Shown one piece after another: positions 1-64,000 of a stretch of DNA of 64,000 nucleotides. The number at the start of each line of letters is the position of its first letter. Within the stretch, counting starts at the first letter, position 1. The position numbers and the translations under genes were made by a program. Source of the stretch: Mycobacterium sp. BK086 (GTDB lineage Bacteria > Actinomycetota > Actinomycetes > Mycobacteriales > Mycobacteriaceae); assembly GCA_004362315.1 (NCBI GenBank), contig SNWL01000003.1, forward strand, positions 372,001-436,000. The letters are read 5' to 3'. The notes under the pieces are model-generated. The model saw only the letters and a list, made by a program, of their open reading frames with translations. It was not told the origin of the DNA and did no database searches.

Positions 1-216
1 GGCGACTCGCAGGGCGGCGAACTTGCCCGGCATGGTGACCGACAACCCGACCCATTCGGGCCCCAATCCCCGTACCAGCGAAGGCAATTCGTCGGCGGTG
101 CACTCGATACGGTCGTAGGTCCAGTCGGTCAGACCGAGCGCGCGGTAGGCGGCCAGATGCAACAGCGGCGATTTCGAGTGCGCGACGGGCGATCCGAGCA
201 CGGCCGCCTTACGCAT
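1..216 (-). CDS. aroE: Shikimate dehydrogenase AroE (N-terminal part; gene runs off the window)
   Basis: Reading the minus strand from an ATG at 216 gives about 72 residues before the window edge. They contain the shikimate-binding S-x-S type segment (VAHSKSP) near residues 11-17 and the VTMPGK motif near residue 62, both hallmarks of NADP-dependent shikimate dehydrogenase, which reduces 3-dehydroshikimate in the chorismate pathway. The ATG overlaps the TAA stop of mltG by one base (TAATG), so it is probably translationally coupled as the last visible gene of the alaS-ruvX-mltG-aroE operon. The C-terminal NADP-binding domain lies outside the window. Confidence 0.9.
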   Translation of the reverse strand, partial: MRKAAVLGSPVAHSKSPLLHLAAYRALGLTDWTYDRIECTADELPSLVRGLGPEWVGLSVTMPGKFAALRVA

Positions 217-1448
217 TAGCGTGCCGAATCGAGGACGCCATTGCGTTTGGCCAGCTCGATGTTGGCCAGGTGCTGCTGATAGTCACGGGTGAACAGGGTG
301 GTGCCCTCGGTGTCCACGGTCACGAAGTACAGCCAGTCCCCCGGCTCGGGCCGCTCGGCCGCCGCCAGCGCCTCTTCGCCGGGCGAGCAGATCGGCGTGG
401 CCGGCAACCCCTCCATGGCGTAGGTGTTCCACGGCGTCGGCTGTGCCCGGTCGGCGTCGGTGGTGGCGACTTCCTGCCGGTCCAGCGGGTAGTTGACCGT
501 CGAGTCGAATTCCAGCTTCTGTGGCACCGCCAGCCGGTTGTAAATCACCCGTGCGACCTTGGCGAAATCGTGCGGTTTGGCCTCGCGCTGCACGAGCGAG
601 CCGACGACCAGGATCTGGTACGGCGACATGTTCATGGCTTTCGCGGTGTCCAGCAGACCACCGGCGACGTAGTGGTCGGCGCTCTGCCCGACCAGCTTGG
701 CCAGGATCTCCTGCGGCGGCGCCGACGGGTCGACGTTCCAGGTGCCGGGCGCGATCAGCCCCTCGATGCGGCGATGGTTCTTGCCCAGTGACGTCACCGG
801 CTGGCTCGCCCACGGCGGTACGTTCAGCTCGTCTGGGGGCGCTTGCTCGGCGGCCTTACGCAGATCCTCGGCGGGAACGCATTTCTGCTCGCCGTTCGAC
901 GGGACGCAGGTGGCCTTGGAGATCAGGGTGAAGATGCCGTCGGTGACCTTGCCCGAGCCGACCTCGGCGACGTCGTCGAGCTGCCGGCCCTCGGGGATCA
1001 CCAGCTTGCCCACCCGGTTGTGCGGGTCGGCCAGCCGCTGCACCGCCGCCGACGCCGACATCTCGGTGCGCACCGAATAGAATCCCGGCTGGATGGCCGC
1101 GATCGCCCCGTTGTCCTTGGCCGCGTCGACGAATCCCTTGACGTTGGAGACGACGTTCTTGTCGCGCAGCGTCTGGCCGATCTGGGTGGTGGAGTCGCCC
1201 TCGTGCACCTGGATGACGACGTCGTCCTTGCCCTCACCGGTGTACTCACCGGAGCCGCCGCTGAACAGCTTGCCGCCCAGGTACACCGCGGCCACCACCA
1301 CGACGATCAGCAGGGACGCCGCGGCAGCCCCGATCATCCTGCGGCGGTTACGGTTTCGCCGGGCGCGGACCCGATCGAGCCGGCTCATCTTTCGCCTCGG
1401 TGGACCGACCGCCACCGGGCCCGAGCGGTCGTGGTAGTCGTCAGACAT
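216..1448 (-). CDS. mltG: Endolytic murein transglycosylase MltG (YceG-like)
   Basis: 410 residues. There is a basic cytoplasmic N-terminus, one membrane segment at about residues 39-59, then an extracellular YceG domain. Family motifs are visible: [10 protein letters not shown] near 228-237, the catalytic-Glu segment SLVQREAK with E289, and [10 protein letters not shown] further on. MltG cuts nascent peptidoglycan strands next to the polymerases at the membrane and so limits glycan length. Its start overlaps the 3' end of ruvX by 8 bases and its stop overlaps aroE. From memory this corresponds to M. tuberculosis Rv2553c. Length and motif order look normal. Confidence 0.93.
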
Positions 1449-1941
1449 CGTCGCTCCCGGAGTTCATTGCCCCCCGGCGCTGGTCCAGCCAGCCCTGCAG
1501 AATCCCCACCGCTGCGGCCTGGTCGATCACTCCGCGCTGGTCTTTGGCGCGCACCCCGGCGTCGCGCAGCGAGCGCTGGGCGACCACGGTGGTCAACCGT
1601 TCGTCGGCCAGCCGTACCGGCACCGGCGCGATCCGTTCGGCCAGCGCGTCGGCCACCTCGACCGCGTCCTGCGCGGACGTCCCGGCCCGGTCCGCCAGCG
1701 TGCGGGGCAGCCCGACGATCACCTCGATGATCTCGTGCTCGTCGACCAGGGCACTCAGCCGCCGCAGATGCTTGCCGGTGCGTTCCCGTCGCACCGTCTC
1801 CACCGGAGTGGCCAGGATGCCGTCGGGGTCACTGACCGCCACGCCGATCCGCACAGTGCCGACGTCGATGCCGAGCCGACGACCCCGCCCGGGATCGTCT
1901 GCGCCGGGCCGGTCAGGCACACGGTTCTGTGCGGAGAGCAC
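1441..1941 (-). CDS. ruvX: Putative pre-16S rRNA nuclease / Holliday junction resolvase-like YqgF (RuvX)
   Basis: 166 residues with the RNase H-like YqgF fold. Acidic positions sit where expected: D26 in [13 protein letters not shown], the VGLPRTL segment near 77-82, DE at 113-114 in LADERLTT, and D140 in the DQAAAV helix. YqgF family proteins mature the 5' end of 16S rRNA in E. coli and were also proposed as Holliday junction resolvases. The gene sits 5 bases after alaS and overlaps mltG by 8, an arrangement widely conserved in actinobacteria. The first 20 residues are poorly conserved, so a slightly later start is possible. Confidence 0.92.
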
Positions 1942-1946
1942 TGAGG

Positions 1947-4643
1947 CTAGCTCCGCGCGATCTCTGCGCGAACCGCCGCCAATGCCGCATCGATCCCGGC
2001 CGCGTTCTTCCCGGACCCCTGGGCCAGGTCGGCCTTGCCGCCGCCCCGCCCGTCCACGGCCGACGAGATCTGCTTGATCAGCTCGTTGGCGCTGAAGCCC
2101 GCGTCCTGCGCGGCCGGGTTGGTGGCGACGACAAAGGGCACTGTGCCTTCGTCACCTTCGGCGATGAGCACCACGACGCCGGGCTCGGAGCCCATCTTGC
2201 CGCGGATGTCACCGACCAGGGAGCGCAGATCACCGGCGTTCATCCCGGCCGACATCCGTTGCGCCACAAGACGGACCTTACCCACCTGCTCGGCCCCTGC
2301 GGCGGCGTTCGCCCCGGCGGCCCTGGCGGTGGCCAATCGCACCTTGTCCAGTTCCTTCTCGGCGGCCTTGAGCTTCTCGACCAGTGTCGCGACCCGGGCC
2401 GGCACCTCTTCGGACGGCACCTTGAGCGACGAGGCCAGCCCGGCCATCAGCGCGCGTTCCTTGGCCAGATGGCGGAACGAGTCCAGGCCCACATACGCCT
2501 CGACCCGGCGCACCCCGGAGCCGACCGACGACTCACCAAGGATGGTGACCGGCCCGATCTGGGCCGAGTTCTGCACGTGGGTGCCGCCGCACAGTTCCAG
2601 CGAGAACGGCCCGCCGATATCGACGACGCGCACCTCGTCGGGGTACTGCTCACCGAACATCGCCATCGCACCCATGGCCTTGGCCTTCTCCAGGCCGGTG
2701 GTGAAGGTCTTGACCTCGAAGTCGGCCTCGACGGCCTCGTTGGTGACCTCTTCCACCTGGGCGCGCTGCTCCTCGGTCAGCGCACCCTGGTAGTTGAAAT
2801 CGAACCGCAGGTATCCGGGACGGTTCAGCGAACCGGCCTGAACCGCGTTGGGCCCCAACACCTGTCGCAGTGCGGCGTGCACCATGTGCGTGCCCGAGTG
2901 GCCCTGGGTGGCACCGCGGCGCCACTTGGGATCGACGGCCGCGGTGACGGTGTCGCCCTCGACGAACTCACCGGACTCGACATTGACCCGATGCACCCAC
3001 AGCGTCTTGGCGATCTTCTGCACGTCGGTGACGGCGGCCTTGGCCGAAGCGCTGCCGCCGGTGCCGCTGATCCAGCCGGCGTCGGCGATCTGCCCACCGG
3101 ATTCGGCGTAGAGCGGGGTGCGGTCGAGCACGATCTCGACGCGTTCGGCCGCCTGTTCGCGACCGCCGTGCGCGGCCACCGGCACCCGCTTGCCGTCGAC
3201 GAAGATGCCGAGAATCCGCGCCTCGGAGGTCAGTTCGTCGAACCCGGTGAATTCCGTCGGCCCGGCGTCGACCAGCTCACGGAACGCCGACAGGTCGGCG
3301 TGTGCGTGCTTGCGTGCGGCGGCGTCGGCCTTGGCCCGGCGGCGCTGTTCGGCCATCAGCTCGCGGAAGCCCAGCTCGTCGACACTCAGACCGGCCTCGG
3401 CGGCCATCTCCAGGGTCAGCTCGATCGGGAAGCCGTAGGTGTCGTGCAGGGTGAACGCCTCGGTGCCGCCCAGCATGGACTTGCCCGCGGCCTTGGTCGC
3501 CGAAGCGGCGTCCTCGAACAGCTTCGAACCCGAGGCGAGCGTGCGGTTGAAGGCGGTCTCCTCGGCCACCGCGATGCGCTGGATGCGATCGAAATCGGTG
3601 ACCAGTTCCGGATACGACGGACCCATCGCGTCGCGGACGGTGACCATCAGCTCCGCCATGATCGGCTGCTCCACACCGAGCAGCTTGGCCGCGCGGATGA
3701 TGCGCCGCAGCAACCGGCGCAGCACGTAGCCGCGGCCCTCGTTGCCGGGTGTGACGCCGTCGCCGATGATGATCGCCGCGGTGCGGCTGTGGTCGGCGAT
3801 GACGCGATAGCGGACGTCGTCGGAATGGCTGCCCTGGCCGTATCCGCGGGGTGCCCAACCCGACACCTGGTCGATCACGGGCCGCAGCAGGTCGGTCTCG
3901 TAGACGTTGTCGACGTTCTGCAGCAGGCAGGCGATGCGCTCGACACCCATGCCGGTGTCAATGTTCTTGCGCGGCAGGGGCCCCAGGATCTCGAAGTCTT
4001 CCTTCGACGTTCCCTCACCGCGCTCGTTCTGCATGAACACGAGATTCCAGATCTCGATGTAGCGGTTCTCGTCGGCTTCCGGGCCGCCCTCGACGCCGTA
4101 CTCCGGGCCGCGGTCGTAGTAGATCTCCGAGCACGGACCACACGGCCCGGGGATGCCCATCGACCAGTAATTGTCGGCCATGCCTCGGCGCTGGATCCGC
4201 TCGATCGGCAGGCCCGCGACCTCCTGCCACAGCTGCACGGCCTCGTCGTCGTCGTAGAACACCGTCGCCCACAGCCGCTCGGGGTCGAACCCGTAGCCGC
4301 CCTCGTCGACCGGCTTGGTCAGCAGCGTCCAGGCCAGTTCGATCGCCCCGCGCTTGAAGTAGTCGCCGAACGAGAAGTTGCCCGCCATCTGGAAGAAGGT
4401 GTTGTGGCGGGTGGTGATGCCGACCTCGTCGATATCGGGGGTGCGGATGCACTTCTGGATGCTGGTGGCCGTCGCGTACGGCGGGGTGCGCTGCCCGAGG
4501 AAGAAGGGCACGAACTGCACCATGCCCGCGTTGACGAACAGCAGGTTCGGGTCGTCGAGGATCACCGAGGCGCTCGGCACCTCGGTGTGACCTGCCTTCA
4601 CGAAATGATCCAGGAACCGCTTCCTGATCTCGTGTGTCTGCAC
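1947..4643 (-). CDS. alaS: Alanyl-tRNA synthetase
   Basis: 898 residues, the usual length. The class II catalytic core is N-terminal (KCIRTPDID near 64-72, [18 protein letters not shown] near 80-97). The editing domain carries the zinc-binding HxxxH (HSGTHMVH near 582-589) and CGGTH (685-689), and the C-terminal dimerisation/DHHA1 region ends in a glycine-rich stretch. It charges tRNA-Ala and clears Ser/Gly mischarging. The start codon at 4643 is GTG. It heads the minus-strand operon alaS-ruvX-mltG-aroE. A long ORF antisense to it is a high-GC shadow. Confidence 0.98.
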
Positions 4644-4709
4644 TGGCTTTCCTTGCGTTTCGGGTCTGACGCTTCGACCGCACTACATTACCGGTCGGAC
4701 TACCTCCAC

Positions 4710-5111
4710 TTATCCGCGCACGAAGCTCAGCCGAACCGACCGGCGCGGGTTGTCCCGGTTGAGGTCAACGAGCACGACGCTCTGCCAGGTTCCCAGCAGC
4801 GGATTGCCGTCGGCGACCGGAAGCGTCACCGACGGCGAGACGATGGCGGGCATCACATGATCGGCACCGTGGCCCGGCGATCCGTGCGAGTGCCGGTACC
4901 GCTCGTCGCGCGGCAGCAGCCGCTCCAGGGTGTCCAGCAGGTCGTGGTCGGAACCGGCTCCGGTCTCGATGACGGCGACACCGGCGGTCGCGTGCGGGAC
5001 GAACACGTTGCACAGGCCATCACCGCGACCGCGGCAGAACGCGCGCACCTCATCGGTGAGGTCGACGATCCGCCGCCGGGAGCTGTCGACGTCGAGCACA
5101 GCAGTGTCCAC
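4710..5111 (-). CDS. YjbQ-family protein (secondary thiamine-phosphate synthase-like), Rv2556c-like
   Basis: 133 residues from a GTG at 5111. I prefer this start because conservation with the family begins at MDTAVLDVDS, and the longer frame to 5210 would run into the divergent gene's start. The UPF0047/YjbQ motifs are present: PHATAG near the middle, followed by ETGAGSD and a His-rich HGSPGHGADH segment that would form the small-molecule/metal site. YjbQ proteins can weakly make thiamine phosphate; the physiological role is unclear. It lies upstream of alaS on the same strand and is divergent from the Rv2557-like gene. Confidence 0.85.
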   Translation of the reverse strand: MDTAVLDVDSSRRRIVDLTDEVRAFCRGRGDGLCNVFVPHATAGVAVIETGAGSDHDLLDTLERLLPRDERYRHSHGSPGHGADHVMPAIVSPSVTLPVADGNPLLGTWQSVVLVDLNRDNPRRSVRLSFVRG

Positions 5112-5200
5112 AATTCCCAGCGTAGGTGACCTTGCAGGAGGAAGGTGGGTAGTGCCGGTGGCGCCACCGGGGCGCTGCCCCGAGTCGAAGGGGGTGGACC

Positions 5201-5821
5201 GTGCACGCACGCTCTACCACGTTTGACGCACGCCCTGATTGCGTCGATGCCGGGATCGCGATGTTTCGCGACGAGGTGATGCCGGCACTTCACGCCATGC
5301 CCGGATGCATCGGTATGTCGCTTCTGACCGACCGGGAATCGGGCCGCTGCATCGCCACCACCGCATGGGAGGACATGACGGCCCTGCGCGCCAGCGCCGA
5401 CCAGGTCCGCCCGCTGCGGGCCAGGGCGGCCAAGGCGTTCAACGCCACCACCTCGGTGGACGAATGGCAGATCGCCGCCCTGCACCGGGATCACCGGTCG
5501 TCCGACGGCGCCTGCGTACGGGCCACCTGGCTCAAGACCAGGCCCGACCAGTTCGACCAGGCCGTCGACTTCTATAAGACGACCGTGCTTCCGGAGATCG
5601 AGCAGCTCGACGGCTTCTGCAGCACCAGCCTGATGAGCGATCGCACCACCGGCCGGGCCGTGGTGTCGACGACGTACGACAGCGGCGAGGCGATGGAACG
5701 CAGCCGGGATCAGGCCAGGTCGCTGCGGACCGCGCTGCTGCGCGACCTGGGCGCCGACCAGCTCGACGTCGGCGAGTTCGAACTGAGCCTCGCACACCTG
5801 CGCGTACCCGAAATGGCTTGA
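5201..5821 (+). CDS. Rv2557/Rv2558-like protein with two tandem ABM-like domains
   Basis: 206 residues from a GTG preceded by a purine-rich GGGGGTGGA. The protein is an internal duplication. Residues ~2-85 and ~103-200 each run as [A/T]-x5-RPD-x8-[F/Y]-x5-[L]P-x-[M/I]-x3-[P/D]G followed by S-L-[L/M]-[T/S]-DR-x-[S/T]-GR and a later RS/ADQ-A/V-R-x-LR segment. This matches the dimeric alpha-beta barrel fold (antibiotic biosynthesis monooxygenase-like). In M. tuberculosis the neighbouring paralogues Rv2557 and Rv2558 were reported as starvation induced (from memory). No catalytic residue can be named, and the function is unknown. Confidence 0.82.
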
Positions 5822-5828
5822 TACATAA

Positions 5829-5842
5829 GGGACTTAAGCCCC
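5829..5842 (+). promoter_or_regulatory. DosR/DevR-box-like palindrome
   Basis: GGGACTTAAGCCCC lies 8 bases after the stop of the Rv2557-like gene and 36 bases before the ATG at 5879. It matches 13 of 14 core positions of the mycobacterial hypoxia-response consensus GGGACTWWAGTCCC, but the flanks match poorly (14 of 20 overall). Position and symmetry fit an operator for the 5879 gene. A chance match cannot be excluded in GC-rich DNA. Confidence 0.35.
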
Positions 5843-5878
5843 TCCCCCGCGGCCCGCACCCGGACTACCTTCACCGGC

Positions 5879-6460
5879 ATGGGTACGCACAGGCCGGCGC
5901 TGGCCGCGGGGATGGCGGCTGCCGGTATCGCTGGGTTATATCGCTGGGGTGTGCGACCGAGGTTGTACAGCTGGGGAGCCAGTGCCGAGGAGGCCGCCGC
6001 CGAACTGCCCGGCGACGCGTTGGTCGAGCCGTCCGCGCCGCGCACCACCCGCGGCATCACCATCGACGCCCCGATCGAGGAGGCGTGGCCGTGGCTGGCC
6101 CAGCTCGGCGACGACCGTGGTCCGCAATGGCAGGAGCCGCAGGCCGGTGACACGGTCTGGCTCGCCCGCCGCTACGGTCAGCGGGCCAGGCAGATCGCCG
6201 CGGAGGTGGTCCCGAAGTCGCATCTGGTGCTGATGTCGACGACCGACTACGAGCGCGTGCAACGCGGCCAGAGGGCATTGGGCTCGTGGGCCTTCTACCT
6301 TCGGCCGCAGCACAATCGGAGCAGGCTGCTGGCCCGCAGCATCGGAGGCACGGTCGGGGTCACCAGTTTCGACGTCGTGAACTTCGTGATCGAACGCGAG
6401 ATGCTGCGCGGCATTCGCGCTGCCGCCGGGGTTAAACCGGTACCGCTTCCACCACACTGA
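5879..6460 (+). CDS. SRPBCC-like membrane-anchored hypothetical protein
   Basis: 193 residues. The N-terminus (about residues 8-22) is short, Ala/Gly-rich and hydrophobic. From about 55 the sequence resembles a START/SRPBCC ligand-binding fold: GITIDAPIEEAWPWLAQLGDDRG, a typical first strand and helix of polyketide-cyclase-like proteins, then a TVW..RRYG strand and a terminal helix. Such proteins bind hydrophobic ligands; the ligand here is unknown. The 3' end overlaps the convergent methyltransferase gene by 29 bases. A DosR-like box sits just upstream. Confidence 0.72.
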   Translation: MGTHRPALAAGMAAAGIAGLYRWGVRPRLYSWGASAEEAAAELPGDALVEPSAPRTTRGITIDAPIEEAWPWLAQLGDDRGPQWQEPQAGDTVWLARRYGQRARQIAAEVVPKSHLVLMSTTDYERVQRGQRALGSWAFYLRPQHNRSRLLARSIGGTVGVTSFDVVNFVIEREMLRGIRAAAGVKPVPLPPH

Positions 6461-7523
6461 TCGGGGCCGCGGTGGCCACCACCCCGGTCATCCGGAATCC
6501 GGCCTGCGCCAACAGCGATCGGTACTGCTCGGCGGTGCGTTCCCGGCCGCCGGCCTGTACCAGCATCTCGAGATCGACCCACTTGCCGATGAAGTCGCTG
6601 TCGTCGTCGGGAATGACGAATTCGAGCAGCAGCAGGGTGGCGCCCGGTTTGATCGCGGCGCGGATGTTGCGCAGGATCGTCAGTGCCTCCTCGTCGGCCC
6701 AGTCGTGGATGATGTGCTTCATCACGTAGGCGTCGCCGCCGCCGGGAACCGTCTCGAAGAAGGACCCGCCCTGCACGTCCACCCGATCGGTGAGGCCGAA
6801 TTCGGCGAGCAGCTTGGGCGCGTTGGCGACGACGTCGGGCAGGTCGTAGAGCACACCGCGCGCCGAGGGTGTGGCGGACAAGATCGCCGACAGCAGCCTG
6901 CCGTGGCCGCCACCCACGTCGATGATCGTCCCGAAGCGGCCGAAGTCGTAGGCGGCCACCGCGGGCGAGACCGTCATCTCCGACATGCCGGTCATCGCGT
7001 CGTTGAACAATCCCGCGAATTCCGCATCGTCGCCGAGGTATTCGAAGAACTCCTTGCCGCGCAGGGATTCGACGACAGGCTGGCCGGTCTTGACCGCGTC
7101 CAGTAGGTGCGTCCAGTGCTCGCGCTGCTGCCGGGAGCCGTAGAACAGCCCCGCCGCGCGCATCGGTGATCCGATGTCGGATCGCAGCGTCTCGCCGAGC
7201 GCGTTCAGCGCGTAGCGCCCGTCGCGGCCGCGCCGGAACACGCCGCGGCTGACCAGTGCCCGCATCAACCGGTCGACGCCGTCCGGATTGGCGTCGACCC
7301 TCTTGGCCAGTTCGGACGCGGGCAGTGGACCATCGGCCAGTGCGTCGGCGACACCGAGTGCGGCAGCGACGTGGATGGCCTGCGACACCCACGTCCCGAG
7401 CACCAGTTCCAGCATCGCGATTGGCGGCGGCACCATCCGCCCGCTCAGCCTCGACAGCGTGCTCCGCACGCGCTCGACGACCCGCACGACACGTGCCGGT
7501 GGCACCTTGGGCTGCGCCGTCAT
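6432..7523 (-). CDS. SAM-dependent O-methyltransferase (acetylserotonin/hydroxyindole O-methyltransferase family)
   Basis: 363 residues from an ATG at 7523 with GAGGGGG about 10 bases upstream, which settles the start within a longer open frame. The N-terminal winged-helix dimerisation domain (VSQAIHVAAALGVADAL, then an ANPDGVDRLMRALVSRGVFRR helix-turn-helix) precedes the Rossmann methyltransferase domain with SAM motif I IIDVGGGHGRLL, a DLPDVV acidic loop and KHIIHDWADEEAL, which carries the usual His general base. These enzymes methylate small phenolics or polyketide-like substrates; the substrate is unknown. It ends against the convergent SRPBCC-like gene. Confidence 0.88.
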   Translation of the reverse strand: MTAQPKVPPARVVRVVERVRSTLSRLSGRMVPPPIAMLELVLGTWVSQAIHVAAALGVADALADGPLPASELAKRVDANPDGVDRLMRALVSRGVFRRGRDGRYALNALGETLRSDIGSPMRAAGLFYGSRQQREHWTHLLDAVKTGQPVVESLRGKEFFEYLGDDAEFAGLFNDAMTGMSEMTVSPAVAAYDFGRFGTIIDVGGGHGRLLSAILSATPSARGVLYDLPDVVANAPKLLAEFGLTDRVDVQGGSFFETVPGGGDAYVMKHIIHDWADEEALTILRNIRAAIKPGATLLLLEFVIPDDDSDFIGKWVDLEMLVQAGGRERTAEQYRSLLAQAGFRMTGVVATAAPISVVEAVPV

Positions 7524-7548
7524 GACTGTGTTCCCCCTCGAGATGTTG

Positions 7549-8877
7549 TCAGCGTTTACGCCGGATGATCGCGCGCAGCTTGTCCAGCCGGCTCCCGATC
7601 TCCCGCTCCACACCGTGATTGGTCGGCTTATAGTAGTCGACGCCGGAAACCTCATCGGGTGGATACTGTTGCGGCACAACACCGTCGGGGTCGTCATGCG
7701 GGTAGCGATAGCCGACGGCATTGCCCAGTTTGGCCGCGCCCGCGTAATGCCCGTCGCGCAGATGGGCGGGCACCAAACCGGCTTTGCCTGCGCGGATGTC
7801 GTTCATCGCCGCACCGAGCGCGGTGGTCACCGCATTCGATTTCGGCGCGGTGGCCAGGTGCACGGTCGCGTGCGCGAGGGTCAGCTGCGCCTCGGGCATG
7901 CCGATCAATTGGACGGTCTGGGCGGCGGCGACGGCGGTCAGCAGTGCGGTCGGGTCGGCCATCCCGATGTCTTCACTGGCCAGGATCATCAGCCGGCGGG
8001 CCACGAACCGGGGATCCTCTCCCGCGGTCAGCATCCGGGCCAGATAGTGCAGAGCGGCATCGACGTCCGATCCGCGGATCGACTTGATGAACGCGCTGAT
8101 GACGTCGTAGTGCTGATCGCCGTCGCGGTCGTAGCGCACCGCCGCCTTGTCCAGCGACTGCTCGATGGTGTCGACGGTGACGTGCTCACCCGATTCGGCG
8201 GCGACCTCCAGCGCGGTGAGCGCCCGGCGGGCATCGCCCGCGGACAGCTGCACCACGAGGTCCACCGCGTCGTCGTCGACCTCGACCGCACCGCCCAGCC
8301 CCCGGGGGTCGGCGATCGCGCGTTGCACGACGGTGCGGATGTTGTCGGCGGTCAGCGGCTGCAGCTGCAGGATCAGCGAGCGCGAGAGCAGCGGCGCGAC
8401 CACCGAGAACGACGGGTTCTCGGTGGTGGCCGCAACCAGCAGCACGATGCGGTTCTCCACCGCGGCCAGCAGGGCGTCCTGCTGGGTCTTGGAGAACCGG
8501 TGCACTTCGTCGATGAACAGCACCGTCTGCTCGCCGTAGGCCGCCGCGCGCCGGGCGTTGTCGATCACGGCCCGCACTTCCTTCACCCCGGCGCTCAGCG
8601 CCGACAGGGCCTCGAACCGGCGCCCGGTGGCCTGGGACACCAGTGATGCCAGCGTGGTCTTCCCGGTGCCCGGCGGTCCGTACAGGATCACCGACGCCGC
8701 ACCCGAGCCCTCGACGAGCCTGCGCAGCGGTGAGCCCTGACGCAGCAGGTTCTCCTGGCCGACGACCTCGTCGAGGCTGGCGGGGCGCATCCGGACGGCT
8801 AGCGGGGCGGTGGTCGGTCCGGCCGAGCTGACCCGGCCGTCGTCGCCCCCGGGCACGTCGAACAGGCTGTCGGACAC
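7549..8877 (-). CDS. rarA: Replication-associated recombination protein A (RarA/MgsA AAA+ ATPase)
   Basis: About 442 residues from a GTG at 8877 ([10 protein letters not shown]). The frame stays open to 8922, but that would overlap the divergent EamA start. Clamp-loader-like AAA+ motifs are clear: Walker [13 protein letters not shown], Walker [11 protein letters not shown], sensor 1 ATTENPSF, and the C-terminal RarA tetramerisation domain with [23 protein letters not shown]. RarA works at stalled replication forks with SSB and RecA. From memory it is Rv2559c in M. tuberculosis. The RBS is weak and close (TGAGGGC). Confidence 0.94.
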
Positions 8878-8903
8878 GCCCTCAGACTTACCACGTTCGT
8901 AAT

Positions 8904-9782
8904 GTGGTCGTCGTGACTGCACGCGGCTGGGTTCTGTTCGCCGCCATGAGTGTCATCTGGGGCATCCCGTATCTGTTGATCAAGGTCGCCGTCGACGAGG
9001 TGTCGGTGCCGGTGCTGGTGTTCACCCGCTCGGCGGTCGGGGCGGTCCTGCTGCTGCCGTTGGCGCTGTCGCGGCAGACCCGCACGCTGCTGCGACGGCA
9101 CTGGAAAGCGGTGGCAGCGTTCGCGTTCTTCGAGATGATCGCGGCCTGGCTGCTGTTGTCGGACGCCGAGCGGCACTTGACGAGCTCACTGACCGGGCTG
9201 CTGATCGCGGCCGCGCCGATCATCGCGGCCGTTCTTGACCGGCTGACCGGAGGCGAGCGGCTCGGGCCGCTGCGGATGGCGGGGCTGGGCGTCGGGTTGG
9301 CCGGGGTTGCGGTGCTGGCTGGCCCCGGCCTGTCAGCCGGCGGAGCCTGGCCGGTGATCGAGGTGCTGCTGACGGCGACGTGTTATGCCATCGCGCCGCT
9401 GATCGCCGCCCGCTATCTGGCCGACGTACCGGGCCCTGCACTGACGTCGGCCTGTCTGGGGCTCGCGGCGCTGGTGTACCTCGCGCCTGCCGTCGCCACC
9501 TGGCCGCGGCACGCACTGACCGGGCATGCGTACGCGGCGATCGCGGCGCTCGCGGGCATCTGCACCGCCCTGGCGTTCGTGGTGTTCTTCGCGCTGATCC
9601 GGGAGGTCGGGGCCACCCGGGCGCTGCTGTTCACCTACGTCAATCCGGCGGTGGCGCTGATCGCCGGCGTCGCGCTGTTGAGCGAGCCGCTGACCTGGTT
9701 CCACATCGCCGGCCTGGCGCTGATCCTCACCGGCTCGGTGCTGGCCAGTCGGGTTTCGTCAGAAGACGTCGCCGACAAGTAG
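8904..9782 (+). CDS. EamA-family (DMT superfamily) transporter
   Basis: 292 residues with ten hydrophobic segments in two EamA repeats ([25 protein letters not shown] in repeat 1, the [22 protein letters not shown] signature in repeat 2). DMT permeases export amino acids, metabolites or drugs across the inner membrane; the substrate is not predictable. GTG at 8904 or GTG at 8913 could be the start; both give the same membrane topology. It is divergent from rarA and its 3' end overlaps the convergent tetR gene by 24 bases. Confidence 0.87.
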
Positions 9783-10340
9783 CCGGCAGGCCACGTCGAC
9801 GTCGGCCAGCGCGTCCTCGGGGCTCAGCGCGCCGCCGACCGTCCACGTCAGGATGCCGAAGGCGGCCTGCTGCACCAGCCGGGTGCGGCGCAACTGTTCC
9901 TCGCTCGCGTGGTCGACGCCGGCGATCTTCAGGATGAGGTCGCGCAGGGTGGGATCGTCGGGCGCATCGGCCTGAGCGCGCACGATCTGGGTGGATGTGA
10001 TCATGGCGTGACCAAGATGCTTGTGGCGCAACAGGTTTCTGCAGGCGAAGACCATCAGATTGGCGATGTCGTCGGCCGCAACCCCGCTGGGTGGCGGCGG
10101 GCGGAACCGCGACACCTGATCGTCGAGTACCGCGGCGAACACGTGATGCTTGGACGGGTAGTAGCGGTACAGGGTGCGCAGCGCGACGCCAGCTTCGGCG
10201 GCGATCTCCTGGGCCTGGATCCGGTCGATTTCCCGCGCCGAGCCCAGCCGGGAGGCGGCGGACAGGATGGCGCCACGGCGATTCTCCTGGTCGTCGGTCG
10301 CCGGGCGGGCCGGCGCCCGGGGCTCTGAAATCCGCGGCAC
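9759..10340 (-). CDS. TetR-family transcriptional regulator
   Basis: 193 residues. The N-terminal helix-turn-helix, about residues 25-70, reads AILSAASRLG... IQAQEIAAEAGVALRTLYRYYPSKHHVF, typical of TetR/AcrR proteins, with a divergent C-terminal ligand-binding domain. It is convergent with the EamA gene and divergent from the SDR gene at 10424, with an 83-base gap, so either neighbour could be a target. No convincing operator palindrome stands out in the gap. Confidence 0.88.
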   Translation of the reverse strand: MPRISEPRAPARPATDDQENRRGAILSAASRLGSAREIDRIQAQEIAAEAGVALRTLYRYYPSKHHVFAAVLDDQVSRFRPPPPSGVAADDIANLMVFACRNLLRHKHLGHAMITSTQIVRAQADAPDDPTLRDLILKIAGVDHASEEQLRRTRLVQQAAFGILTWTVGGALSPEDALADVDVACRLLVGDVF

Positions 10341-10423
10341 GCCTCTCAGTATCCGGTATGGGCCTGGTCACCGCGCAGGAGTACCGATGAGCGAGACCCC
10401 TGCGACGGGTTTGACGCGAGCGG

Positions 10424-11227
10424 GTGACCATCGTTTTCGTGTCGTATTCACAGTACGGTCCGTGGGCGGTGATCGCCGGCGGCTCCGAGGGCGTGGGCGC
10501 AGAATTCGCCCGCCTACTTGCCGAGTCGGGCGTGAATCTCGTTCTGGTGGCCCGAAAACCGGAGCCGCTGGAGCTGACCGCCGCCAGGTGCCGTGCGCTC
10601 GGCGTCGAAGTGCGCACTGTGGCAACCGATCTCGTCGCACCTGCTGCGGTCGCTGAATTGACGCGCGCGACCGACGGTCTCGAGGTCGGGCTGTTCATCT
10701 ACAACGCGGGCGCCAACACCTGCAGCGCGGAGTTCCTGGATGCCTCTCTGAGTGACTTTCAGCGAGTGATCGACCTCAACATCACCACGATGATGGCGCT
10801 GACCCAGCACTACGGACGACTTATGCGGGACCGGCGGCGTGGCGGCATCCTGCTGGTCGGATCGATGTCGGGCTATCTGGGATCGGTGCGCCACACGGTG
10901 TACGGCGGGGTGAAGGCCTACGGCCGGATCTTCGCCGAGGGACTGTGGCTGGAGTTGCGCGAGCACGGCGTCGACGTGCTGGAGCTGGTGCTCGGCGTGA
11001 CACGCACGCCCGCGATGGAGCGCGTCGGCCTGAACTTCGACGTTCCCGGGATGCGGGTGGCCGATCCCGCGGACGTCGCGCGCGAGGGGCTGGATCAGTT
11101 GCCGAACGGGCCGGTGTTCGTCGCGGGCGGAAACGCCGAAGACGTTGCGCGGCGCAATGATCCGGATCGCACGAGGGTGGTAGCCGGCGCGCACCGGATG
11201 ATGCAGAAGTTGATGGGGCTGACGTAA
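10424..11227 (+). CDS. Short-chain dehydrogenase/reductase
   Basis: 267 residues with a Rossmann fold: nucleotide-binding GGSEGVG near residues 19-25, the NAGAN segment, catalytic Ser in GSMSGYLG and YGGVKAYG with the Y-x3-K pair. The N-terminus begins unusually (VSYSQYGPWAVIAGGSEG), a form seen in actinobacterial SDRs of steroid or lipid pathways. The start is GTG at 10424, with GTG 10439 as an alternative. The substrate is unknown. The 3' end faces the IclR gene with only 4 bases between the stops. Confidence 0.88.
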   Translation: MTIVFVSYSQYGPWAVIAGGSEGVGAEFARLLAESGVNLVLVARKPEPLELTAARCRALGVEVRTVATDLVAPAAVAELTRATDGLEVGLFIYNAGANTCSAEFLDASLSDFQRVIDLNITTMMALTQHYGRLMRDRRRGGILLVGSMSGYLGSVRHTVYGGVKAYGRIFAEGLWLELREHGVDVLELVLGVTRTPAMERVGLNFDVPGMRVADPADVAREGLDQLPNGPVFVAGGNAEDVARRNDPDRTRVVAGAHRMMQKLMGLT

Positions 11228-11231
11228 CGCC

Positions 11232-11957
11232 CTAGTTGTTGGCGCCCGCCAGCGCCCGCGCGATCCGGGCGGCCGACGCGGAGACCAGCGGCTGACATCG
11301 CTGCGCGAGCACCCGGTCGGAGGTGACGATCCCGATCGCCGCACGCGAACCGATCGTCGCCGCCACCGACACCATCGGGCCGGTGTAGTCGCCATGGCGG
11401 ACCACCACGCGGCGACGCACCTTGTGCAGCTCGCCCCACCACGCCGCGTCGGGCTCCCAGCCGCGGACATGATTCAGCTCGGCCACCACATCCTCGGGCG
11501 ACAGCCCGGCCAGCGCGGCGACGCCCAGCGCGACCCGATGGCACGGGATCCGCACGCCGACCGACGTCGGTACCTGGCGTGCCGACGGCCCGCCCAGCTT
11601 GTCCAGATGAACGATCTCGCCGCGATCCAGCAGGCCCAGATGCACCACCGCACCGGTCCGCAACTGCATCTCGTGCAGCACGGGCGCCGCCACCGACCGC
11701 AGCCGGACATCGGCGCTGTCGCCCGCACCCCACGCCGACGTACGCGCGCCCAGCCGGTAGCCGCGGCCCGAGTGGGTCAGCCACTGCAGGCGCACCAGCT
11801 GGTCGAGGATGCGGTGCGTCGTCGAACGCGGCAGGTGTGCCCGCGCGGCGATCTGATCCAGCGTGAGCCCCGCGGAGGTGTCCTCAAAGGCGTCGATGAT
11901 GGCAGTGAACCGGTCCAGCATCGATGCGGGAGCGGTGTCACTCAAAGCCGCGGTCAT
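11232..11957 (-). CDS. IclR-family transcriptional regulator
   Basis: 241 residues from an ATG at 11957 with AGGAG six bases upstream, which rejects the longer open frame. The N-terminal winged helix (MLDRFTAIIDAFEDTSAGLTLDQIAARAHLPRSTTHRILDQL, about 13-55) is followed by the IclR effector-binding domain (LHEMQLRTGAVVHLGLLDRGEIVHLDKL). It diverges from the LLM-SnoaL-SDR operon starting at 12063 and most likely controls it, as IclR proteins commonly do for adjacent catabolic genes. Confidence 0.9.
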   Translation of the reverse strand: MTAALSDTAPASMLDRFTAIIDAFEDTSAGLTLDQIAARAHLPRSTTHRILDQLVRLQWLTHSGRGYRLGARTSAWGAGDSADVRLRSVAAPVLHEMQLRTGAVVHLGLLDRGEIVHLDKLGGPSARQVPTSVGVRIPCHRVALGVAALAGLSPEDVVAELNHVRGWEPDAAWWGELHKVRRRVVVRHGDYTGPMVSVAATIGSRAAIGIVTSDRVLAQRCQPLVSASAARIARALAGANN

Positions 11958-11979
11958 CAGCACTCCTGTCCGCTTGAGG

Positions 11980-11991
11980 AGAATTCGTTCT
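11980..11991. promoter_or_regulatory. Possible IclR operator (imperfect dyad)
   Basis: AGAATTCGTTCT has outer arms AGAA/TTCT and lies in the 105-base divergent spacer between the iclR gene and the LLM operon, 23 bases upstream of the iclR start. IclR operators are typically AT-rich dyads in such spacers, and this is the only AT-rich dyad I see here. It is short, so the evidence is weak. Confidence 0.25.
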
Positions 11992-12062
11992 ACCTCACCG
12001 TAGCGGTCTCGATCACCGGGACGCAAGCATTTCGCCTCCCGCGCGCCGGTTAGAACAGCACT

Positions 12063-12914
12063 GTGCGGATCGGACTGTCGACGCCGATGGTGATGCAGCT
12101 GCCCGGGGCGGCTGGCGAGTGGGAAGCGAATGCCGACGTCACCGACTTGGCCCGGATCGCCCGCGCCGCCGACGAGCTGGGCTTCGACCACCTCACCTGT
12201 GCCGAACACATCGCGATCCCTGTCGAGAACCATGAGCGCGGCCTGACCTATTGGGATCCGCTCTCCACCCTTGGCTTCCTGGCCGCCCACACCAGCCGGA
12301 TCTCGCTGACCACGTCGGTGGTCGTGCTCGGCTATCACCATCCGCTGGAGATCGCCAAGCGGTTCGGCACGCTCGACCGGCTCAGCGGGGGCCGGCTGGT
12401 GCTCGGCGTCGGCGTCGGCTCGTTGAAGGAAGAGTTCGAGCTGCTCGGCGCGACATTCGACGGCCGCGGCGACCACGCCGACGACGCGATCCGCGCGCTG
12501 CGCGCTTCCCTGTCCACCACCCGGCCCGCCTACCAGGGCACCCACTACCGGTACGACGGTTGGGCGGTGCAGCCCTGCGCCGTCCAACAGCGGGTGCCGA
12601 TCTGGGTCGGCGGGCGCACCAGGCGCTCGCTGCGCCGCGCGGTGGGGCTGGCCGACGGCTGGATCCCGTTCGGCCTGAGCGCCGCCGAGATCACGGCGAT
12701 GCTGGCTGAATTCGACGCGCCGCCCAGCTTCGAGGTGGTGCTGTCCCCCGGGCGCCCGGTGGACCCGCTGGCCGATCGCGATCGAACCGCCAAGCGTCTC
12801 AGCGCTTTACGTGACGCCGGTGCCACCGCCGTCACGTGCTCGGTGACCGCCGACTCCCCCGACCACTACTGCGATCAGCTCGCCGCCCTGCGGGAGCTGG
12901 CCAACGAACTGTAG
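12063..12914 (+). CDS. LLM-class (luciferase-like) F420-dependent oxidoreductase
   Basis: 283 residues from a GTG. The TIM-barrel luciferase-like fold is recognisable: RIGLSTPMV at the start, ADELGFDHLTCAEHI, then TTSVVVLGYHHPLEIAKRFGTLDRLSGGRLVLGVGVGSLKEEFELLG, the cofactor-phosphate region of F420-dependent family members, and later PIWVGGRTRRSLRRAVGLADGW. It opens a three-gene operon (13-base gap to the SnoaL-like gene, which then overlaps an SDR) opposite the iclR gene, suggesting a small inducible redox pathway. F420 rather than FMN use is inferred from family resemblance. Confidence 0.85.
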   Translation: MRIGLSTPMVMQLPGAAGEWEANADVTDLARIARAADELGFDHLTCAEHIAIPVENHERGLTYWDPLSTLGFLAAHTSRISLTTSVVVLGYHHPLEIAKRFGTLDRLSGGRLVLGVGVGSLKEEFELLGATFDGRGDHADDAIRALRASLSTTRPAYQGTHYRYDGWAVQPCAVQQRVPIWVGGRTRRSLRRAVGLADGWIPFGLSAAEITAMLAEFDAPPSFEVVLSPGRPVDPLADRDRTAKRLSALRDAGATAVTCSVTADSPDHYCDQLAALRELANEL

Positions 12915-12927
12915 AGAGGACAGCGCC

Positions 12928-13407
12928 GTGAGCGACACCTTGGAGAGCCTCGAAAGACGGCTCCGCACACTGGAAGACGAACGGGATATCGCCAGGCTCA
13001 TCGCGTCCTACGGACCACTCGTCGACTCCGGCAATCCGGACGCGGTCGCCGCGCTGTGGGCGGTCGACGGCGGCTACGACACCGGCGACTGGCAGATGAA
13101 CAGCCGCGCCGACGTCGCCGCCATGGTGCGCTCCTCCGAACACCGCGGATTGATCGACCGGGGTTGCTGTCATTTCTTCGGTCCCCCCGCGGTCACCGTC
13201 GACGGTGACGAGGCCGTCGCGATCTGCCAGTCCATGCTGCTGGTGCGCCGGGAATCGCACGGCTACAACGTCGCCCGCGCCGGTGTGCACTTCATTCGCC
13301 TGCAACGAGCCGACACCGGCTGGGAGATCGTCAGCCGCACCGCCCGTCAGCTCGACGGCAGCGGTCAGGCCAACGAACTGATCGCCGCAGGATTGGCCGC
13401 CCGATGA
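12928..13407 (+). CDS. SnoaL-like / NTF2-fold protein
   Basis: 159 residues. The N-terminus is a coiled-coil-like helix (SLERRLRTLEDERDIARLIASYG) leading into a cone-shaped NTF2 fold typical of SnoaL-like polyketide cyclases, dehydratases and steroid isomerases: LVDSGNPDAVAALWAVDGGYD, the HFFGPPAVTVDGDEA strand and a WEIVSRTARQLDG end strand. The stop overlaps the start of the following SDR by four bases (ATGA). In this operon it may isomerise or dehydrate the product of its redox neighbours; this is inference. Confidence 0.85.
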   Translation: MSDTLESLERRLRTLEDERDIARLIASYGPLVDSGNPDAVAALWAVDGGYDTGDWQMNSRADVAAMVRSSEHRGLIDRGCCHFFGPPAVTVDGDEAVAICQSMLLVRRESHGYNVARAGVHFIRLQRADTGWEIVSRTARQLDGSGQANELIAAGLAAR

Positions 13408-14180
13408 GCGGCGCACTGGACGGCAAGGTCGCGCTGGTGACCGGCGCCGGCGCGGGCATCGGAGCGGGTATTGCGCGCAGGTTCGCCGACGAGGGCGCCC
13501 GGGTGGTGGTGGCCGAATTCGATCCCGCCAACGGGGCCGCGGTGGCCGACGAGATCGGCGGACTGTTCGTGGCCACCGACGTGTCCAACCGCGATCAGGT
13601 CGAAAATGCCGTCGCGGCAGCCATTTCCGAATACGGGTCGATCGACGTCCTGGTCAACAACGCCTGGGGCGGCGGAGCGATCGGCCGGGTGGAGAACAAG
13701 ACCGACGAGGAACTCGCGCATGGTTTCGCGGTCGGCTACTACGGCCCGCTCTGGGCCATGCGCGCGGCCTTCGGCCACATGAAGGAGCGCGGCTGGGGCC
13801 GGTTGATCAACATGTGCAGCCTCAACGGCGTCAACGCTCACATCGGATCACTGGAGTACAACTCGGCGAAAGAGGCACTGCGCACGCTGACCCGCACGGC
13901 CGCCAGGGAATGGGCGCCGACCGGAGTGACGGTCAACGCCATCTGCCCCGCCGCGAAAAGCCAAGCCTTCCTGGCAGTTACGGCACAGCATCCCGAGATC
14001 GAGGCGATCGCCGACGCCGCCAACCCGATGGGCCGGATGGGCGACCCGTATGACGACATCGCCCCGGTCGCGGTGTTCCTGGCGAGCGAGGGCTCGCGCT
14101 ACCTGACCGGCAACACGCTGTTCGTCGACGGCGGCAGCCACATCAACGGTGTGGCGTGGGCGCCCGATCTCGGTGACTAG
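13404..14180 (+). CDS. Short-chain dehydrogenase/reductase, SDR family
   Basis: 258 residues, a classical SDR: TGAGAGIGAG at residues ~14-23, DVSN near 66, NNAWGGG instead of the usual NNAG, catalytic Ser in NMCSLNG, and YNSAKEAL with Y-x3-K. The C-terminal DGGSHINGVAW is typical. It is translationally coupled to the SnoaL-like gene and ends 4 bases before the stop of the convergent acyl-CoA dehydrogenase. The substrate is unknown. Confidence 0.9.
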   Translation: MSGALDGKVALVTGAGAGIGAGIARRFADEGARVVVAEFDPANGAAVADEIGGLFVATDVSNRDQVENAVAAAISEYGSIDVLVNNAWGGGAIGRVENKTDEELAHGFAVGYYGPLWAMRAAFGHMKERGWGRLINMCSLNGVNAHIGSLEYNSAKEALRTLTRTAAREWAPTGVTVNAICPAAKSQAFLAVTAQHPEIEAIADAANPMGRMGDPYDDIAPVAVFLASEGSRYLTGNTLFVDGGSHINGVAWAPDLGD

Positions 14181-14184
14181 CTGA

Positions 14185-15396
14185 CTAGCGCAGCGGCAGA
14201 CCGGTGAGCCGCCGCGCGATCACCAGCCGCTGAATCTCGCTGGTGCCCTCGAAGATCGTGAAGATCTTGGCGTCGCGGTGCATCCGCTCCACCGGGTAGT
14301 CGCGGGTGTAGCCGTTGCCGCCGAGGATCTGGATCGCCTCGTCGGTGACGTACACCGCGGTCTCGCTCGCGTGCAGCTTGGCCATCGAGCCCTCGGCCGA
14401 CGTGAACGGCTTGTTGTTGCGCTGCATCCAGCCGGCCCGCCAGATCAGCAGCCGGGACGCATCGATGCGGCTCTTCATGTCGGCCAGCTTGAACCCGATC
14501 GCCTGGAAGTCACCGATCTTGCGGCCGAACTGCTCACGCTCGCAGGCATATTCGAGGGCGTACTCGTAGGCGGCCCGGGCCACACCCAGCGCCATCGCGC
14601 CGACGGCGGGGCGGGTGCGCTCGAAGGTCGCCATCGCCGCCTGGGTGGAGGTGCGGGTGCCTTCGCGGGCCTTGGCCATCCGCTGCTCGAAGCGCTCCAT
14701 CCCGCCCAGGATGAGATTGCCCGGCAGGCGTACGTCTTCCAGCACCACCTCGGCGGTGTGCGACGCGCGGATGCCGTGCTTCTTGAACTTCTGCCCCTGG
14801 GAGAAACCCGGCGTGTTCGGCGGGATGATGAACGTGGCCTGGCCACGCGTTCCGAGTTCGGGATCGACCGAGGCGACCACGATGTGGACGTTGGCGATGC
14901 CGCCGTTGGTGGCCCAGGTCTTGGTGCCGTTCAGCACCCACTCGTCGGCGGCCGCGTCATAGCGGGCACGGGTGCGCACCGAGCCGACGTCGGATCCCGC
15001 GCCCGGCTCCGACGAACAGAACGCGGCCAGGTGCGGATCGCCTGGGGTGCCGAACATCTCGGGCAGCCAATGCCCGATCTGCTCTGGCGTGCCGCCCCCG
15101 GCCAGTGCCGCCGCGGCCAGCCCGGTGCCGAGGATCGACAGCCCGATACCGGCGTCGCCCCAGAACATTTCCTCGAACACCGTGAGCATGCCGATCCCGG
15201 AGGGCTCGGCGGACATCTCGGCGAACAGCTCAGGTGTGTAGAGACCGACCTTGGCGGCCTCCTGGATCAGCGGCCAAGGGGTTTCCTCGCGCTCGTCCCA
15301 TTCGGCAGCCGCGGGTCGCACGACGTCGGCGGCGAACTGGTGCACCCAGTCCCGGACGGTGGCGACTTCTTCAGGCACTTCGAAGGAGAAAGTCAT
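14185..15396 (-). CDS. Acyl-CoA dehydrogenase (FadE family)
   Basis: 403 residues from an ATG at 15396, chosen because the family begins at [21 protein letters not shown]; the upstream open frame is unrelated. Core motifs: [15 protein letters not shown] (FAD/substrate loop), [12 protein letters not shown], and the C-terminal [33 protein letters not shown] with the catalytic Glu in the EGTSEIQ region. It would oxidise a fatty or branched acyl-CoA, passing electrons to ETF. A 20-base imperfect palindrome lies 42-61 bases upstream. It is monocistronic as far as can be seen. Confidence 0.93.
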
Positions 15397-15437
15397 GACG
15401 GTGTAGCTCCGGACTGCAGTCGGCGGTAAAGCTCGTA

Positions 15438-15457
15438 CGGTGAACAACTGTACACCG
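15438..15457. promoter_or_regulatory. Imperfect palindrome upstream of the acyl-CoA dehydrogenase
   Basis: CGGTGAACAACTGTACACCG matches its reverse complement at 16 of 20 positions. It lies in the 110-base gap between DUF3097 and the acyl-CoA dehydrogenase, about 42 bases before the latter's ATG. This is the position and size of a TetR- or GntR-type operator. No regulator gene is adjacent, so the cognate protein is unknown. Confidence 0.4.
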
Positions 15458-15506
15458 AACTGCTGTAAATACCGCCTGCGACATGCGTCACATGCGCAAG
15501 CCCACG

Positions 15507-16370
15507 TCAGGCGGGCTGCGTCACGAAATCTATGAGCTCCTCGACGCGGCCGATCAGTTCCGGCTCCAGATCCGTCCAGTCCCGAACCGACGAGCGGATG
15601 CGTTGCCAGGCCCTCGCGATGTCGGCCTGATCGCGGTGCGGCCATCCCAGCGCATCGCAAATGCCGTGCTTCCATTCGATGTTGCGCGGGACCGAAGGCC
15701 AGGCCTTCAGACCCACCCGTTCGGGTTTGACGGCCTGCCAGATGTCGACGTAGGGATGGCCGACCACCAGCGTGTGGTCGCCGCCCGGCCCGCGCCGGAC
15801 CGTTTCGGCGATCCGCGCCTCCTTGGATCCGGCAACCAGATGGTCGACCAGCACCCCGAGGCGGCGCCCGGGGCCGGGCCGGAACGTTTCGACGATGCCT
15901 GCGAGGTCGTCGACGCCGCCGAGGTACTCCACGACCACACCCTCGACGCGCAGGTCCTCACCCCACACCTGTTCGACGAGTTCGGCGTCGTGGCGGCCCT
16001 CGACGTAGATGCGGCTGGCCAGCGCGACCTTCGCGCGTGCGTCGGCCACCTTGACCGAACCCGATTTGGTCCGCTGTGCGGCGGCGGGCGCGGCGCGGCG
16101 CGGCGCCGTCAGGATCACCGGTTTGCCCTCGAACCAGAACCCGGGGCCGAGCGGGAACACCCGCCGGCGGCCGTTGCGGTCCTCCAGCTCGACCCGGGCG
16201 GATCCTTCGACACCCACGACCGCGCCGACGAATCCCGACTGCGGATCTTCGACGACCATGCCCAGCTCTACGGGCTGTTCTGTCGACCGCGGCTTGCGCG
16301 AGTTGTGCGGGTTGTTGGCCAGTACGTCGGCGCCATAGCGATCAGCCACCCGGCGATCGTAGGGGGCCAT
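15507..16370 (-). CDS. DUF3097 family protein
   Basis: 287 residues from an ATG at 16370. Actinobacterial DUF3097 features are visible: [32 protein letters not shown] near the N-terminus, a small beta-barrel segment ([41 protein letters not shown]), then a Toprim-like stretch ([20 protein letters not shown]... [13 protein letters not shown]... DHLVAGSKE.. [18 protein letters not shown]) that suggests nucleic-acid chemistry. The conserved acidic E, D and DxD positions of Toprim are plausible. Function unknown. The divergent serine hydrolase starts 66 bases away. Confidence 0.83.
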
Positions 16371-16436
16371 CGCGGTGGTTCCACCCCTGACGCGCGGCGC
16401 GTCGGCATATCGTCTCGACAACAAGGAGGGCTGATC

Positions 16437-17666
16437 GTGCTCAAAGTTGCAGTGCCACCGGACTTGATGGGCGGCGACGTCGCCGAGGGTTACGGGAAGG
16501 TCGCCGACGCGTTCCGCGCGAATCTGGCGTCCGGCAAGGAGATCGGTGCGGCCGTCGCGGTCTACCGGGACGGTGTCAAGGTCGTCGACCTGTGGGGCGG
16601 CTACCGCAACGGTCTGACGAAGGCGCCGTGGCGCGCCGACACGATGGTCAACATGTTCTCCACCACCAAGGGCGTCACCGCGCTCGCCTTCGCCGTGGCG
16701 GTGTCGAAAGGCCTGCTGTCCTACGACGCCAAGGTCGCCGACTACTGGCCGGAATTCGCGCAGGCCGGCAAGGGCGAGGTGACCGTACGGCAACTGCTGG
16801 CCCACCAGGCCGGCCTCTGTGCGCTGACCCCGTCGCCGACGCTGGCCGATGTCGCCGACCCGGCCAGGCTCGCGCCCATCCTGGCCCGCCAGTCACCGGC
16901 CTGGCCGCCGGGCACCCGGCACGGCTATCACGCAATCACGTTGGGCTGGTATCAGTCTGAGCTGATTCGGCGAACCGACCCGGCCGGACGCACGGTCGGC
17001 CGATTCCTCGCCGAGGAGGTCGCCGCGCCGCTCGGATTGGATCTGCACATCGGGTTGCCCCGCGACGTCGACCGCGACCGCGTCGCGCACCTCCATCAGT
17101 GGAAGCGAGCCGAGTCGCTCCTGCATCTGAACGTCATGCCTGCCGGCTTCGCGGTGGCGGCGCTCAACCCGGTGGGCCTGTCCGCTCGAAGCACCAATGT
17201 GCCGAGCGACGTCAAACCGTGGGACGGCGACTACAACCGTGACGAGGTACGCGCGGTCGAGATGCCGTCGAGCAACGGGATCGGCACGGCGAGGGCGGTG
17301 GCCGAGTTCTACGGCAGTGCCGCGACGGGCGGTGCCCAGATCGGGCTGTCCACGGACGTCCTGGATCAGCTGACCGCACCGCCGAGTGCCCCCAGCGCCG
17401 GGACTCGCGACAAGGTTCTGAACGTCGATCTGCGGTTCTCCCTCGGCTTCTCGCGGCCGCTGCCGACCACCCACTTCGGATCGTCCGACAAGGCCTTCGG
17501 CACACCGGGTTTCGGCGGCTCGTTCGGCTTCGCCGATCCCGACACCGGCGTCGGATTCGGCTACGTCATGAACAAGCTCGGCTTCCACCTCTACAGCGAC
17601 CCGCGCGAGCTCGCGCTGCGGCAGGCCGTGTTCCGCGACGTGCTGGGAGTGCGCCCGCAGTCCTAG
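16437..17666 (+). CDS. Beta-lactamase-fold serine hydrolase / esterase (class C, EstB-like)
   Basis: 409 residues from a GTG at 16437 with a near-ideal AAGGAGGG seven bases upstream, so the longer open frame is not used. The catalytic S-x-x-K is S75-T-T-K78 (MFSTTKG), and the Y-x-A/N equivalent is Y164 in HGYHAITLGW. The C-terminal GFGGSFGFADPDTGVGFGYVMNKLG corresponds to the third active-site strand of penicillin-binding-protein-like esterases. No signal peptide, so it is probably a cytoplasmic esterase or lipase. It overlaps the convergent metallopeptidase gene by four bases. Confidence 0.9.
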   Translation: MLKVAVPPDLMGGDVAEGYGKVADAFRANLASGKEIGAAVAVYRDGVKVVDLWGGYRNGLTKAPWRADTMVNMFSTTKGVTALAFAVAVSKGLLSYDAKVADYWPEFAQAGKGEVTVRQLLAHQAGLCALTPSPTLADVADPARLAPILARQSPAWPPGTRHGYHAITLGWYQSELIRRTDPAGRTVGRFLAEEVAAPLGLDLHIGLPRDVDRDRVAHLHQWKRAESLLHLNVMPAGFAVAALNPVGLSARSTNVPSDVKPWDGDYNRDEVRAVEMPSSNGIGTARAVAEFYGSAATGGAQIGLSTDVLDQLTAPPSAPSAGTRDKVLNVDLRFSLGFSRPLPTTHFGSSDKAFGTPGFGGSFGFADPDTGVGFGYVMNKLGFHLYSDPRELALRQAVFRDVLGVRPQS

Positions 17667-18691
17667 GCCGACGCCACCTCGTCGATGACGGTGTGGATAA
17701 AGCGCATCTTCTCCAGCACCGGCACCGGCAGCACGAACGGGTACAGGTCGTCCTTGCCCATCGACCTGTTCACCATGTTCAGCGACCAGGTCAGCGGCAG
17801 CCACATCTCGAGAATATTATCGAACCCGCTGGGCCCCAACACCCTTCGCTCGTAGGTCGCGTTGGCCGGGGCGAGCCCGAACGCCGCGGCGGTGTCCAGG
17901 GTGTCACGGATGTGCAGGTAGTGCGCGAACGTCTCGGCCCAGTCTTCGGCGGGATGCATGGTCGCGTAGGACGAGACGTAATTCTCCTCCCAGCCCGCCG
18001 GCGGCCCCTCGCTGTAATGCCGGTCGAGAGCGGCCTGGTAGTCGGCGTCGGGGTCGCCGAACAGTTCGTTGAATCGCTCTAGATGCACCGGTGACGTGCT
18101 GACAAGCCGGTAGAAGTAGTAGTGGCCGATCTCGTGGCGGAAATGGCCGAGCAGTGTGCGGTACGGCTCGTCCATCGAGGTACGCAACTGCTCACGGTGA
18201 ACATCGTCGCCCTCGGCGAGATCCAGTGTGATCACGCCGTTGTCGTGACCGGTGAACACCTTCTCCTTGGCGCTGGACAACAAATCGAAAGTCAGCCCGT
18301 ACTGCGGATCCGCGTCGCGCCCCACGATCGGAAGCTTGAGCTCGTGCAGTTCGGCGATGAGCCGTCGCTTGGCCTTCTCGGCCAGAGCGAAGGCGGCCAG
18401 CGCCTCGGTGTCAGCGTCGGCGGGCCGGGTCCGGGTGAGGCCGCACGATGTGCACAGCTGACGGATCGGCTCCACCTTGACCAGCCAATTGCATTCGGCC
18501 AGATAGAGATTGGCGCACAGCTGATAGTCGGCGGCATCGACCGCTCCCCCGTGCTCGCTGTCTTCGCCGGAGGCGATAACCAGAAAAGCCATGGCGTCCA
18601 ACGAGAATCCGACCGAGCTGCCGCACGACAGACAGACCGAATTCTCGAAGGCCAGATGCTGGCCGCAGTTGGGGCAGATGAAATCACGCAT
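17663..18691 (-). CDS. Zinc-ribbon putative zinc metallopeptidase (Rv2568c-like)
   Basis: 342 residues. An N-terminal zinc ribbon (C6-P-N-C9 and C20-L-S-C23) and a second Cys pair (C80, C83) precede a metallopeptidase-like domain with H186-E-I-G-H190, followed by an acidic helix with ENYVSSYATMHPAEDWAETFAHYLH, where E and H residues could complete the zinc site. It is the last gene of a four-gene overlapping operon with two transglutaminases and an ATP-grasp/alpha-E protein, and overlaps the upstream transglutaminase by 8 bases. It may process or remove whatever conjugate the operon makes; this is inference. Confidence 0.85.
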   Translation of the reverse strand: MRDFICPNCGQHLAFENSVCLSCGSSVGFSLDAMAFLVIASGEDSEHGGAVDAADYQLCANLYLAECNWLVKVEPIRQLCTSCGLTRTRPADADTEALAAFALAEKAKRRLIAELHELKLPIVGRDADPQYGLTFDLLSSAKEKVFTGHDNGVITLDLAEGDDVHREQLRTSMDEPYRTLLGHFRHEIGHYYFYRLVSTSPVHLERFNELFGDPDADYQAALDRHYSEGPPAGWEENYVSSYATMHPAEDWAETFAHYLHIRDTLDTAAAFGLAPANATYERRVLGPSGFDNILEMWLPLTWSLNMVNRSMGKDDLYPFVLPVPVLEKMRFIHTVIDEVASA

Positions 18692-19580
18692 GCAGAGCGC
18701 CCTCCTCGTACGGGGCGACGTCCACCGAGACGTCGATCACACTCTGCTCGGAGTCGGTGTAGATGATGCCGCGCAGCGGCGGGATGTCCGCATAGTCGCG
18801 GCCCCAGCCCACGGTGATGTAGCGCTCGTCGACCAGTTGGTCGTTGGTGGGATCCAGTCCGAGCCAATCGTTTTGCGGGGTCCACACCGCGGCCCAGGCA
18901 TGGGTGGCGTCAACGCCGTACATCCGTTCCTTCCCCGGCGGCGGGTCGGTGGCGAGGTATCCCGACACATAACTCGCCGCCAATCCGTTGGCGCGCAGGC
19001 AGGCGATCGCCAGCCGGGCGAAGTCTTGACATACCCCTTCCCTGGCCAGCAAAACCTCACTCACCTGTGTCGACACCGTCGTGGACCCGGATTTGTAGGT
19101 GAAGTCGGAGAAGATGCGCGCACTGATGTCACGCAGCACCTCGACCAGTGGGCGCCCGGGCGTGAAACTCAGTGCGGCGTACTCCCGTACGGCATCGGTG
19201 ATCTCGGGTGGACGCAGATCGAGGGTGAACTCCGATGCCAGCGCGCCGTTGTGGCCGACCGGCCGGACGGCCTCCCAGGGCGCCAGCGCCCAGCCCGCCT
19301 CGTACAGCTCGGTGGGCGGCGCGTCGACCTCGACGACGGAGCGGCTGGTGACCGACAGCGCGTTGTGGCGTTCGGTCACATGGAAGTACGAGCTGATGTT
19401 GCCGTACACGTCGCGGCTCGTGGACCGGTCGGCGGGCACCGGATCGATGTCGAGTTCGTACGACAGGCAACGTTGCGTTGCGGTGTCGCGCGGGGTGAGG
19501 TGGCCGCGACCGTAGGAACTGGTGACCACATCCGAGTAGCCGTACTCGGTGCGGTGCGTGATCCGGTACGCCCGGGTCAC
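18684..19580 (-). CDS. Transglutaminase-like cysteine protease-fold protein (Rv2569c-like)
   Basis: 298 residues from a GTG at 19580 with GGGAG six bases upstream. The bacterial transglutaminase N-terminal beta domain (RAYRITHRTEYGYSDVV) leads to a catalytic core with C184 (REGVCQDFARL), H227 (DATHAWAAVW) and D243 (LGLDPTNDQ), the complete Cys-His-Asp triad. Members act as transglutaminases, amidases or peptidases on unknown substrates. GTGA overlap (4 bases) with the upstream ATP-grasp/alpha-E gene and 8-base overlap downstream indicate one transcript and coupled translation. Confidence 0.92.
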   Translation of the reverse strand: MTRAYRITHRTEYGYSDVVTSSYGRGHLTPRDTATQRCLSYELDIDPVPADRSTSRDVYGNISSYFHVTERHNALSVTSRSVVEVDAPPTELYEAGWALAPWEAVRPVGHNGALASEFTLDLRPPEITDAVREYAALSFTPGRPLVEVLRDISARIFSDFTYKSGSTTVSTQVSEVLLAREGVCQDFARLAIACLRANGLAASYVSGYLATDPPPGKERMYGVDATHAWAAVWTPQNDWLGLDPTNDQLVDERYITVGWGRDYADIPPLRGIIYTDSEQSVIDVSVDVAPYEEGALHA

Positions 19581-22327
19581 GGCATCTCCCGGCGCTGATC
19601 CGGGCCCCACAGCGGCTGCATACCGCCGGGCAGCGACAGCTGGGCGCGGGTGATGACGTCGGAGAGGTCTCGCAGCGCGCTGTGGATACCGCCGAGCAGC
19701 CCGTCGAGTTCGGCACGGCGCCCATCGTCGTCGACGACTTCGAGATCGGCTGGATCGAGGCGGCGCAGCCGCGTGCTGATCTCGTCGACCAGCCGCTCCG
19801 GGCGCGACGAGCCCGACGCACCGGGCAGCGCGCGCAGGTTCGAGCGCAGCCGCTCCAGTTGGTAGACCAGCGATCTGGGGTTCTCCCCGTCGAACAGCAC
19901 GAGGTCGGCCACAGCCGCCACACTAACCTTGCCGAGGTTGCGCCTGCGGTAGATGACCGAGGATTCACACACCACCAGCGCCGACTCGGTGATCGTCTGT
20001 TCGGCACCCGGGCTGCGTGCGATCGTGAGCGTCGCGCGCAGCAGCGCGGACAACGCGAGACCGCGTTCGATGCGCTTGCCGATGTCCATCATCGTCCAGC
20101 CCGCGTCATGCACCATCGACTCGGCAGCCACCCCGGACAGCGCCAGCATGCCGGCCAGCGTCTGCTGCTGGGCGGTGGCCAGCGCGGTGTCGTCGGCGAC
20201 CCGAGCGCCCTGTTGCAGGCTGGGCGGGGAACCGGCCTGCTCGGCCAGCGCGCGTTCGACGGCGCCGAGCACCATCCAGGTGTCGTTGGACATCTGATCG
20301 CGCACCGAGCGGGCGGCCAGCCCGAGGCGCTCGACGGACTGGGCCAACGACCCCGAACGCCGCCGGTCGACGGTCAGCGACCACAGCGTGCGCTGCGCAC
20401 CGGCCACGGCGTCGGCATAGGTTCCCGTTGCCTCGGTGTCGGTCCCGGTGAGCGCACCCAGCGCCTCCAGCAGAACCGGCACGCACTCGCTGCCCTCCAT
20501 GTCCTGGCGGTAGCGGTATTCGTGGTAGCGCTCGCGGGCGACGATCAGCAGGCGGGCCAGGTTCTCGGTGCGCTCGCCGTACCGGCCCATCCAGAACAGG
20601 TCGGACAGCACACGCGGCGAGCTGATGAACCGGGTACCGCTGGGCAGCTCCACCGGTGGGATGGTCAGCGTGTCCGCCTTCAGCCTGGTCGGCGGGCGCA
20701 CCCAAACATCTTTGGCCGCAACGGTTTTCAATTTGTAGGCGGCATTACCGGGCGCCAGCACGTAACCGAGACCACCGATCATCGGCGCATACCCGCCGCG
20801 CTGCGACACGGTGAACAGCCGCAGACCCACACTGGCCGCCGACAACCCGCCCCGGTAGTAATCGGTGGGAGCCGAGGAGAACTGCGGCAGTTCCTGGCCG
20901 ACCCACTCCCAGGGCTGGGCTTCGATCCGGGCAGCCAATTCCTCGCGCTGCGCGATCGACAGCGCCGGACCCACGAGGGTCTCACCGCCGACCGTCGACT
21001 TGATCAGCAGGCTGTTCAGCCGCGCCAACAGATGCGACCGCTCCCGCTCGAACCCGCCCCAGTACAGCTGCGGGACATCCAGCAGCGGCTTCTCCCCCAG
21101 TAGCCGATCGGCCAACTGAGGCAGGAAGCGTTGCAGCCCAGGGCTTTCCAAGATTCCGGCGCCGAGGGTGTTGACCACGGTCACCGCACCGCGGCGCTGC
21201 ATCTCGACCAAGCCGACGACGCCGAGGCGCGAATCCGGCCGCAGATCGAGCGGGTCGACGTACTCGGCGTCGATCCGGCGCAGCACCACGTCGACCCGCT
21301 TCAACGTGCCCAGCGACCGCATCCACAACTTGCCGTCCCGCACCACCAGATCGGCGCTCTCCACCAGCGGGAAGCCCAGCACCGACGCCAGATAGGCCTG
21401 ATCGAACGCCGTCTCGGAATGGATACCGGGGCTGAGCACCACGACCACCGGATCCTCGGCCGCTTCGGGGGCGGCCTCGATGAGCGCCAGGCGCAGCGCC
21501 TGGGCGAACGGGGACGCAGGCCGCGGGCCGATTCGCTCGTAGACGTCGGGCACCGCATGGGCGACGACCCGGCGGTCGGCCAGCGCGTATCCAGCCCCCG
21601 ACGGTGCCTGCGCCCAGTCCGCGTTGACGACGAATCGCATGTCGGCGGCCCGGCTCACATCGCAACCGAGCATGAACAGCTGATGCCGGCCCGGGTTCTC
21701 GATACCGCGGGCGGCCCGGATATAGCCGGGGTGGCCGAACAGCAGCTGCGGCGGCAGGATCCCACTGGTGATCGCGCGGCGCTCGCCGTACAGGTCGGTC
21801 AGCACCCCGTCGAGGATGCGGGAGCGTTGCACCACACCGGCTTCCAGCGTCTCCCAGTCCGATGCCGAGAGCACCAGCGGTATCCCGTCCAGGTGCCACG
21901 GGCCCGGCAGCGCGATGCCCTGGCCGTTGGTGACGGTCTCGCCGTCGTGGTCCACCTCGATGTAGGTGATGCCGTCGTTGTCGACGAGCCCCCGCACCAC
22001 ACCGCGCAGCCGTTCCAGCCCGGCACGACCGCGCTCGCCGATGAGTTCACCGAGTTCCTGCCAGGACGGGCGGACGGTACCGGTGGCGTCGACGAACTCG
22101 TCGTATCCGGTCCCACCGAAGGCACCCCCGCCGCCACGCAGGTCGAACAGCGTGTCCTGTGCGGAGGCGGCCCCATAACCGGCCAGCAGCCGGTCGGGGT
22201 CGTGGCTGGGCCGGCTCAAGCCAGAACCGGCGGCCGACAGCGACAACGGCCCACCTCCTGACTGAAGTACTGAAGCAAACTTACGAGAATGGCCCGCCCC
22301 GACCACATTCGGGTCGGCCGTAGCCAT
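19577..22327 (-). CDS. Circularly permuted ATP-grasp ligase fused to alpha-E domain (Rv2567-like)
   Basis: 916 residues. About 80-540 is a circularly permuted ATP-grasp type 2 domain: TYIEVDHDGETVTNGQG, GHPGYIRAARGIENPG near 198-213, VVVLSPGIHSETAFDQAYLA near 296-314 and VTVVNTLGAGILESPGL near 383-398. From about 569 on is an all-helical alpha-E domain (FISSPRVLSDLFWMGRYGER). In many bacteria these two are separate adjacent genes; here they are fused. Comparative work predicted such ATP-grasps to form amide or peptide bonds, with alpha-E as partner. The ATG overlaps the upstream stop by one base (TGATG). Confidence 0.93.
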   Translation of the reverse strand: MATADPNVVGAGHSRKFASVLQSGGGPLSLSAAGSGLSRPSHDPDRLLAGYGAASAQDTLFDLRGGGGAFGGTGYDEFVDATGTVRPSWQELGELIGERGRAGLERLRGVVRGLVDNDGITYIEVDHDGETVTNGQGIALPGPWHLDGIPLVLSASDWETLEAGVVQRSRILDGVLTDLYGERRAITSGILPPQLLFGHPGYIRAARGIENPGRHQLFMLGCDVSRAADMRFVVNADWAQAPSGAGYALADRRVVAHAVPDVYERIGPRPASPFAQALRLALIEAAPEAAEDPVVVVLSPGIHSETAFDQAYLASVLGFPLVESADLVVRDGKLWMRSLGTLKRVDVVLRRIDAEYVDPLDLRPDSRLGVVGLVEMQRRGAVTVVNTLGAGILESPGLQRFLPQLADRLLGEKPLLDVPQLYWGGFERERSHLLARLNSLLIKSTVGGETLVGPALSIAQREELAARIEAQPWEWVGQELPQFSSAPTDYYRGGLSAASVGLRLFTVSQRGGYAPMIGGLGYVLAPGNAAYKLKTVAAKDVWVRPPTRLKADTLTIPPVELPSGTRFISSPRVLSDLFWMGRYGERTENLARLLIVARERYHEYRYRQDMEGSECVPVLLEALGALTGTDTEATGTYADAVAGAQRTLWSLTVDRRRSGSLAQSVERLGLAARSVRDQMSNDTWMVLGAVERALAEQAGSPPSLQQGARVADDTALATAQQQTLAGMLALSGVAAESMVHDAGWTMMDIGKRIERGLALSALLRATLTIARSPGAEQTITESALVVCESSVIYRRRNLGKVSVAAVADLVLFDGENPRSLVYQLERLRSNLRALPGASGSSRPERLVDEISTRLRRLDPADLEVVDDDGRRAELDGLLGGIHSALRDLSDVITRAQLSLPGGMQPLWGPDQRREMP

Positions 22328-25300
22328 CAGTTCTGCAGCACGGTGCGCACCCGGCGCAGGTCGAGGATTCCCGCCGCGCCGACGTCAGTAGATTGCCGAG
22401 CCTGTTTTTCCCGCACGTCGGCGACGTCGACCTTGCCCGGAGTGAACCCGGTGGCCTCGAAGCGCCTGCTGCGCCGGGACTCGGCCTCCACGGCATTGAC
22501 CGGCGGGCTGTCATAGGATCGGCCGCCCGGGTGGGAGACGTGATAGGTGCAGCCGCCCCGCGACGTCCCGCTGGCCATGTCCACCAATTCGAAGCGCAGC
22601 GGGCCGTCGACCGTGATCGTCGGGTGCAGTGCGCTCGGAGGCTGCCATGCGCGGTAGCGCACCCCGCCGACCTGGACGTCGGGATTGTCGGTCGCCAGCA
22701 TCGGGATCGGATAGCCGTTGCACGTCAGCACGTGGCGCTGCCGGTCGGCGCCGATCGTGCGGACCTGGATCCGCTCGACCGAGGAGTCGACGTAGCGCGC
22801 GGTGCCGGTGCCGGTGGACTCCTCGCCCAGGGTGTTCCACGGTTCGATGGCGCCGCGCAGCTCGATCTCCACGTGGTCGAACACCGCGGTGCCCACGCGC
22901 GGGAACCGGAACTCGGTGAACGGGTCCAGCCAGCTGGTGTCGAAGTTGATGTCGTGGGCGCGCAGGTCGGCACACACATCGGCGATGTCGTGAATGATGT
23001 AGTGCGGCAACAGGTAGCGGCCGTGCAGGTTGAGCCCGTGCCGGATCAGCGGCGCGCGCAACGGTTGGTCCCAGAACCGCGCCACCAGCGCACGCACCAG
23101 CAGCGACTGCACCATCGCCATCTGGAAGTGCGGCGGCATCTCGAACCCACGCAGCTCCAGCAGGCCCAGCCGGCCGCGGGCGCTGTCGGGACTGTAGAGC
23201 TTGTCGATGCAGAACTCGGCGCGGTGGGTGTTGCCGGTGATGTCGGTGAGCAGGTGGCGCAAGGCGCGGTCGGTGACCCACGGCTTGGCCGAATGCGTGC
23301 CGGCGGCCGTCAGGCGGGCGATCTCGGCGAAGGCGATCTCGAGCTCGTAGAGCGCCTCGGACCGGCCCTCGTCGACCCGGGGCGCCTGCGAGGTGGTGCC
23401 GATGAACCGGCCGGCGAACAGGTAGGACAGCGCCGGGTGCCGCTGCCAGTACGTCAGCAGCGACACCAGCAGGTCGGGCCTGCGCAGCAGCGGCGAGTCG
23501 GCCGGGGTGATGCCGCCCAGCGTGATGTGGTTGCCGCCGCCGGTACCGCCGTGGGTGCCGTCGACGTCGAACGATTCGGTGGACAGCCGGGACAGGCGGG
23601 CCTCTTCGTAGAGCGTGCGCAGCTGTTCGCGCTGTTCGGCGAAACTCTTGCTGGGCGCCACGTTGACCTCGATGACACCGGGATCCGGGGTGACCGACAT
23701 CGATTCCAGCCGCGCGTCCGACGGTGGCCCATAGCCCTCGATCACCACCGCGGCACCGACCTTGGCCGCAGCCGCCTCCACCCTGCCGATCAGGTCGATG
23801 AAGTGTTCCAGCTCCTCGGTGGGCGGGATGAAGATGTACAGCAGGCCGTCGCGCACCTCGGCCACCATGGCGGTGGTGGGTGCGGTGTCGGCGTCCTCCA
23901 GCTCCGCTTCGGCCGTCTCCCGCTCGACGGGCAGCGCGCGAGTCCCGCTCGCGATCGGGTCGGCAGGCAGCGACGGCCGCGGCGGATGCCAGCTGATCGA
24001 GCCGAGCGGCAGCCGCAGCCCAGCCGGCGAGTCACCCTCCAACAGCACCACGCGGCCCCGGCGAAGCCGCCAATCCGCACTGGCCCAGCCGGCGTCGTCC
24101 TCGCGGCGATGCAGCGGCAGCAGATAGGCGGCCGGCTCGACCACCGACTCCTCCAGCCGGGCCAGCAGCTCGGCCCGGCCCGCCGCGGTGTCGACTTCCA
24201 GATCCTGCGCGGCGTCGACCGGATCCCCGAGGGGCATCCGGACTTCCTGGGCCAGCCGGCTCAGCGGGTCCTCGTAAGCCGGCCGCACCTGGGTGGCGGG
24301 CAATCCGAGCTCCTCGGCGAACACCGCCAACACCTGCCGGGCGGCGTCGGGTTCCACCTCGATGTATTCGGTACCCCACGGGTCGGCCAGCAGCGCGGGG
24401 TCACTCCACAACGGCTTGCCGTCGCGGCGCCAGTGGATCCCGATCTGCCAGCGCGGCAACGGTTCTCCGGGATACCACTTGCCCTGGCTGCGCTGCACCA
24501 GACCACCCGGCGCCCACACCGCCTTGAGCCGCGCGGCCAGGGCCGAGGCCCGCTCGCGCTTGTGCGGGCCGTCGGCGTCGGTGGTCCACTCCGCGTCGAC
24601 CTGGTTGTCCACCGAGACGAAGGTCGGCTCCCCGCCGACGGTCAGCCGCACGTCGGCGTCGGCGAGACGCTGGTCGATGCGGGTGCCGAGCGCGTTGATG
24701 GCCGCCCACGCCGCGTCGGTGTACGGCAGCGTGACCCGCGGATCCTCGTGGACGCGGGTGACGATATTGGCGAAATCCAGCGTCGCCTCGGCCACTCCGG
24801 TGGCGCCGGTGATCGGTGCGGCCGAGGACGGGTGCGGGGTGGCCGCCAGTGGGATGTGGCCCTCCCCGGCGAACAACCCCGAGGTGGGGTCCAGCCCGAT
24901 CCAGCCGGCGCCGGGGATGTAGACCTCGGTCCAGGCGTGCAGATCGGTGAAGTCGGCGGCCGGCCCGGATGGCCCGTCGAGCGCTTCGACGTCAGACGAC
25001 AGCTGCACCAGATAGCCGGAGACGAACCGGGCGGCCAGGCCCATCTCGCGCAGGATCGACACCATCAGCCATGCCGAGTCGCGGCAGGAGCCGATCCCGG
25101 TCTGCAAGGTGAAATCCGGGGCCTGCACGCCGGGTTCCATCCGCACGCTGTAGCCGACGTCGCCGTTGACCGCACGGTTGAGCGCCACCAGGAAGTCGAT
25201 CGTCCGCGTCCCGGGCGCGACGACGAAATTGCGCACCCAGTTGGTCACCAACTCCCCCGGGCCCGAGCCCTCCTCGGCCTCGTCGACGGGCCGCAGATAG

Positions 25301-25647
25301 GGCTCGAGATCGTCCTTGAGCGCCTTGGGGTAGGTGAACGGGAAGGTCTCGGCGTAGTCCTCGATGAAGAAGTCGAACGGGTTGATCACCTTCAGGTCGG
25401 CGATCAGGCCGACCTTGATGGTCAGCTGCCGGGTCCGGGTCGGGAACACCAGCCGGGCCAGGAAGTTGCCGAAGGCGTCCTGTTGCCAGTTGACGAAGTG
25501 ATCGGCGGGCTCGACCTCGAGTGAATACGCCTCGATGGGCGTGCGGGAGTGCGGCGCCGGCCGCAGCCGGACGACGTGCGGATGCACCTCAACCAAGCGG
25601 TCGAAGGTGTAGCTGGTCCGGTGCTCCAGCGCCACTTTGATACCCAT
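22327..25647 (-). CDS. Transglutaminase-DUF2126 fusion protein (Rv2566-like)
   Basis: 1106 residues. The N-terminal transglutaminase has its triad C188 (GIGSCRDSAWL), H237 (TDLHAWTEVY) and D253 (GLDPTSGLF). The rest is DUF2126, with RLTVGGEPTFVSVD near 334-347, GTHGGTGGGNHITLGG near 697-712, and AEFCIDKLYSP then LGLLELRGFEMPPH near 810-840. These resemble the glycine-rich and Glu/Arg segments of glutamine-synthetase-fold COOH-NH2 ligases, as proposed for this family (from memory). First gene of the four-gene operon; probably couples amide formation with transglutaminase chemistry in the cytoplasm. The substrate is unknown. Confidence 0.93.
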   Translation of the reverse strand: MGIKVALEHRTSYTFDRLVEVHPHVVRLRPAPHSRTPIEAYSLEVEPADHFVNWQQDAFGNFLARLVFPTRTRQLTIKVGLIADLKVINPFDFFIEDYAETFPFTYPKALKDDLEPYLRPVDEAEEGSGPGELVTNWVRNFVVAPGTRTIDFLVALNRAVNGDVGYSVRMEPGVQAPDFTLQTGIGSCRDSAWLMVSILREMGLAARFVSGYLVQLSSDVEALDGPSGPAADFTDLHAWTEVYIPGAGWIGLDPTSGLFAGEGHIPLAATPHPSSAAPITGATGVAEATLDFANIVTRVHEDPRVTLPYTDAAWAAINALGTRIDQRLADADVRLTVGGEPTFVSVDNQVDAEWTTDADGPHKRERASALAARLKAVWAPGGLVQRSQGKWYPGEPLPRWQIGIHWRRDGKPLWSDPALLADPWGTEYIEVEPDAARQVLAVFAEELGLPATQVRPAYEDPLSRLAQEVRMPLGDPVDAAQDLEVDTAAGRAELLARLEESVVEPAAYLLPLHRREDDAGWASADWRLRRGRVVLLEGDSPAGLRLPLGSISWHPPRPSLPADPIASGTRALPVERETAEAELEDADTAPTTAMVAEVRDGLLYIFIPPTEELEHFIDLIGRVEAAAAKVGAAVVIEGYGPPSDARLESMSVTPDPGVIEVNVAPSKSFAEQREQLRTLYEEARLSRLSTESFDVDGTHGGTGGGNHITLGGITPADSPLLRRPDLLVSLLTYWQRHPALSYLFAGRFIGTTSQAPRVDEGRSEALYELEIAFAEIARLTAAGTHSAKPWVTDRALRHLLTDITGNTHRAEFCIDKLYSPDSARGRLGLLELRGFEMPPHFQMAMVQSLLVRALVARFWDQPLRAPLIRHGLNLHGRYLLPHYIIHDIADVCADLRAHDINFDTSWLDPFTEFRFPRVGTAVFDHVEIELRGAIEPWNTLGEESTGTGTARYVDSSVERIQVRTIGADRQRHVLTCNGYPIPMLATDNPDVQVGGVRYRAWQPPSALHPTITVDGPLRFELVDMASGTSRGGCTYHVSHPGGRSYDSPPVNAVEAESRRSRRFEATGFTPGKVDVADVREKQARQSTDVGAAGILDLRRVRTVLQN

Positions 25648-25712
25648 AGGCCGTTAATCCCATCACAAGAAAAAGCGCTGTGCAGGTCGGCGAGCGATCA
25701 GCGGTCGATCCG

Positions 25713-26228
25713 CTAACTACGCCTTCCACCGTTGGGCAGCAAGGTGGAGTTGGCGCGTGACGGGCGAATCGGAAAAGCGGGCTGCTCGGCGGGGGCAGAC
25801 GACGAGGTGGGGGTGGGCGGCACCGTCGCGTCGGGTGTCAGCGTGGCCTCAGGCTCCTCGGCCGGGATCGCCGTTTGGGTGGGGACCGCCGTCTGCGTGG
25901 CGGTCGGAACGCGCGTCTGAATCGGTATCTGAGTGGGCCGCACCGTCGGGGTGGGCGGCGGTGGTGGCGGTGGCGGTGGACTCGGGGGCGGCACCGTCTG
26001 CGGCTCGGGAGGGACAGAAACCGGCGTCGCGATGAGCGGCGGGGCGGGCGGCGGCACCACCCAGGGCGCCGCCGGAGTCGAAGGCGCCGGCGAGACATAC
26101 GCGTCGTCGGGAGGGCTCGGCTGGTAGCGCATCGTGGCGATCGCCAGACCCGCGACCACGAGGCTGAGGACCGTCATCACGATCCCGCGAAGTGACACAT
26201 GTTCTTTCAACGTCGCGAAGTCGGTCAT
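25713..26228 (-). CDS. Proline-rich single-pass membrane protein
   Basis: 171 residues from an ATG at 26228. A short cytoplasmic N-terminus (MTDFATLKEHVSLRG) precedes one membrane helix at about 15-32 (IVMTVLSLVVAGLAIA), then a low-complexity Pro/Thr/Val region over most of the exterior (PPPPPPPPPTPTVRPTQIPIQ and similar). The composition suggests a cell-wall-spanning tether. No enzymatic domain. It lies between the DUF2126 gene and a divergent small membrane protein, and may be unrelated to the amidoligase operon. Function unknown. Confidence 0.7.
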   Translation of the reverse strand: MTDFATLKEHVSLRGIVMTVLSLVVAGLAIATMRYQPSPPDDAYVSPAPSTPAAPWVVPPPAPPLIATPVSVPPEPQTVPPPSPPPPPPPPPTPTVRPTQIPIQTRVPTATQTAVPTQTAIPAEEPEATLTPDATVPPTPTSSSAPAEQPAFPIRPSRANSTLLPNGGRRS

Positions 26229-26293
26229 CGACCCCGACATTAGTCGCTTGTGGGTGGCCGGGTTGAGCCGACACGAGTGCGACAATCGTCGGT

Positions 26294-26614
26294 GTGGATC
26301 AGCCCAAGCCGCGCTGGATACCCGCCCCGCTCTGGCCCTGGCTGACCAAGCGCTGGGTCAAGGCACTTCTCGTCGTCGCGGTGTTCGCGCTCATCGGCGT
26401 GATCCTGATGCTGACCACGGATCGCAAGGACGCCGCGTTCTGGAACGGCTACGCCGACGGGCAGCGTTGGGTCGACGCGGGCGGCTACAAGGCCCACGAG
26501 GAGTCGATCACGACGTACTGCGCCGGCGCATCCGCCAACCGGACTCCCAGCTACCAGCGCGGCTGCGTCGACGGCGCGCACAACGCCATGGACGGCATGA
26601 AAAGGCCTGGCTAG
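26294..26614 (+). CDS. Small membrane-anchored hypothetical protein
   Basis: 106 residues from a GTG. The N-terminus ([16 protein letters not shown]) is basic and Trp-rich. One membrane helix follows at about 22-42 ([21 protein letters not shown]), then a roughly 60-residue outer domain with two Cys residues (TTYCAGAS..., QRGCVDG) that could form a disulfide. The family is not recognised. It is divergent from the proline-rich protein and its stop overlaps the stop of the convergent mmpL gene by four bases. Confidence 0.68.
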
Positions 26615-29508
26615 GACTGGGATTCGACCCGGATCGGCTCGGTGTTCTCCGCCGCCGGCCTGGGCCACGGGCTCGGCACCGGGCGCGGGCGCACCCGCTG
26701 CGGCCACCAGAACCAGCGACCCATCAGCGCCGCGATCGACGGCGTCATGAACGACCGGATCACCAGGGTGTCCACCAACAGACCCATACCGATGGTCGTA
26801 CCCACCTGCGCCAGGATCGTCAGCTCGCTGAACGCCATGGCCGCCATCGTCACCGCGAACACGAGGCCCGCCGACGTGACCACCGAGCCACTGCCGCCCA
26901 TCGCGCGGATGATGCCGGTCTTCAGGCCGGCCGGTATCTCCTCTTTGAGGCGGGCGACCAGCAGCAGGTTGTAGTCCGACCCGACCGCCAGCAGGATGAT
27001 GACGGCCATGATCAGCACCATCCAGTGCAACGGCCGACCGATCAGGTCCTGCCAGATCAGCACCGACAGACCGAACGACGTGCCCAGCGACAGCACGACC
27101 GTGCCCACGATCACCGCGGACGCCACCACGGCACGGGTGATGATCAGCATGATGACGAAGATCAGACACAGCGCCGCGACGCCCGCGATCAGGATGTCGT
27201 AGTCGGCACTGTCCTGCATGTCCTTGAAGCTGGCCGCGGTGCCGGCGAGGTAGATCTTGGAACCCTCCAGCGGGGTGCCCTTGATCGCCTCGAACGCCGC
27301 GTTCTTGATCGGATCGACGTGGGTGAGGCCTTCCGGCGACATCGGATCACCCTCGTGAGAGATGATGAACCGCACCGCTTTTCCGTCCGGCGAGATGAAC
27401 ATCTTCATACCGCGCTTGAAGTCCGGATTGTCGAACGCCTCCGGTGGCAAATAGAACGAGTCGTCGTTCTTGGCCTCGTCGAATGCCTTGCCCATCGCGG
27501 ATTGGTTGTCCTGCATGGCCGCGATCTGGTCCTGCTGGCCGGACTGCGTGCTCTGCAGGGTCAGCTGCATGGTCCGCATCGACCGCATCGTGTCGATCAT
27601 CGGCGGCATCAGCATGCGCATCTGAGCCGTCAACAGGTCCAGCTTGTGCAGGTCGGGCACCAGGGTCTGGAAATCGTCGGTCATCGTGTCGATGCCGTCG
27701 AGGGTGTCGAACACCGACCGGATCGACCAGCACATCGGGATGTCGAAGCAGTGCGGTTCCCAGTACAGGTAATTGCGGATCGGCCGGAAGAAGTCGTCGA
27801 AATCGGCGATGTGGTTGCGCAGGTTCTGGATGTCGGCCAGCGTCACATCCATTTTGCCGACCATGCTGTGCGTGACGGCGTTGAGGTCGCCCATCAGGTT
27901 GTACATCTGCGTCATCGTGTTGATGGAGACGTTCATGTCGTCGCCCATCTTGAGCATGTCGCGCATCCGGTCCTGCATGTAGGACTGGTTGAGCGTCTGC
28001 GTGGTGCCCTGCATACCCAGCAGGAACGGGATCGAGCTGTGCTCGATCGGGCTGCCCAGCGGCCGGGTGATCGTCTGCACCCGTCCGATGCCCGGGGTGT
28101 GGAAGATGGCCTTGGCCACCCGGTCGATGACCAGGAAGTCGGCGGAGTTACGCAGGTCGTGATCGCTCTGCAGCATCAGCAATTCGGGGCTGAGCCGCGC
28201 TTCCGGGAAGTGGCGCTCGGCGGCCGCGAAACCCTCGCTCGCCGGGATGTCCGGCGGCAGGTAATGCCGGTCGTTGTAGTCGGTGTGGTAGCCGGGCAGC
28301 GCGAGCAGCCCGATCAGGCACACGAAGGTCGTCGCGACCAGAATCGGTCCCGGCCAGCGCACGACAGCGGTGCCGATGCGCCGCCAAAAGCGTTCGCGCG
28401 AGGCTCGTTTGGGCTCCAGCCGGCCGAAGCGGCTGGCAACGGTGACGACGGCGGGGCCGAGCGTCATCGCGGCGGCGACCACCACCACCATGCCGACGAA
28501 CAGCGGGATGCCCATCGAGTTGAACATCGGACTTCGGGTGAAGTGCAGGCAGAACAGTGCGCCGGCGATCGTCATGCCCGACCCGACGATCACATGGCCG
28601 GTGCCGTGATACATCTCGTAGTACGCCGCCTCGGTGGTGGCGCCCTTACTTCGGGCCTCCTGATAGCGGCCGAACAGGAAGATCACATAGTCGGTGCCGG
28701 CCGCGATCGCCACCATCGTCAGCAGGTTGACCGCGAACGTCGACAAACCGATCAGGTGGTGATAGCCCAGGAAGGCCACCACGCCGCGGGCGGCCGCCAG
28801 CTCGAGGAACACCATGAACAGCGCGAGCAGCACGGTCGCGATCGAGCGGTAGACGAACAGCAGCATGACCGTGATGACGCCGAACGTCAGCAGGGTGATG
28901 ATCTGCAGGCTCCGGTCGCCCGCGATGTGGGTGTCGTTGATCAGCGCGGCGGATCCGGTGACGTAGGTCTTGACCCCGGGCGGCGTTGGCACGCTCTCGA
29001 CGATCTTCTTGACGGCCTCGACCGACTCGTTGGCGATGCCCTCACCCATGTTGCCGACCAGGTAGGCCTGCACGTATGCGGCTTTGCCGTCGGCACTCTG
29101 CGAGCCGGCCGCGGTCAGCGGGTCGCTCCAGAAGTCCTGGATGTGCTCGACGTGCGCTTTGTCGGCATCGAGCTTCTTGATGATCTCGTCGTAGTACTTG
29201 TGCGCAGCGTCGCCGAGGGGCTGATCGCTTTCCAGCACGATCATCACCGAGGTGTTCGACTTGAACTCCTGGAATGTCGCACCGATCGTGCTCATCGCGA
29301 TCGACGACGGCGCATCCATCGCCGACATCGGCACCGACTGCTGCTGGCCGACGACCTCGACCTGCGGCACCACGATGTTGGTGAAAATGGTCAGCGCCAG
29401 CCAGCCCAGGATCAGTGGCACCGACAGCCAACGGACCCACTGCGCGATATGCGGGCGCTTGCCGTGCTCGTCGACCTGAGGCTTGTCGTCTTTGTTCAGC
29501 GTGATCAT
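26611..29508 (-). CDS. MmpL-family RND transporter (MmpL4/5-like)
   Basis: 965 residues from an ATG at 29508 that overlaps the mmpS stop (ATGA). The start [36 protein letters not shown] is typical of MmpL4/MmpL5. Twelve membrane helices and two large periplasmic domains are expected; the paired proton-relay motifs [19 protein letters not shown] and [19 protein letters not shown] are both intact. Paired with MmpS, this type exports siderophores, lipids or drugs across the inner membrane. An acyltransferase lies just upstream of the pair, so a lipid substrate is plausible. Confidence 0.95.
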
Positions 29509-30053
29509 GCGGACTTGACCAGGCAGAAGGTCTGGGCGTTCACCCCGGTGTTGGTCTTCTCGTCCTTGAGTTCGCCGTTGACCGTGATCCGGCAGCCGAT
29601 GGTGTCGGTGTCGCCCTGGGCGACGATGTTGGCCGAGGCTGCCGGCGCGGTGGTCGTCAAGGTGAGGGACCACGGAAGGGTGACGTCCCGCACGATCTGC
29701 GGCTGGGCGTCCAGGTCGAGATAGTTGATGGTCGCGACGGCTCCCGGGGGGCCGTAGATCTCGTACACGACGGTCTTCGGGTTGAACGGCTTGGTGTCGT
29801 TGGCCAGGCCACTGCCCGGGCGGGTGGTCTCGGTCTTGCCGAACACGCCATGCAGACGGAACACGCCGAACGCCGCGATCGCGACCACGAGGAGGATCAC
29901 GATCGGCAGCCACACCTTGCGCAGCAGCTTCATCGGTCCGCCGCGCCGTTTGGTGCGCTGACCTGCGGGCTGAGCCTGCTGCTGGTCCGGGCCGGTCTGG
30001 CCGTCGTCAGCCGAAGCGCCCGAGGAGGTGTAGGTCTGGCTTTCCAGCGTCAC
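29505..30053 (-). CDS. MmpS-family accessory protein with extended N-terminus
   Basis: 182 residues from a GTG at 30053 with a strong AAGGGGG about 8 bases upstream. The first 40 residues are polar and Gln-rich, and absent from the roughly 140-residue M. tuberculosis MmpS4/5 type. A membrane helix follows ([20 protein letters not shown], about 46-65), then the MmpS fold with [29 protein letters not shown] and the ending QTFCLVKSA. MmpS proteins couple to MmpL for substrate export. If the internal ATG at 29933 were used the protein would be 142 residues; the RBS favours the long form. Confidence 0.93.
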
Positions 30054-30117
30054 GACCGGTCCCCCTTCTGGCCTTGCAGTTCAGCCTGTCGATTCACCGC
30101 GGCTGCATTTAGCACCG

Positions 30118-30128
30118 CTACATAGTAG
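30118..30128. promoter_or_regulatory. Small palindrome in the mmpS promoter region
   Basis: CTACATAGTAG is an exact inverted repeat (CTAC-ATA-GTAG) in the 157-base spacer upstream of mmpS, roughly 65 bases before its GTG. On the minus strand it overlaps a plausible -10 (TACTAT). A regulator of the mmpS-mmpL operon could bind here, but the arms are only 4 bases. Confidence 0.25.
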
Positions 30129-30210
30129 GACTAACGGATCTCGTCAGCATAACCCGTGTGATGAGCCTCATGGGTCACAAAAATTTCCGGGGGCCATCAC
30201 AGCGCGCCGG

Positions 30211-31551
30211 TCACTCGATCGTCGCGGTGAGCCCGAAACCATCGAGCACTCGGGCGAACGTGGCCTTCAGCTGGTCTCTACTGTTCGGTCCGCCGGGCTG
30301 CCACGCCGACAACGACAGCGAGACTTTTCCGTTGACCTGCCCGGACGCCAGAAACAGCGTTCCGCCGAGCCGGTCGAGAATATCGGCGGTGGTTCGGGAC
30401 TCGATCTGCCGCAGGACGAGGTATTCGGCGTCGGTGCCGTCGGGCCGGTTCACCGCGGCGGGCAGCTTTCCGAGGTTGGAACAGCCGACCGGGGCGCCCG
30501 CGCCCAGGGCCATCCCCTCCAGACGGCGGGCCAGACCGGGCGGTACCAGCGGCGCCAGCGCCACCGGCCCCAACAGCTCGAAGCGTGCCTCGGACAGTGC
30601 CGTCAGATTTCGCTTCAGCTCGGCGCGCACATCGCTCAGGCTGGTCGTGACGTCGGCGGGATTGATCATCAGCGTCATACCGGTGAGCGCGTTGGCCCGG
30701 GTATCACCTTCGGTGCGTTCACTGACCGGGAACTGCAGCCGCACCAGACCGTCGTCGTCGACCCTGCCGAAGACCTGCCCCAGCTTCGCCCCGATTCCGG
30801 CGAACAGCGAATTGCTGGTTCCGCCAAGACTTTCCATCCGGCTCTGCCACTGCGCCTCGTCGATATAAGCCGCCACCGCGGGCACCGTGACCAGAGCCGC
30901 GCCGTCGAGCTTGGTGGGCGCGGGACCCGATCGCCCTACCGACGAGGCGAAATCCTTGGCGTTGTTGCGCGCCAGCTTGACCGCCGCGACCACCGCCGTG
31001 CCGATCTCGGGAATCTCGCGCAGGAACGCTGCCGCGTCCTGGCGCAGTGCCTGCCCGCGGGTGCGCGCGCCCGGTGGCGGGTAGCCCAGCTCCCACGTCT
31101 CGCCGCTGGCCGCCTGATTGACCGCCTGGGTGAGCGCCAGCCCGTCGCACACCGTGTGCGAGGCGATCAGCGTGATCGCGGCCCCGCCCTCGGTCAGCGG
31201 CAGCACCGCGACCCGCCACGACGGCCCGGCCTCCGGGTCGATCGGGATGCGTAGCTGCTCGTCGAGCCAGGCCATCACCTCGCCGCGCGGGCGTGCGGTG
31301 GCGGCGAGATCGATGTCCGCGGGGCCGCGCCAGGTGACCCAGCGGTCCCGCGCGAACGGCAGCGGCGATCGCTCGACGCGGCGCCCCAGCAGGCCGTGGC
31401 CCAGGTTGCGGTGGAATCGCCGCACGGCGTCGAGGTCGATCGGATGCTCGTAGATCCAGGCGTATTGAGCGAGCGGCCCACGACCGAGTGCCCGCAATCC
31501 GAGGAAAGAACCCTGATCGATGTACGCCAGCGTGGAGTCCACAACCGGCAC
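30211..31551 (-). CDS. HxxxD-type acyltransferase (condensation/PapA-like fold)
   Basis: 446 residues from a GTG at 31551 (GTG 31542 is an alternative). The catalytic H-x3-D-G is in SHTVCDG, with the usual N-terminal donor lobe (VDSTLAYIDQGSF) and a later conserved NALTGMTLMINPADV region in the acceptor lobe. The fold is that of CoA-dependent acyltransferases such as PapA proteins, which esterify glycolipids or lipid alcohols. It starts 5 bases after the hxlR stop, so the two are co-transcribed, and it is followed by mmpS-mmpL on the same strand. Its product may be exported by MmpL; this is inference. Confidence 0.8.
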   Translation of the reverse strand: MPVVDSTLAYIDQGSFLGLRALGRGPLAQYAWIYEHPIDLDAVRRFHRNLGHGLLGRRVERSPLPFARDRWVTWRGPADIDLAATARPRGEVMAWLDEQLRIPIDPEAGPSWRVAVLPLTEGGAAITLIASHTVCDGLALTQAVNQAASGETWELGYPPPGARTRGQALRQDAAAFLREIPEIGTAVVAAVKLARNNAKDFASSVGRSGPAPTKLDGAALVTVPAVAAYIDEAQWQSRMESLGGTSNSLFAGIGAKLGQVFGRVDDDGLVRLQFPVSERTEGDTRANALTGMTLMINPADVTTSLSDVRAELKRNLTALSEARFELLGPVALAPLVPPGLARRLEGMALGAGAPVGCSNLGKLPAAVNRPDGTDAEYLVLRQIESRTTADILDRLGGTLFLASGQVNGKVSLSLSAWQPGGPNSRDQLKATFARVLDGFGLTATIE

Positions 31552-31556
31552 TTTAC

Positions 31557-32063
31557 CTATCTTCCCGGCGCAGCCGTGGGACCGCCCTTTCGCCTGATTT
31601 CCACACCCAGCTCCTCGGGCGGCACCAGATGACCTTCGGTGCAACGGATTTCGACGGTCGCGTCAGATCCGCATTTGAGGTGCGTCAGGCGCAGCCGGGT
31701 GTCGTTGCTCAGGTGCCGACGGCCCCATTCGAACATCGACCACACCACTGGCATCAGCTCGGTCCCGGCCTCGGTCAGCACGTACTCGTCGCGCACGCGC
31801 TGTCCCGGCTCGCGATAGGGCTGCCTGGTCAGCAGGCCGGCCTCGACCAGCTCGGCCAATCGCGCCGCGGTCGCGGCCTTGGTGATGCCGACCCGGCGGG
31901 CGAAATCGTCGAAGCGGGTGGTGCCGTAGTACGCCTCACGCAGGATCAGCATCGCCGACTTGGTACCGATGACCGCCATGGTCTTCTCGATCGGGCATTT
32001 GCCGACCGCCGACCAGGAGTCGCGATCGGCCAGGGGGCCCTGCAGCACTGTCACGGACGTCAC
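31557..32063 (-). CDS. HxlR-family winged-helix regulator
   Basis: 168 residues from a GTG. The HxlR fold has Cys near residue 23 (GKCPIEKTMAVIGTKSAMLILREAYYGTTRFDDFARRVGITKAATAARLAELVEAGLL), a winged helix with DEYVLTEAGTEL, and an extra C-terminal zinc-ribbon-like tail (LKCGSD...IRCTEGHLV) seen in some members. HxlR proteins sense aldehydes, quinones or redox state. It is divergent from the thiolase gene across an 85-base spacer carrying strong inverted repeats, and upstream of the acyltransferase. Confidence 0.9.
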   Translation of the reverse strand: MTSVTVLQGPLADRDSWSAVGKCPIEKTMAVIGTKSAMLILREAYYGTTRFDDFARRVGITKAATAARLAELVEAGLLTRQPYREPGQRVRDEYVLTEAGTELMPVVWSMFEWGRRHLSNDTRLRLTHLKCGSDATVEIRCTEGHLVPPEELGVEIRRKGGPTAAPGR

Positions 32064-32104
32064 TTTCTTTCTGAGTTGTTTTCACTATACCTAGGTGTTA
32101 TAGC

Positions 32105-32126
32105 TGAGTATAGAAAGCAATACTCA
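32105..32126. promoter_or_regulatory. Inverted repeat TGAGTAT-N8-ATACTCA, likely HxlR operator
   Basis: A perfect 7-base-arm inverted repeat lies midway between the divergent hxlR (start 32063) and thiolase (start 32149) genes. A second dyad, CTATA-N9-TATAG, occupies 32085-32103 beside it. The spacer is strikingly AT-rich for this genome. HxlR/MarR-type regulators bind such symmetric sites in their own divergent promoters, so autoregulation and control of the thiolase operon are likely. Confidence 0.6.
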
Positions 32127-32148
32127 GTAACGAGTTCAGGAGGACACC

Positions 32149-33333
<1,185 letters not shown>

Positions 33334-33334
33334 C

Positions 33335-33820
33335 ATGGCCACCGAGACCCGGTTCGACGGGGTGCGGGTGCGCTACGACAGCACCAAGAGTTACGACGAG
33401 GTCCTGGCCGCGCTGCTCGCCGACATCGGCGAGCAGCCGGTGCCGATCAACGACATCTCCGCGGCGGGCGGCGACTGGCAGACCTATCAGGAGAAGGTCG
33501 AAAAGTTTGTCGGCCCAAGCGGATTCATGTTATTCGGGCTGTTCGACCACGGCGCCTGGATCACGAAGGCCGGCATCGAGCGGCAGGTCTTGCGGGTGGT
33601 GCTCGGCAATCCGCTGATCGCGATCACCATGATCCGGCACGACGTGACCGCCGGCCTGTTCGCCCCGGTCGAGCTGTTGCTGCTCGACGAGGGCGACGGC
33701 AGCAGCATCACCTACGTCAAGCCGTCGTCGCTGATGGTCGTGGAGACCAATCCCGAGTTGCTCAGCGCCGCTGAGGCACTCGACGCCAAGCTGGCGGCAC
33801 TGGCGGCCAAGGTCACCTAG
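33335..33820 (+). CDS. DUF302 domain protein
   Basis: 161 residues from an ATG one base after the thiolase stop. The DUF302 pattern is recognisable in the second half: FMLFGLFDHGAWITKAGIERQVLRVVLGNPLIAITMIRHDVTAGLFAPVELLL, a compact alpha/beta fold of unknown function. The N-terminal part (YDSTKSYDEVLAALLADIGE) matches mycobacterial family members. Co-transcription with the thiolase is expected. No catalytic residues can be assigned. Confidence 0.85.
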   Translation: MATETRFDGVRVRYDSTKSYDEVLAALLADIGEQPVPINDISAAGGDWQTYQEKVEKFVGPSGFMLFGLFDHGAWITKAGIERQVLRVVLGNPLIAITMIRHDVTAGLFAPVELLLLDEGDGSSITYVKPSSLMVVETNPELLSAAEALDAKLAALAAKVT

Positions 33821-33833
33821 CCGGTTCGGCGCG

Positions 33834-34256
33834 TCACATCGCGTATCGGCGAACAGTTTCCGGTTCGATGACCACACGTAGCCACTCTTCGTCGCGCATC
33901 TGAGCGAGGTCCGCAGCCCGGACGGGATCGTCGAGATCCCAGTAGCGGCCGGCGAGGCGCTCAACGAGTGCCCAGGCTCCGTCGGAGACCAGAGTGGTCG
34001 GGCCTGCCACCGACAACCAGCGTTCGCGCTCTCCGACGGGCGCGGCGACCACCAGGGATGCGCGCGAATCGCGGCGCAGCTGACGAACCTTGGGGGTGTC
34101 CACACCCGTGAACAGCTGGACGTGACCGGTGGTGGTCGCCTCGAACCACACCGGTCGCGGCTGTGGCGGCAATGCGCCGGCGGCGGTCGAGAAGAATCCA
34201 TAGAGCGGACGGGCGAGAAACGAAAGGTCTTGTGCGCTCAACGTTTCGATGGTCAT
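33834..34256 (-). CDS. Pyridoxamine 5'-phosphate oxidase-like (flavin/F420-binding split-barrel) protein
   Basis: 140 residues from an ATG at 34256; the frame stays open upstream but the domain begins at TLSAQDLSFLARPLYGFFSTA. Split-barrel features: PRPVWFEATTTGHVQLFTG, VRQLRRDSRASLVVAAP and the LVERLAGRYWDL helix, as in mycobacterial PPOX-class proteins that bind FMN, F420 or heme. The gene is convergent with the DUF302 gene and divergent from the lipoprotein, with a large palindromic repeat between the starts. Confidence 0.82.
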   Translation of the reverse strand: MTIETLSAQDLSFLARPLYGFFSTAAGALPPQPRPVWFEATTTGHVQLFTGVDTPKVRQLRRDSRASLVVAAPVGERERWLSVAGPTTLVSDGAWALVERLAGRYWDLDDPVRAADLAQMRDEEWLRVVIEPETVRRYAM

Positions 34257-34289
34257 CAGCACCACGCTACCGTCGACCCGGCGCCGTCT

Positions 34290-34330
34290 TCGGCGCGGTT
34301 TCCGGCGCGCAGTGCGCGAAACCGCGCCGA
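34290..34330. repeat. Palindromic repeat, copy A (13-base perfect arms)
   Basis: TCGGCGCGGTTTC at 34290-34302 and its exact reverse complement at 34318-34330 flank a 15-base loop that can itself pair. It lies between divergent starts, so a terminator role is unlikely. The element aligns along its length with the inverted repeat at 62968-63016 (shared core TTCGGCGCG...CGCGCCGAA), which suggests a dispersed palindromic repeat family. Confidence 0.6.
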
Positions 34331-34360
34331 AACCCGCCCTGCAGGGCAATACTTCTGCCG

Positions 34361-34753
34361 ATGCAACTGAATCGAATGTCACTCGTGGGACTGGCAGCCC
34401 TCACGGTGATCGCGGCAGGCTGCTCCAGCAACGACTCGTCCTCGGAATCGACGTCGAGTGCGACCACAACCACGAGTGCGGCTGCCACGTCGTCGATGGC
34501 CGCCGGGGCGTTGGACGACTCGACCTGCCTGGATATCGGATTCGCCAAGGACAATCTGATGGTCGCAACCAGTGCAGACAAGGCGCGAACCAACGCCGAC
34601 ACGCTCGAGAAGTACAGCCCGCCCGACCCGGTGAAAGCCGCGATCGAGCACTTCGTCACCACCGTCGGCGCGCAGCCCAACGACGCCGACCTGGACGCCA
34701 ATCGGAATGCGATCACCGATTGGCTCAAGCAGATCTGCCCGAACCTGAAGTAA
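34361..34753 (+). CDS. Small secreted lipoprotein
   Basis: 130 residues from an ATG at 34361. The signal peptide has a lipobox VIAAGC with lipidated C21, then a Ser/Thr-rich linker (about 22-50) typical of mycobacterial cell-wall lipoproteins. The mature domain (~80 residues) is helical with two Cys (STCLDIGF and KQICPNLK) that could pair. The family is not recognised. The stop is followed at once by the partial repeat at 34754. Confidence 0.82.
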   Translation: MQLNRMSLVGLAALTVIAAGCSSNDSSSESTSSATTTTSAAATSSMAAGALDDSTCLDIGFAKDNLMVATSADKARTNADTLEKYSPPDPVKAAIEHFVTTVGAQPNDADLDANRNAITDWLKQICPNLK

Positions 34754-34771
34754 TTCGCGCCGAAATCGCTA
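34754..34771 (+). repeat. Half copy of the palindromic repeat
   Basis: TTCGCGCCGAAATCGCTA is identical over 18 bases to 63003-63020, the right arm and flank of the full palindrome in the monooxygenase island. It fills the space between the lipoprotein stop and the stop of the convergent deazaflavin reductase gene. No left arm is present, so it looks like a truncated copy. Confidence 0.5.
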
Positions 34772-34772
34772 G

Positions 34773-35204
34773 CTAGACCCGGGACAGCTCGAACAGCGGG
34801 ATGATCCGGCTGGTCTTCTCCTGGTACTCGCCGAACCCGGGGGCTTCCGCCACAACCTTGGGGTAGGCCTCGTCGCGTTCCTCGCGCGAGAACTCGCGGG
34901 CGACCACGTCGTAGGCATCCGTGCCGATCTCGATGTGCGCCGACGGGTTGGCCCGCAGGTTGTGCACCCAGTCGGGATTGGTGTCGGCACCGGCCTTCGA
35001 GCCGATGATGATCAGCTTGCCGTCGACCTGGAAGTAGGCCAGCGGCGCCAGGCGCGGCTGGCCGGACTTCGCCCCGGTGGTGTGCAGCAGCAACAGCGGG
35101 CGGCCCTCGAAGGGCCCGCCGACGACCCCGGCGTTGGACCGGAACTCCTCGACGATGCTCTTGTTGAAGTCGTTCATGTACGCGGCGTCAGGGGTATCGC
35201 TCAT
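34773..35204 (-). CDS. Deazaflavin (F420)-dependent nitroreductase family protein (Ddn-like)
   Basis: 143 residues of the split-barrel DDN/FDOR-A type: IVEEFRSNAGVVGG, LLLLHTTGAKSGQPRLAPLAYF (the F420 phosphate-binding segment), GSKAGADTNPDWVHNLRANPSAHIEIG, and a C-terminal ELSRV. Ddn relatives reduce quinones using F420H2. It lies 9 bases after the PaaI-type thioesterase on the same strand, probably as one operon. A nearby non-functional variant is unlikely since all key segments are intact. Confidence 0.92.
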   Translation of the reverse strand: MSDTPDAAYMNDFNKSIVEEFRSNAGVVGGPFEGRPLLLLHTTGAKSGQPRLAPLAYFQVDGKLIIIGSKAGADTNPDWVHNLRANPSAHIEIGTDAYDVVAREFSREERDEAYPKVVAEAPGFGEYQEKTSRIIPLFELSRV

Positions 35205-35213
35205 GGAACCAGC

Positions 35214-35603
35214 TTAGGGAAGCACGGCCTGCGTCTGCGTCACCTGCGCGACCCTCTTGCCGCGGTCATCGGTGAGATCGGTCTGCACGACGATGGTGGT
35301 CCGCCCGACGTGCAGCGGCACGCACGTCGCGCCGACCACCCCGGATCGGACACCGCGAAAGAAGTTGGTCTTCGATTCGATGGTCGACGTGCCGGCGCCC
35401 GGCGGCAGGTTGAGGAACGCGCACACCGCACCGACGGTGTCCGCGAACGCCATCAACGCACCCCCGTGTAGCAGCCCACCCGACGTGCACCGCTCCGGCG
35501 CCCAGGCCATCGACCCCGTCACCCGGTCTGGTGCGGCGTCGTCGATTGTGATGCCGAGCGTGGCCGCCAGCGGCATCATCGCCGTGAAATCAGGTGTGCT
35601 CAC
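35214..35603 (-). CDS. PaaI-family hotdog-fold thioesterase
   Basis: 129 residues. The hotdog signature HGGALMAFADTVGAV (about 46-60) includes the conserved HGG and the catalytic Asp/Glu-position helix, followed by TSTIESKTNFFRGVRSG and the RTTIVVQTDLTDDRGKRVA strands. These enzymes hydrolyse aromatic or short acyl-CoA thioesters. First gene of a two-gene operon with the Ddn-like reductase, lying downstream of aspS on the same strand with a 41-base gap. Confidence 0.88.
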   Translation of the reverse strand: MSTPDFTAMMPLAATLGITIDDAAPDRVTGSMAWAPERCTSGGLLHGGALMAFADTVGAVCAFLNLPPGAGTSTIESKTNFFRGVRSGVVGATCVPLHVGRTTIVVQTDLTDDRGKRVAQVTQTQAVLP

Positions 35604-35644
35604 ACCGATCAGCGTGACGGATGACCTCGCCGCGCGTCGACTAC

Positions 35645-37432
35645 CTAGGAGGTAATCGCCGGTTTCTTGGCCTCGGGTTTGACATCGATTCCGGATTCCT
35701 TGCGCTGCTGGGCCGTGATCGGCGCCGGCGCATCGGTCAGCGGGTCGATCCCGCCACCCGACTTCGGGAACGCGATCACCTCGCGGATCGAGTCCACCCC
35801 GGCCAGCAGCGCGACGATGCGATCCCAGCCGAAGGCGATGCCGCCGTGCGGCGGGGCGCCAAAGGTGAAGGCGTCCAACAGGAATCCGAACTTGTCCTGG
35901 GCCTCGGCATGGTCGATGCCCATCATGGCGAACACCCGCTCCTGCACGTCGCGCCGGTGGATACGGATCGAGCCGCCGCCGATCTCGTTGCCGTTGCAGA
36001 CGATGTCGTAGGCGTTGGCCAGCGACGAACCCGGATCGGTGTCGAAGGTGGCCTCCGACGCCGGCTGCGGTGAGGTGAACGCGTGGTGCACCGCGGTCCA
36101 GGCGCCCGAGCCGACGGCCACGTCACCGGAGGCGGTGGCGTCGTCGGCCGGTTCGAACAGCGGCCAGTCGACCACCCAGGTGAACGCCCAGGCCGCCGGG
36201 TCGATGAGGTCCAGCCGCTTGGCGATCTCGATCCGCGTCGCGCCGAGCAGAGCGCGGGCGCCCTTCGGGGTACCGGCCGCGAAGAACACGCAGTCCCCCG
36301 GCTTGGCGCCGACATGGGCAGCCAAGCCGGCACGCTCGGCGTCGGACAGGTTCTTGGCGACCGGGCCGCTCAGTTCGCCGTCCTCGCCGATGAGCACGTA
36401 CGCCAGGCCCTTGTGCCCGCGCTGCTTGGCGAATTCCTGCCAGCCATCCAGCGTCCGGCGTGGCTGCGACGCTCCGCCCGCCATCACGACAGCGCCGACA
36501 TATGGCGCCTGGAATACCCGGAACGGGGTGTCGGAGAAGTACTCGGTGCACTCGACGAGTTCGACGGCGAAGCGCAGATCCGGTTTGTCCGAACCGAACC
36601 GCCGCATCGCGTCGGCATACGTGATCCGCGGGATGGGGGTCGGCAGCTCGTAGCCGATCGTGGACCACACCGCCCGCAGCACTTCCTCGGAAACGGCGAT
36701 CACGTCGTCGGCGCTGACGAAGCTCATCTCCATGTCCAGCTGGGTGAACTCCGGCTGGCGGTCGGCGCGGAAATCCTCGTCGCGGTAGCAGCGCGCGATC
36801 TGGTAGTAGCGCTCCATACCCGCGACCATCAGCAGCTGCTTGAACAACTGCGGGCTCTGCGGCAGCGCGTAGAACGACCCCGGCTGCAGCCGTGCGGGCA
36901 CCAGGAAGTCGCGCGCACCCTCCGGAGTCGAGCGCGTCAGCGTCGGCGTTTCGATCTCGACGAAGTCGTGTTCGGCCAGCACCGAGCGCGCGGCCGCATT
37001 GACCTTGGAGCGCAACCGGATTGCCTCACCGGGTCCGCCCGGCCGACGCAGGTCGAGGTAGCGATATTTGAGCCGGGCTTCCTCGCCGGCCTGCTCGTCG
37101 AGCTGGAACGGCAGCGGGGCGCTCTCCCCCAGCACCGTCAGCGATGTCGCGTTGACTTCGATCTCGCCGGTGGGGATCTCGGCGTTGGCGTTGCCCTCGG
37201 GACGGATTCCGACCTCGCCGGTGACGGTGACGCAGAACTCCGCGCGCAGCCGGTGCGCCTGGGCCAGTACGTCGGCGTCGTGGAACACCACCTGCGCAAC
37301 GCCGGATGAATCACGCAGATCGATGAAGATGACGCCGCCGTGGTCGCGCCGGGTGGACACCCAGCCGGCCAGGGTGACCGTCTGTCCGGCGTCGGAGGCC
37401 CGCAACGAACCGGCGGCGTGACTGCGCAGCAC
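35645..37432 (-). CDS. aspS: Aspartyl-tRNA synthetase (bacterial type)
   Basis: 595 residues from a GTG with AGGGAG 8 bases upstream. An N-terminal OB-fold anticodon domain ([20 protein letters not shown]) is followed by a class II core with motif 2 [19 protein letters not shown], the bacterial insertion (GAD) domain, and motif 3 [13 protein letters not shown] near the C-terminus. It charges tRNA-Asp; mycobacterial enzymes are known to be non-discriminating and also make Asp-tRNA-Asn. Length equals that of M. tuberculosis AspS (Rv2572c). Confidence 0.98.
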
Positions 37433-37547
37433 TGGAAACTCCCTGAGAATCGGAAAACGGAGGTGATGAATCGAGGGATCAGTCTATGAGGTGGACCCGA
37501 CCGGACATGTGCCGCCTCGATGTATGGTCTCCACGGAGGTAGCCCCG

Positions 37548-38045
37548 ATGACCACGATGTATCCCTGCGAGCGCGTCGACCTGAGCTGGATCAAGACCGC
37601 GCCGTTCCGGTTCTCCAACAGTGTGGACCTGGCCGTCACGCCCGAGCAGCTCTTCGACGTCCTCGCCGACGCCGGCTCCTGGCCGCAGTGGGCGAAGGTC
37701 ATCACCAAGGTCACCTGGACCAGTCCCAAGCCCTATGGGGTCGGCACCACCCGCACTGTCGACATGCTCGGCGGGCTGGTCGGCGACGAGGAGTTCCTGG
37801 CCTGGGAACCGTTCAGCTACATGGCATTTCGGTTCAACACCTGCTCGAACAAGGTGGTGGCGGCATTCGCCGAGGAGTACACGGTGGTGCCGACGCCGGG
37901 CGGCTGCCGGCTGACCTGGACGCTGGCGCAGAAAGCCAACGGGCCCGCCCGATGGGGACTGGTGCTCGGCGGGCCGGTGATGAACCTGTCGTTCAAGTGG
38001 TTCCTGGCCAATCTGCGCCGCTACACCGACAAGCACTGCACCTAG
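37548..38045 (+). CDS. SRPBCC/polyketide cyclase-like protein
   Basis: 165 residues from an ATG at 37548 with ACGGAGG at the ideal distance; an in-frame ATG at 37524 is less likely. The fold is SRPBCC: FRFSNSVDLAVTPEQLFDVLADAGSWPQWAKVITKVTWTS, then GTTRTVDMLGG, EEFLAWEPFSYMAFRFNTCS and a long C-terminal helix. These proteins bind hydrophobic ligands or act as cyclases. It is divergent from aspS and convergent with the carboxylesterase, with 3 bases between the stops. Confidence 0.85.
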   Translation: MTTMYPCERVDLSWIKTAPFRFSNSVDLAVTPEQLFDVLADAGSWPQWAKVITKVTWTSPKPYGVGTTRTVDMLGGLVGDEEFLAWEPFSYMAFRFNTCSNKVVAAFAEEYTVVPTPGGCRLTWTLAQKANGPARWGLVLGGPVMNLSFKWFLANLRRYTDKHCT

Positions 38046-38048
38046 CAG

Positions 38049-39566
38049 CTAGTACAGCCCCGCCCAGGCTTCCCGGCGCGTTGCGTCGGGGTCGTCGATC
38101 GAGACGTCCCGGGCCGACCGGATGACGCGGGTGCGTCGACGCACGGTGTCGTAGTGCGGCCAGTCGTCCAGTGCGCCGTCGGTGGCGAAGGTCAGCCAGG
38201 TGCGCTGCATCCGGCGGCCCACCGCCGGCTGCACGCGCCGGCCCAGCGGATGCAACTTGCGACCCAGATACGAGCCGTAGCTGTGCTGGATGTGCACGAT
38301 CTCGCTGCCGTGGGTGGCGCCCAGGCCCAGCATCCGCAGGGTCCAGGTGGTGTGGTCGAAGCGGTAGACGTGGGTGGTCGCGTTGGCACTGTAGGCGTCG
38401 GCGAATGCCCACGTCGGCGCGCCGAACATCACGTCGGAGCCCACCGCGATCTGCGACCGCCGCCGCGGAAAGTCGGGGTACGCGCCGAGCACCCGGTCCC
38501 GGGCCTCGGGTGCCACCCGGTCGAAGTAGGCGTCGATGCTGTCCAGCGTGGTCGGCAGCATGGGCGGCTTGGACCAGGCGAACATCGACGCCTCGTGGCT
38601 GTTCGTGCCGACGATCAGCGGCACGGGGTTGACCTCACCGGCCCGCGCCGCGTCGATCGGGTGCCGCGGCAGCAGGTCGACGCCGTAGGTGAGCCCGTAG
38701 GCCAGCGTCGGGCTGGTGGCGACGCTGCGGCGCTGGATCTCCCCCGCCGCGCGGCGCAGCACCCGCTGCGGCAGCACCGGAAAGGCCGCGGGATCGGCGC
38801 CGACGACGTCGACGAATTCGTGTGCTCGGCGGGCCCGGGTGGCGCGGTCGGCGATGAGTGGCAGTGCCGGGCTCTGGGCGATCGCGCGGGCGAACAGTCC
38901 CTTGCCCGCCGGGCTGGCCAGCAGCGCCAGCACCGAGGTGGCCCCGGCCGATTCGCCGAAGATGGTGACGCGCTGGGGATCTCCGCCGAATGCGGCGATG
39001 TTGTCCTGCACCCAGCGCAGCGCGGCGATCTGGTCACGCAGGCACAGGTTGTCGGCGAAGCCGGCCCCGAGATCGCCGAGTTCGAATCCGCCGAACACTC
39101 CCAGGCGGTAGGTCACGTTGACGACGACGACATTGCCGTTGGCGGCCAACCGAGAGCCGTTGTAGAGCTGCAGCTGTCCGGCCCCGTAGACGAACGCACC
39201 GCCGGGAATCCAGACCATCACCGGCAGTGGGGTCGTCGTTGTCTCCGGCGGGCAGGAGCGCAGCGACTCGGGATCAGGGCTGGGCGCCCACACCGTCAGC
39301 GTCAGGCAGGCTTCGTCGCGGATCTTCGGGTCGTCGCGACCGCCGCCGACGAACGACCGGCCCTGCGGGGGCATCGGCCCGTACTCGACGGCATCGCGCA
39401 CACCCGGCCACGGCCGCGGTGGGATGGGCGCCAGGAACCGGCGCTCGCCGACGGGTTGTTCGGCGTAGGGAATGCCGCGCCAGACCCGCACGCCGTGCTC
39501 GGTGGCGCCGCGCACGGCGCCACCGGAGGTGTCAACCACGGTCGACGGATCGGCGACGACGGTCAC
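38049..39566 (-). CDS. Type B carboxylesterase / lipase
   Basis: 505 residues from a GTG at 39566, where family similarity begins (DTSGGAVRGATEHGVRVWRGIPYAEQPVGERRF). The alpha/beta-hydrolase nucleophile elbow is GESAG, the oxyanion segment is MVWIPGGAFVYG, and the catalytic His region is GATHGSEIVHI. Catalytic Glu/Asp probably lies in NSHEASMF. No signal peptide. The frame stays open far upstream, but that part is antisense to the divergent protease gene. The RBS is not obvious. Confidence 0.92.
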   Translation of the reverse strand: MTVVADPSTVVDTSGGAVRGATEHGVRVWRGIPYAEQPVGERRFLAPIPPRPWPGVRDAVEYGPMPPQGRSFVGGGRDDPKIRDEACLTLTVWAPSPDPESLRSCPPETTTTPLPVMVWIPGGAFVYGAGQLQLYNGSRLAANGNVVVVNVTYRLGVFGGFELGDLGAGFADNLCLRDQIAALRWVQDNIAAFGGDPQRVTIFGESAGATSVLALLASPAGKGLFARAIAQSPALPLIADRATRARRAHEFVDVVGADPAAFPVLPQRVLRRAAGEIQRRSVATSPTLAYGLTYGVDLLPRHPIDAARAGEVNPVPLIVGTNSHEASMFAWSKPPMLPTTLDSIDAYFDRVAPEARDRVLGAYPDFPRRRSQIAVGSDVMFGAPTWAFADAYSANATTHVYRFDHTTWTLRMLGLGATHGSEIVHIQHSYGSYLGRKLHPLGRRVQPAVGRRMQRTWLTFATDGALDDWPHYDTVRRRTRVIRSARDVSIDDPDATRREAWAGLY

Positions 39567-39638
39567 GGCTGAATCGTAGTGTGGCAAAGTGAACGCGGCG
39601 GGTTGTCTGCGGTGGGGTGTCGATCTCGAGGAGTCACG

Positions 39639-40520
39639 ATGACCTTCAACGAAGGTATGCAGATCGACACGAGTACGACCTCGACAGGTGGCGGCCGCGG
39701 TCGGGGCATCGCGATCGGCGGTGGCCTCGGCGGCCTGGTGGTGGTGCTGCTGGCGGTGTTCCTCGGTGTCGACCCCGGCCAGGTGATCAGCCAGCAACCG
39801 GCACTTCCGCCCGGCGCCGAACAATCCGGTTATGACCTGAGCAAGTGCCGCACGGGCGCCGACGCCAACGAGTACGTCGAATGCCGCGTGGTGGCCACCG
39901 GCAACTCGGTCGACGGCGTGTGGGAGAACCTGCTCAAGGGCTACACCCGCCCGAAGATGATGTTGTTCAAGAACAACGTCAACACCGGGTGCGGTCCCGC
40001 GTCCAGCGATATGGGTCCGTTCTACTGCCCGGTGGACCAGACCGCCTACTTCGACACCGATTTCTTCCAGGTGCTCAAGGACCAATTCGGTTCCAGCGGT
40101 GGACCGTTGGCGCAAGAGTATGTGGTGGCCCATGAGTACGGCCACCACGTTCAGGACCTGCTCGGCGACCTCGGCAAGGCGCAGGGCGCGGGTGCCCAGG
40201 GCGCCGGTGGCGGCGGTGTGCGCACCGAGCTGCAGGCCGACTGCTACGCCGGGGTGTGGGCGCACTTCGCCGCGATCACCAAGCAGCCCGGAACCGACGT
40301 GACCTACCTGAAACCGTTGACCGATAAGGACATTGCCGACGCGCTCTCGGCGGCAGCATCAGTGGGTGACGACCGGATTCAGAAGCAGGCGACCGGACGG
40401 GTGAACCCCGAGCAGTGGACCCACGGGTCGGCGGCCGAGCGCCAGAAGTGGTTCACCACCGGCTACCAGACCGGCGACCCCAAGCAGTGCAACACGTTCG
40501 CGGCCCGCGATCTGGGCTAG
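39639..40520 (+). CDS. Neutral zinc metallopeptidase family protein (YpfJ/Rv2575-like)
   Basis: 293 residues from an ATG at 39639 with GAGGAG upstream. A membrane helix at about 26-44 places the rest outside. The zinc site is H165-E-Y-G-H169-H in VAHEYGHHVQDLLG, followed by ELQADCYAGVWAHFA with the third ligand Glu/Asp. Cys residues in the outer domain could pair. YpfJ-like proteins are putative cell-surface proteases with unknown substrates. The stop overlaps the convergent DUF427 gene by four bases. Confidence 0.93.
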   Translation: MTFNEGMQIDTSTTSTGGGRGRGIAIGGGLGGLVVVLLAVFLGVDPGQVISQQPALPPGAEQSGYDLSKCRTGADANEYVECRVVATGNSVDGVWENLLKGYTRPKMMLFKNNVNTGCGPASSDMGPFYCPVDQTAYFDTDFFQVLKDQFGSSGGPLAQEYVVAHEYGHHVQDLLGDLGKAQGAGAQGAGGGGVRTELQADCYAGVWAHFAAITKQPGTDVTYLKPLTDKDIADALSAAASVGDDRIQKQATGRVNPEQWTHGSAAERQKWFTTGYQTGDPKQCNTFAARDLG

Positions 40521-41179
40521 CCGGGCAACTCCGCGCTCATCTCGCATCGGTCGGCGTCGAAGCTGAAATATCCTGAGATGGCCGCTGTTTCGGGTAGCGG
40601 ATCGTCGTAACTCCAGGCGACGTCCTGGACGTCGCCGGCCGCCCAGTAGGTCGCGTACCCCTTGTAGTTGCAGTAGCTCGACGTGTCCGTGCGGCGCAGC
40701 AGATCGGTGCGCACATGCGTGGGTGCGACGTAAAGCCGTGGCGCCAAGGATGTCTCGAAGACAATGACCGTGTCGTCGGTGTCGACGAGAACACCGCCGG
40801 GGACCTCGACGCGCAGCCGGCGCCGGGTCGGCCTGCAGTCGACGCGGTGGTACGGGTTCGGCGGGTAGTGCACCAGCGTGCGCCCCTCCTCCAGCCACGT
40901 GTCGACCGCATCCCACGGCACCCGAACATAGCCGGGCGCGAATTCTTCGGGTTCGGTTGGCAGATCACCTGTTTCACCGACCGGGAAGACGTAGCTCAGC
41001 GCCGCCCCCGCGCGGTGGACCATCAGTGCGTTCTCGGTGTCGATGACGACCCGGCCGTCACGCACCGCCTGCACCCGGCGCGGGTGCGGTTCGACGTAGA
41101 CGATCGGCGCGGCCACCGGCGCGGAGAACCAGCCGGCCCGGTCCGGACCGAGTGGGCCGCGCCCGGCGACCAAGCTCAT
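40517..41179 (-). CDS. DUF427 protein with two tandem domains
   Basis: 220 residues. Two DUF427 units are visible: residues ~25-110 (VYVEPHPRRVQAVRDGRVVIDTENALMVHRAGAALSYVFP) and ~120-215 (LRVEVPGGVLVDTDDTVIVFETSLAPRLYVAPTHVR... TSSYCNYKGYATYWAA). The second carries the family hallmark CNYKGYATYW. The function is unknown. It follows the thioesterase gene by 4 bases on the minus strand, so both should be controlled by the tetR-linked promoter at 42.1 kb. Confidence 0.88.
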   Translation of the reverse strand: MSLVAGRGPLGPDRAGWFSAPVAAPIVYVEPHPRRVQAVRDGRVVIDTENALMVHRAGAALSYVFPVGETGDLPTEPEEFAPGYVRVPWDAVDTWLEEGRTLVHYPPNPYHRVDCRPTRRRLRVEVPGGVLVDTDDTVIVFETSLAPRLYVAPTHVRTDLLRRTDTSSYCNYKGYATYWAAGDVQDVAWSYDDPLPETAAISGYFSFDADRCEMSAELPG

Positions 41180-41183
41180 CGCA

Positions 41184-42065
41184 CTAGATCCGGGCTTCGG
41201 CGGCGATCGCGTTGTCGGTGACCCGCAGCGGCCGGATCAGCGCGTCCTGGGTGAACGACGCGATCAGCTCGCCTTCCTGGGTGTGGATCGCCCCGCGGAT
41301 ATAGGACATGCCGGCGCCGACCTGGGTGCTCTCGTGGGTGTAGAGCAGCCAGCCGCCCCAGGTGACCGGCTCGTGGAAGCTCACCGTGACGGTCATCGGC
41401 GCGGTCGAGACCGTGAGGTGCGACTGCGCGGTGCCGATGCCTTCATGCGCGCGCATGGTCGCCGAGATACCCAGGTGCCCGGTGAAGTAGGCGATCAGGG
41501 CCTTGGCCAGGTCGTCGCGGGCCGGGATGGGCTCGTAGTGCAGCCAGGCGTAGACCTCGGGCGGGCCGACCTCGTCGGGGCTGTTGATGTCGACGACGTC
41601 GACGAGCTTGATCTGCCGTCCCGTCATCGGCATCTCGCAGTCGTTGGACTGGTCCGGCCCTTTCACCTCGGGGCGCGGCAGGTGATGGCGGATCACGTCG
41701 GGCGTTGGCACGTCGGCGAGCACGGTGAACGTCATGCAGCGCTTGTCATTCTGCGAGGCGGTGATGATCGCGGACGCGGTGGAGCGCCCTTCGGAGACCA
41801 CGTCGATATCCAGCACCACCGGCGGACCGACCAGCACCGCGCGGGCGAACACACTGTGCACCGAGCGAATCGACTTGCCCTCGAAGCGTTTTGCCGCCGC
41901 GACGATCGCCTGGGCGAGAACCTGGGTGCCCTCGACGACCTGCCGCTCGTCGGCGTCGGCGATACCGGTCGGGGCGATGAAGCGGTCCTGGCTCTCGGCC
42001 TGGACGTCGAACAGGTCGAGCAGGCGCGCCACTGTCCAAACGGCGTCGCTGGAATCCGCAGTCAT
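41184..42065 (-). CDS. Acyl-CoA thioesterase (TesB-like double hotdog)
   Basis: 293 residues from an ATG at 42065 with GAGGTGAGGG upstream. Two hotdog domains: the first has QVLAQAIVAAAKRFEGKSIRSVHSVFARAVLVGPPVVLDIDVVSEGRSTASAIITASQ, the second YFTGHLGISATMRAHEGIGTAQSHLTVSTAPMTVTVSFHEPV with GGWLLYTHESTQVGAGMSYIRGAIHTQEGELIASFTQD. TesB-type enzymes free CoA from acyl-CoA. It is divergent from the tetR gene, with an operator-like site in the spacer, and forms an operon with DUF427. Confidence 0.88.
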   Translation of the reverse strand: MTADSSDAVWTVARLLDLFDVQAESQDRFIAPTGIADADERQVVEGTQVLAQAIVAAAKRFEGKSIRSVHSVFARAVLVGPPVVLDIDVVSEGRSTASAIITASQNDKRCMTFTVLADVPTPDVIRHHLPRPEVKGPDQSNDCEMPMTGRQIKLVDVVDINSPDEVGPPEVYAWLHYEPIPARDDLAKALIAYFTGHLGISATMRAHEGIGTAQSHLTVSTAPMTVTVSFHEPVTWGGWLLYTHESTQVGAGMSYIRGAIHTQEGELIASFTQDALIRPLRVTDNAIAAEARI

Positions 42066-42095
42066 GTGTTCCCTCACCTCATCGTGTTCCAAGAC

Positions 42096-42122
42096 GGTAA
42101 CGTCATTCTCGTCACTGTAACC
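42096..42122. promoter_or_regulatory. TetR operator candidate, site 1
   Basis: GGTAACGTCATT at 42096-42107 with a degenerate opposing half GTAACC ending at 42122, in the 76-base spacer between the thioesterase and tetR. The same 12 bases, in the same orientation, begin the perfect palindrome at 42822, downstream of tetR. The repeat of a 12-mer on both sides of the regulator gene supports an operator. Confidence 0.6.
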
Positions 42123-42141
42123 CGACCGATAAGCTGACCCG

Positions 42142-42762
42142 ATGGCCAAGGCCAACGAACGATCAACCGAGACGACGACCGTCGATCCGGACTCCCGCGA
42201 GAGTCGCTTCATGCGCTCGGCGCTGTCGATCCTGGCCGAGACCGGTCGCACCGACTTCACCGTTCTCGAGGTCGTCGAGCGCTCGAAGACCTCGCTGCGC
42301 TCGTTCTACCAGCACTTCACCACCAAAGATGAGCTGCTGCTGGCGCTGATCGACACGATCATGGCCGAGTCAACCAAGGTGTGGCGCAAGGAAACCGACG
42401 GCCTGCCCGCCGCCGAGGCGATGCGCCTGCTGATCGATCGGATCTGCACCCCGGCCGAGACCACCAAGCAGGACAGCATCAACCGTGGCCTGACCTACTA
42501 CAACGACCACCTCGCCGAGACCCTGCCGAAGGAGTACTCGCGGGTGCTCTCACCCCTGCATCAGCTGATCGGCGAGATCCTCGAACGCGGCAAGGACGAG
42601 GGCACTTTCCGCTCCGACCTGCAGTCCGAGACCACCGCGGCCCTCATCATGCAGGCGAACCTCGGGGCCATGCGGTTGCGCAGCCTGGGGGTCGAACTCA
42701 ACGGCATCCCCATCGACGCGAAGCACATTTACGACTTCTGCGTGCGCGGCCTGCTCCCCTGA
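42142..42762 (+). CDS. TetR-family regulator of an acyl-CoA module
   Basis: 206 residues. The N-terminal helix-turn-helix, about residues 20-65, reads SRFMRSALSILAETGRTDFTVLEVVERSKTSLRSFYQHFTTKDELLLALID, and the C-terminal domain is helical. It sits between the divergent thioesterase-DUF427 operon and the downstream amidohydrolase-FadE-FadE operon. Matching operator-like sequences on both sides suggest it represses both arms plus itself, probably responding to an acyl-CoA intermediate as many mycobacterial TetR regulators do. Confidence 0.9.
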   Translation: MAKANERSTETTTVDPDSRESRFMRSALSILAETGRTDFTVLEVVERSKTSLRSFYQHFTTKDELLLALIDTIMAESTKVWRKETDGLPAAEAMRLLIDRICTPAETTKQDSINRGLTYYNDHLAETLPKEYSRVLSPLHQLIGEILERGKDEGTFRSDLQSETTAALIMQANLGAMRLRSLGVELNGIPIDAKHIYDFCVRGLLP

Positions 42763-42821
42763 CCTGTTTGCGCAGGTAGATCCCTCTTTTGCTGCAGATG
42801 TGTTTACTGTTGGGCTTACGT

Positions 42822-42842
42822 GGTAACGTCATTACCGTTACC
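42822..42842. promoter_or_regulatory. TetR operator candidate, site 2 (perfect palindrome)
   Basis: GGTAACG-N7-CGTTACC is a perfect inverted repeat, with an inner GGTAA-N5-TTACC palindrome overlapping it. It is 27 bases before the amidohydrolase ATG, where a bound repressor would block transcription. It shares GGTAACGTCATT with site 1 upstream of tetR. Confidence 0.7.
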
Positions 42843-42869
42843 CACTAAACAGACTCTCTGGAGGCGGAC

Positions 42870-44099
42870 ATGCCCTCGCGCCAGCTGCCCTATCCCGTTT
42901 TCGATGCCGACAACCACTTCTACGAGCCGCAGGAAGCGCTGACGCAATTCCTGCCGGACAACCGCAAGGGCGTCATCGACTACATCGACGTCAAGGGCCG
43001 CACCAAGATCGTGGTGCGCAACACCATCAGCGACTACATCCCCAACCCGACCTTCGAGGTCGTCGCCCGACCCGGCGCGCAGGAGGAGTACTTCCGCCAC
43101 GGCAGCGGCGGCAAGAGCTACCGCGAGGTCATGGGCAAGCCGATGAAGGCCATCCCCGCGTTCCGCAACCCCGAGGCCCGCCTCGAGGTGCTCGACGGAC
43201 TCGGCCTGGATTACACGATCATGTTCCCGACGCTGGCCAGCCTGGTCGAGGAACGCCTCAAGGACGATCCGGACCTGATCCTGGACATCATCCACGCGCT
43301 CAACCAGTGGATGTATGAGACCTGGCGGTTCGATTACGAGGGCCGGATCTTCTCCACGCCGGTCATCAACCTCAGCGTCGTCGACCGTGCGCTGGAAGAA
43401 CTCGAGTGGTGCCTGGAGCGCGGCGCCAAGACCGTGCTGGTGCGTCCGGCACCGGTGCCCGGCTACCGCGGTTCGCGCTCGCTCGGCCTGCCCGAATTCG
43501 ACCCGTTCTGGGACGCCTGCGTGAAGGCCGGTATCCCGGTGTGCATGCACGCCTCGGACAGCGGCTACGCCGAGTACCTCAACGACTGGGAGCCGGCCGC
43601 GGAGTTCACCCCGTTCAAGCCGACGTCCTTCCGGATGGTCGCGATGGGCAAGCGGCCCATCGAGGACACCATGGCCGCCCTGGTGTGCCACGGCGCGCTG
43701 ACCCGCAACCCGGATCTGCGCATCCTGTCGATCGAAAACGGCGCGTCCTGGGTGCCTTACCTCTTCTACCAGTTCAAGGACGTCTACTCGAAGATGCCGC
43801 AGGAGTTCCCCGAGGACCCGATCCAGGCATTCAAGCGCGGTGTCTACGTGGCGCCGTTCTGGGAGGACGACTTCAAGAAGATGGGCGAGCTGTGCGGTAT
43901 GGACCGCATCATCTTCGGCTCGGACTGGCCGCACCCGGAGGGGCTGGCCAACCCGATCAACCTCGTCGACGACCTGGTTGCCCAGGGTCTGAACGAGGAA
44001 GAGCAGCAGAAGGTGATGGGCGGCAACCTGGTTGACCTGTTCAAGGTCCCCAACGTGTCGGTCCACAAGCCCGACGTGCCCGCGCTCGTCATCGCTTGA
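42870..44099 (+). CDS. Amidohydrolase family 2 (TIM-barrel metal-dependent hydrolase)
   Basis: 409 residues with GGAGG before the ATG. The barrel starts with FDADNHFYEP (metal-binding DxxxH-type start, D12 and H16), includes VCMHASDSGYAEYLND with a metal-ligand His, and ends with RIIFGSDWPHPEG whose Asp is the catalytic base. The family includes decarboxylases and hydrolases of cyclic or aromatic acids (COG2159). First gene of the operon under operator site 2; with two FadE proteins downstream it probably takes part in degrading an unusual acyl-CoA or ring compound. Confidence 0.9.
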   Translation: MPSRQLPYPVFDADNHFYEPQEALTQFLPDNRKGVIDYIDVKGRTKIVVRNTISDYIPNPTFEVVARPGAQEEYFRHGSGGKSYREVMGKPMKAIPAFRNPEARLEVLDGLGLDYTIMFPTLASLVEERLKDDPDLILDIIHALNQWMYETWRFDYEGRIFSTPVINLSVVDRALEELEWCLERGAKTVLVRPAPVPGYRGSRSLGLPEFDPFWDACVKAGIPVCMHASDSGYAEYLNDWEPAAEFTPFKPTSFRMVAMGKRPIEDTMAALVCHGALTRNPDLRILSIENGASWVPYLFYQFKDVYSKMPQEFPEDPIQAFKRGVYVAPFWEDDFKKMGELCGMDRIIFGSDWPHPEGLANPINLVDDLVAQGLNEEEQQKVMGGNLVDLFKVPNVSVHKPDVPALVIA

Positions 44100-44120
44100 C
44101 CCTCTCGAAATCGTCGTGAT

Positions 44121-44154
44121 GGACGTGGGCGCCGGGACGCCGGCGCGCACGTCC
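44121..44154 (+). terminator. Strong intercistronic hairpin
   Basis: GGACGTG-G-GCGCCGG-GACG-CCGGCGC-G-CACGTCC: two perfect 7-base-pair stems separated by one G/G mismatch, with a 4-base loop. It lies in the 82-base gap between the amidohydrolase and the first acyl-CoA dehydrogenase. There is no U-tract, so it may be a weak or attenuating terminator, or an mRNA-stability element lowering downstream expression. Confidence 0.45.
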
Positions 44155-44181
44155 GCTGTGTAAGGAAAGCGAGGACGGCGC

Positions 44182-45321
44182 ATGACGGATGTCGCCAATC
44201 CCGAACAACTGCTGTTCGTGTCGACGACCCAGGCATTCCTGGAGAAGGAAGCGTCCCTGAGCAAGGTGCGCGAGCTGCACGCAGCGGACACGTCCTTCGA
44301 CACCGCCTGGTGGCAGCGTGCCGCCGAGCTCGGCTGGGCCAGCCTGCTGGTCCCCGAAGAGCTTGGCGGCGGCAGTGTTTCGGGCGACGGCTTGGCCGAT
44401 CTCGCGTTGGTGGCCGAACAGATCGGGCACAGCGTGGCACCGGGGCCGCTGCACCCGGTGAGCGTCGTGCTGGCCGGCCTGGTCGAGGCTCCCGAGGGAC
44501 ATGAAGAGACCATCGAAGCGCTGGTGTCAGGCGAAGTGGTGGCATCGTGGGCGGTGTACGAACCGCGCAAGCCCCTGTCCCCGCTGACGCCGGGTGTGAC
44601 GGCGACGCGCACCGAATCCGGTTACCGCATCGACGGGGTGAAGGACCGGGTGGAGGCGGGCGTCGAGGCGGGCGTCTTCCTGGTGGTCGCCGATTTCGAG
44701 GGTGCTCCGCGCCAGTTTCTCGTCCCGGCCGACCGCGCCACGGTGACCGAACAGCAGTCCGTCGACATGGTGAAGCGTTATGCCCGAGTCGAATTCAGCG
44801 GCGTTGATGTCGACGAGACCGCCGTCGTCGGCGACGCGGCGCAGACACCGGCGATCATCGAGCGGCAGCGACAGGTCGCCCTGGTGCTGCAGTGCGCGGA
44901 GATCGTCGGGATTCTGGACACCGTGCTGGCGATGACCACGCAGTGGATGTTCGACCGGCACAGCTTCGGTCGGCCGCTGGCGTCGTACCAGGCGCTGAAA
45001 CATCGCCTCGCCGACATGAAGATGTGGTTCGAGGCGTGCCGGGCGACCACCGCGGGCGCGGTGGCCGCGGTGTCCGCACGCGCCGACGACGCTGCCCTGC
45101 TGGTCAGCGTCGCGAAAGCCTATGTGGCCGAGCGGGCTCCGGTGATGCTGCAGGACTGCGTGCAGCTGCACGGTGGCATCGGCGTCACCTGGGAGCACGA
45201 CCTGCACCTGTTCCTGCGCCGTACCGCGCTCTACCGCGCGCTCTACGGCTCACCCGACGACCATCACCGGATGGTGTATGCGTTGAGCGCCAAGACCGTT
45301 CGACAGGAGGCTTCGGCATGA
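44182..45321 (+). CDS. Acyl-CoA dehydrogenase, FadE28-like subunit
   Basis: 379 residues. The N-terminal helical domain has WWQRAAELGWASLLVPEELGGGSVSGDG. The middle domain is short and lacks the usual FAD/substrate loop, and the C-terminus contains VQLHGGIGVTWEHDLHLFLRRTALYRALYG, characteristic of FadE28-type partners. In M. tuberculosis such proteins form alpha2beta2 heterotetramers with FadE29-type partners (ChsE1-ChsE2). It overlaps the next gene by four bases (ATGA), which fits equal production of two subunits. Confidence 0.9.
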   Translation: MTDVANPEQLLFVSTTQAFLEKEASLSKVRELHAADTSFDTAWWQRAAELGWASLLVPEELGGGSVSGDGLADLALVAEQIGHSVAPGPLHPVSVVLAGLVEAPEGHEETIEALVSGEVVASWAVYEPRKPLSPLTPGVTATRTESGYRIDGVKDRVEAGVEAGVFLVVADFEGAPRQFLVPADRATVTEQQSVDMVKRYARVEFSGVDVDETAVVGDAAQTPAIIERQRQVALVLQCAEIVGILDTVLAMTTQWMFDRHSFGRPLASYQALKHRLADMKMWFEACRATTAGAVAAVSARADDAALLVSVAKAYVAERAPVMLQDCVQLHGGIGVTWEHDLHLFLRRTALYRALYGSPDDHHRMVYALSAKTVRQEASA

Positions 45322-46580
45322 CCGATGTAGCCATCTCCACCGCCACCGAATCGGTCGCCGACTTCGCCGCAAGGGCGCGAGTCTGGTTGGCCGACAACAT
45401 GCCGCGTGTCGATCCCGACAATCTGCCAGTTGCCCTGCGGGCCGTGCAGTCCTCGTGGGACCGCGCCCAGGAACTGCAGAAGCGGTTGTACGAGGGCGGT
45501 TTTGCCGGCCTGTGCTTCCCGCGCGAGTACGGCGGGCAGGGCCTGCCGCTGGCCTATCAGAAGGCGTTCACCGCCGAGTGCCGCGGCTATGAGATGCCGC
45601 TGATCCTCAATGTGCCGTCGCTGACCATCTGTGCGGCGACAATCCTGGACATGGGCACCGAAGCCCAGAAGCGCGAACGTATTTCGGCCGCCATTCGCGG
45701 TGACGAGGTGCTCTGCCAGCTGCTCAGCGAACCCAGCGGCGGCTCCGATCTGGCCGGCGTCATCACGCGTGCCGACCGCGTCGGCGACAAGTGGATCATC
45801 AACGGCGCCAAGACGTGGAGCACCAGTGCGTTCGCCGCCGACTACGGCCTGATGCTGGCCCGCACCGACTGGACCGTGCCCAAACACCAGGGCCTGACCA
45901 TGTTCCTGGTGCCGCTGAACTCCCCCGGCATCACCATGCGGCGGATCAAAGAGGTCAACGGCAACGAGGAGTTCTGCGAAGAGTTCTTCGACGGCCTCGA
46001 ACTCGATGACGACGCCGTCGTCGGCGAGGTCAACAACGGGTGGGAGGTCGCGTCCCGGCAGCTGCACCACGAGCGCCGTGCGGTCGGCGGCGGTTCGGAG
46101 TTCGCCAGCGGCACCGACTCGGACAACGCCGAGGAGATGCCGCCCGATCACGTCGCCTACGTCGAGCTCACCGGCCAGGGCGACAACCTCGCCGTGCAGG
46201 CGCTGGCCGGTCAGGCATTGGCCCGCCGAATTGTCAAGGACCAGTTGATCGATCACGTCGGCAGCGCCATCGGCAACGGTTCGCTGCCGCCGAACGCGGG
46301 CACCTTGATCCGGCTGTTCCACGCCGAGACAACCGAACTCGAGGTCGACACCGCCCTGGCGATCGCCGGGACGGCCGGCGTGGTCGACGAGGGTGAGGAG
46401 CTGTCCGGTCTGCTGGACGCCATCGGCGTGCGGTACCTGTCGCGGCAGACCGGTTCGCTCGGCGGCGGCAGCAGCGAGATGGCCCGCAATGTGATCAGCG
46501 AGCGCATCCTCGGCTTCCCCCGCGAATTCGCCGCCGACAAGGGCGTGCCGTTCAACGAGGTCAAGCGGGGCCGCACCTAG
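45318..46580 (+). CDS. Acyl-CoA dehydrogenase, FadE29-like partner subunit
   Basis: 420 residues from an ATG at 45318. The substrate/FAD loop is intact: LLSEPSGGSDLAGVITRA and INGAKTWSTSAFAADYGLMLARTD. The middle region HHERRAVGGGSEF and C-terminal SRQTGSLGGGSSEMARNVISERILGFPRE match FadE29-like subunits. With its translationally coupled neighbour it should form a heteromeric dehydrogenase acting on a bulky acyl-CoA. The 3' end overlaps the convergent radical-SAM gene by four bases. Confidence 0.92.
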   Translation: MTDVAISTATESVADFAARARVWLADNMPRVDPDNLPVALRAVQSSWDRAQELQKRLYEGGFAGLCFPREYGGQGLPLAYQKAFTAECRGYEMPLILNVPSLTICAATILDMGTEAQKRERISAAIRGDEVLCQLLSEPSGGSDLAGVITRADRVGDKWIINGAKTWSTSAFAADYGLMLARTDWTVPKHQGLTMFLVPLNSPGITMRRIKEVNGNEEFCEEFFDGLELDDDAVVGEVNNGWEVASRQLHHERRAVGGGSEFASGTDSDNAEEMPPDHVAYVELTGQGDNLAVQALAGQALARRIVKDQLIDHVGSAIGNGSLPPNAGTLIRLFHAETTELEVDTALAIAGTAGVVDEGEELSGLLDAIGVRYLSRQTGSLGGGSSEMARNVISERILGFPREFAADKGVPFNEVKRGRT

Positions 46581-47587
46581 AAGAGCGTCGGCTGCGGCTC
46601 CGGTTCGGCGACGGGCGGGGCGGCGGCACTGAACGGCCGGTGGTCGCGAGCCAGCCGGTGCTTGGCGATCAGCGGCGCGACCCGCTCGCGCAGCATGTCG
46701 CGGTAGTCGGCGGGCAGGTAGGCACCGCGCCGGTACAGCTGGCGGTAGGGCGCGACGAGTTCGGGATGTGAACGCGCCAGCCAGTTCATGAACCAGCCGC
46801 GCGTCGAACTGCGCAGGTGCAAGCCGAACACCGTCACCGAGGTGGCGCCGGCCGAGGCGATCTGGCCGAGCAGGCTGTCGAGGTGTTCGGCCGAATCGGT
46901 CAGGTGCGGCAGCACCGGCGCGACCATGACGTGGCAGTCCAAACCGGCGTCGCGCACCGCGGTGATCAGCCCCAGCCGAGCCTGGGGCGACGGGGTCCCG
47001 GGTTCGACGTCGCGGTGCAGATCGGGGTCGCCCACCGCGAGCGAGATCGCGACCGACACCGGAACCTGTTGTGCGGCATCGGTAATCAGCTCAAGATCCC
47101 GACGCAACAGGGTGCCCTTGGTCAGGATCGACAGCGGCGTGCCCGACCCCGCGAGCGCTCCGATGATGCCCGGCATCAAGGCGTAACGCCCCTCGGCCCG
47201 CTGATACGGATCGGTATTGGTACCCAGCGCCACCGCCTCCCGCCGCCACGACGCCCGGCCCAGCTCGCGACGCAGCACGTCGACGACATTGGTCTTCACC
47301 ACGATCTGGCGGTCGAAGTCCTCACCCGGGTCGAACTCCAGATATTCGTGCGTGGGCCGGGCGAAGCAATACCGGCAGGCGTGCGAGCAGCCCCGGTAAC
47401 CGTTGACGGTGAACCGGAACGGCAGCATCGCGGCCGCGGGGATCTTGTTCAGCGCCGACTTGCACAGCACCTCATGGAACGTGATGCCCTCGAACTGGGG
47501 CGTTCGCACGCTGCGCACCAGCCCGATGCGCTCCAGGCCGGGCAGCGCACCGTCGTCGACCGCTATCCCCTGGCCGCTCCACCGCAC
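46577..47587 (-). CDS. Radical SAM protein, SPL-like family (Rv2578c-like)
   Basis: 336 residues from a GTG at 47587. This start is chosen because a LexA box occupies 47596-47611, just upstream, and the family begins MRW. The radical-SAM cluster motif C67-x3-C71-x2-C74 is in YRGCSHACRYCFARPTHEY, followed by ALGTNTDPYQRAE and ILTKGTLLRRD strands. The family is distantly related to spore photoproduct lyase. M. tuberculosis Rv2578c is, from memory, part of the LexA/SOS regulon, so a role in DNA damage is likely. A longer start at 47605 would lie inside the LexA box. Confidence 0.93.
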   Translation of the reverse strand: MRWSGQGIAVDDGALPGLERIGLVRSVRTPQFEGITFHEVLCKSALNKIPAAAMLPFRFTVNGYRGCSHACRYCFARPTHEYLEFDPGEDFDRQIVVKTNVVDVLRRELGRASWRREAVALGTNTDPYQRAEGRYALMPGIIGALAGSGTPLSILTKGTLLRRDLELITDAAQQVPVSVAISLAVGDPDLHRDVEPGTPSPQARLGLITAVRDAGLDCHVMVAPVLPHLTDSAEHLDSLLGQIASAGATSVTVFGLHLRSSTRGWFMNWLARSHPELVAPYRQLYRRGAYLPADYRDMLRERVAPLIAKHRLARDHRPFSAAAPPVAEPEPQPTLF

Positions 47588-47595
47588 CCATCCAT

Positions 47596-47611
47596 TCGAA
47601 CGCACGTTCGA
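47596..47611. promoter_or_regulatory. LexA (SOS) box
   Basis: TCGAAC-GCAC-GTTCGA exactly matches the mycobacterial SOS consensus TCGAAC-N4-GTTCGA. It ends 8 bases before the GTG of the radical-SAM gene and lies 105 bases upstream of the divergent monooxygenase gene. It should make the radical-SAM gene DNA-damage inducible. Confidence 0.88.
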
Positions 47612-47632
47612 TCATCTGTCAACGCCCGATAT

Positions 47633-47654
47633 GGCGCAATGTGAGTGCTACGCC
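47633..47654. promoter_or_regulatory. Island motif, copy 1 (GGCGCAATG-N4-TGCTACGCC)
   Basis: GGCGCAATG at 47633-47641 faces a near-complementary TGCTACGCC at 47646-47654, 62-83 bases upstream of the first island monooxygenase. The same motif (GGCGYAATR / YATTRCGCC) recurs in three other promoter regions of the island, so it is a candidate operator for a common regulator. Confidence 0.45.
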
Positions 47655-47715
47655 TATGACACGGCCGAGTAACGCCTTCCGTCTTCTCTTGAGGACAACA
47701 GCGGAAGGAGAACTT

Positions 47716-49014
47716 GTGACCGAGAAGTTCCATCTGGGTTGGTTTCTGAACTTCGTCGCCGACGAATGGAATGGCAACTGGGGTGACGGGGGGCGCGACT
47801 TCACCGGTGACTTCTACGTCGAGATCGCCAAAGACCTGGAACGGGCGAAATTCGACTACGTACTCATCGAGGACAAGCTCATGGTGTCGACCGCCTACGG
47901 CGGCACCATGGAGTTCGACCTCAAGCACGGTGTCAACCCCAAGCACGACCCCGTGCCGCTTGCCGTGCTGATCGCGGCTGCGACAAAGAATCTCGGGATC
48001 ATCCCCACGATGTCGACGAGCTTCTACCCACCGTTCCTGTTGGCCCGGCTCTGCAGCACCGTCGATCACATCGCGCGCGGCCGGTTCGGCTGGAACGTCG
48101 TGACCTCCGCCGAGGACCGGGCCGCACAGAACTTCGGCATGGACAAGCTCTACGAGCACGACGAGCGCTATGCGATGGCCAGTGAGTACCTGGAGGTGGT
48201 CAGCAAGCTCTGGGAATCGTGGGAGCCCGACGCCGTTGAGCGCGACCATACGACCGGGACCTACGCGAACTACAAGAAGGTCCACACCATCGATTTCCAT
48301 GGCAAGTACTACAAGAGCCGGGGCCCGCTGAACACCGCGCCGTCACCGCAGTACCGGCCCACCATCGCCCAGGCCGGCGCCTCACCGCCCGGACGCGAAC
48401 TGGCCGCCCAGCACGCGGACACCATCGTCGCCCCCGCCAACGGCGCCGAGGCCATGAAGGCCTACCGCGATGACATCCACGAGCGGATGAAGGCCAACGG
48501 GCGCGATCCGTCGGAGTGCAAGGTGCTCTATCTGGTGTCCCCGATCGTGGCCGACACCCACGAGGAGGCGATCGCCAAGCGGGACCGCTGGTTCAACGAC
48601 CCGCAGTACATCGAGTACATGCTCGCCGAGATCTCCTCGATCACCGAGATCGACTTCTCGCAGTTCGATCTCGACCAGCCGGTGCCCAACGTGACGACCA
48701 ACGGTGAACGGGGCTCCCTGGAGAGCTTCCTGGCGCGCGGCAAGGGAAAGACGTTGCGCCAGATCGTCACCGGCAGCGGTCTGACCGCCAACATCCCGTT
48801 CATCGGCACACCGGAGGCGGTCGCCGAGGAGATGGGTGCGCTGATGGACGAGGTCGGCGGCGACGGCTACCTGATAACCAGCCCGGTGATGCGGCTCAAC
48901 CGGCGCTACGTCACCGAGATCACCGACGGCCTGATCCCCGCACTGCAGAAGCGCGGGCTGACCCGCACCGAGTACACGACCACGATGCTGCGAGATACCT
49001 TGCGCGAGTTCTGA
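47716..49014 (+). CDS. NtaA/SnaA/DszA-type FMNH2-dependent monooxygenase 1
   Basis: 432 residues from a GTG with GGAAGGAG upstream. The family N-terminus KFHLGWFLNFVADEW is clear, followed by FDYVLIEDKLMVSTAYGGTME, TMSTSFYPPFLLARL, RFGWNVVTSAEDRAAQNFG and the C-terminal GTPEAVAEEMGALMDEVGGDGY. These two-component enzymes use FMNH2 from a separate reductase to cleave C-N or C-S bonds or hydroxylate. It starts an operon: the RibBA-like gene follows after one base, then an MFS transporter after ten. Confidence 0.92.
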   Translation: MTEKFHLGWFLNFVADEWNGNWGDGGRDFTGDFYVEIAKDLERAKFDYVLIEDKLMVSTAYGGTMEFDLKHGVNPKHDPVPLAVLIAAATKNLGIIPTMSTSFYPPFLLARLCSTVDHIARGRFGWNVVTSAEDRAAQNFGMDKLYEHDERYAMASEYLEVVSKLWESWEPDAVERDHTTGTYANYKKVHTIDFHGKYYKSRGPLNTAPSPQYRPTIAQAGASPPGRELAAQHADTIVAPANGAEAMKAYRDDIHERMKANGRDPSECKVLYLVSPIVADTHEEAIAKRDRWFNDPQYIEYMLAEISSITEIDFSQFDLDQPVPNVTTNGERGSLESFLARGKGKTLRQIVTGSGLTANIPFIGTPEAVAEEMGALMDEVGGDGYLITSPVMRLNRRYVTEITDGLIPALQKRGLTRTEYTTTMLRDTLREF

Positions 49015-49015
49015 T

Positions 49016-50146
49016 ATGACGGTCATCGAAACGCTGGGCTGCGCGGTGGGCACAGCGATGGCGGACCTGCGCGAGGGTCGGATGGTGATCATCGTCGACG
49101 CGGACAATCCCGGCGACGACGGCGACCTGATGCTGGCCGCGGCGCATGCCACGCCCGAACGGGTGGCGTTCATGATGCGCCACACCGGCGGAATCCTGTG
49201 CGTACCGATGCTGTCGGCCGATCTCGACCGGCTGCGGCTGCCACCGATGGTGGCGCACAACGAGGATCCGCGTGGCGTCAGTTACTCGGTGTCGGTCAAC
49301 GCCCGCACCGGCATCACCACCGGCATCTCAGCCGCCGACCGGGCCCGCACGATCGCGCTGCTGGCCGACCCCGCCACCACGCACGACGACTTGATCCGGC
49401 CGGGGCAGGTCTTTCCGCTGCGCGGGGCCGACGGCGGCGTGCTGCGCCGGGCCGGGCACACCGAGGCCGCAGTGGATCTGGCCGAGCTAGCCGGACTCCC
49501 GCCGGTCGCGGTGATCGGCGAAATCCTCGACGACGCAGGCGTTGTGGTGCGGGGGCAGGCACTGTGGACGTTCGCCGAACAGCATGGGCTCACGGTGGTC
49601 ACGATGGCCGACCTGATCACCTATCGGCGGCGCACCGAGCGGCTCGTCGAGTTCAAGGCCGCCAGCCGGCTTCCGACCCGCCACGGTGTGTTTCAGGCGC
49701 ACGGCTTTCGCTCGATCCTGGATGGCCGCGAGCACATCGCTCTGGTGATGGGCGATGTGGCGGGCCGACAGAAATCGCCGACATTGGTGCGCGTGCATTC
49801 GGAGTGTGTGACGGGCAACGTCTTTGACTCCGGCGGCTGCGATTGCGGCCCTTGGCTGGAGCAGGCGATGCAGATGATCGCCGAAGAGGGCCGCGGTGTC
49901 GTGGTCTATCTGCGCGGGGTCGGGGGCCAGCGAGGCTATCGACCGCACGACCCGTCCGCCGATGTACTCGACGCCAGGGAATACGGCCTGGGCGCCCAGA
50001 TCCTGGCCGACCTCGGGGTGCGCCGAATGCGATTGCTGACCAACAACCCCGTCAAGCGGATCGGGTTGGATGCCTACGGTTTGACGATCGCCGGAACCGC
50101 GCGGTTGCGCCCGGCCGTGGCCGATATCTCTGCGGCAGAAGGTTGA
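49016..50146 (+). CDS. Degenerate RibBA-like protein (DHBP synthase / GTP cyclohydrolase II homologue)
   Basis: 376 residues. The RibB half keeps ISAADRA, GHTEA with H148 and E169, but its key acidic loop reads DADNPGDDGD at 28-37 instead of DDEDRENEGD, losing the Arg-Glu pair. The RibA half keeps the zinc Cys C264, C275, C277 and DAREYG, but the canonical RGQEGRGIGL segment and about 25-30 following residues are replaced by GVGGQRGY, and the usual C-terminal tail is missing. Normal riboflavin synthesis activity is doubtful. It is sandwiched between a monooxygenase and a transporter, pointing to a role tied to the island. Confidence 0.85.
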   Translation: MTVIETLGCAVGTAMADLREGRMVIIVDADNPGDDGDLMLAAAHATPERVAFMMRHTGGILCVPMLSADLDRLRLPPMVAHNEDPRGVSYSVSVNARTGITTGISAADRARTIALLADPATTHDDLIRPGQVFPLRGADGGVLRRAGHTEAAVDLAELAGLPPVAVIGEILDDAGVVVRGQALWTFAEQHGLTVVTMADLITYRRRTERLVEFKAASRLPTRHGVFQAHGFRSILDGREHIALVMGDVAGRQKSPTLVRVHSECVTGNVFDSGGCDCGPWLEQAMQMIAEEGRGVVVYLRGVGGQRGYRPHDPSADVLDAREYGLGAQILADLGVRRMRLLTNNPVKRIGLDAYGLTIAGTARLRPAVADISAAEG

Positions 50147-50156
50147 TGGCCTGCTG

Positions 50157-51365
50157 ATGCGTTGCTCCGTCCCACGACGGTACGGGTCGCGGTGGTTCCT
50201 TCCGCTGATGGCCGCCGCCGGCGTCACGATGAGTCTCACCGCTCCCCTGGAAGTGCTGTTCATCCAGGCGGCGTCGGACAGCAGCACCTATATCGGGGTG
50301 TTCATGCTGGCCGCCTGCCTCGGCGTCATCATCGTGGACGTGTTCGGCACCAGGTTCGTCCCCGGGCTCGACGCCAGGGTGGCGCTGACCACCGGGTTGG
50401 CCATGTTCGCGATCGCCTGTATCGGCATGGGCGTTGCCGACGGCGGAGTGCTGCTGATGGCGTCGCGGATGCTGCAGGGGCTGGGCAGCGGGGTGGTGCT
50501 CGGCGCGGGATTGCAGGCCGCGGTGCGCGTTGCACCACGAGTCGAAACACCAATGCCACCAGGGCAATCCGACCCCGATATCGCGCGATGCCTGGCCCGC
50601 TTCAACGCGGCATTCCTGCTCGGCGGGGCGCTGGGCTCGCCGGGTGGTCTGCTCGTCGCCGGCATTGTCGAGGGCAGGGCCGGCTATCAGCTCGCCTTCG
50701 TCGGCACCGGCGTGCTGGCCCTGCTGGTCACCGCTGCGCTGGCGGTGGCACTGCCCAGGCTTGCCGCACCGCCGGGGATCGGGCGGCCGACCGTCGGGCT
50801 GCCACAATTCGTCCGCTCGCCGGGCAGCCGGGCCGCGCTCGTCCTGGCGATGGTCGGCGACTTCCTCAGAGGTGGCGTGTTGTTCACCGCGCTACCGCTG
50901 GCCGGTGCGGTCCGGCACTATCCGGTCAGCACGATCGCGGTGGCCATCGCGCTCATGTCTGTGGCCGAGATCCTGGCACTGCAGATCGCGTACCGCGTGA
51001 TCAACCGCGTGGGTGTGGTGGCCGTGCTGGTGTCCTCGTTCCTGATGGGCACGCTGTGCGCCGCGCTGCTGGCGCTGGAGCCCAGCACCGGAACCTATTT
51101 CGTCGCCTCAACGCTGTTCGGCATCAGCCTGGCGGGCGCGACCGCCAGCCTGCCGGTGCTCGTCGTGGCACAGGTCAGTGAGTCCTCTGCGGGGCTGGCG
51201 AAGTTCCGTATCTCCGCGGGTATCGGCATGCTCGCCGGTTCGGTGGGCTGTGCCGTACTCGCCACCCAGATCAGCATGGCCGGTCTTTTCGCACTGATCG
51301 CGGTGCTTCTGTTGTGCAGCGCACAGTTGGCCCACTTTGTGGGCAAGCGCATGACGGCGGCGTAA
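50157..51365 (+). CDS. MFS transporter
   Basis: 402 residues, 12 predicted membrane helices. The first helices contain PLMAAAGVTMSLTAPLEVLFIQAAS and the loop 2-3 region FGTRFVPGLDARVALTT; the SRMLQGLGSGVVLGAG segment resembles MFS motif C. No binding-residue pattern reveals the substrate. It is in the operon monooxygenase 1-RibBA-like-MFS, 10 bases downstream, so it probably moves the pathway substrate, a product or a flavin-related compound. Confidence 0.88.
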   Translation: MRCSVPRRYGSRWFLPLMAAAGVTMSLTAPLEVLFIQAASDSSTYIGVFMLAACLGVIIVDVFGTRFVPGLDARVALTTGLAMFAIACIGMGVADGGVLLMASRMLQGLGSGVVLGAGLQAAVRVAPRVETPMPPGQSDPDIARCLARFNAAFLLGGALGSPGGLLVAGIVEGRAGYQLAFVGTGVLALLVTAALAVALPRLAAPPGIGRPTVGLPQFVRSPGSRAALVLAMVGDFLRGGVLFTALPLAGAVRHYPVSTIAVAIALMSVAEILALQIAYRVINRVGVVAVLVSSFLMGTLCAALLALEPSTGTYFVASTLFGISLAGATASLPVLVVAQVSESSAGLAKFRISAGIGMLAGSVGCAVLATQISMAGLFALIAVLLLCSAQLAHFVGKRMTAA

Positions 51366-51420
51366 CCGGCGCGAATCAGGTCTGCCAGCAACCGGTAACA
51401 AACTCCTGGTGAAATATCGG

Positions 51421-51440
51421 CAAGGGACTTTGGTCCCCGA
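51421..51440 (+). promoter_or_regulatory. DosR/DevR-box-like palindrome upstream of gntR
   Basis: CAAGGGACTTTGGTCCCCGA matches the DosR consensus TTSGGGACTWWAGTCCCSAA at 15 of 20 positions, with GGGACTTTGGTCCC differing from the core at one base. It is 37 bases before the TTG start of the GntR gene. It could be a DosR site or simply the operator of another dimeric regulator. Confidence 0.4.
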
Positions 51441-51476
51441 TAGTTGGGAATCTGGCCGCCGGGAAGGAGACCTAGG

Positions 51477-52253
51477 TTGGCGCTTCACGACCCAGCGATG
51501 TACGGGAGCTGTCGAGCGGGATATCACCCTCGGGCCGCACTCCGGCCCGAGGTGGTCTATCAGCGCCAGCGCGCCAGCCCGGACCGGCTGAACAACTCCG
51601 CGCGGCGGACCTACGACCTCCTGCGCTCGACCCTGGTCACCACCGGACCCACCATGGCGCTGGTCGAAAGTGAACTGACCGACGCCCTTTCGGCGAGCCG
51701 CAACACGGTACGGGCGGTACTTCAGCAGCTGGCAAGGGAGGGCTTGGTGGTCCGCGAACCCAAGAACGGAACCCGCGCGACGGGCGCGCTGCTGTTGCCG
51801 ATCGACGAGCTCGCACCCGTAGCGTCCCGCCGGCTGGATTACCGATCGCTGGGGTGCCCTCCCCTGGTCCGTGACCGACTGCGCCTCCCGGCGGGGTGGA
51901 CCGTGCTGATGATCGAAAGCCTGATGCTGAAAGACTCATTACCACTGGGCATTTCGGTCAGCTACATCGCGTTGCCGGAGGGCCAGTCGCTCGACATCGA
52001 CATCGACGACTCCGATGTCATCCTGATCCTCGAACGAAAACTGGGTATCCAGATCGGCGGCAGCCACTGCACCATCGGCGCGATCGCCGCCGACGAACAG
52101 AGCGCCGAACTGGTCGACGTGGAGGTCGGTGCTCCGCTGATCTGGCTCGAGGACGTCATCGAGGACGAGCTGGGACAGCCACGGGCGTTGTCGCAGTTGC
52201 GGCTACGCGGCGACCGAGTCGCCTTCTCCGCCACGGCCCGCCGGTTCGCCTAG
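51477..52253 (+). CDS. GntR/HutC-family regulator with UTRA domain
   Basis: 258 residues from an uncommon TTG at 51477, chosen because GGAAGGAG sits at the proper distance and the upstream frame has no other RBS. Winged helix: NNSARRTYDLLRSTLVTTGPTMALVESELTDALSASRNTVRAVLQQLAREGLVVREPKNGT, about 40-100. The UTRA effector domain follows, with PLGISVSYIALPEGQ and ILERKLGIQIGGSHCTIGAIAADEQSAELVDVEVGAPLIWLEDVIEDE. It is likely the local repressor of the monooxygenase island, sensing its substrate. The last 51 bases overlap the convergent MFS gene. Confidence 0.88.
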   Translation: MALHDPAMYGSCRAGYHPRAALRPEVVYQRQRASPDRLNNSARRTYDLLRSTLVTTGPTMALVESELTDALSASRNTVRAVLQQLAREGLVVREPKNGTRATGALLLPIDELAPVASRRLDYRSLGCPPLVRDRLRLPAGWTVLMIESLMLKDSLPLGISVSYIALPEGQSLDIDIDDSDVILILERKLGIQIGGSHCTIGAIAADEQSAELVDVEVGAPLIWLEDVIEDELGQPRALSQLRLRGDRVAFSATARRFA

Positions 52254-53411
52254 CGTCGGCCTGTTCAGGTACCTGCGGCCGACCACAAGTGTGGCGGCCA
52301 GTGTCAGCAGGCCCACCAGAGCCGACACCAGCATGGCGCGCTGCGGGCCCAGCACGCTGGAGGTGACGCCCAGGATCACCATCCCGGTCGGCAGTGCCAG
52401 TCCGATCGTCGTGCTGAGAAGTCCGAGTGCGGCGGCACGTTCATGGATGCCGACCGCCGCCACCGGCAGCGTCGCCTGCGCCGACCCGAACAGCGCCTGC
52501 CCGATTCCGGCGATCCCCAACGCGACCAGCGTCACGCTCAACAGCGGTGTGGCCGCGACGATCCCGAGGCAGCCCAGGCAGAGCGCGACACCGCCGACGT
52601 ACGCGGCCAGCGGACGCCGCACCGGGCGCATCACCAGAGCACTGCCCACCACCAACTGTGCGATCCCGGCCGCCGCACCGATCACGCCTGCCATCGCCGC
52701 ACCCGCGTCGAGATGCTCGGCAATCACCGGAACCAGTGGCAGGAACGCGAAATAGCACAGATTGCAGATCACGGTCACCAGCAGGATCAGGGTCAGCGCC
52801 GGTGAGCGGGACAGCAGCCGCCAGTCAGTGCCCTGCCGCACCGGCACCGCGGCGAGCCTCGGCGGGGCATAGCGCCGGGTCGACGTCCAGAACAGCAGCA
52901 CCGAGCCGGCGAGCAGCGCCGCGGGAACGCCGAATGCCACCCCGAGGCCGAAGACCGAAATCGTGAGCCCTCCGAGCAGAGGCCCCAGCATCATGGCGGC
53001 GGCCATGCTCGTCACTTCGATGTTGAGCACCCGAGTCGCGCGGTCCGGGCCGGCGAGACGGAACAGCAGCTCCCGCTGAGCGGTCATGTTGACCATGCCA
53101 CCGAATCCGTAGGCCAGTTCGAACGGATAGATCATCCACATCGACACCGCCCCGGTGGACACCAGCACGGTCATGAGCACCGACACCGGCAGCAGCACGA
53201 GCTCGGTCACGAAAACCATGGTGCGAGGCTCGATATCGGATCGCGACGAGAAGTAGGCACCCGCGAGCATCGGCGCGAACATGGCCACCCCGACGAATTG
53301 GTTCGCGATCGGCGGACCACCGAGGTGGGTCACCAGGTAGGTGCCCAGGAACAGCCCGTTCCATCGGGTCAGGTGCCACATCCACGAGCTGACGAGCAGA
53401 GACGGCACCAA
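52203..53411 (-). CDS. MFS transporter (EntS/MFS_3-like)
   Basis: 402 residues, 11-12 membrane helices. The frame opens with TTG (53411) or GTG (53408), immediately after the DppB-like permease stop, with 3 bases between, so translation is probably coupled. MFS signatures include YFSSRSDIEPRTMVF and FGSAQATLPVAAVGIHERAAALGLLSTTIG. It resembles EntS-type exporters. Last gene of the minus-strand operon ATPase-monooxygenase-permease-permease-MFS; it may export the end product or an unwanted metal/chelate. Confidence 0.86.
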   Translation of the reverse strand: MVPSLLVSSWMWHLTRWNGLFLGTYLVTHLGGPPIANQFVGVAMFAPMLAGAYFSSRSDIEPRTMVFVTELVLLPVSVLMTVLVSTGAVSMWMIYPFELAYGFGGMVNMTAQRELLFRLAGPDRATRVLNIEVTSMAAAMMLGPLLGGLTISVFGLGVAFGVPAALLAGSVLLFWTSTRRYAPPRLAAVPVRQGTDWRLLSRSPALTLILLVTVICNLCYFAFLPLVPVIAEHLDAGAAMAGVIGAAAGIAQLVVGSALVMRPVRRPLAAYVGGVALCLGCLGIVAATPLLSVTLVALGIAGIGQALFGSAQATLPVAAVGIHERAAALGLLSTTIGLALPTGMVILGVTSSVLGPQRAMLVSALVGLLTLAATLVVGRRYLNRPTLGEPAGRGGEGDSVAA

Positions 53412-53414
53412 GTT

Positions 53415-54419
53415 CTACAGCGCCACTCTCGGATCGGCGAGCGATTGCATCATGTCGATGACGATATTGGTCACCACGTAGAGCGCACCGACCGCCAGCG
53501 TCACCCCGGCGATGGCGTTGAAGTCCGCCTTGTCGATGGCGCGCGATATGTAGAGACCGATTCCCGGTCGGGCGAAGATCAATTCGACAAGGATGCAGTT
53601 GCCGACCATCAACGCGAGCTGCAACCCCAGCAGGGCCAGTACCGGACCCACCGAGTTGCGCAGTGAGTGCACCACCACAATTCGCTTCTCCGACAACCCG
53701 ATCGAGCGCGCAGTTCGGGTGTGATCGGCCCGCAACGTCGCTTCCAGGCTGCTCCGCAGGACACGACCCACCGCGACCGCGGGGGTCAACGCCAGGCAGA
53801 ACGCCGGCAGCAGAAGGTGATAGATGTCGTCGGCGAAGATGTCCGGGCGGCCGGCCAACAGACTGTCGATCAGCAGGAAGTGCGTCGGTCCCGTCGGGGC
53901 GTCGACGTACGACGTCTGGCCGGTCACCGGCAGAATATTCAGCCACCGGTAGAAGACCAGCATGCCCAGCAGGCAGGCCAGGAACACCGGCACCGACGCG
54001 CCCGACACCATGACCACCCGGAGCACTCCCGAGCCACGCCAGCCCTGTGCGGTGATGAGGCCCAGCACGAAGCCGATGACCACGGTGAAAATCATTGCGG
54101 CGAAGAGCAACTCCAGTGTCACCGGCAGGAAGCTAGCCAGGTCAGACAGCACCGGGGTCCGAGTGACGGTCGACTGACCGAGGTCACCGGTGACCGCCTT
54201 GGTGAGGTAGTTCCAGAACTGCATGGGCAGTGGCTGATCCAGGCCGAGCTGGTGCCGCGCGGCCGCATAGACCTCGGGAGAAGCCTTGGCGCCCACCAGG
54301 GCTGCGATCGGGTCGACCGGCGCCAGCTTCTGCAAGGAGAACACCGCCAGGACGAGCATGATCAGCACCGGGATCGCGCCGAGCAGCCGGCGGGGCAGGA
54401 CCGTGAGGATGGCGAGCAT
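53415..54419 (-). CDS. ABC transporter permease, DppB-like
   Basis: 334 residues from an ATG at 54419 overlapping the DppC-like stop by one base (TGATG). N-terminal helix PRRLLGAIPVLIMLVLAVFSL, then the typical DppB loop LGLDQPLPMQFWNYLTKAVTGDLGQS and the cytoplasmic EAA-type region LRSSLEATLRADHTRTARSIGLSEKRIVVVHSLRNSVGPVLALLG. Six membrane helices. Part of an oligopeptide/nickel-type importer whose binding protein is encoded at 59843-61465. Confidence 0.93.
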   Translation of the reverse strand: MLAILTVLPRRLLGAIPVLIMLVLAVFSLQKLAPVDPIAALVGAKASPEVYAAARHQLGLDQPLPMQFWNYLTKAVTGDLGQSTVTRTPVLSDLASFLPVTLELLFAAMIFTVVIGFVLGLITAQGWRGSGVLRVVMVSGASVPVFLACLLGMLVFYRWLNILPVTGQTSYVDAPTGPTHFLLIDSLLAGRPDIFADDIYHLLLPAFCLALTPAVAVGRVLRSSLEATLRADHTRTARSIGLSEKRIVVVHSLRNSVGPVLALLGLQLALMVGNCILVELIFARPGIGLYISRAIDKADFNAIAGVTLAVGALYVVTNIVIDMMQSLADPRVAL

Positions 54420-55297
54420 CAGCGGTCCCGAATCCGGTCGCGGATCGCGTCGCCGGCGAAGTTGGCGACCAGCGCGATCACCGCGACACCGACCGCGGGC
54501 ATGATCGGAATCCACCACGCGCTGAAGATGTAGGTGACACCCTGCGCGCTCATCGATCCGAGTTCGGGTGCGGGCTGGGGAGCACCGAGTCCGAGGAATG
54601 ACAATCCCGCCACAATCAGGACCAGGGCCGCGATGTCCAGGCTCAGGGTGACAATCGTCACCGGAATCGCGCCGGGCAGCAGATGCCGGTACATCAACCG
54701 CCACCGGCCGATTCCGCCTACCCGGGCCGCCTCCATGTGCGGTGAGGCCCGAAGCCTGCGCACCTCGGCCCGCACGATGCGGGTGTACAGCGGCCACCAC
54801 ACGATCGCCACCCCGATCAGGGTGTGCGTGTAGGACCGGCCGAGCGCGGCGACGACCGCCAGCGCGAGGATCGGCCCGGGCAGCGCCAGGAACGCGTCGG
54901 TCACCCGCATCAGGACGGCGTCGACCCAGCCGCCGCGGGCGCCGGCGACCAGGCCGACGAGGCCGCCGAAGATCGCGCCGAACGCACCCACCCCGAGCGC
55001 ACCCCACCAGCTGGACTGCATGCCGACCAGCACCCGGCTGAAGATGTCGCGACCGACGGTGTCGGTGCCGAACAGGTTGGCGCCGTTCGGGGCCGCCATC
55101 GGCTGGCCGACCACCGCCAGCGGATCATACGGCGCGATGTGGGCGGCGAAGATGGCCAGGACGAACATGGCGGCCAGCCCGCCGAACGCGACGTAGTTGG
55201 GTACCGATGTGCCCTGGAAATACTGCCGGACGCCCAGCCCGAGCCGGCTGCGATACCGGACGAGTGGAGTCGGTACGTAATATTCGGCGACCGCCAT
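54419..55297 (-). CDS. ABC transporter permease, DppC-like
   Basis: 292 residues. N-terminal OppC-like segment and FGTDTVGRDIFSRVLVGMQSSWWGALGVGAFGAIFGGLVGLVAG, the hallmark of DppC proteins, then the EAA region VRAEVRRLRASPHMEAARVGGIGRWRLMYRHLLPGAIPVTIVTLSLDI. Good RBS (GAGGAGAACTCC). It starts 28 bases after monooxygenase 2 in the same operon. Together with the DppB-like permease it forms the channel of the importer. Confidence 0.93.
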   Translation of the reverse strand: MAVAEYYVPTPLVRYRSRLGLGVRQYFQGTSVPNYVAFGGLAAMFVLAIFAAHIAPYDPLAVVGQPMAAPNGANLFGTDTVGRDIFSRVLVGMQSSWWGALGVGAFGAIFGGLVGLVAGARGGWVDAVLMRVTDAFLALPGPILALAVVAALGRSYTHTLIGVAIVWWPLYTRIVRAEVRRLRASPHMEAARVGGIGRWRLMYRHLLPGAIPVTIVTLSLDIAALVLIVAGLSFLGLGAPQPAPELGSMSAQGVTYIFSAWWIPIMPAVGVAVIALVANFAGDAIRDRIRDR

Positions 55298-55325
55298 GGA
55301 GTTCTCCTCGTTTCGTTGTGCCGGA

Positions 55326-56642
55326 TCAGAATTCGCGCAGCGTCTCGCGCAGGGTGGACGTGCTGTACGACGTGCGGGTCAGCCCCAGCCGTTGCAGCTC
55401 GGGCACCAGGCCGTCGGTGATGGACGCGATGTAGTTGCGGTTGAGGTCCCAGCCGGGCTTCATGATCAGGAACCCGTCGCCACCGATCTCCTCCATCGCC
55501 TCGCCCATCTTGCGTGCGACCGTCTCGGGCGTGCCGACGAATTCCACGCCCGTGGTGGCCCAGTCGACGGCCAGCTGGCGAAGCGTCTTCGGTCCCGGGC
55601 TGCCGTCGCCGCGCATGAAATGCTCGAGTGAGCCACGTTCCCCGTTGGTCGTCAGGTCCTCGGGAAGTGGTTGGTCCCAGTCGAATTGCTTAAAATCGAT
55701 CTCGGTGTTCGACGCGATGCTGACCAGTTGCTTCTCCACATAGCTCCGGGTCGCCGTGAGACGGTCGATATCGGCGCGCGCCTCCTCCTCGGTCGCGGCG
55801 ACGACAGGCGATACGCAGAACATCAGTTTGATGTCGTCAGGATCGCGCCCGGCCTCGGCAGCCCGCTTACGAATATCGTTGCGGTAGGACCGCATTCCCT
55901 CGACTCCGGTGCCGACGGCGACGATCGCGTCGGCCGCGCGGGCAGCGAAGGCGCGCCCCCGCGGCGACGCGCCGGCCTGCAGGATCGTCGGCTTGTGCTG
56001 CGGTGAGGGCACCGTGTTCAACGGACCGCGGGACTTGAAGTACTTACCGACGAAGTCGACGGTGCGGACCTTCTTGTAGTCGGCATAGGTGTGGGTCTCG
56101 CGGTCCATGACCACCGCATCGGCATCCCAGGAATCCCACAGCTCGCAGACCAGGTCGTAGTACTCGTCGGCCACGTTGTAGCGCTCGTCGTGTTCGGGCA
56201 GTGCATCCAGACCGAAGTTCTGCGCCGCGCGGTCTTCGGCCGAGGACACGATGTTCCAGCCGAACCGGCCCCCGGCGATCGAATCGACCGTGGAGGCCAA
56301 CCGGGCCAACAGGTACGGCGGATAGAACGATGTCGACATCGTCGCCACCACACCAAGGTTGGACGTGTTCGCCGCGATCAGCACCGCGAGCGGCACCGGG
56401 TCGTGTTTGGGGGCGAAGATCGAATTCTTCAGCGCCCCTTCCATGGTGCCGCCGTATGCGTCGGCGACCATGACGGTGTCTTCGATCATGATGAAGTCGA
56501 AGCAGGCGCGCTCCATGCTGCGGGCCATGTCCACATAGAACCGCCCATTGGACCAGTTCGCCACGTCCGGGGATGCCCACGGGGAATCCCATTCGGGCGG
56601 AATGAAATTCATGAACCAACCGAGGTGGAACTTGCTCGCCAT
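55326..56642 (-). CDS. NtaA/SnaA/DszA-type FMNH2-dependent monooxygenase 2
   Basis: 438 residues from an ATG with GAGGAG seven bases upstream. Family start KFHLGWFMNFIPPEW, then FDFIMIEDTVMVADAYGGTME, TMSTSFYPPYLLARL, RFGWNIVSSAEDRAAQNFG, and the C-terminal GTPETVARKMGEAMEEIGGDGFLIM. It lies between the fused ATPase gene and the permeases of the importer in one operon, which ties its substrate to the imported compound. Similar in architecture to monooxygenase 1 but clearly diverged, so probably acting on a different step. Confidence 0.92.
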   Translation of the reverse strand: MASKFHLGWFMNFIPPEWDSPWASPDVANWSNGRFYVDMARSMERACFDFIMIEDTVMVADAYGGTMEGALKNSIFAPKHDPVPLAVLIAANTSNLGVVATMSTSFYPPYLLARLASTVDSIAGGRFGWNIVSSAEDRAAQNFGLDALPEHDERYNVADEYYDLVCELWDSWDADAVVMDRETHTYADYKKVRTVDFVGKYFKSRGPLNTVPSPQHKPTILQAGASPRGRAFAARAADAIVAVGTGVEGMRSYRNDIRKRAAEAGRDPDDIKLMFCVSPVVAATEEEARADIDRLTATRSYVEKQLVSIASNTEIDFKQFDWDQPLPEDLTTNGERGSLEHFMRGDGSPGPKTLRQLAVDWATTGVEFVGTPETVARKMGEAMEEIGGDGFLIMKPGWDLNRNYIASITDGLVPELQRLGLTRTSYSTSTLRETLREF

Positions 56643-56678
56643 TACCTACTCCTCTTCCTTGTTGATGTCGTCATGCCA

Positions 56679-58646
56679 CTACGCCAGCAGGAGTTCCTCG
56701 GGCTGCCCGGTCGCGAGCAGACATGCCGCCATGTGCCTGCTGGTGCCGTCGATCGACAGCAGCTGCGGGGACTGGTTGGTGCACCGGTCGATCCGTTCCG
56801 GGCAGCGCGGATGGAACGCGCATCCGGTGGGCACCGCCAGCGGGCTCGCGGGCTCGCCCGCCAGCCGAACCGGTGCGGCTCCCGGGGACGGCACGGCCGC
56901 CAGCAGCGCCTTGGTGTAGGGATGTTTCGGGCTGTTGATCAGGTCCTCGGTGGGGGCGACTTCGACGATCTGTCCGAGGTACATCACCGCGATGCGGTCC
57001 GAAATGAACCGCGCGGCAGCCAGGTCATGCGTGACGAACATGACGGCCATGCCCAATTCCCGGCGCAGGTCCTGCAGCAGGTTGAGCACCGACGCGGCCA
57101 AGGAGGCGTCCAGCGCCGACGTCGGCTCGTCGCACAGCAACAGTTGCGGTGGCACGATGATCGCGCGGGCCAACGCCACCCGCTGACGCTGGCCACCGGA
57201 CAGCAGACTCGCCTTGATGGCGGCGACGTCCGGCGGCAGCCCGACCTGGCGCAGGACTTCGTCGACGCGCTCACGGCGCTCGGCTCGCCCGGTGGTCTTG
57301 AGTAGCCGCTCACCAACGAGCTCGCCGACCGTCATCCATGGCGTCAGCGAGGCACCGGCGTCCTGGAACACCACCTGGGGGCGATTGCCGGTGTGCTCGA
57401 CGCTGCCGCCGTCGGGATCGAGCAGCCCGGCGACCACCCGCAGCAATGTCGACTTCCCCGAACCTGATTCGCCCACCACGGCGATCGACTCCCCCGGCGC
57501 CACATCGAGGATGACATGTCGAAGGGCATGCAGGGCATCGCGCTTCAGAAGGCCGCGACTGACCCCGAACTGCTTGTCGACTCCGTTGATCTGCAGCACG
57601 GGCCGGTCTTCGTCGACGGGCGGCATCGGCGCGAACGAGCGGGTCTCGGAACGGGAATGCGTTGCCGCGGCCGCATTCTCGACAATGCATGCCACCAGCC
57701 CGGGATGGCTGCTCGCCGGTACCGGCTCGGGAAGGCTCTGCGAGCACGGCTCGATCACCGCAGGACAGCGCGGTGCGAACGCACATCCGGCCGGGTGGTT
57801 GCGCGGATCGGGTGGCTGGCCCGGCAGCGCGGCGATCGCCTGTCCCAGCGGAAGGTCAAGATCCAGACGCGAATTCAGCAACCCCATGGTGTAGGGATGC
57901 GACGGGGCGGCCAGCACGTCGTCCATCGCGCCGAACTCGGCGAGCCGGCCGCCGTACATGACTGCGACGCGGTCGCAGATCTGGGAGGCGACACCGATGT
58001 CGTGGGTCACGACGATGAACGAGGTGCCCAGCTCGTTGCACAGATCCCGCAGCAGGGCCAGCACCTGCGCCTGCACCGTCACGTCCAGCGCCGTGGTGGG
58101 TTCGTCGGCGATCACCAGATCGGGTTTTCCCGCCACTGCCATGGCGATCATGACCCGCTGGCGAAGACCGCCCGACAGTTCATGGGGATAGGCCTTCATC
58201 CGCCGCACCGGATCCGGCACACCGACGAGATCCAGCAGGCGCCGGGCCTCCTCGGAATCACCAGCCGCCTCGGTGATCTGCCTGCCCACCCGCATCGTGG
58301 GATCCAGGGACGTCATCGGGTCCTGAAACACCGCACCCAGGTGTGCCTTGCGCACCTGACGGCGTTCCTCGGGACTGGCCGCCACCATGTCCACCCCGCA
58401 CACCTCGGCGCGGCCCGTGACGATCGGCGCGGGCTCACCGGCCAACAGCCCGAGCAGCGCAAGGCCCATCACGCTCTTGCCCGACCCCGACTCCCCCACC
58501 AAGGCCAGCACCTCGCCGGGCAGGACATCCAGGCTCAGCCCGCGCAGCGCGTGCACATCGACTCCGCGACGCTGAAAAGTGACGTGGAGATCCTGTACCC
58601 GCGCCCTCGGCTCGATCCCGGGGATGTCATTCGATGCGTTGTCCAT
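56679..58646 (-). CDS. Fused double ABC ATPase (DppD-DppF type)
   Basis: 655 residues from an ATG at 58646 (RBS AAGGGCG). Two complete nucleotide-binding domains: Walker A 51-58 and 392-399 (GESGSGKS twice), signatures LSGG at 157-160 and 482-485, Walker B with D181-E182 and DEP near 506. Each half ends with the oligopeptide-type C-terminal region (HPYT... CAFAPRCP and [11 protein letters not shown]) that may bind an FeS cluster or metal. It powers the DppBC-like permeases. In many species the two halves are separate genes. Confidence 0.94.
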
Positions 58647-58775
58647 AACTGCGCCCTTGTTCTGCGGGAGTTTCGACCAGGTGGTGAAGCTACGAGCGCA
58701 GCCGCCGTGGGCCGCTCGGACACCATCAGCAAAGCGGCACCGCATGACGCGTCCACGTCACCGACGTGTCGAACG

Positions 58776-58818
58776 TATTGCGCCGATACCCGGGAGACAG
58801 CGGTGCCGTGGCGCAATG
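58776..58818. promoter_or_regulatory. Island motif, copy 2 (TATTGCGCC ... GGCGCAATG)
   Basis: TATTGCGCC at 58776-58784 and GGCGCAATG at 58810-58818 form an inverted pair (8 complementary bases per arm) in the 227-base divergent spacer between the importer operon and the flavin reductase pair. The placement suits a regulator acting on both directions. Confidence 0.5.
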
Positions 58819-58873
58819 CAGGCTTTACCACCCTGACGGTCGGCAGAAATATCCCCCGGTTTGACTCGCCGCT

Positions 58874-59359
58874 ATGACCGTCGTTGTCGTAGGAAACCCC
58901 AAGCCCATGTCGCGGACCCGAGCCGCGGCCGAATTGGTCGCGCACAAGCTGACCGGCGTTGCCCCCCAGCATGTTATCGACGTCGTCGATCTCGGGCCGG
59001 GGCTGCTCGGCTGGGGCGACCCCGCGGTGGCCGCCGCCAAGGAGATCGTGAAGTCGGCGGACTCACTGGTGGTCGCGTCGCCGACGTTCAAGGCCACCTA
59101 TACCGGGTTGTTGAAGTTGTTCCTCGACCAGTTCGGGCAGGGCGAGCTGAACGGCATCACCACCTACCCGCTAATGCTCGGCGCATCCCAGATTCATGCG
59201 CTGGCACCGGAACTCACGCTGCGTCCGGTGCTCGTCGAGATCGGCGCGAGCTGTCCGGCCCCGAGCCTGTACCTGCTCGACTCCGAGTACGAGACATCGC
59301 CGGATCTCGACAAATGGCTCGAGCTGGCCCGCCGCTTCGCCCCGCAGGTGTCGGCATGA
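58874..59359 (+). CDS. NAD(P)H-dependent FMN reductase (flavodoxin-like, SsuE/MsuE type)
   Basis: 161 residues. Flavodoxin-like fold: TVVVVGNPKPMSRTRAAAELV holds the FMN phosphate loop, VVASPTFKATYTGLLKLFLDQFG is the FMN-ring loop signature of SsuE-type enzymes, and TYPLMLGAS continues the core. It would supply FMNH2 to the island's monooxygenases. Its last four bases overlap the start of a second, structurally unrelated flavin reductase. The RBS is not obvious. Confidence 0.9.
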   Translation: MTVVVVGNPKPMSRTRAAAELVAHKLTGVAPQHVIDVVDLGPGLLGWGDPAVAAAKEIVKSADSLVVASPTFKATYTGLLKLFLDQFGQGELNGITTYPLMLGASQIHALAPELTLRPVLVEIGASCPAPSLYLLDSEYETSPDLDKWLELARRFAPQVSA

Positions 59360-59856
59360 TCACCGCGGTCGACGGCAGGTTCGACCAGGCCCTGCTGCGT
59401 CAGGCGTTCGGCTGCTTCCCCAGCGGGGTGACCGCGTTCTGCGGTATGCGGGACGGCGTGGCCGAAGGCATGGCGGCAAGCTCGTTCACCACGGTCTCGC
59501 TCGACCCGCCGCTGGTGTCGGTGTGCGTCGCGAACACGTCGTCCACGTGGCCGAAACTGGCCGGCCTGCAACGCCTGGGCCTCTCGGTGCTCGCCGACGA
59601 GCACGCGCTGGTCGCCCGCTCACTGTCAGCCAAGAACGGCGACCGCTTCCGCGATGTCGACTGGACCTCCACCGAGAGCGGAGCCGTGTTCGTGCACGGC
59701 TCCACCCTGTGGCTGGAGTGCGCGCCGTTCAAACGGATCGAGGCCGGCGACCACCAGATCGTGGTGCTGCAGATCACCGCTCTGGCGGTGTATCCCGACG
59801 TGTCACCAATCGTGTTTCACCGCAGCGGCTTTCGTGAACTGGTCACGCCCGCTTGA
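59356..59856 (+). CDS. Flavin reductase-like protein (HpaC/NtaB split-barrel family)
   Basis: 166 residues from an ATG overlapping the upstream TGA (ATGA). Split-barrel reductase features: LRQAFGCFPSGVTAFCG, AEGMAASSFTTVSLDPPLVSVCV, the LGLSVLADEH strand and IEAGDHQIVVLQITALAV at the end, where the GDH motif contacts NAD(P)H in relatives. It is the usual reductase partner of NtaA-type monooxygenases. The 3' end overlaps the binding-protein gene by 14 bases. Confidence 0.9.
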   Translation: MITAVDGRFDQALLRQAFGCFPSGVTAFCGMRDGVAEGMAASSFTTVSLDPPLVSVCVANTSSTWPKLAGLQRLGLSVLADEHALVARSLSAKNGDRFRDVDWTSTESGAVFVHGSTLWLECAPFKRIEAGDHQIVVLQITALAVYPDVSPIVFHRSGFRELVTPA

Positions 59857-61465
59857 GTGACTGCGGCCAGAAGATCGCCGGATAGAAGGAATTGTCCTCC
59901 ACGCCGGACACATAGCTGTGCGAGATCGTGGAGTTCGGCGGCAGGCACAGCGGGATCCACAGGGCATCGTCGAGGATGATCTTGCTGCACTGCACATAGG
60001 TGGCCTGGGTCTCCTCCGGAGTCTGCGCCTGTACCGCCTTGTCCATGAGTGCGTCCAGCTCGGGGTTCGAATACTGGTAGAAGTTCAGGGGCTTGGCACC
60101 GGTGCGCGCGAGGATGCGGAAGGTGGTGTCCAGGTGCAGCGCATCACCGCCGAGGAAGCTCACCATCATGTCGGGCCGCTTCTCAGGCGGCTGGTTGGCC
60201 AGGTCGAATTGCTCGGAGACCGGGATGGTCCGCACGGTGACATCGAAACCGTATGCCGCGAGCTGGGTTTGGAGGAGTTCGGTCATCTGCTGGCGCGGCG
60301 CTCCGCCGTCCGCACTCCACGCCAGATCGATCTTCTTCGACGGCAGTGATCCCACCAGGGCCTTCAACGCCGCCCCGTCGACCTGACTGGGGAACGGCGC
60401 CAGGGTCGAGGAGAACGTCTGGTCCGGCCACATGCCCTTCTGCACGCTGGTGAGGCCGCCCCATGAGGTGGTGACCACCGATTCGCGGTCCAGCGCGGTC
60501 AGCATCGCCTGGCGCAGCGCCTTGTTGGCGAAGATCCCCGAGGTCGGGTTCAGCCAGACCGCCTCGCCGACACCACCGAAGGAGTTGACCACCGTGAAGG
60601 CCGAATTCTTCTGATAGGTCAGCACATCGGGGATCGCGAAACCCTTGGTGACCAGATCGAAGGCACCGGAGTCCAGTTGGAGCTTCTGGGTCGCGACACT
60701 GGGGGTGATGTCGATGCGTAGGGTCTTGAAAGTCGGCTTGGGGCCCCAGTAATCAGGGAAGGCCTCGAGCAGGTAGTGGCTGCCCGCCACGAATTCCTTG
60801 AACATGTAGGGCCCGGTGCCCGCGTCGTTGGTCTTGAGCCATTCCTGCGCCAGGTCGTCGCCGACGGCGTTCTTGGCGACCGCGGTGGGGCTGACCGCGA
60901 ACGGCTGCCACGGACAGGCCATGTAGTGGATGAAGGCGTTGTTGCGTTCCTTGAGGGTGACGACGAACGTGGTGGGGTCGGGAGCGTCGGTCTTGACCAC
61001 ACCGGCCACCATGTAGGCCGGGCCCTGATCCACTTTCGCCCGCCGCTCAAAGCTTTTCACCCAGGATGCGGCGTCGGCGGGGGTGCCGTCGTGGAACTTC
61101 ACACCGGGTTGCAGGGTGAAGGTGTAGGTGAGCTGGTCCGGTGAGACGGTCCACGACTTGGCCAGGTTGCCGATGATCGTCGACGAGCCGGGCTGGTAAC
61201 GCACCAGACCCTCGTAGGCCGACTCCATCACCTGGACACCCTCGCCCTCGTACATGATGTCGGGGTCGGGCACCTGCATATCGGCGAGGAACGGCATGCG
61301 CAGGTTGAGGGTTCCGCCGTTGCTGGTGGTGCCGGGTCCGCCGCACGCCGCTAGCCACGACGCCAGTCCCAGACCGCCGACGGTGATGCCGCCGGCCTTG
61401 AGGAAGGCGCGCCGGTTCCACTCGGGGCCGGTGATCCGGGTCCCGGAATTCCTGTTGTCGTTCAT
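59843..61465 (-). CDS. ABC transporter substrate-binding lipoprotein, DppA/family 5 (Tat-type signal)
   Basis: 540 residues from an ATG with GGAGG at the ideal distance. The N-terminus has a twin-arginine-type NRRAFLKAGG and a lipobox LAAC (about residue 41), so it is exported and lipid anchored. The mature part is a family 5 solute-binding protein: WTVSPDQLTYTFTLQPGVKFHDGTPADAASWVKSFERR, NNAFIHYMACPWQPFAVSPTAV. It should capture the compound taken in by the DppBC-like permeases. A copy of the island motif lies upstream. A comparable oligopeptide-type system takes up EDTA in another bacterium (from memory), a parallel only. Confidence 0.93.
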   Translation of the reverse strand: MNDNRNSGTRITGPEWNRRAFLKAGGITVGGLGLASWLAACGGPGTTSNGGTLNLRMPFLADMQVPDPDIMYEGEGVQVMESAYEGLVRYQPGSSTIIGNLAKSWTVSPDQLTYTFTLQPGVKFHDGTPADAASWVKSFERRAKVDQGPAYMVAGVVKTDAPDPTTFVVTLKERNNAFIHYMACPWQPFAVSPTAVAKNAVGDDLAQEWLKTNDAGTGPYMFKEFVAGSHYLLEAFPDYWGPKPTFKTLRIDITPSVATQKLQLDSGAFDLVTKGFAIPDVLTYQKNSAFTVVNSFGGVGEAVWLNPTSGIFANKALRQAMLTALDRESVVTTSWGGLTSVQKGMWPDQTFSSTLAPFPSQVDGAALKALVGSLPSKKIDLAWSADGGAPRQQMTELLQTQLAAYGFDVTVRTIPVSEQFDLANQPPEKRPDMMVSFLGGDALHLDTTFRILARTGAKPLNFYQYSNPELDALMDKAVQAQTPEETQATYVQCSKIILDDALWIPLCLPPNSTISHSYVSGVEDNSFYPAIFWPQSLKRA

Positions 61466-61526
61466 GAATGCCTCCTGCTCGGCTGGTTGCGACGAGTTAA
61501 ACGTGACTGGATGACACGGCCGCGTC

Positions 61527-61551
61527 GCCGCAATGCACCGCGTATTACGCC
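61527..61551. promoter_or_regulatory. Island motif, copy 3 (GCCGCAATG-N7-TATTACGCC)
   Basis: GCCGCAATG at 61527-61535 faces TATTACGCC at 61543-61551, in the 94-base gap between monooxygenase 3 and the binding-protein gene, 62-86 bases before the latter's ATG. The same half-site order and similar spacing as copy 1 suggest a bound dimer and an independent promoter for the binding protein. Confidence 0.5.
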
Positions 61552-61559
61552 GGTGAGTC

Positions 61560-62873
61560 CTAGAATTCGAGGAGATTCTCGCGGAAGGTGCGGTGGGAAT
61601 AGCCATCTCGGATCAGCCCGCGCTTACGCAGGGCCGATGCGAGACCGTCGGCGATCTCGGCGATGTTGCGCCGCGTCACCACCGGCGACAGTAGGAAACC
61701 GTCACCGCCGACTTCCTCCATGGCCTCACCCATCTTGGCCGCGACGGTGTCCGGGGATCCGACGAATGCCAGTCCCGCGTGGGTGTCGACGGTGGCAATC
61801 GCCTCCCGCAGGGTCTTGCCCCGCGCGCCCTCGATGAACGTGCGCAACGTGCTGGTCTCCCCGTTCCCCCACACGTCGGGCACTTCCTTGTCGAGATCGA
61901 AGGTGGAGAAGTCGAACTCCCCACCCGAGGTGTAACTCAGCCCCCACAAGGCCTTTTGGATGGCATGCTCGCTCCACCGGGCCGCCGCCATGTCCTCCTC
62001 GCGGGCCTGTGCCACCCGGTCGGTGTCGCCGAGGATGGGGTCGATCAGGAACAGGATCTTCAGTGTGCTGGGGTCGCGGCCGTACTCGCGCATCCGCCGG
62101 TGCATATCCAGCCGGAACGCTTTCATCGACTCGATGCTGGTGCCATGGGCCAGCATCGACTCGGCGTACTTGGCGGCCAGATCCCGCCCCGCCGGGGAGG
62201 CGCCGGCCTGCACGATCACCGGCCTGCGCTGCGGGCCGGGAATGGTGTTCAGCGGACCGCGGGTGCGGAAGTACTTGCCGTCGAAGTCGACGGTGTGCAC
62301 TTTGGTGTGGTCGGCATAGCGCGGCGTTTCCTGATCGACGAGCACACTTCCCGGCTCCCACGAGTCCCACAGCGCACCAACGGCTTCCATCCACTCCTTG
62401 GCCATCTCGTAGCGTTCGCTGTGCAGCATCAGGTCGTCGTAACCGTACTGCTGAGCGGCCCGTGCCGAGCTGCCGGTGACGACGTTGAGGCCCACCCGGC
62501 CCTCGGTCAGGTGATCCAGCGTGGTCATGGTCCTGGCGGCCATGTACGGGTGGTAGAAGCTCGTCGACAACGTCACCGCGATGCCGATGTTCCTGGTGCG
62601 CTGGGTCAGCAGCGGAATCAGCGGAACCGGATCGCATTTGGGGGCCAGTATGCCGTACTTCAAGGTGGTTTCCATCGATCGGCCGTAGGCGTCCTCGACC
62701 ATGCTGGTGTCCTCGACCAGCAGGTAGTCGAAACACGCTCGCTCCAGTGATGCGGCCAGGTCGACGAACAGGTCACCGCGCATCCAGTCGTGGCCGGTGC
62801 TGCCCGCCCACGGATCGAGCGCCCAGGTCTGCACGCTGAAACCGCTGCCCATGAACCAACCGAGATGAAACAT
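61560..62873 (-). CDS. NtaA/SnaA/DszA-type FMNH2-dependent monooxygenase 3
   Basis: 437 residues from an ATG with AAGGAGG upstream. N-terminal FHLGWFMGSGFSVQTWALDPWAGS is more diverged than in the other copies. Family blocks follow: FDYLLVEDTSMVEDAYGRSME, TLSTSFYHPYMAARTM, RVGLNVVTGSSARAAQQYG and GSPDTVAAKMGEAMEEVGGDGFL. Divergent from monooxygenase 4 across a motif-containing spacer and upstream of the binding-protein gene on the same strand. FMNH2 would come from the reductase pair at 58.9-59.9 kb. Confidence 0.9.
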   Translation of the reverse strand: MFHLGWFMGSGFSVQTWALDPWAGSTGHDWMRGDLFVDLAASLERACFDYLLVEDTSMVEDAYGRSMETTLKYGILAPKCDPVPLIPLLTQRTRNIGIAVTLSTSFYHPYMAARTMTTLDHLTEGRVGLNVVTGSSARAAQQYGYDDLMLHSERYEMAKEWMEAVGALWDSWEPGSVLVDQETPRYADHTKVHTVDFDGKYFRTRGPLNTIPGPQRRPVIVQAGASPAGRDLAAKYAESMLAHGTSIESMKAFRLDMHRRMREYGRDPSTLKILFLIDPILGDTDRVAQAREEDMAAARWSEHAIQKALWGLSYTSGGEFDFSTFDLDKEVPDVWGNGETSTLRTFIEGARGKTLREAIATVDTHAGLAFVGSPDTVAAKMGEAMEEVGGDGFLLSPVVTRRNIAEIADGLASALRKRGLIRDGYSHRTFRENLLEF

Positions 62874-62940
62874 GCCAAACCTCCTTGCCGCTCAATGTGA
62901 CTGGTCGATGTTTCGGTCACCGCATTTTCGGTTCCACGCG

Positions 62941-63031
62941 CATTACGCTGGCGCCCACCCTTTTAGGGATTTCGGCGCGTTTTCGTTCGCCCAGCGGCGG
63001 TTTTCGCGCCGAAATCGCTACCGGCGTAATA
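62941..63031. promoter_or_regulatory. Island motif, copy 4, in the divergent monooxygenase spacer
   Basis: CATTACGCT at 62941-62949 and GGCGTAATA at 63023-63031 are opposed half-sites flanking a large palindrome in the 213-base region between the divergent monooxygenases 3 and 4. The right half-site continues as CCGTATTACGCCGGT on the other strand, sharing the 14 bases CGTATTACGCCGGT with copy 3. Confidence 0.45.
62968..63016. repeat. Palindromic repeat, copy B (12-base perfect arms)
   Basis: GATTTCGGCGCG at 62968-62979 and CGCGCCGAAATC at 63005-63016 are exact reverse complements with a 25-base centre. The whole element aligns with the palindrome at 34290-34330, and its right arm plus flank recurs exactly at 34754-34771. 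Located between divergent promoters, it could be a regulatory structure or a mobile repeat. Confidence 0.55.
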
Positions 63032-63086
63032 CGGATTTTCACGACGCGCCACAGTCCGGAAATCGCCTGCGGGTGAAGTCACAGTC

Positions 63087-64000
63087 ATGGCGAAGAAGAT
63101 GCATCTCGGCTGGTTCATGAATTACGCTCCGCCGCAATGGCTGAACCCGTTCGACCGGGTGAACTCGTCATGGGCGAACGCCGACTTCCACATCGAGATG
63201 GCCAAGATGCTCGAGGGCGCCTGCTTCGACTACCTCATGATCGAGGACACGCTGATGGTGTCCAATGCGTTCGGCAATTCCACCGAGGCCGCGCTCAAGC
63301 ATGCGCTTCAGGTGCCCAAGCTGGACGCCACCGTGCTGGCCGGGGCGGTCGTCAAGGCGACGACCAAGCTCGGTGTGATCGCCACCGCGTCGATCCTGTC
63401 CTATCCGCCGTTCACGCTGGCCCGGATGATCGCCAGCCTCGACCACCTCTCCGACGGGCGATTCGGCTGGAACATCGTCACCTCAGGTGAAGAGCAGGCC
63501 GCGCACAACGTGGGGCTCGACGCCCTACCGCCGCGGCAGGTGCGCTACGACATGGCCGACGAGTTCGTCGAGGTGGTCACCAAGCTGTTGGCCTCGTGGG
63601 ATGAGGGCGCCGTGGTGATGGATCGCGAGTCGGGGACCTACGTCGACCACACCAAGGTTCACGAGGTGAACTTCGTCGGCAAGTTCTACAAGTCACGCGG
63701 CCCGCTCAACGTTCCGCGCACCCCGCAGGGCCGACCGGTGTATCTACAGGCGGGCGGCTCCCCGCGCGGACGGCAGTTCGCCGCCGAGACAGCCGATTCC
63801 ATCGTCGCGATCGCCGAAGGCATCGACGGAATGATCGACTACCGCAACGACATCCGGGCCCGCGCGCAGGCCGCCGGCCGCAATCCCGACGACATCAAGG
63901 TGATGTTCCTGGTGACCCCGGTACTGGGTGACAGCGCCGCGGACGCCGAGGCCAAGCGGTACTCGATGGTCAACACCGATGCGTTCATCACCAGCCAGCT
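63087..64000 (+). CDS. NtaA/SnaA/DszA-type FMNH2-dependent monooxygenase 4 (cut by window end)
   Basis: About 304 residues are visible from an ATG at 63087. The family start KKMHLGWFMNYAPPQW is followed by FDYLMIEDTLMVSNAFGNSTE, VIATASILSYPPFTLARM, RFGWNIVTSGEEQAAHNVG, KSRGPLNVPRTPQGRPVYLQAGGSPRGR and MFLVTPVLGD. Full-length relatives here are 432-438 residues, so about 130 residues lie outside. Fourth member of the family in the island, divergent from monooxygenase 3. The RBS is weak (GGTGAAG). Confidence 0.92.
   Translation, partial: MAKKMHLGWFMNYAPPQWLNPFDRVNSSWANADFHIEMAKMLEGACFDYLMIEDTLMVSNAFGNSTEAALKHALQVPKLDATVLAGAVVKATTKLGVIATASILSYPPFTLARMIASLDHLSDGRFGWNIVTSGEEQAAHNVGLDALPPRQVRYDMADEFVEVVTKLLASWDEGAVVMDRESGTYVDHTKVHEVNFVGKFYKSRGPLNVPRTPQGRPVYLQAGGSPRGRQFAAETADSIVAIAEGIDGMIDYRNDIRARAQAAGRNPDDIKVMFLVTPVLGDSAADAEAKRYSMVNTDAFITSQ

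Follow-up and report, generated by a model that had tools for sequence, protein, structure and literature searches.

What does a gene for riboflavin biosynthesis do inside a monooxygenase cluster once both of its active sites have been altered? The question is raised by a gene at 49016..50146 (forward strand) of a 64,000-nucleotide stretch of Mycobacterium sp. BK086, hereafter referred to as the window, in which the open reading frame and domain searches delineate a 376-aa RibB-RibA fusion. This RibBA-like gene and its orthologues are designated here as the window type (n=24 including the own genome; L206, at 59% identity, is included in these counts). Pfam searches detected DHBP_synthase (PF00926; 243.5 bits, 1.6e-72) and GTP_cyclohydro2 (PF00925; 162.6 bits, 7.7e-48) in one chain, and PDB 4i14, which we take to be M. 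tuberculosis RibBA, aligned with residues 11-360 of 376 (E 9.6e-113). The protein remained below the cut-offs of the NCBIfam RibBA equivalog NF006803 (458.4 bits, cut-off 569) and of NCBIfam ribA (120 bits, cut-off 206), and exceeded that of NCBIfam ribB (TIGR00506; 208 bits, cut-off 177). It shares 54% identity with the normal RibBA of its own genome. The AlphaFold model (pLDDT 55, pTM 0.42) was too weak for use.

RibBA genes in the host and in related genomes

Searching the own genome with PF00925 revealed four places. Besides the gene of the window, these are a normal RibBA gene at C1:309939-311057 with an adjoining lumazine synthase gene, a second degenerate RibBA gene at C4:181598-182620 in a mel2-like locus (L041), and a GTP cyclohydrolase II-like gene (L004:730-3269; C4:542975) with another ORF directly 3'. 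The normal copy rules out that the gene of the window is the only RibBA in its genome, and is the second, canonical ribBA whose existence had been left as a question in an earlier note based on the DNA letters. The second degenerate copy has as neighbours a luciferase-like monooxygenase (LLM) gene, a reductase gene and genes for an alpha/beta hydrolase and an SDR-like protein; the flavin reductase that precedes RibBA in the related locus L040 was not found within 6 kb in L041 (8233-14904). The L004 gene pair presumably belongs to a URC1/URC4-type uracil pathway, the GTP cyclohydrolase II-like gene being of the URC1 type. The identification of the RibBA-like gene as a URC1-type pyrimidine enzyme was rejected, since that enzyme is seemingly encoded by this separate gene in the same genome.

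Whole-protein searches identified the window type in 4/60 genomes of the same genus, including the own genome, and in 24/396 when a larger draw of the genus was used. Across 298 genomes of the order, high scores among the matches listed occurred only in the own genome and in G053, the next match listed (394 bits) being a copy with normal motifs. A scan of genome contigs for the loop pattern described below returned 58 stretches, 13 with orthologues, all titled Mycobacterium or Mycolicibacterium; because these 13 of 58 pattern matches are preselected for the loop, all loop statistics are based on the 24 whole-protein orthologues. In each of the 24 window-type genomes, a RibB-domain copy at another place scores higher (at least 279.7 bits), and in all 24 this copy encodes the normal loop R-E-N-E-G-D.

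Alterations in the two catalytic halves

Residues were compared between the 24 orthologues and 27 normal RibBA sequences from the order. In the RibB half, the acidic loop D-D-E-D-R-E-N-E-G-D of normal RibBA has become D-A-D-N-P-G-D-D-G-D at residues 28-37 (49097..49126; this and all other features of the gene lie on the forward strand), a change already reported in the earlier note and confirmed by the comparison. The Arg and Glu of this loop have roles in the RibB site. The Arg, invariant in normal copies (27/27), is Pro in 23/24 orthologues, and the Glu that follows it, also found in 27/27 normal copies, is D in 11, G in 6, H in 3, Y in 2, S in 1 and E in 1 of the 24. With G, S, H or Y in 12/24, the variability of this first-Glu position speaks against one common metal-dependent reaction. 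The loop Asn and the second Glu are each changed to Asp in 21/24 orthologues, and the entropy of the loop is 0.73, as compared to 0.14 in normal copies. The His of RPGHVFPL, present in 27/27 normal copies, varies as well (H 15, Q 4, Y 4, N 1; n=24), with Gln at residue 131 of the window protein (49406..49408). Other residues are retained, including Asp28 (24/24), Asp37 (22/24), His148 of GHTEA (49457..49459; 24/24), Glu150 (24/24) and Glu169 (23/24).

In the RibA half, the active-site loop of GTP cyclohydrolase II, from EGRGIGL through LPADARDY, is reduced to a remnant of 19 residues with an altered sequence (residues 300-318; 49913..49969), a net loss of 18 from the 37 found in 27/27 normal copies. 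The earlier note had rightly noticed that this segment was changed, and its estimate of 25-30 replaced residues was too high. The GVGGQRGY that it proposed as a replacement motif is not conserved, since the remnant differs among orthologues and ranges from 10 to 36 residues. The three zinc cysteines C264, C275 and C277 (motif at 49805..49846) and Glu263 occur in 24/24 orthologues, and the DAREYG motif (49970..49987) keeps Asp319 in 22/24 and Arg321 in 23/24, so that the residues listed as retained in the earlier note, His148 and Glu169 among them, were found to be so. Lys347 is present in 19/24. The Arg of the SxRCDC zinc motif is gone in 23/24 orthologues, a change that, like that of the RPGHVFPL His, goes unmentioned in the earlier note, and the C-terminal tail of normal RibBA is missing from the RibBA-like protein. 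Both altered loops were unseen in the 27 normal RibBA compared, which agrees with the earlier view that they are not a normal feature of this enzyme. The most divergent orthologue, L206 (G532:C79; 59% identity), carries the loop ADAEDSGAAPDL, most of the loop being lost, and may be decaying or serve a different role.

Selective constraints

Whole-gene dN/dS values (NG86) ranged from 0.068 to 0.237 in 12 orthologue pairs and from 0.023 to 0.23 when the halves were considered separately, as compared to 0.036-0.093 for normal copies (5 pairs). No internal stop was found in the matched part of 24/24 orthologues. The low dN/dS indicates purifying selection on the gene and, with the open frames, led to the rejection of a pseudogene.

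Constraints are unevenly distributed between the two halves, as suggested by mean column entropies, the pocket columns being chosen from general knowledge of the structure. In the 24 orthologues, the RibB pocket motifs (acidic loop excluded) have an entropy of 0.30, as compared to 0.78 in the remainder of RibB, a contrast similar to that of 13 diverse normal copies (0.39 against 0.88), and none of 20,000 column shufflings was equally low. The RibA zinc motif is no more conserved than the rest of its domain (0.81 against 0.81), whereas it stands out in normal copies (0.11 against 0.82); column shuffling gave fractions of 0.51 for the zinc motif and 0.30 for all RibA motifs together. Columns invariant in normal copies are kept in 90% of the orthologues for 22/25 RibB pocket positions against 32/49 in the rest (p 0.053, borderline), and for 17/33 positions of the RibA motifs against 25/32 elsewhere (p 0.038). 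By these measures, the RibA site is lost with its surroundings relaxed, and the RibB pocket is still under selection. Given a variable remnant loop and a zinc motif whose conservation is down to the domain average, the RibA half looks like one in which the active site was lost and the fold kept, not like a rebuilt site. The earlier preference for repurposing over random decay is upheld in so far as low dN/dS argues against chance or decay, and does not extend to the RibA half. In 13 MelJ-type copies (see below), the corresponding entropies are 0.46 against 0.89 for the RibB pocket and 0.49 against 0.85 for the zinc motif.

Gene neighbourhood

The gene directly upstream, LLM1 (47707..49014, forward strand; longest ORF from 47641), encodes an NtaA/DmoA-family FMN-dependent monooxygenase. 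Its end at 49014 is separated by 1 base from the RibBA-like gene, which is followed after 10 bases by the ORF of an MFS transporter (MFS1; 50157..51365, forward strand), a tight arrangement correctly described in the earlier note. Domain searches identified further downstream a GntR-UTRA regulator (51444..52253, forward strand), a second MFS transporter (MFS2; 52203..53411, reverse strand), two ABC permeases (BPD_transp_1; 53415..55297, reverse strand), a second NtaA/DmoA-family monooxygenase (LLM2; 55326..56642, reverse strand), an ABC ATPase with oligo_HPY domains (56679..58745, reverse strand), an NADPH-dependent FMN reductase (PF03358; 58874..59359, forward strand) and an SBP_bac_5 solute-binding protein (59843..61606, reverse strand). 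A flavin reductase-like gene (59353..59856, forward strand; start approximate) was recognised from PF01613 in its 90% identical relative L035:172-714. LLM3 (61560..62873, reverse strand) was assigned by its match to solved monooxygenases, and LLM4 (63087..64000, forward strand) continues past the end of the window and is whole in L045:5088-6395. The region 53415-64000 is one cluster that combines an oligopeptide-type ABC transporter and two flavin reductases with more monooxygenase genes of the NtaA/DszA type.

In 23/24 orthologue loci, the gene immediately upstream is an LLM gene in the same orientation, and five of these loci have a second LLM gene between LLM1 and the RibBA-like gene. The exception is L206, where no LLM gene was found within 6 kb and two flavin-reductase genes are adjacent on the opposite strand. 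MFS1 is the next gene in 19/24 loci, the GntR gene comes next in 22/24, and the whole block of MFS2, two ABC permeases and LLM2 occurs in 14/24 including the window, some contigs ending early. Flanks differ between genomes while the cluster genes are kept, so the cluster would appear to have moved. LLM1 itself is found at >=78% identity in 35/396 genomes. Twelve of these 35 are without a window-type gene, and the stretch around LLM1 contained no RibBA-like gene (only ~0.5 kb downstream being covered in L212), so the RibBA-like gene is dispensable for LLM1 as such.

The best matches of LLM1 among solved structures are DszA, YtnJ/MoxC and DmoA, with riboflavin lyase coming 10th of 12 solved sequences. 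A role in riboflavin catabolism (Rca), for which the earlier note had drawn a parallel with Microbacterium, was rejected on the basis of this ranking; the main text of PMC12746152 contains neither 'ribBA' nor 'cyclohydrolase'.

Degenerate RibBA copies elsewhere and their phylogeny

In addition to the window type and to the normal copy counted once for each genome, 30 extra RibBA copies were identified, with two partial-looking matches in G023 kept apart. Among the first 27, 23 have lost both sites and four are intact. Using LLM and reductase profiles seeded partly from loci later counted, we found LLM, flavin reductase or FMN reductase genes within 5 kb of 21/23 degenerate copies and 24/24 window-type genes, as well as of 3/4 intact extra copies, 1/20 normal copies and 2/40 arbitrary places, the last having been added because the 20 normal loci mostly represent one conserved operon context. 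The remaining three extra copies (G062, a partial G059 copy and the second of G078) and the two G023 matches show intact motifs in the parts that were covered, and their surroundings up to 5 kb contain neither LLM nor reductase genes. With these, intact extra copies near such genes went from 3/4 to 3/6, plus one of G078's two copies, and the degenerate counts were unchanged; at only 3/6, a general rule of recruitment for FMN supply does not hold. Degenerate copies share ancestry, 13/23 forming one MelJ-type clade, and the neighbourhood counts are therefore not independent events. A phylogenetic pair test of the neighbourhood link yielded one independent pair on supported branches and three on all branches (sign test p = 1), too few for more than counts to be given here.

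Trees were built with the changed segments masked. The window type forms one clade, with an SH-aLRT of 100 in a tree with 15/24 members and support of 100/100 in a 39-row tree comprising 10/24 window-type, 13 MelJ-type, 13 normal and three intact extra copies, from which 10 long-branched degenerate copies were left out. In this 39-row tree, the window-type clade is joined by L164-L166 (97/90), intact extra copies from monooxygenase or flavin-reductase neighbourhoods, and the next branch to join is C_L179 (98/95), the one copy of the normal set with an adjoining flavin reductase gene. The best tree separates the window type from the MelJ clade; a single clade of both degenerate groups was not rejected (p-AU 0.206). 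This topology fits, and does not prove, a scenario in which intact RibBA genes were recruited to flavin-monooxygenase operons and their activities were then lost.

Two further arrangements were observed. In L164:4701-9287 (G041), the neighbours of an intact extra RibBA gene are a flavin reductase, an isochorismatase and a RutA-like monooxygenase that scores below the RutA cut-off, and this RibBA is likely an FMN-supply copy in an operon resembling those for pyrimidine use. In another family of the order, L042:8322-10409 and L044:9751-11859 contain an FMN reductase and a flavin reductase followed directly by a degenerate RibBA gene, and no LLM gene was found within 6 kb of either.

Possible function of the window-type protein

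The window type is best explained as a RibBA paralogue that has left riboflavin synthesis and would serve as an accessory of an FMNH2-monooxygenase cluster, probably derived from a RibBA copy once recruited to supply FMN; we give this reading a probability of about 0.55. A part in riboflavin synthesis is disfavoured because both sites are without residues found in all 27 normal copies and each of the 24 genomes has a copy with the normal loop. An intact RibBA copy would initially have been recruited to a flavin-monooxygenase operon and raised FMN supply, as in lux-rib operons; the riboflavin chemistry would then have been lost and the RibB pocket given another role for the monooxygenase cluster. 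With its monooxygenases, flavin reductases and transporters, the cluster looks catabolic in gene content.

What this other role might be can be phrased only tentatively, which also applies to the new activity or flavin-sensing role suggested in the earlier note. The leading candidate is an altered reaction of the RibB type, in which a small substrate or product from the monooxygenase pathway would be converted; Asp34, Asp35, Asp37, His148 and Glu169 would then belong to the pocket, and the RibA half would have a structural part. The retained RibB pocket and its new acidic loop lead us to slightly favour such a reaction over pure binding or sensing. A stronger form of this proposal is doubtful, namely that the DHBP-synthase fold was turned into a different enzyme acting on an FMNH2-monooxygenase intermediate, the Ru5P loop having moved from DDEDRENEGD towards DAENPDDDGD, with the remaining pocket fully constrained and the GCHII half serving only as a scaffold that holds zinc. 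Somewhat unlikely as well, the protein may be a non-catalytic accessory in which both halves are pseudoenzymes, binding FMN, a flavin precursor or a sugar phosphate so as to sense, store or hand over flavin. Such a role would accommodate the alteration of both riboflavin sites, the free variation at one loop position, the kept zinc cysteines and a dN/dS of 0.07-0.24, as well as the adjoining monooxygenase gene and the flavin reductases and GntR-UTRA regulator of the cluster; however, the RibB pocket is as strict as in normal enzymes, beyond the needs of scaffolding, which binding could also explain.

That a live RibB half still makes DHBP next to a dead RibA half, thereby boosting FMN for the cluster, appears improbable. 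The TIGR00506 score and the conserved RibB pocket motifs are consistent with it, as is PDB 6mnz, a fusion deposited as DHBP synthase whose RibA half is without cysteines at the aligned zinc positions. These observations have to be set against the replacement of the loop Arg by Pro (23/24), the loss of the next Glu in 23/24 with no acidic residue in 12, and the Gln in place of the pocket His in the window protein, while a DHBP boost alone would leave the GTP-derived precursor unraised. Least probable of all is that the gene once supplied FMN and is now a remnant subject to drift, which translational coupling maintains or which has only recently fallen out of use. The relaxation of the RibA motifs to background, the absence of the gene beside LLM1 in 12/35 genomes, and L206 with most of its loop lost and no LLM gene within 6 kb would all be expected of a remnant, but not the lack of internal stops in 24/24 orthologues, the dN/dS of 0.023-0.23 in either half, or a RibB pocket and three cysteines that are invariant or nearly so. 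A phosphonothrixin-type target copy conferring self-resistance (PMC12268802) was also considered, and no support for it was found.

The reading of these genes as accessories of monooxygenase clusters has practical consequences, since homology labels them RibBA and models of metabolism and of drug targets would take them for riboflavin enzymes, though they are probably not. Degenerate RibBA genes beside FMNH2 monooxygenases or flavin reductases include MelJ/RibA1, and the question becomes which role a RibB-type pocket plays in a flavin-dependent monooxygenase pathway.

Comparison with known systems

Bifunctional RibBA enzymes such as PDB 4i14 have both domains and the three zinc cysteines in common with the RibBA-like protein, which differs from them by the loss of the acidic-loop Arg-Glu and of the zinc-motif Arg, by its changed pocket His and by a GCHII loop shorter by 18 residues. 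RibBX is a RibB with a degenerate C-terminal domain; the RibA half of the RibBA-like protein is similarly without GCHII residues, but it has retained the zinc cysteines, and the RibB loop has changed as well. In LuxH and lux-rib operons, a riboflavin-type gene lies beside a luciferase-like monooxygenase gene, as observed here. The riboflavin genes of these operons are taken to be active, in contrast to the RibBA-like gene with its altered active sites. Arabidopsis RIBA2 and RIBA3, as described in PMC3509567, are RibBA paralogues that became monofunctional by losing one of the two activities, whereas both sites are altered in the RibBA-like protein. Judging by titles and the beginnings of abstracts, nothing on degenerate RibBA beside monooxygenases was recognised in the literature searched, apart from mel2.

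MelJ/RibA1 (Rv1940, mel2), the known parallel in mycobacteria, is likewise a RibB-RibA fusion in degenerate form whose gene has a luciferase-like monooxygenase gene nearby, and it is ~40% identical to the RibBA-like protein. The degenerate RibBA of L041 is of this MelJ type, and the assignment of single L041 genes to mel2 Rv numbers is provisional. Published work describes mel2 as Rv1936-Rv1941 (PMC1793995, PMC11036813), likens MelJ to LuxH (PMC1793995) and indicates that mycobacterial RibA1 was unable to replace RibA2 under the conditions tested (PMC11302143). MelJ-type genes have hydrolase and SDR genes as neighbours, as seen at L041, while the window type is accompanied by MFS and GntR genes, the mel2 hydrolase and SDR genes being absent among the scanned genes of 47641-61606. 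The zinc cysteines are kept in both groups (13/13 MelJ-type, 24/24 window type), and the two differ in what remains of the RibB pocket, His148 being found in 0/13 MelJ-type and 24/24 window-type copies, and the His of RPGH in 13/13 and 15/24, respectively.
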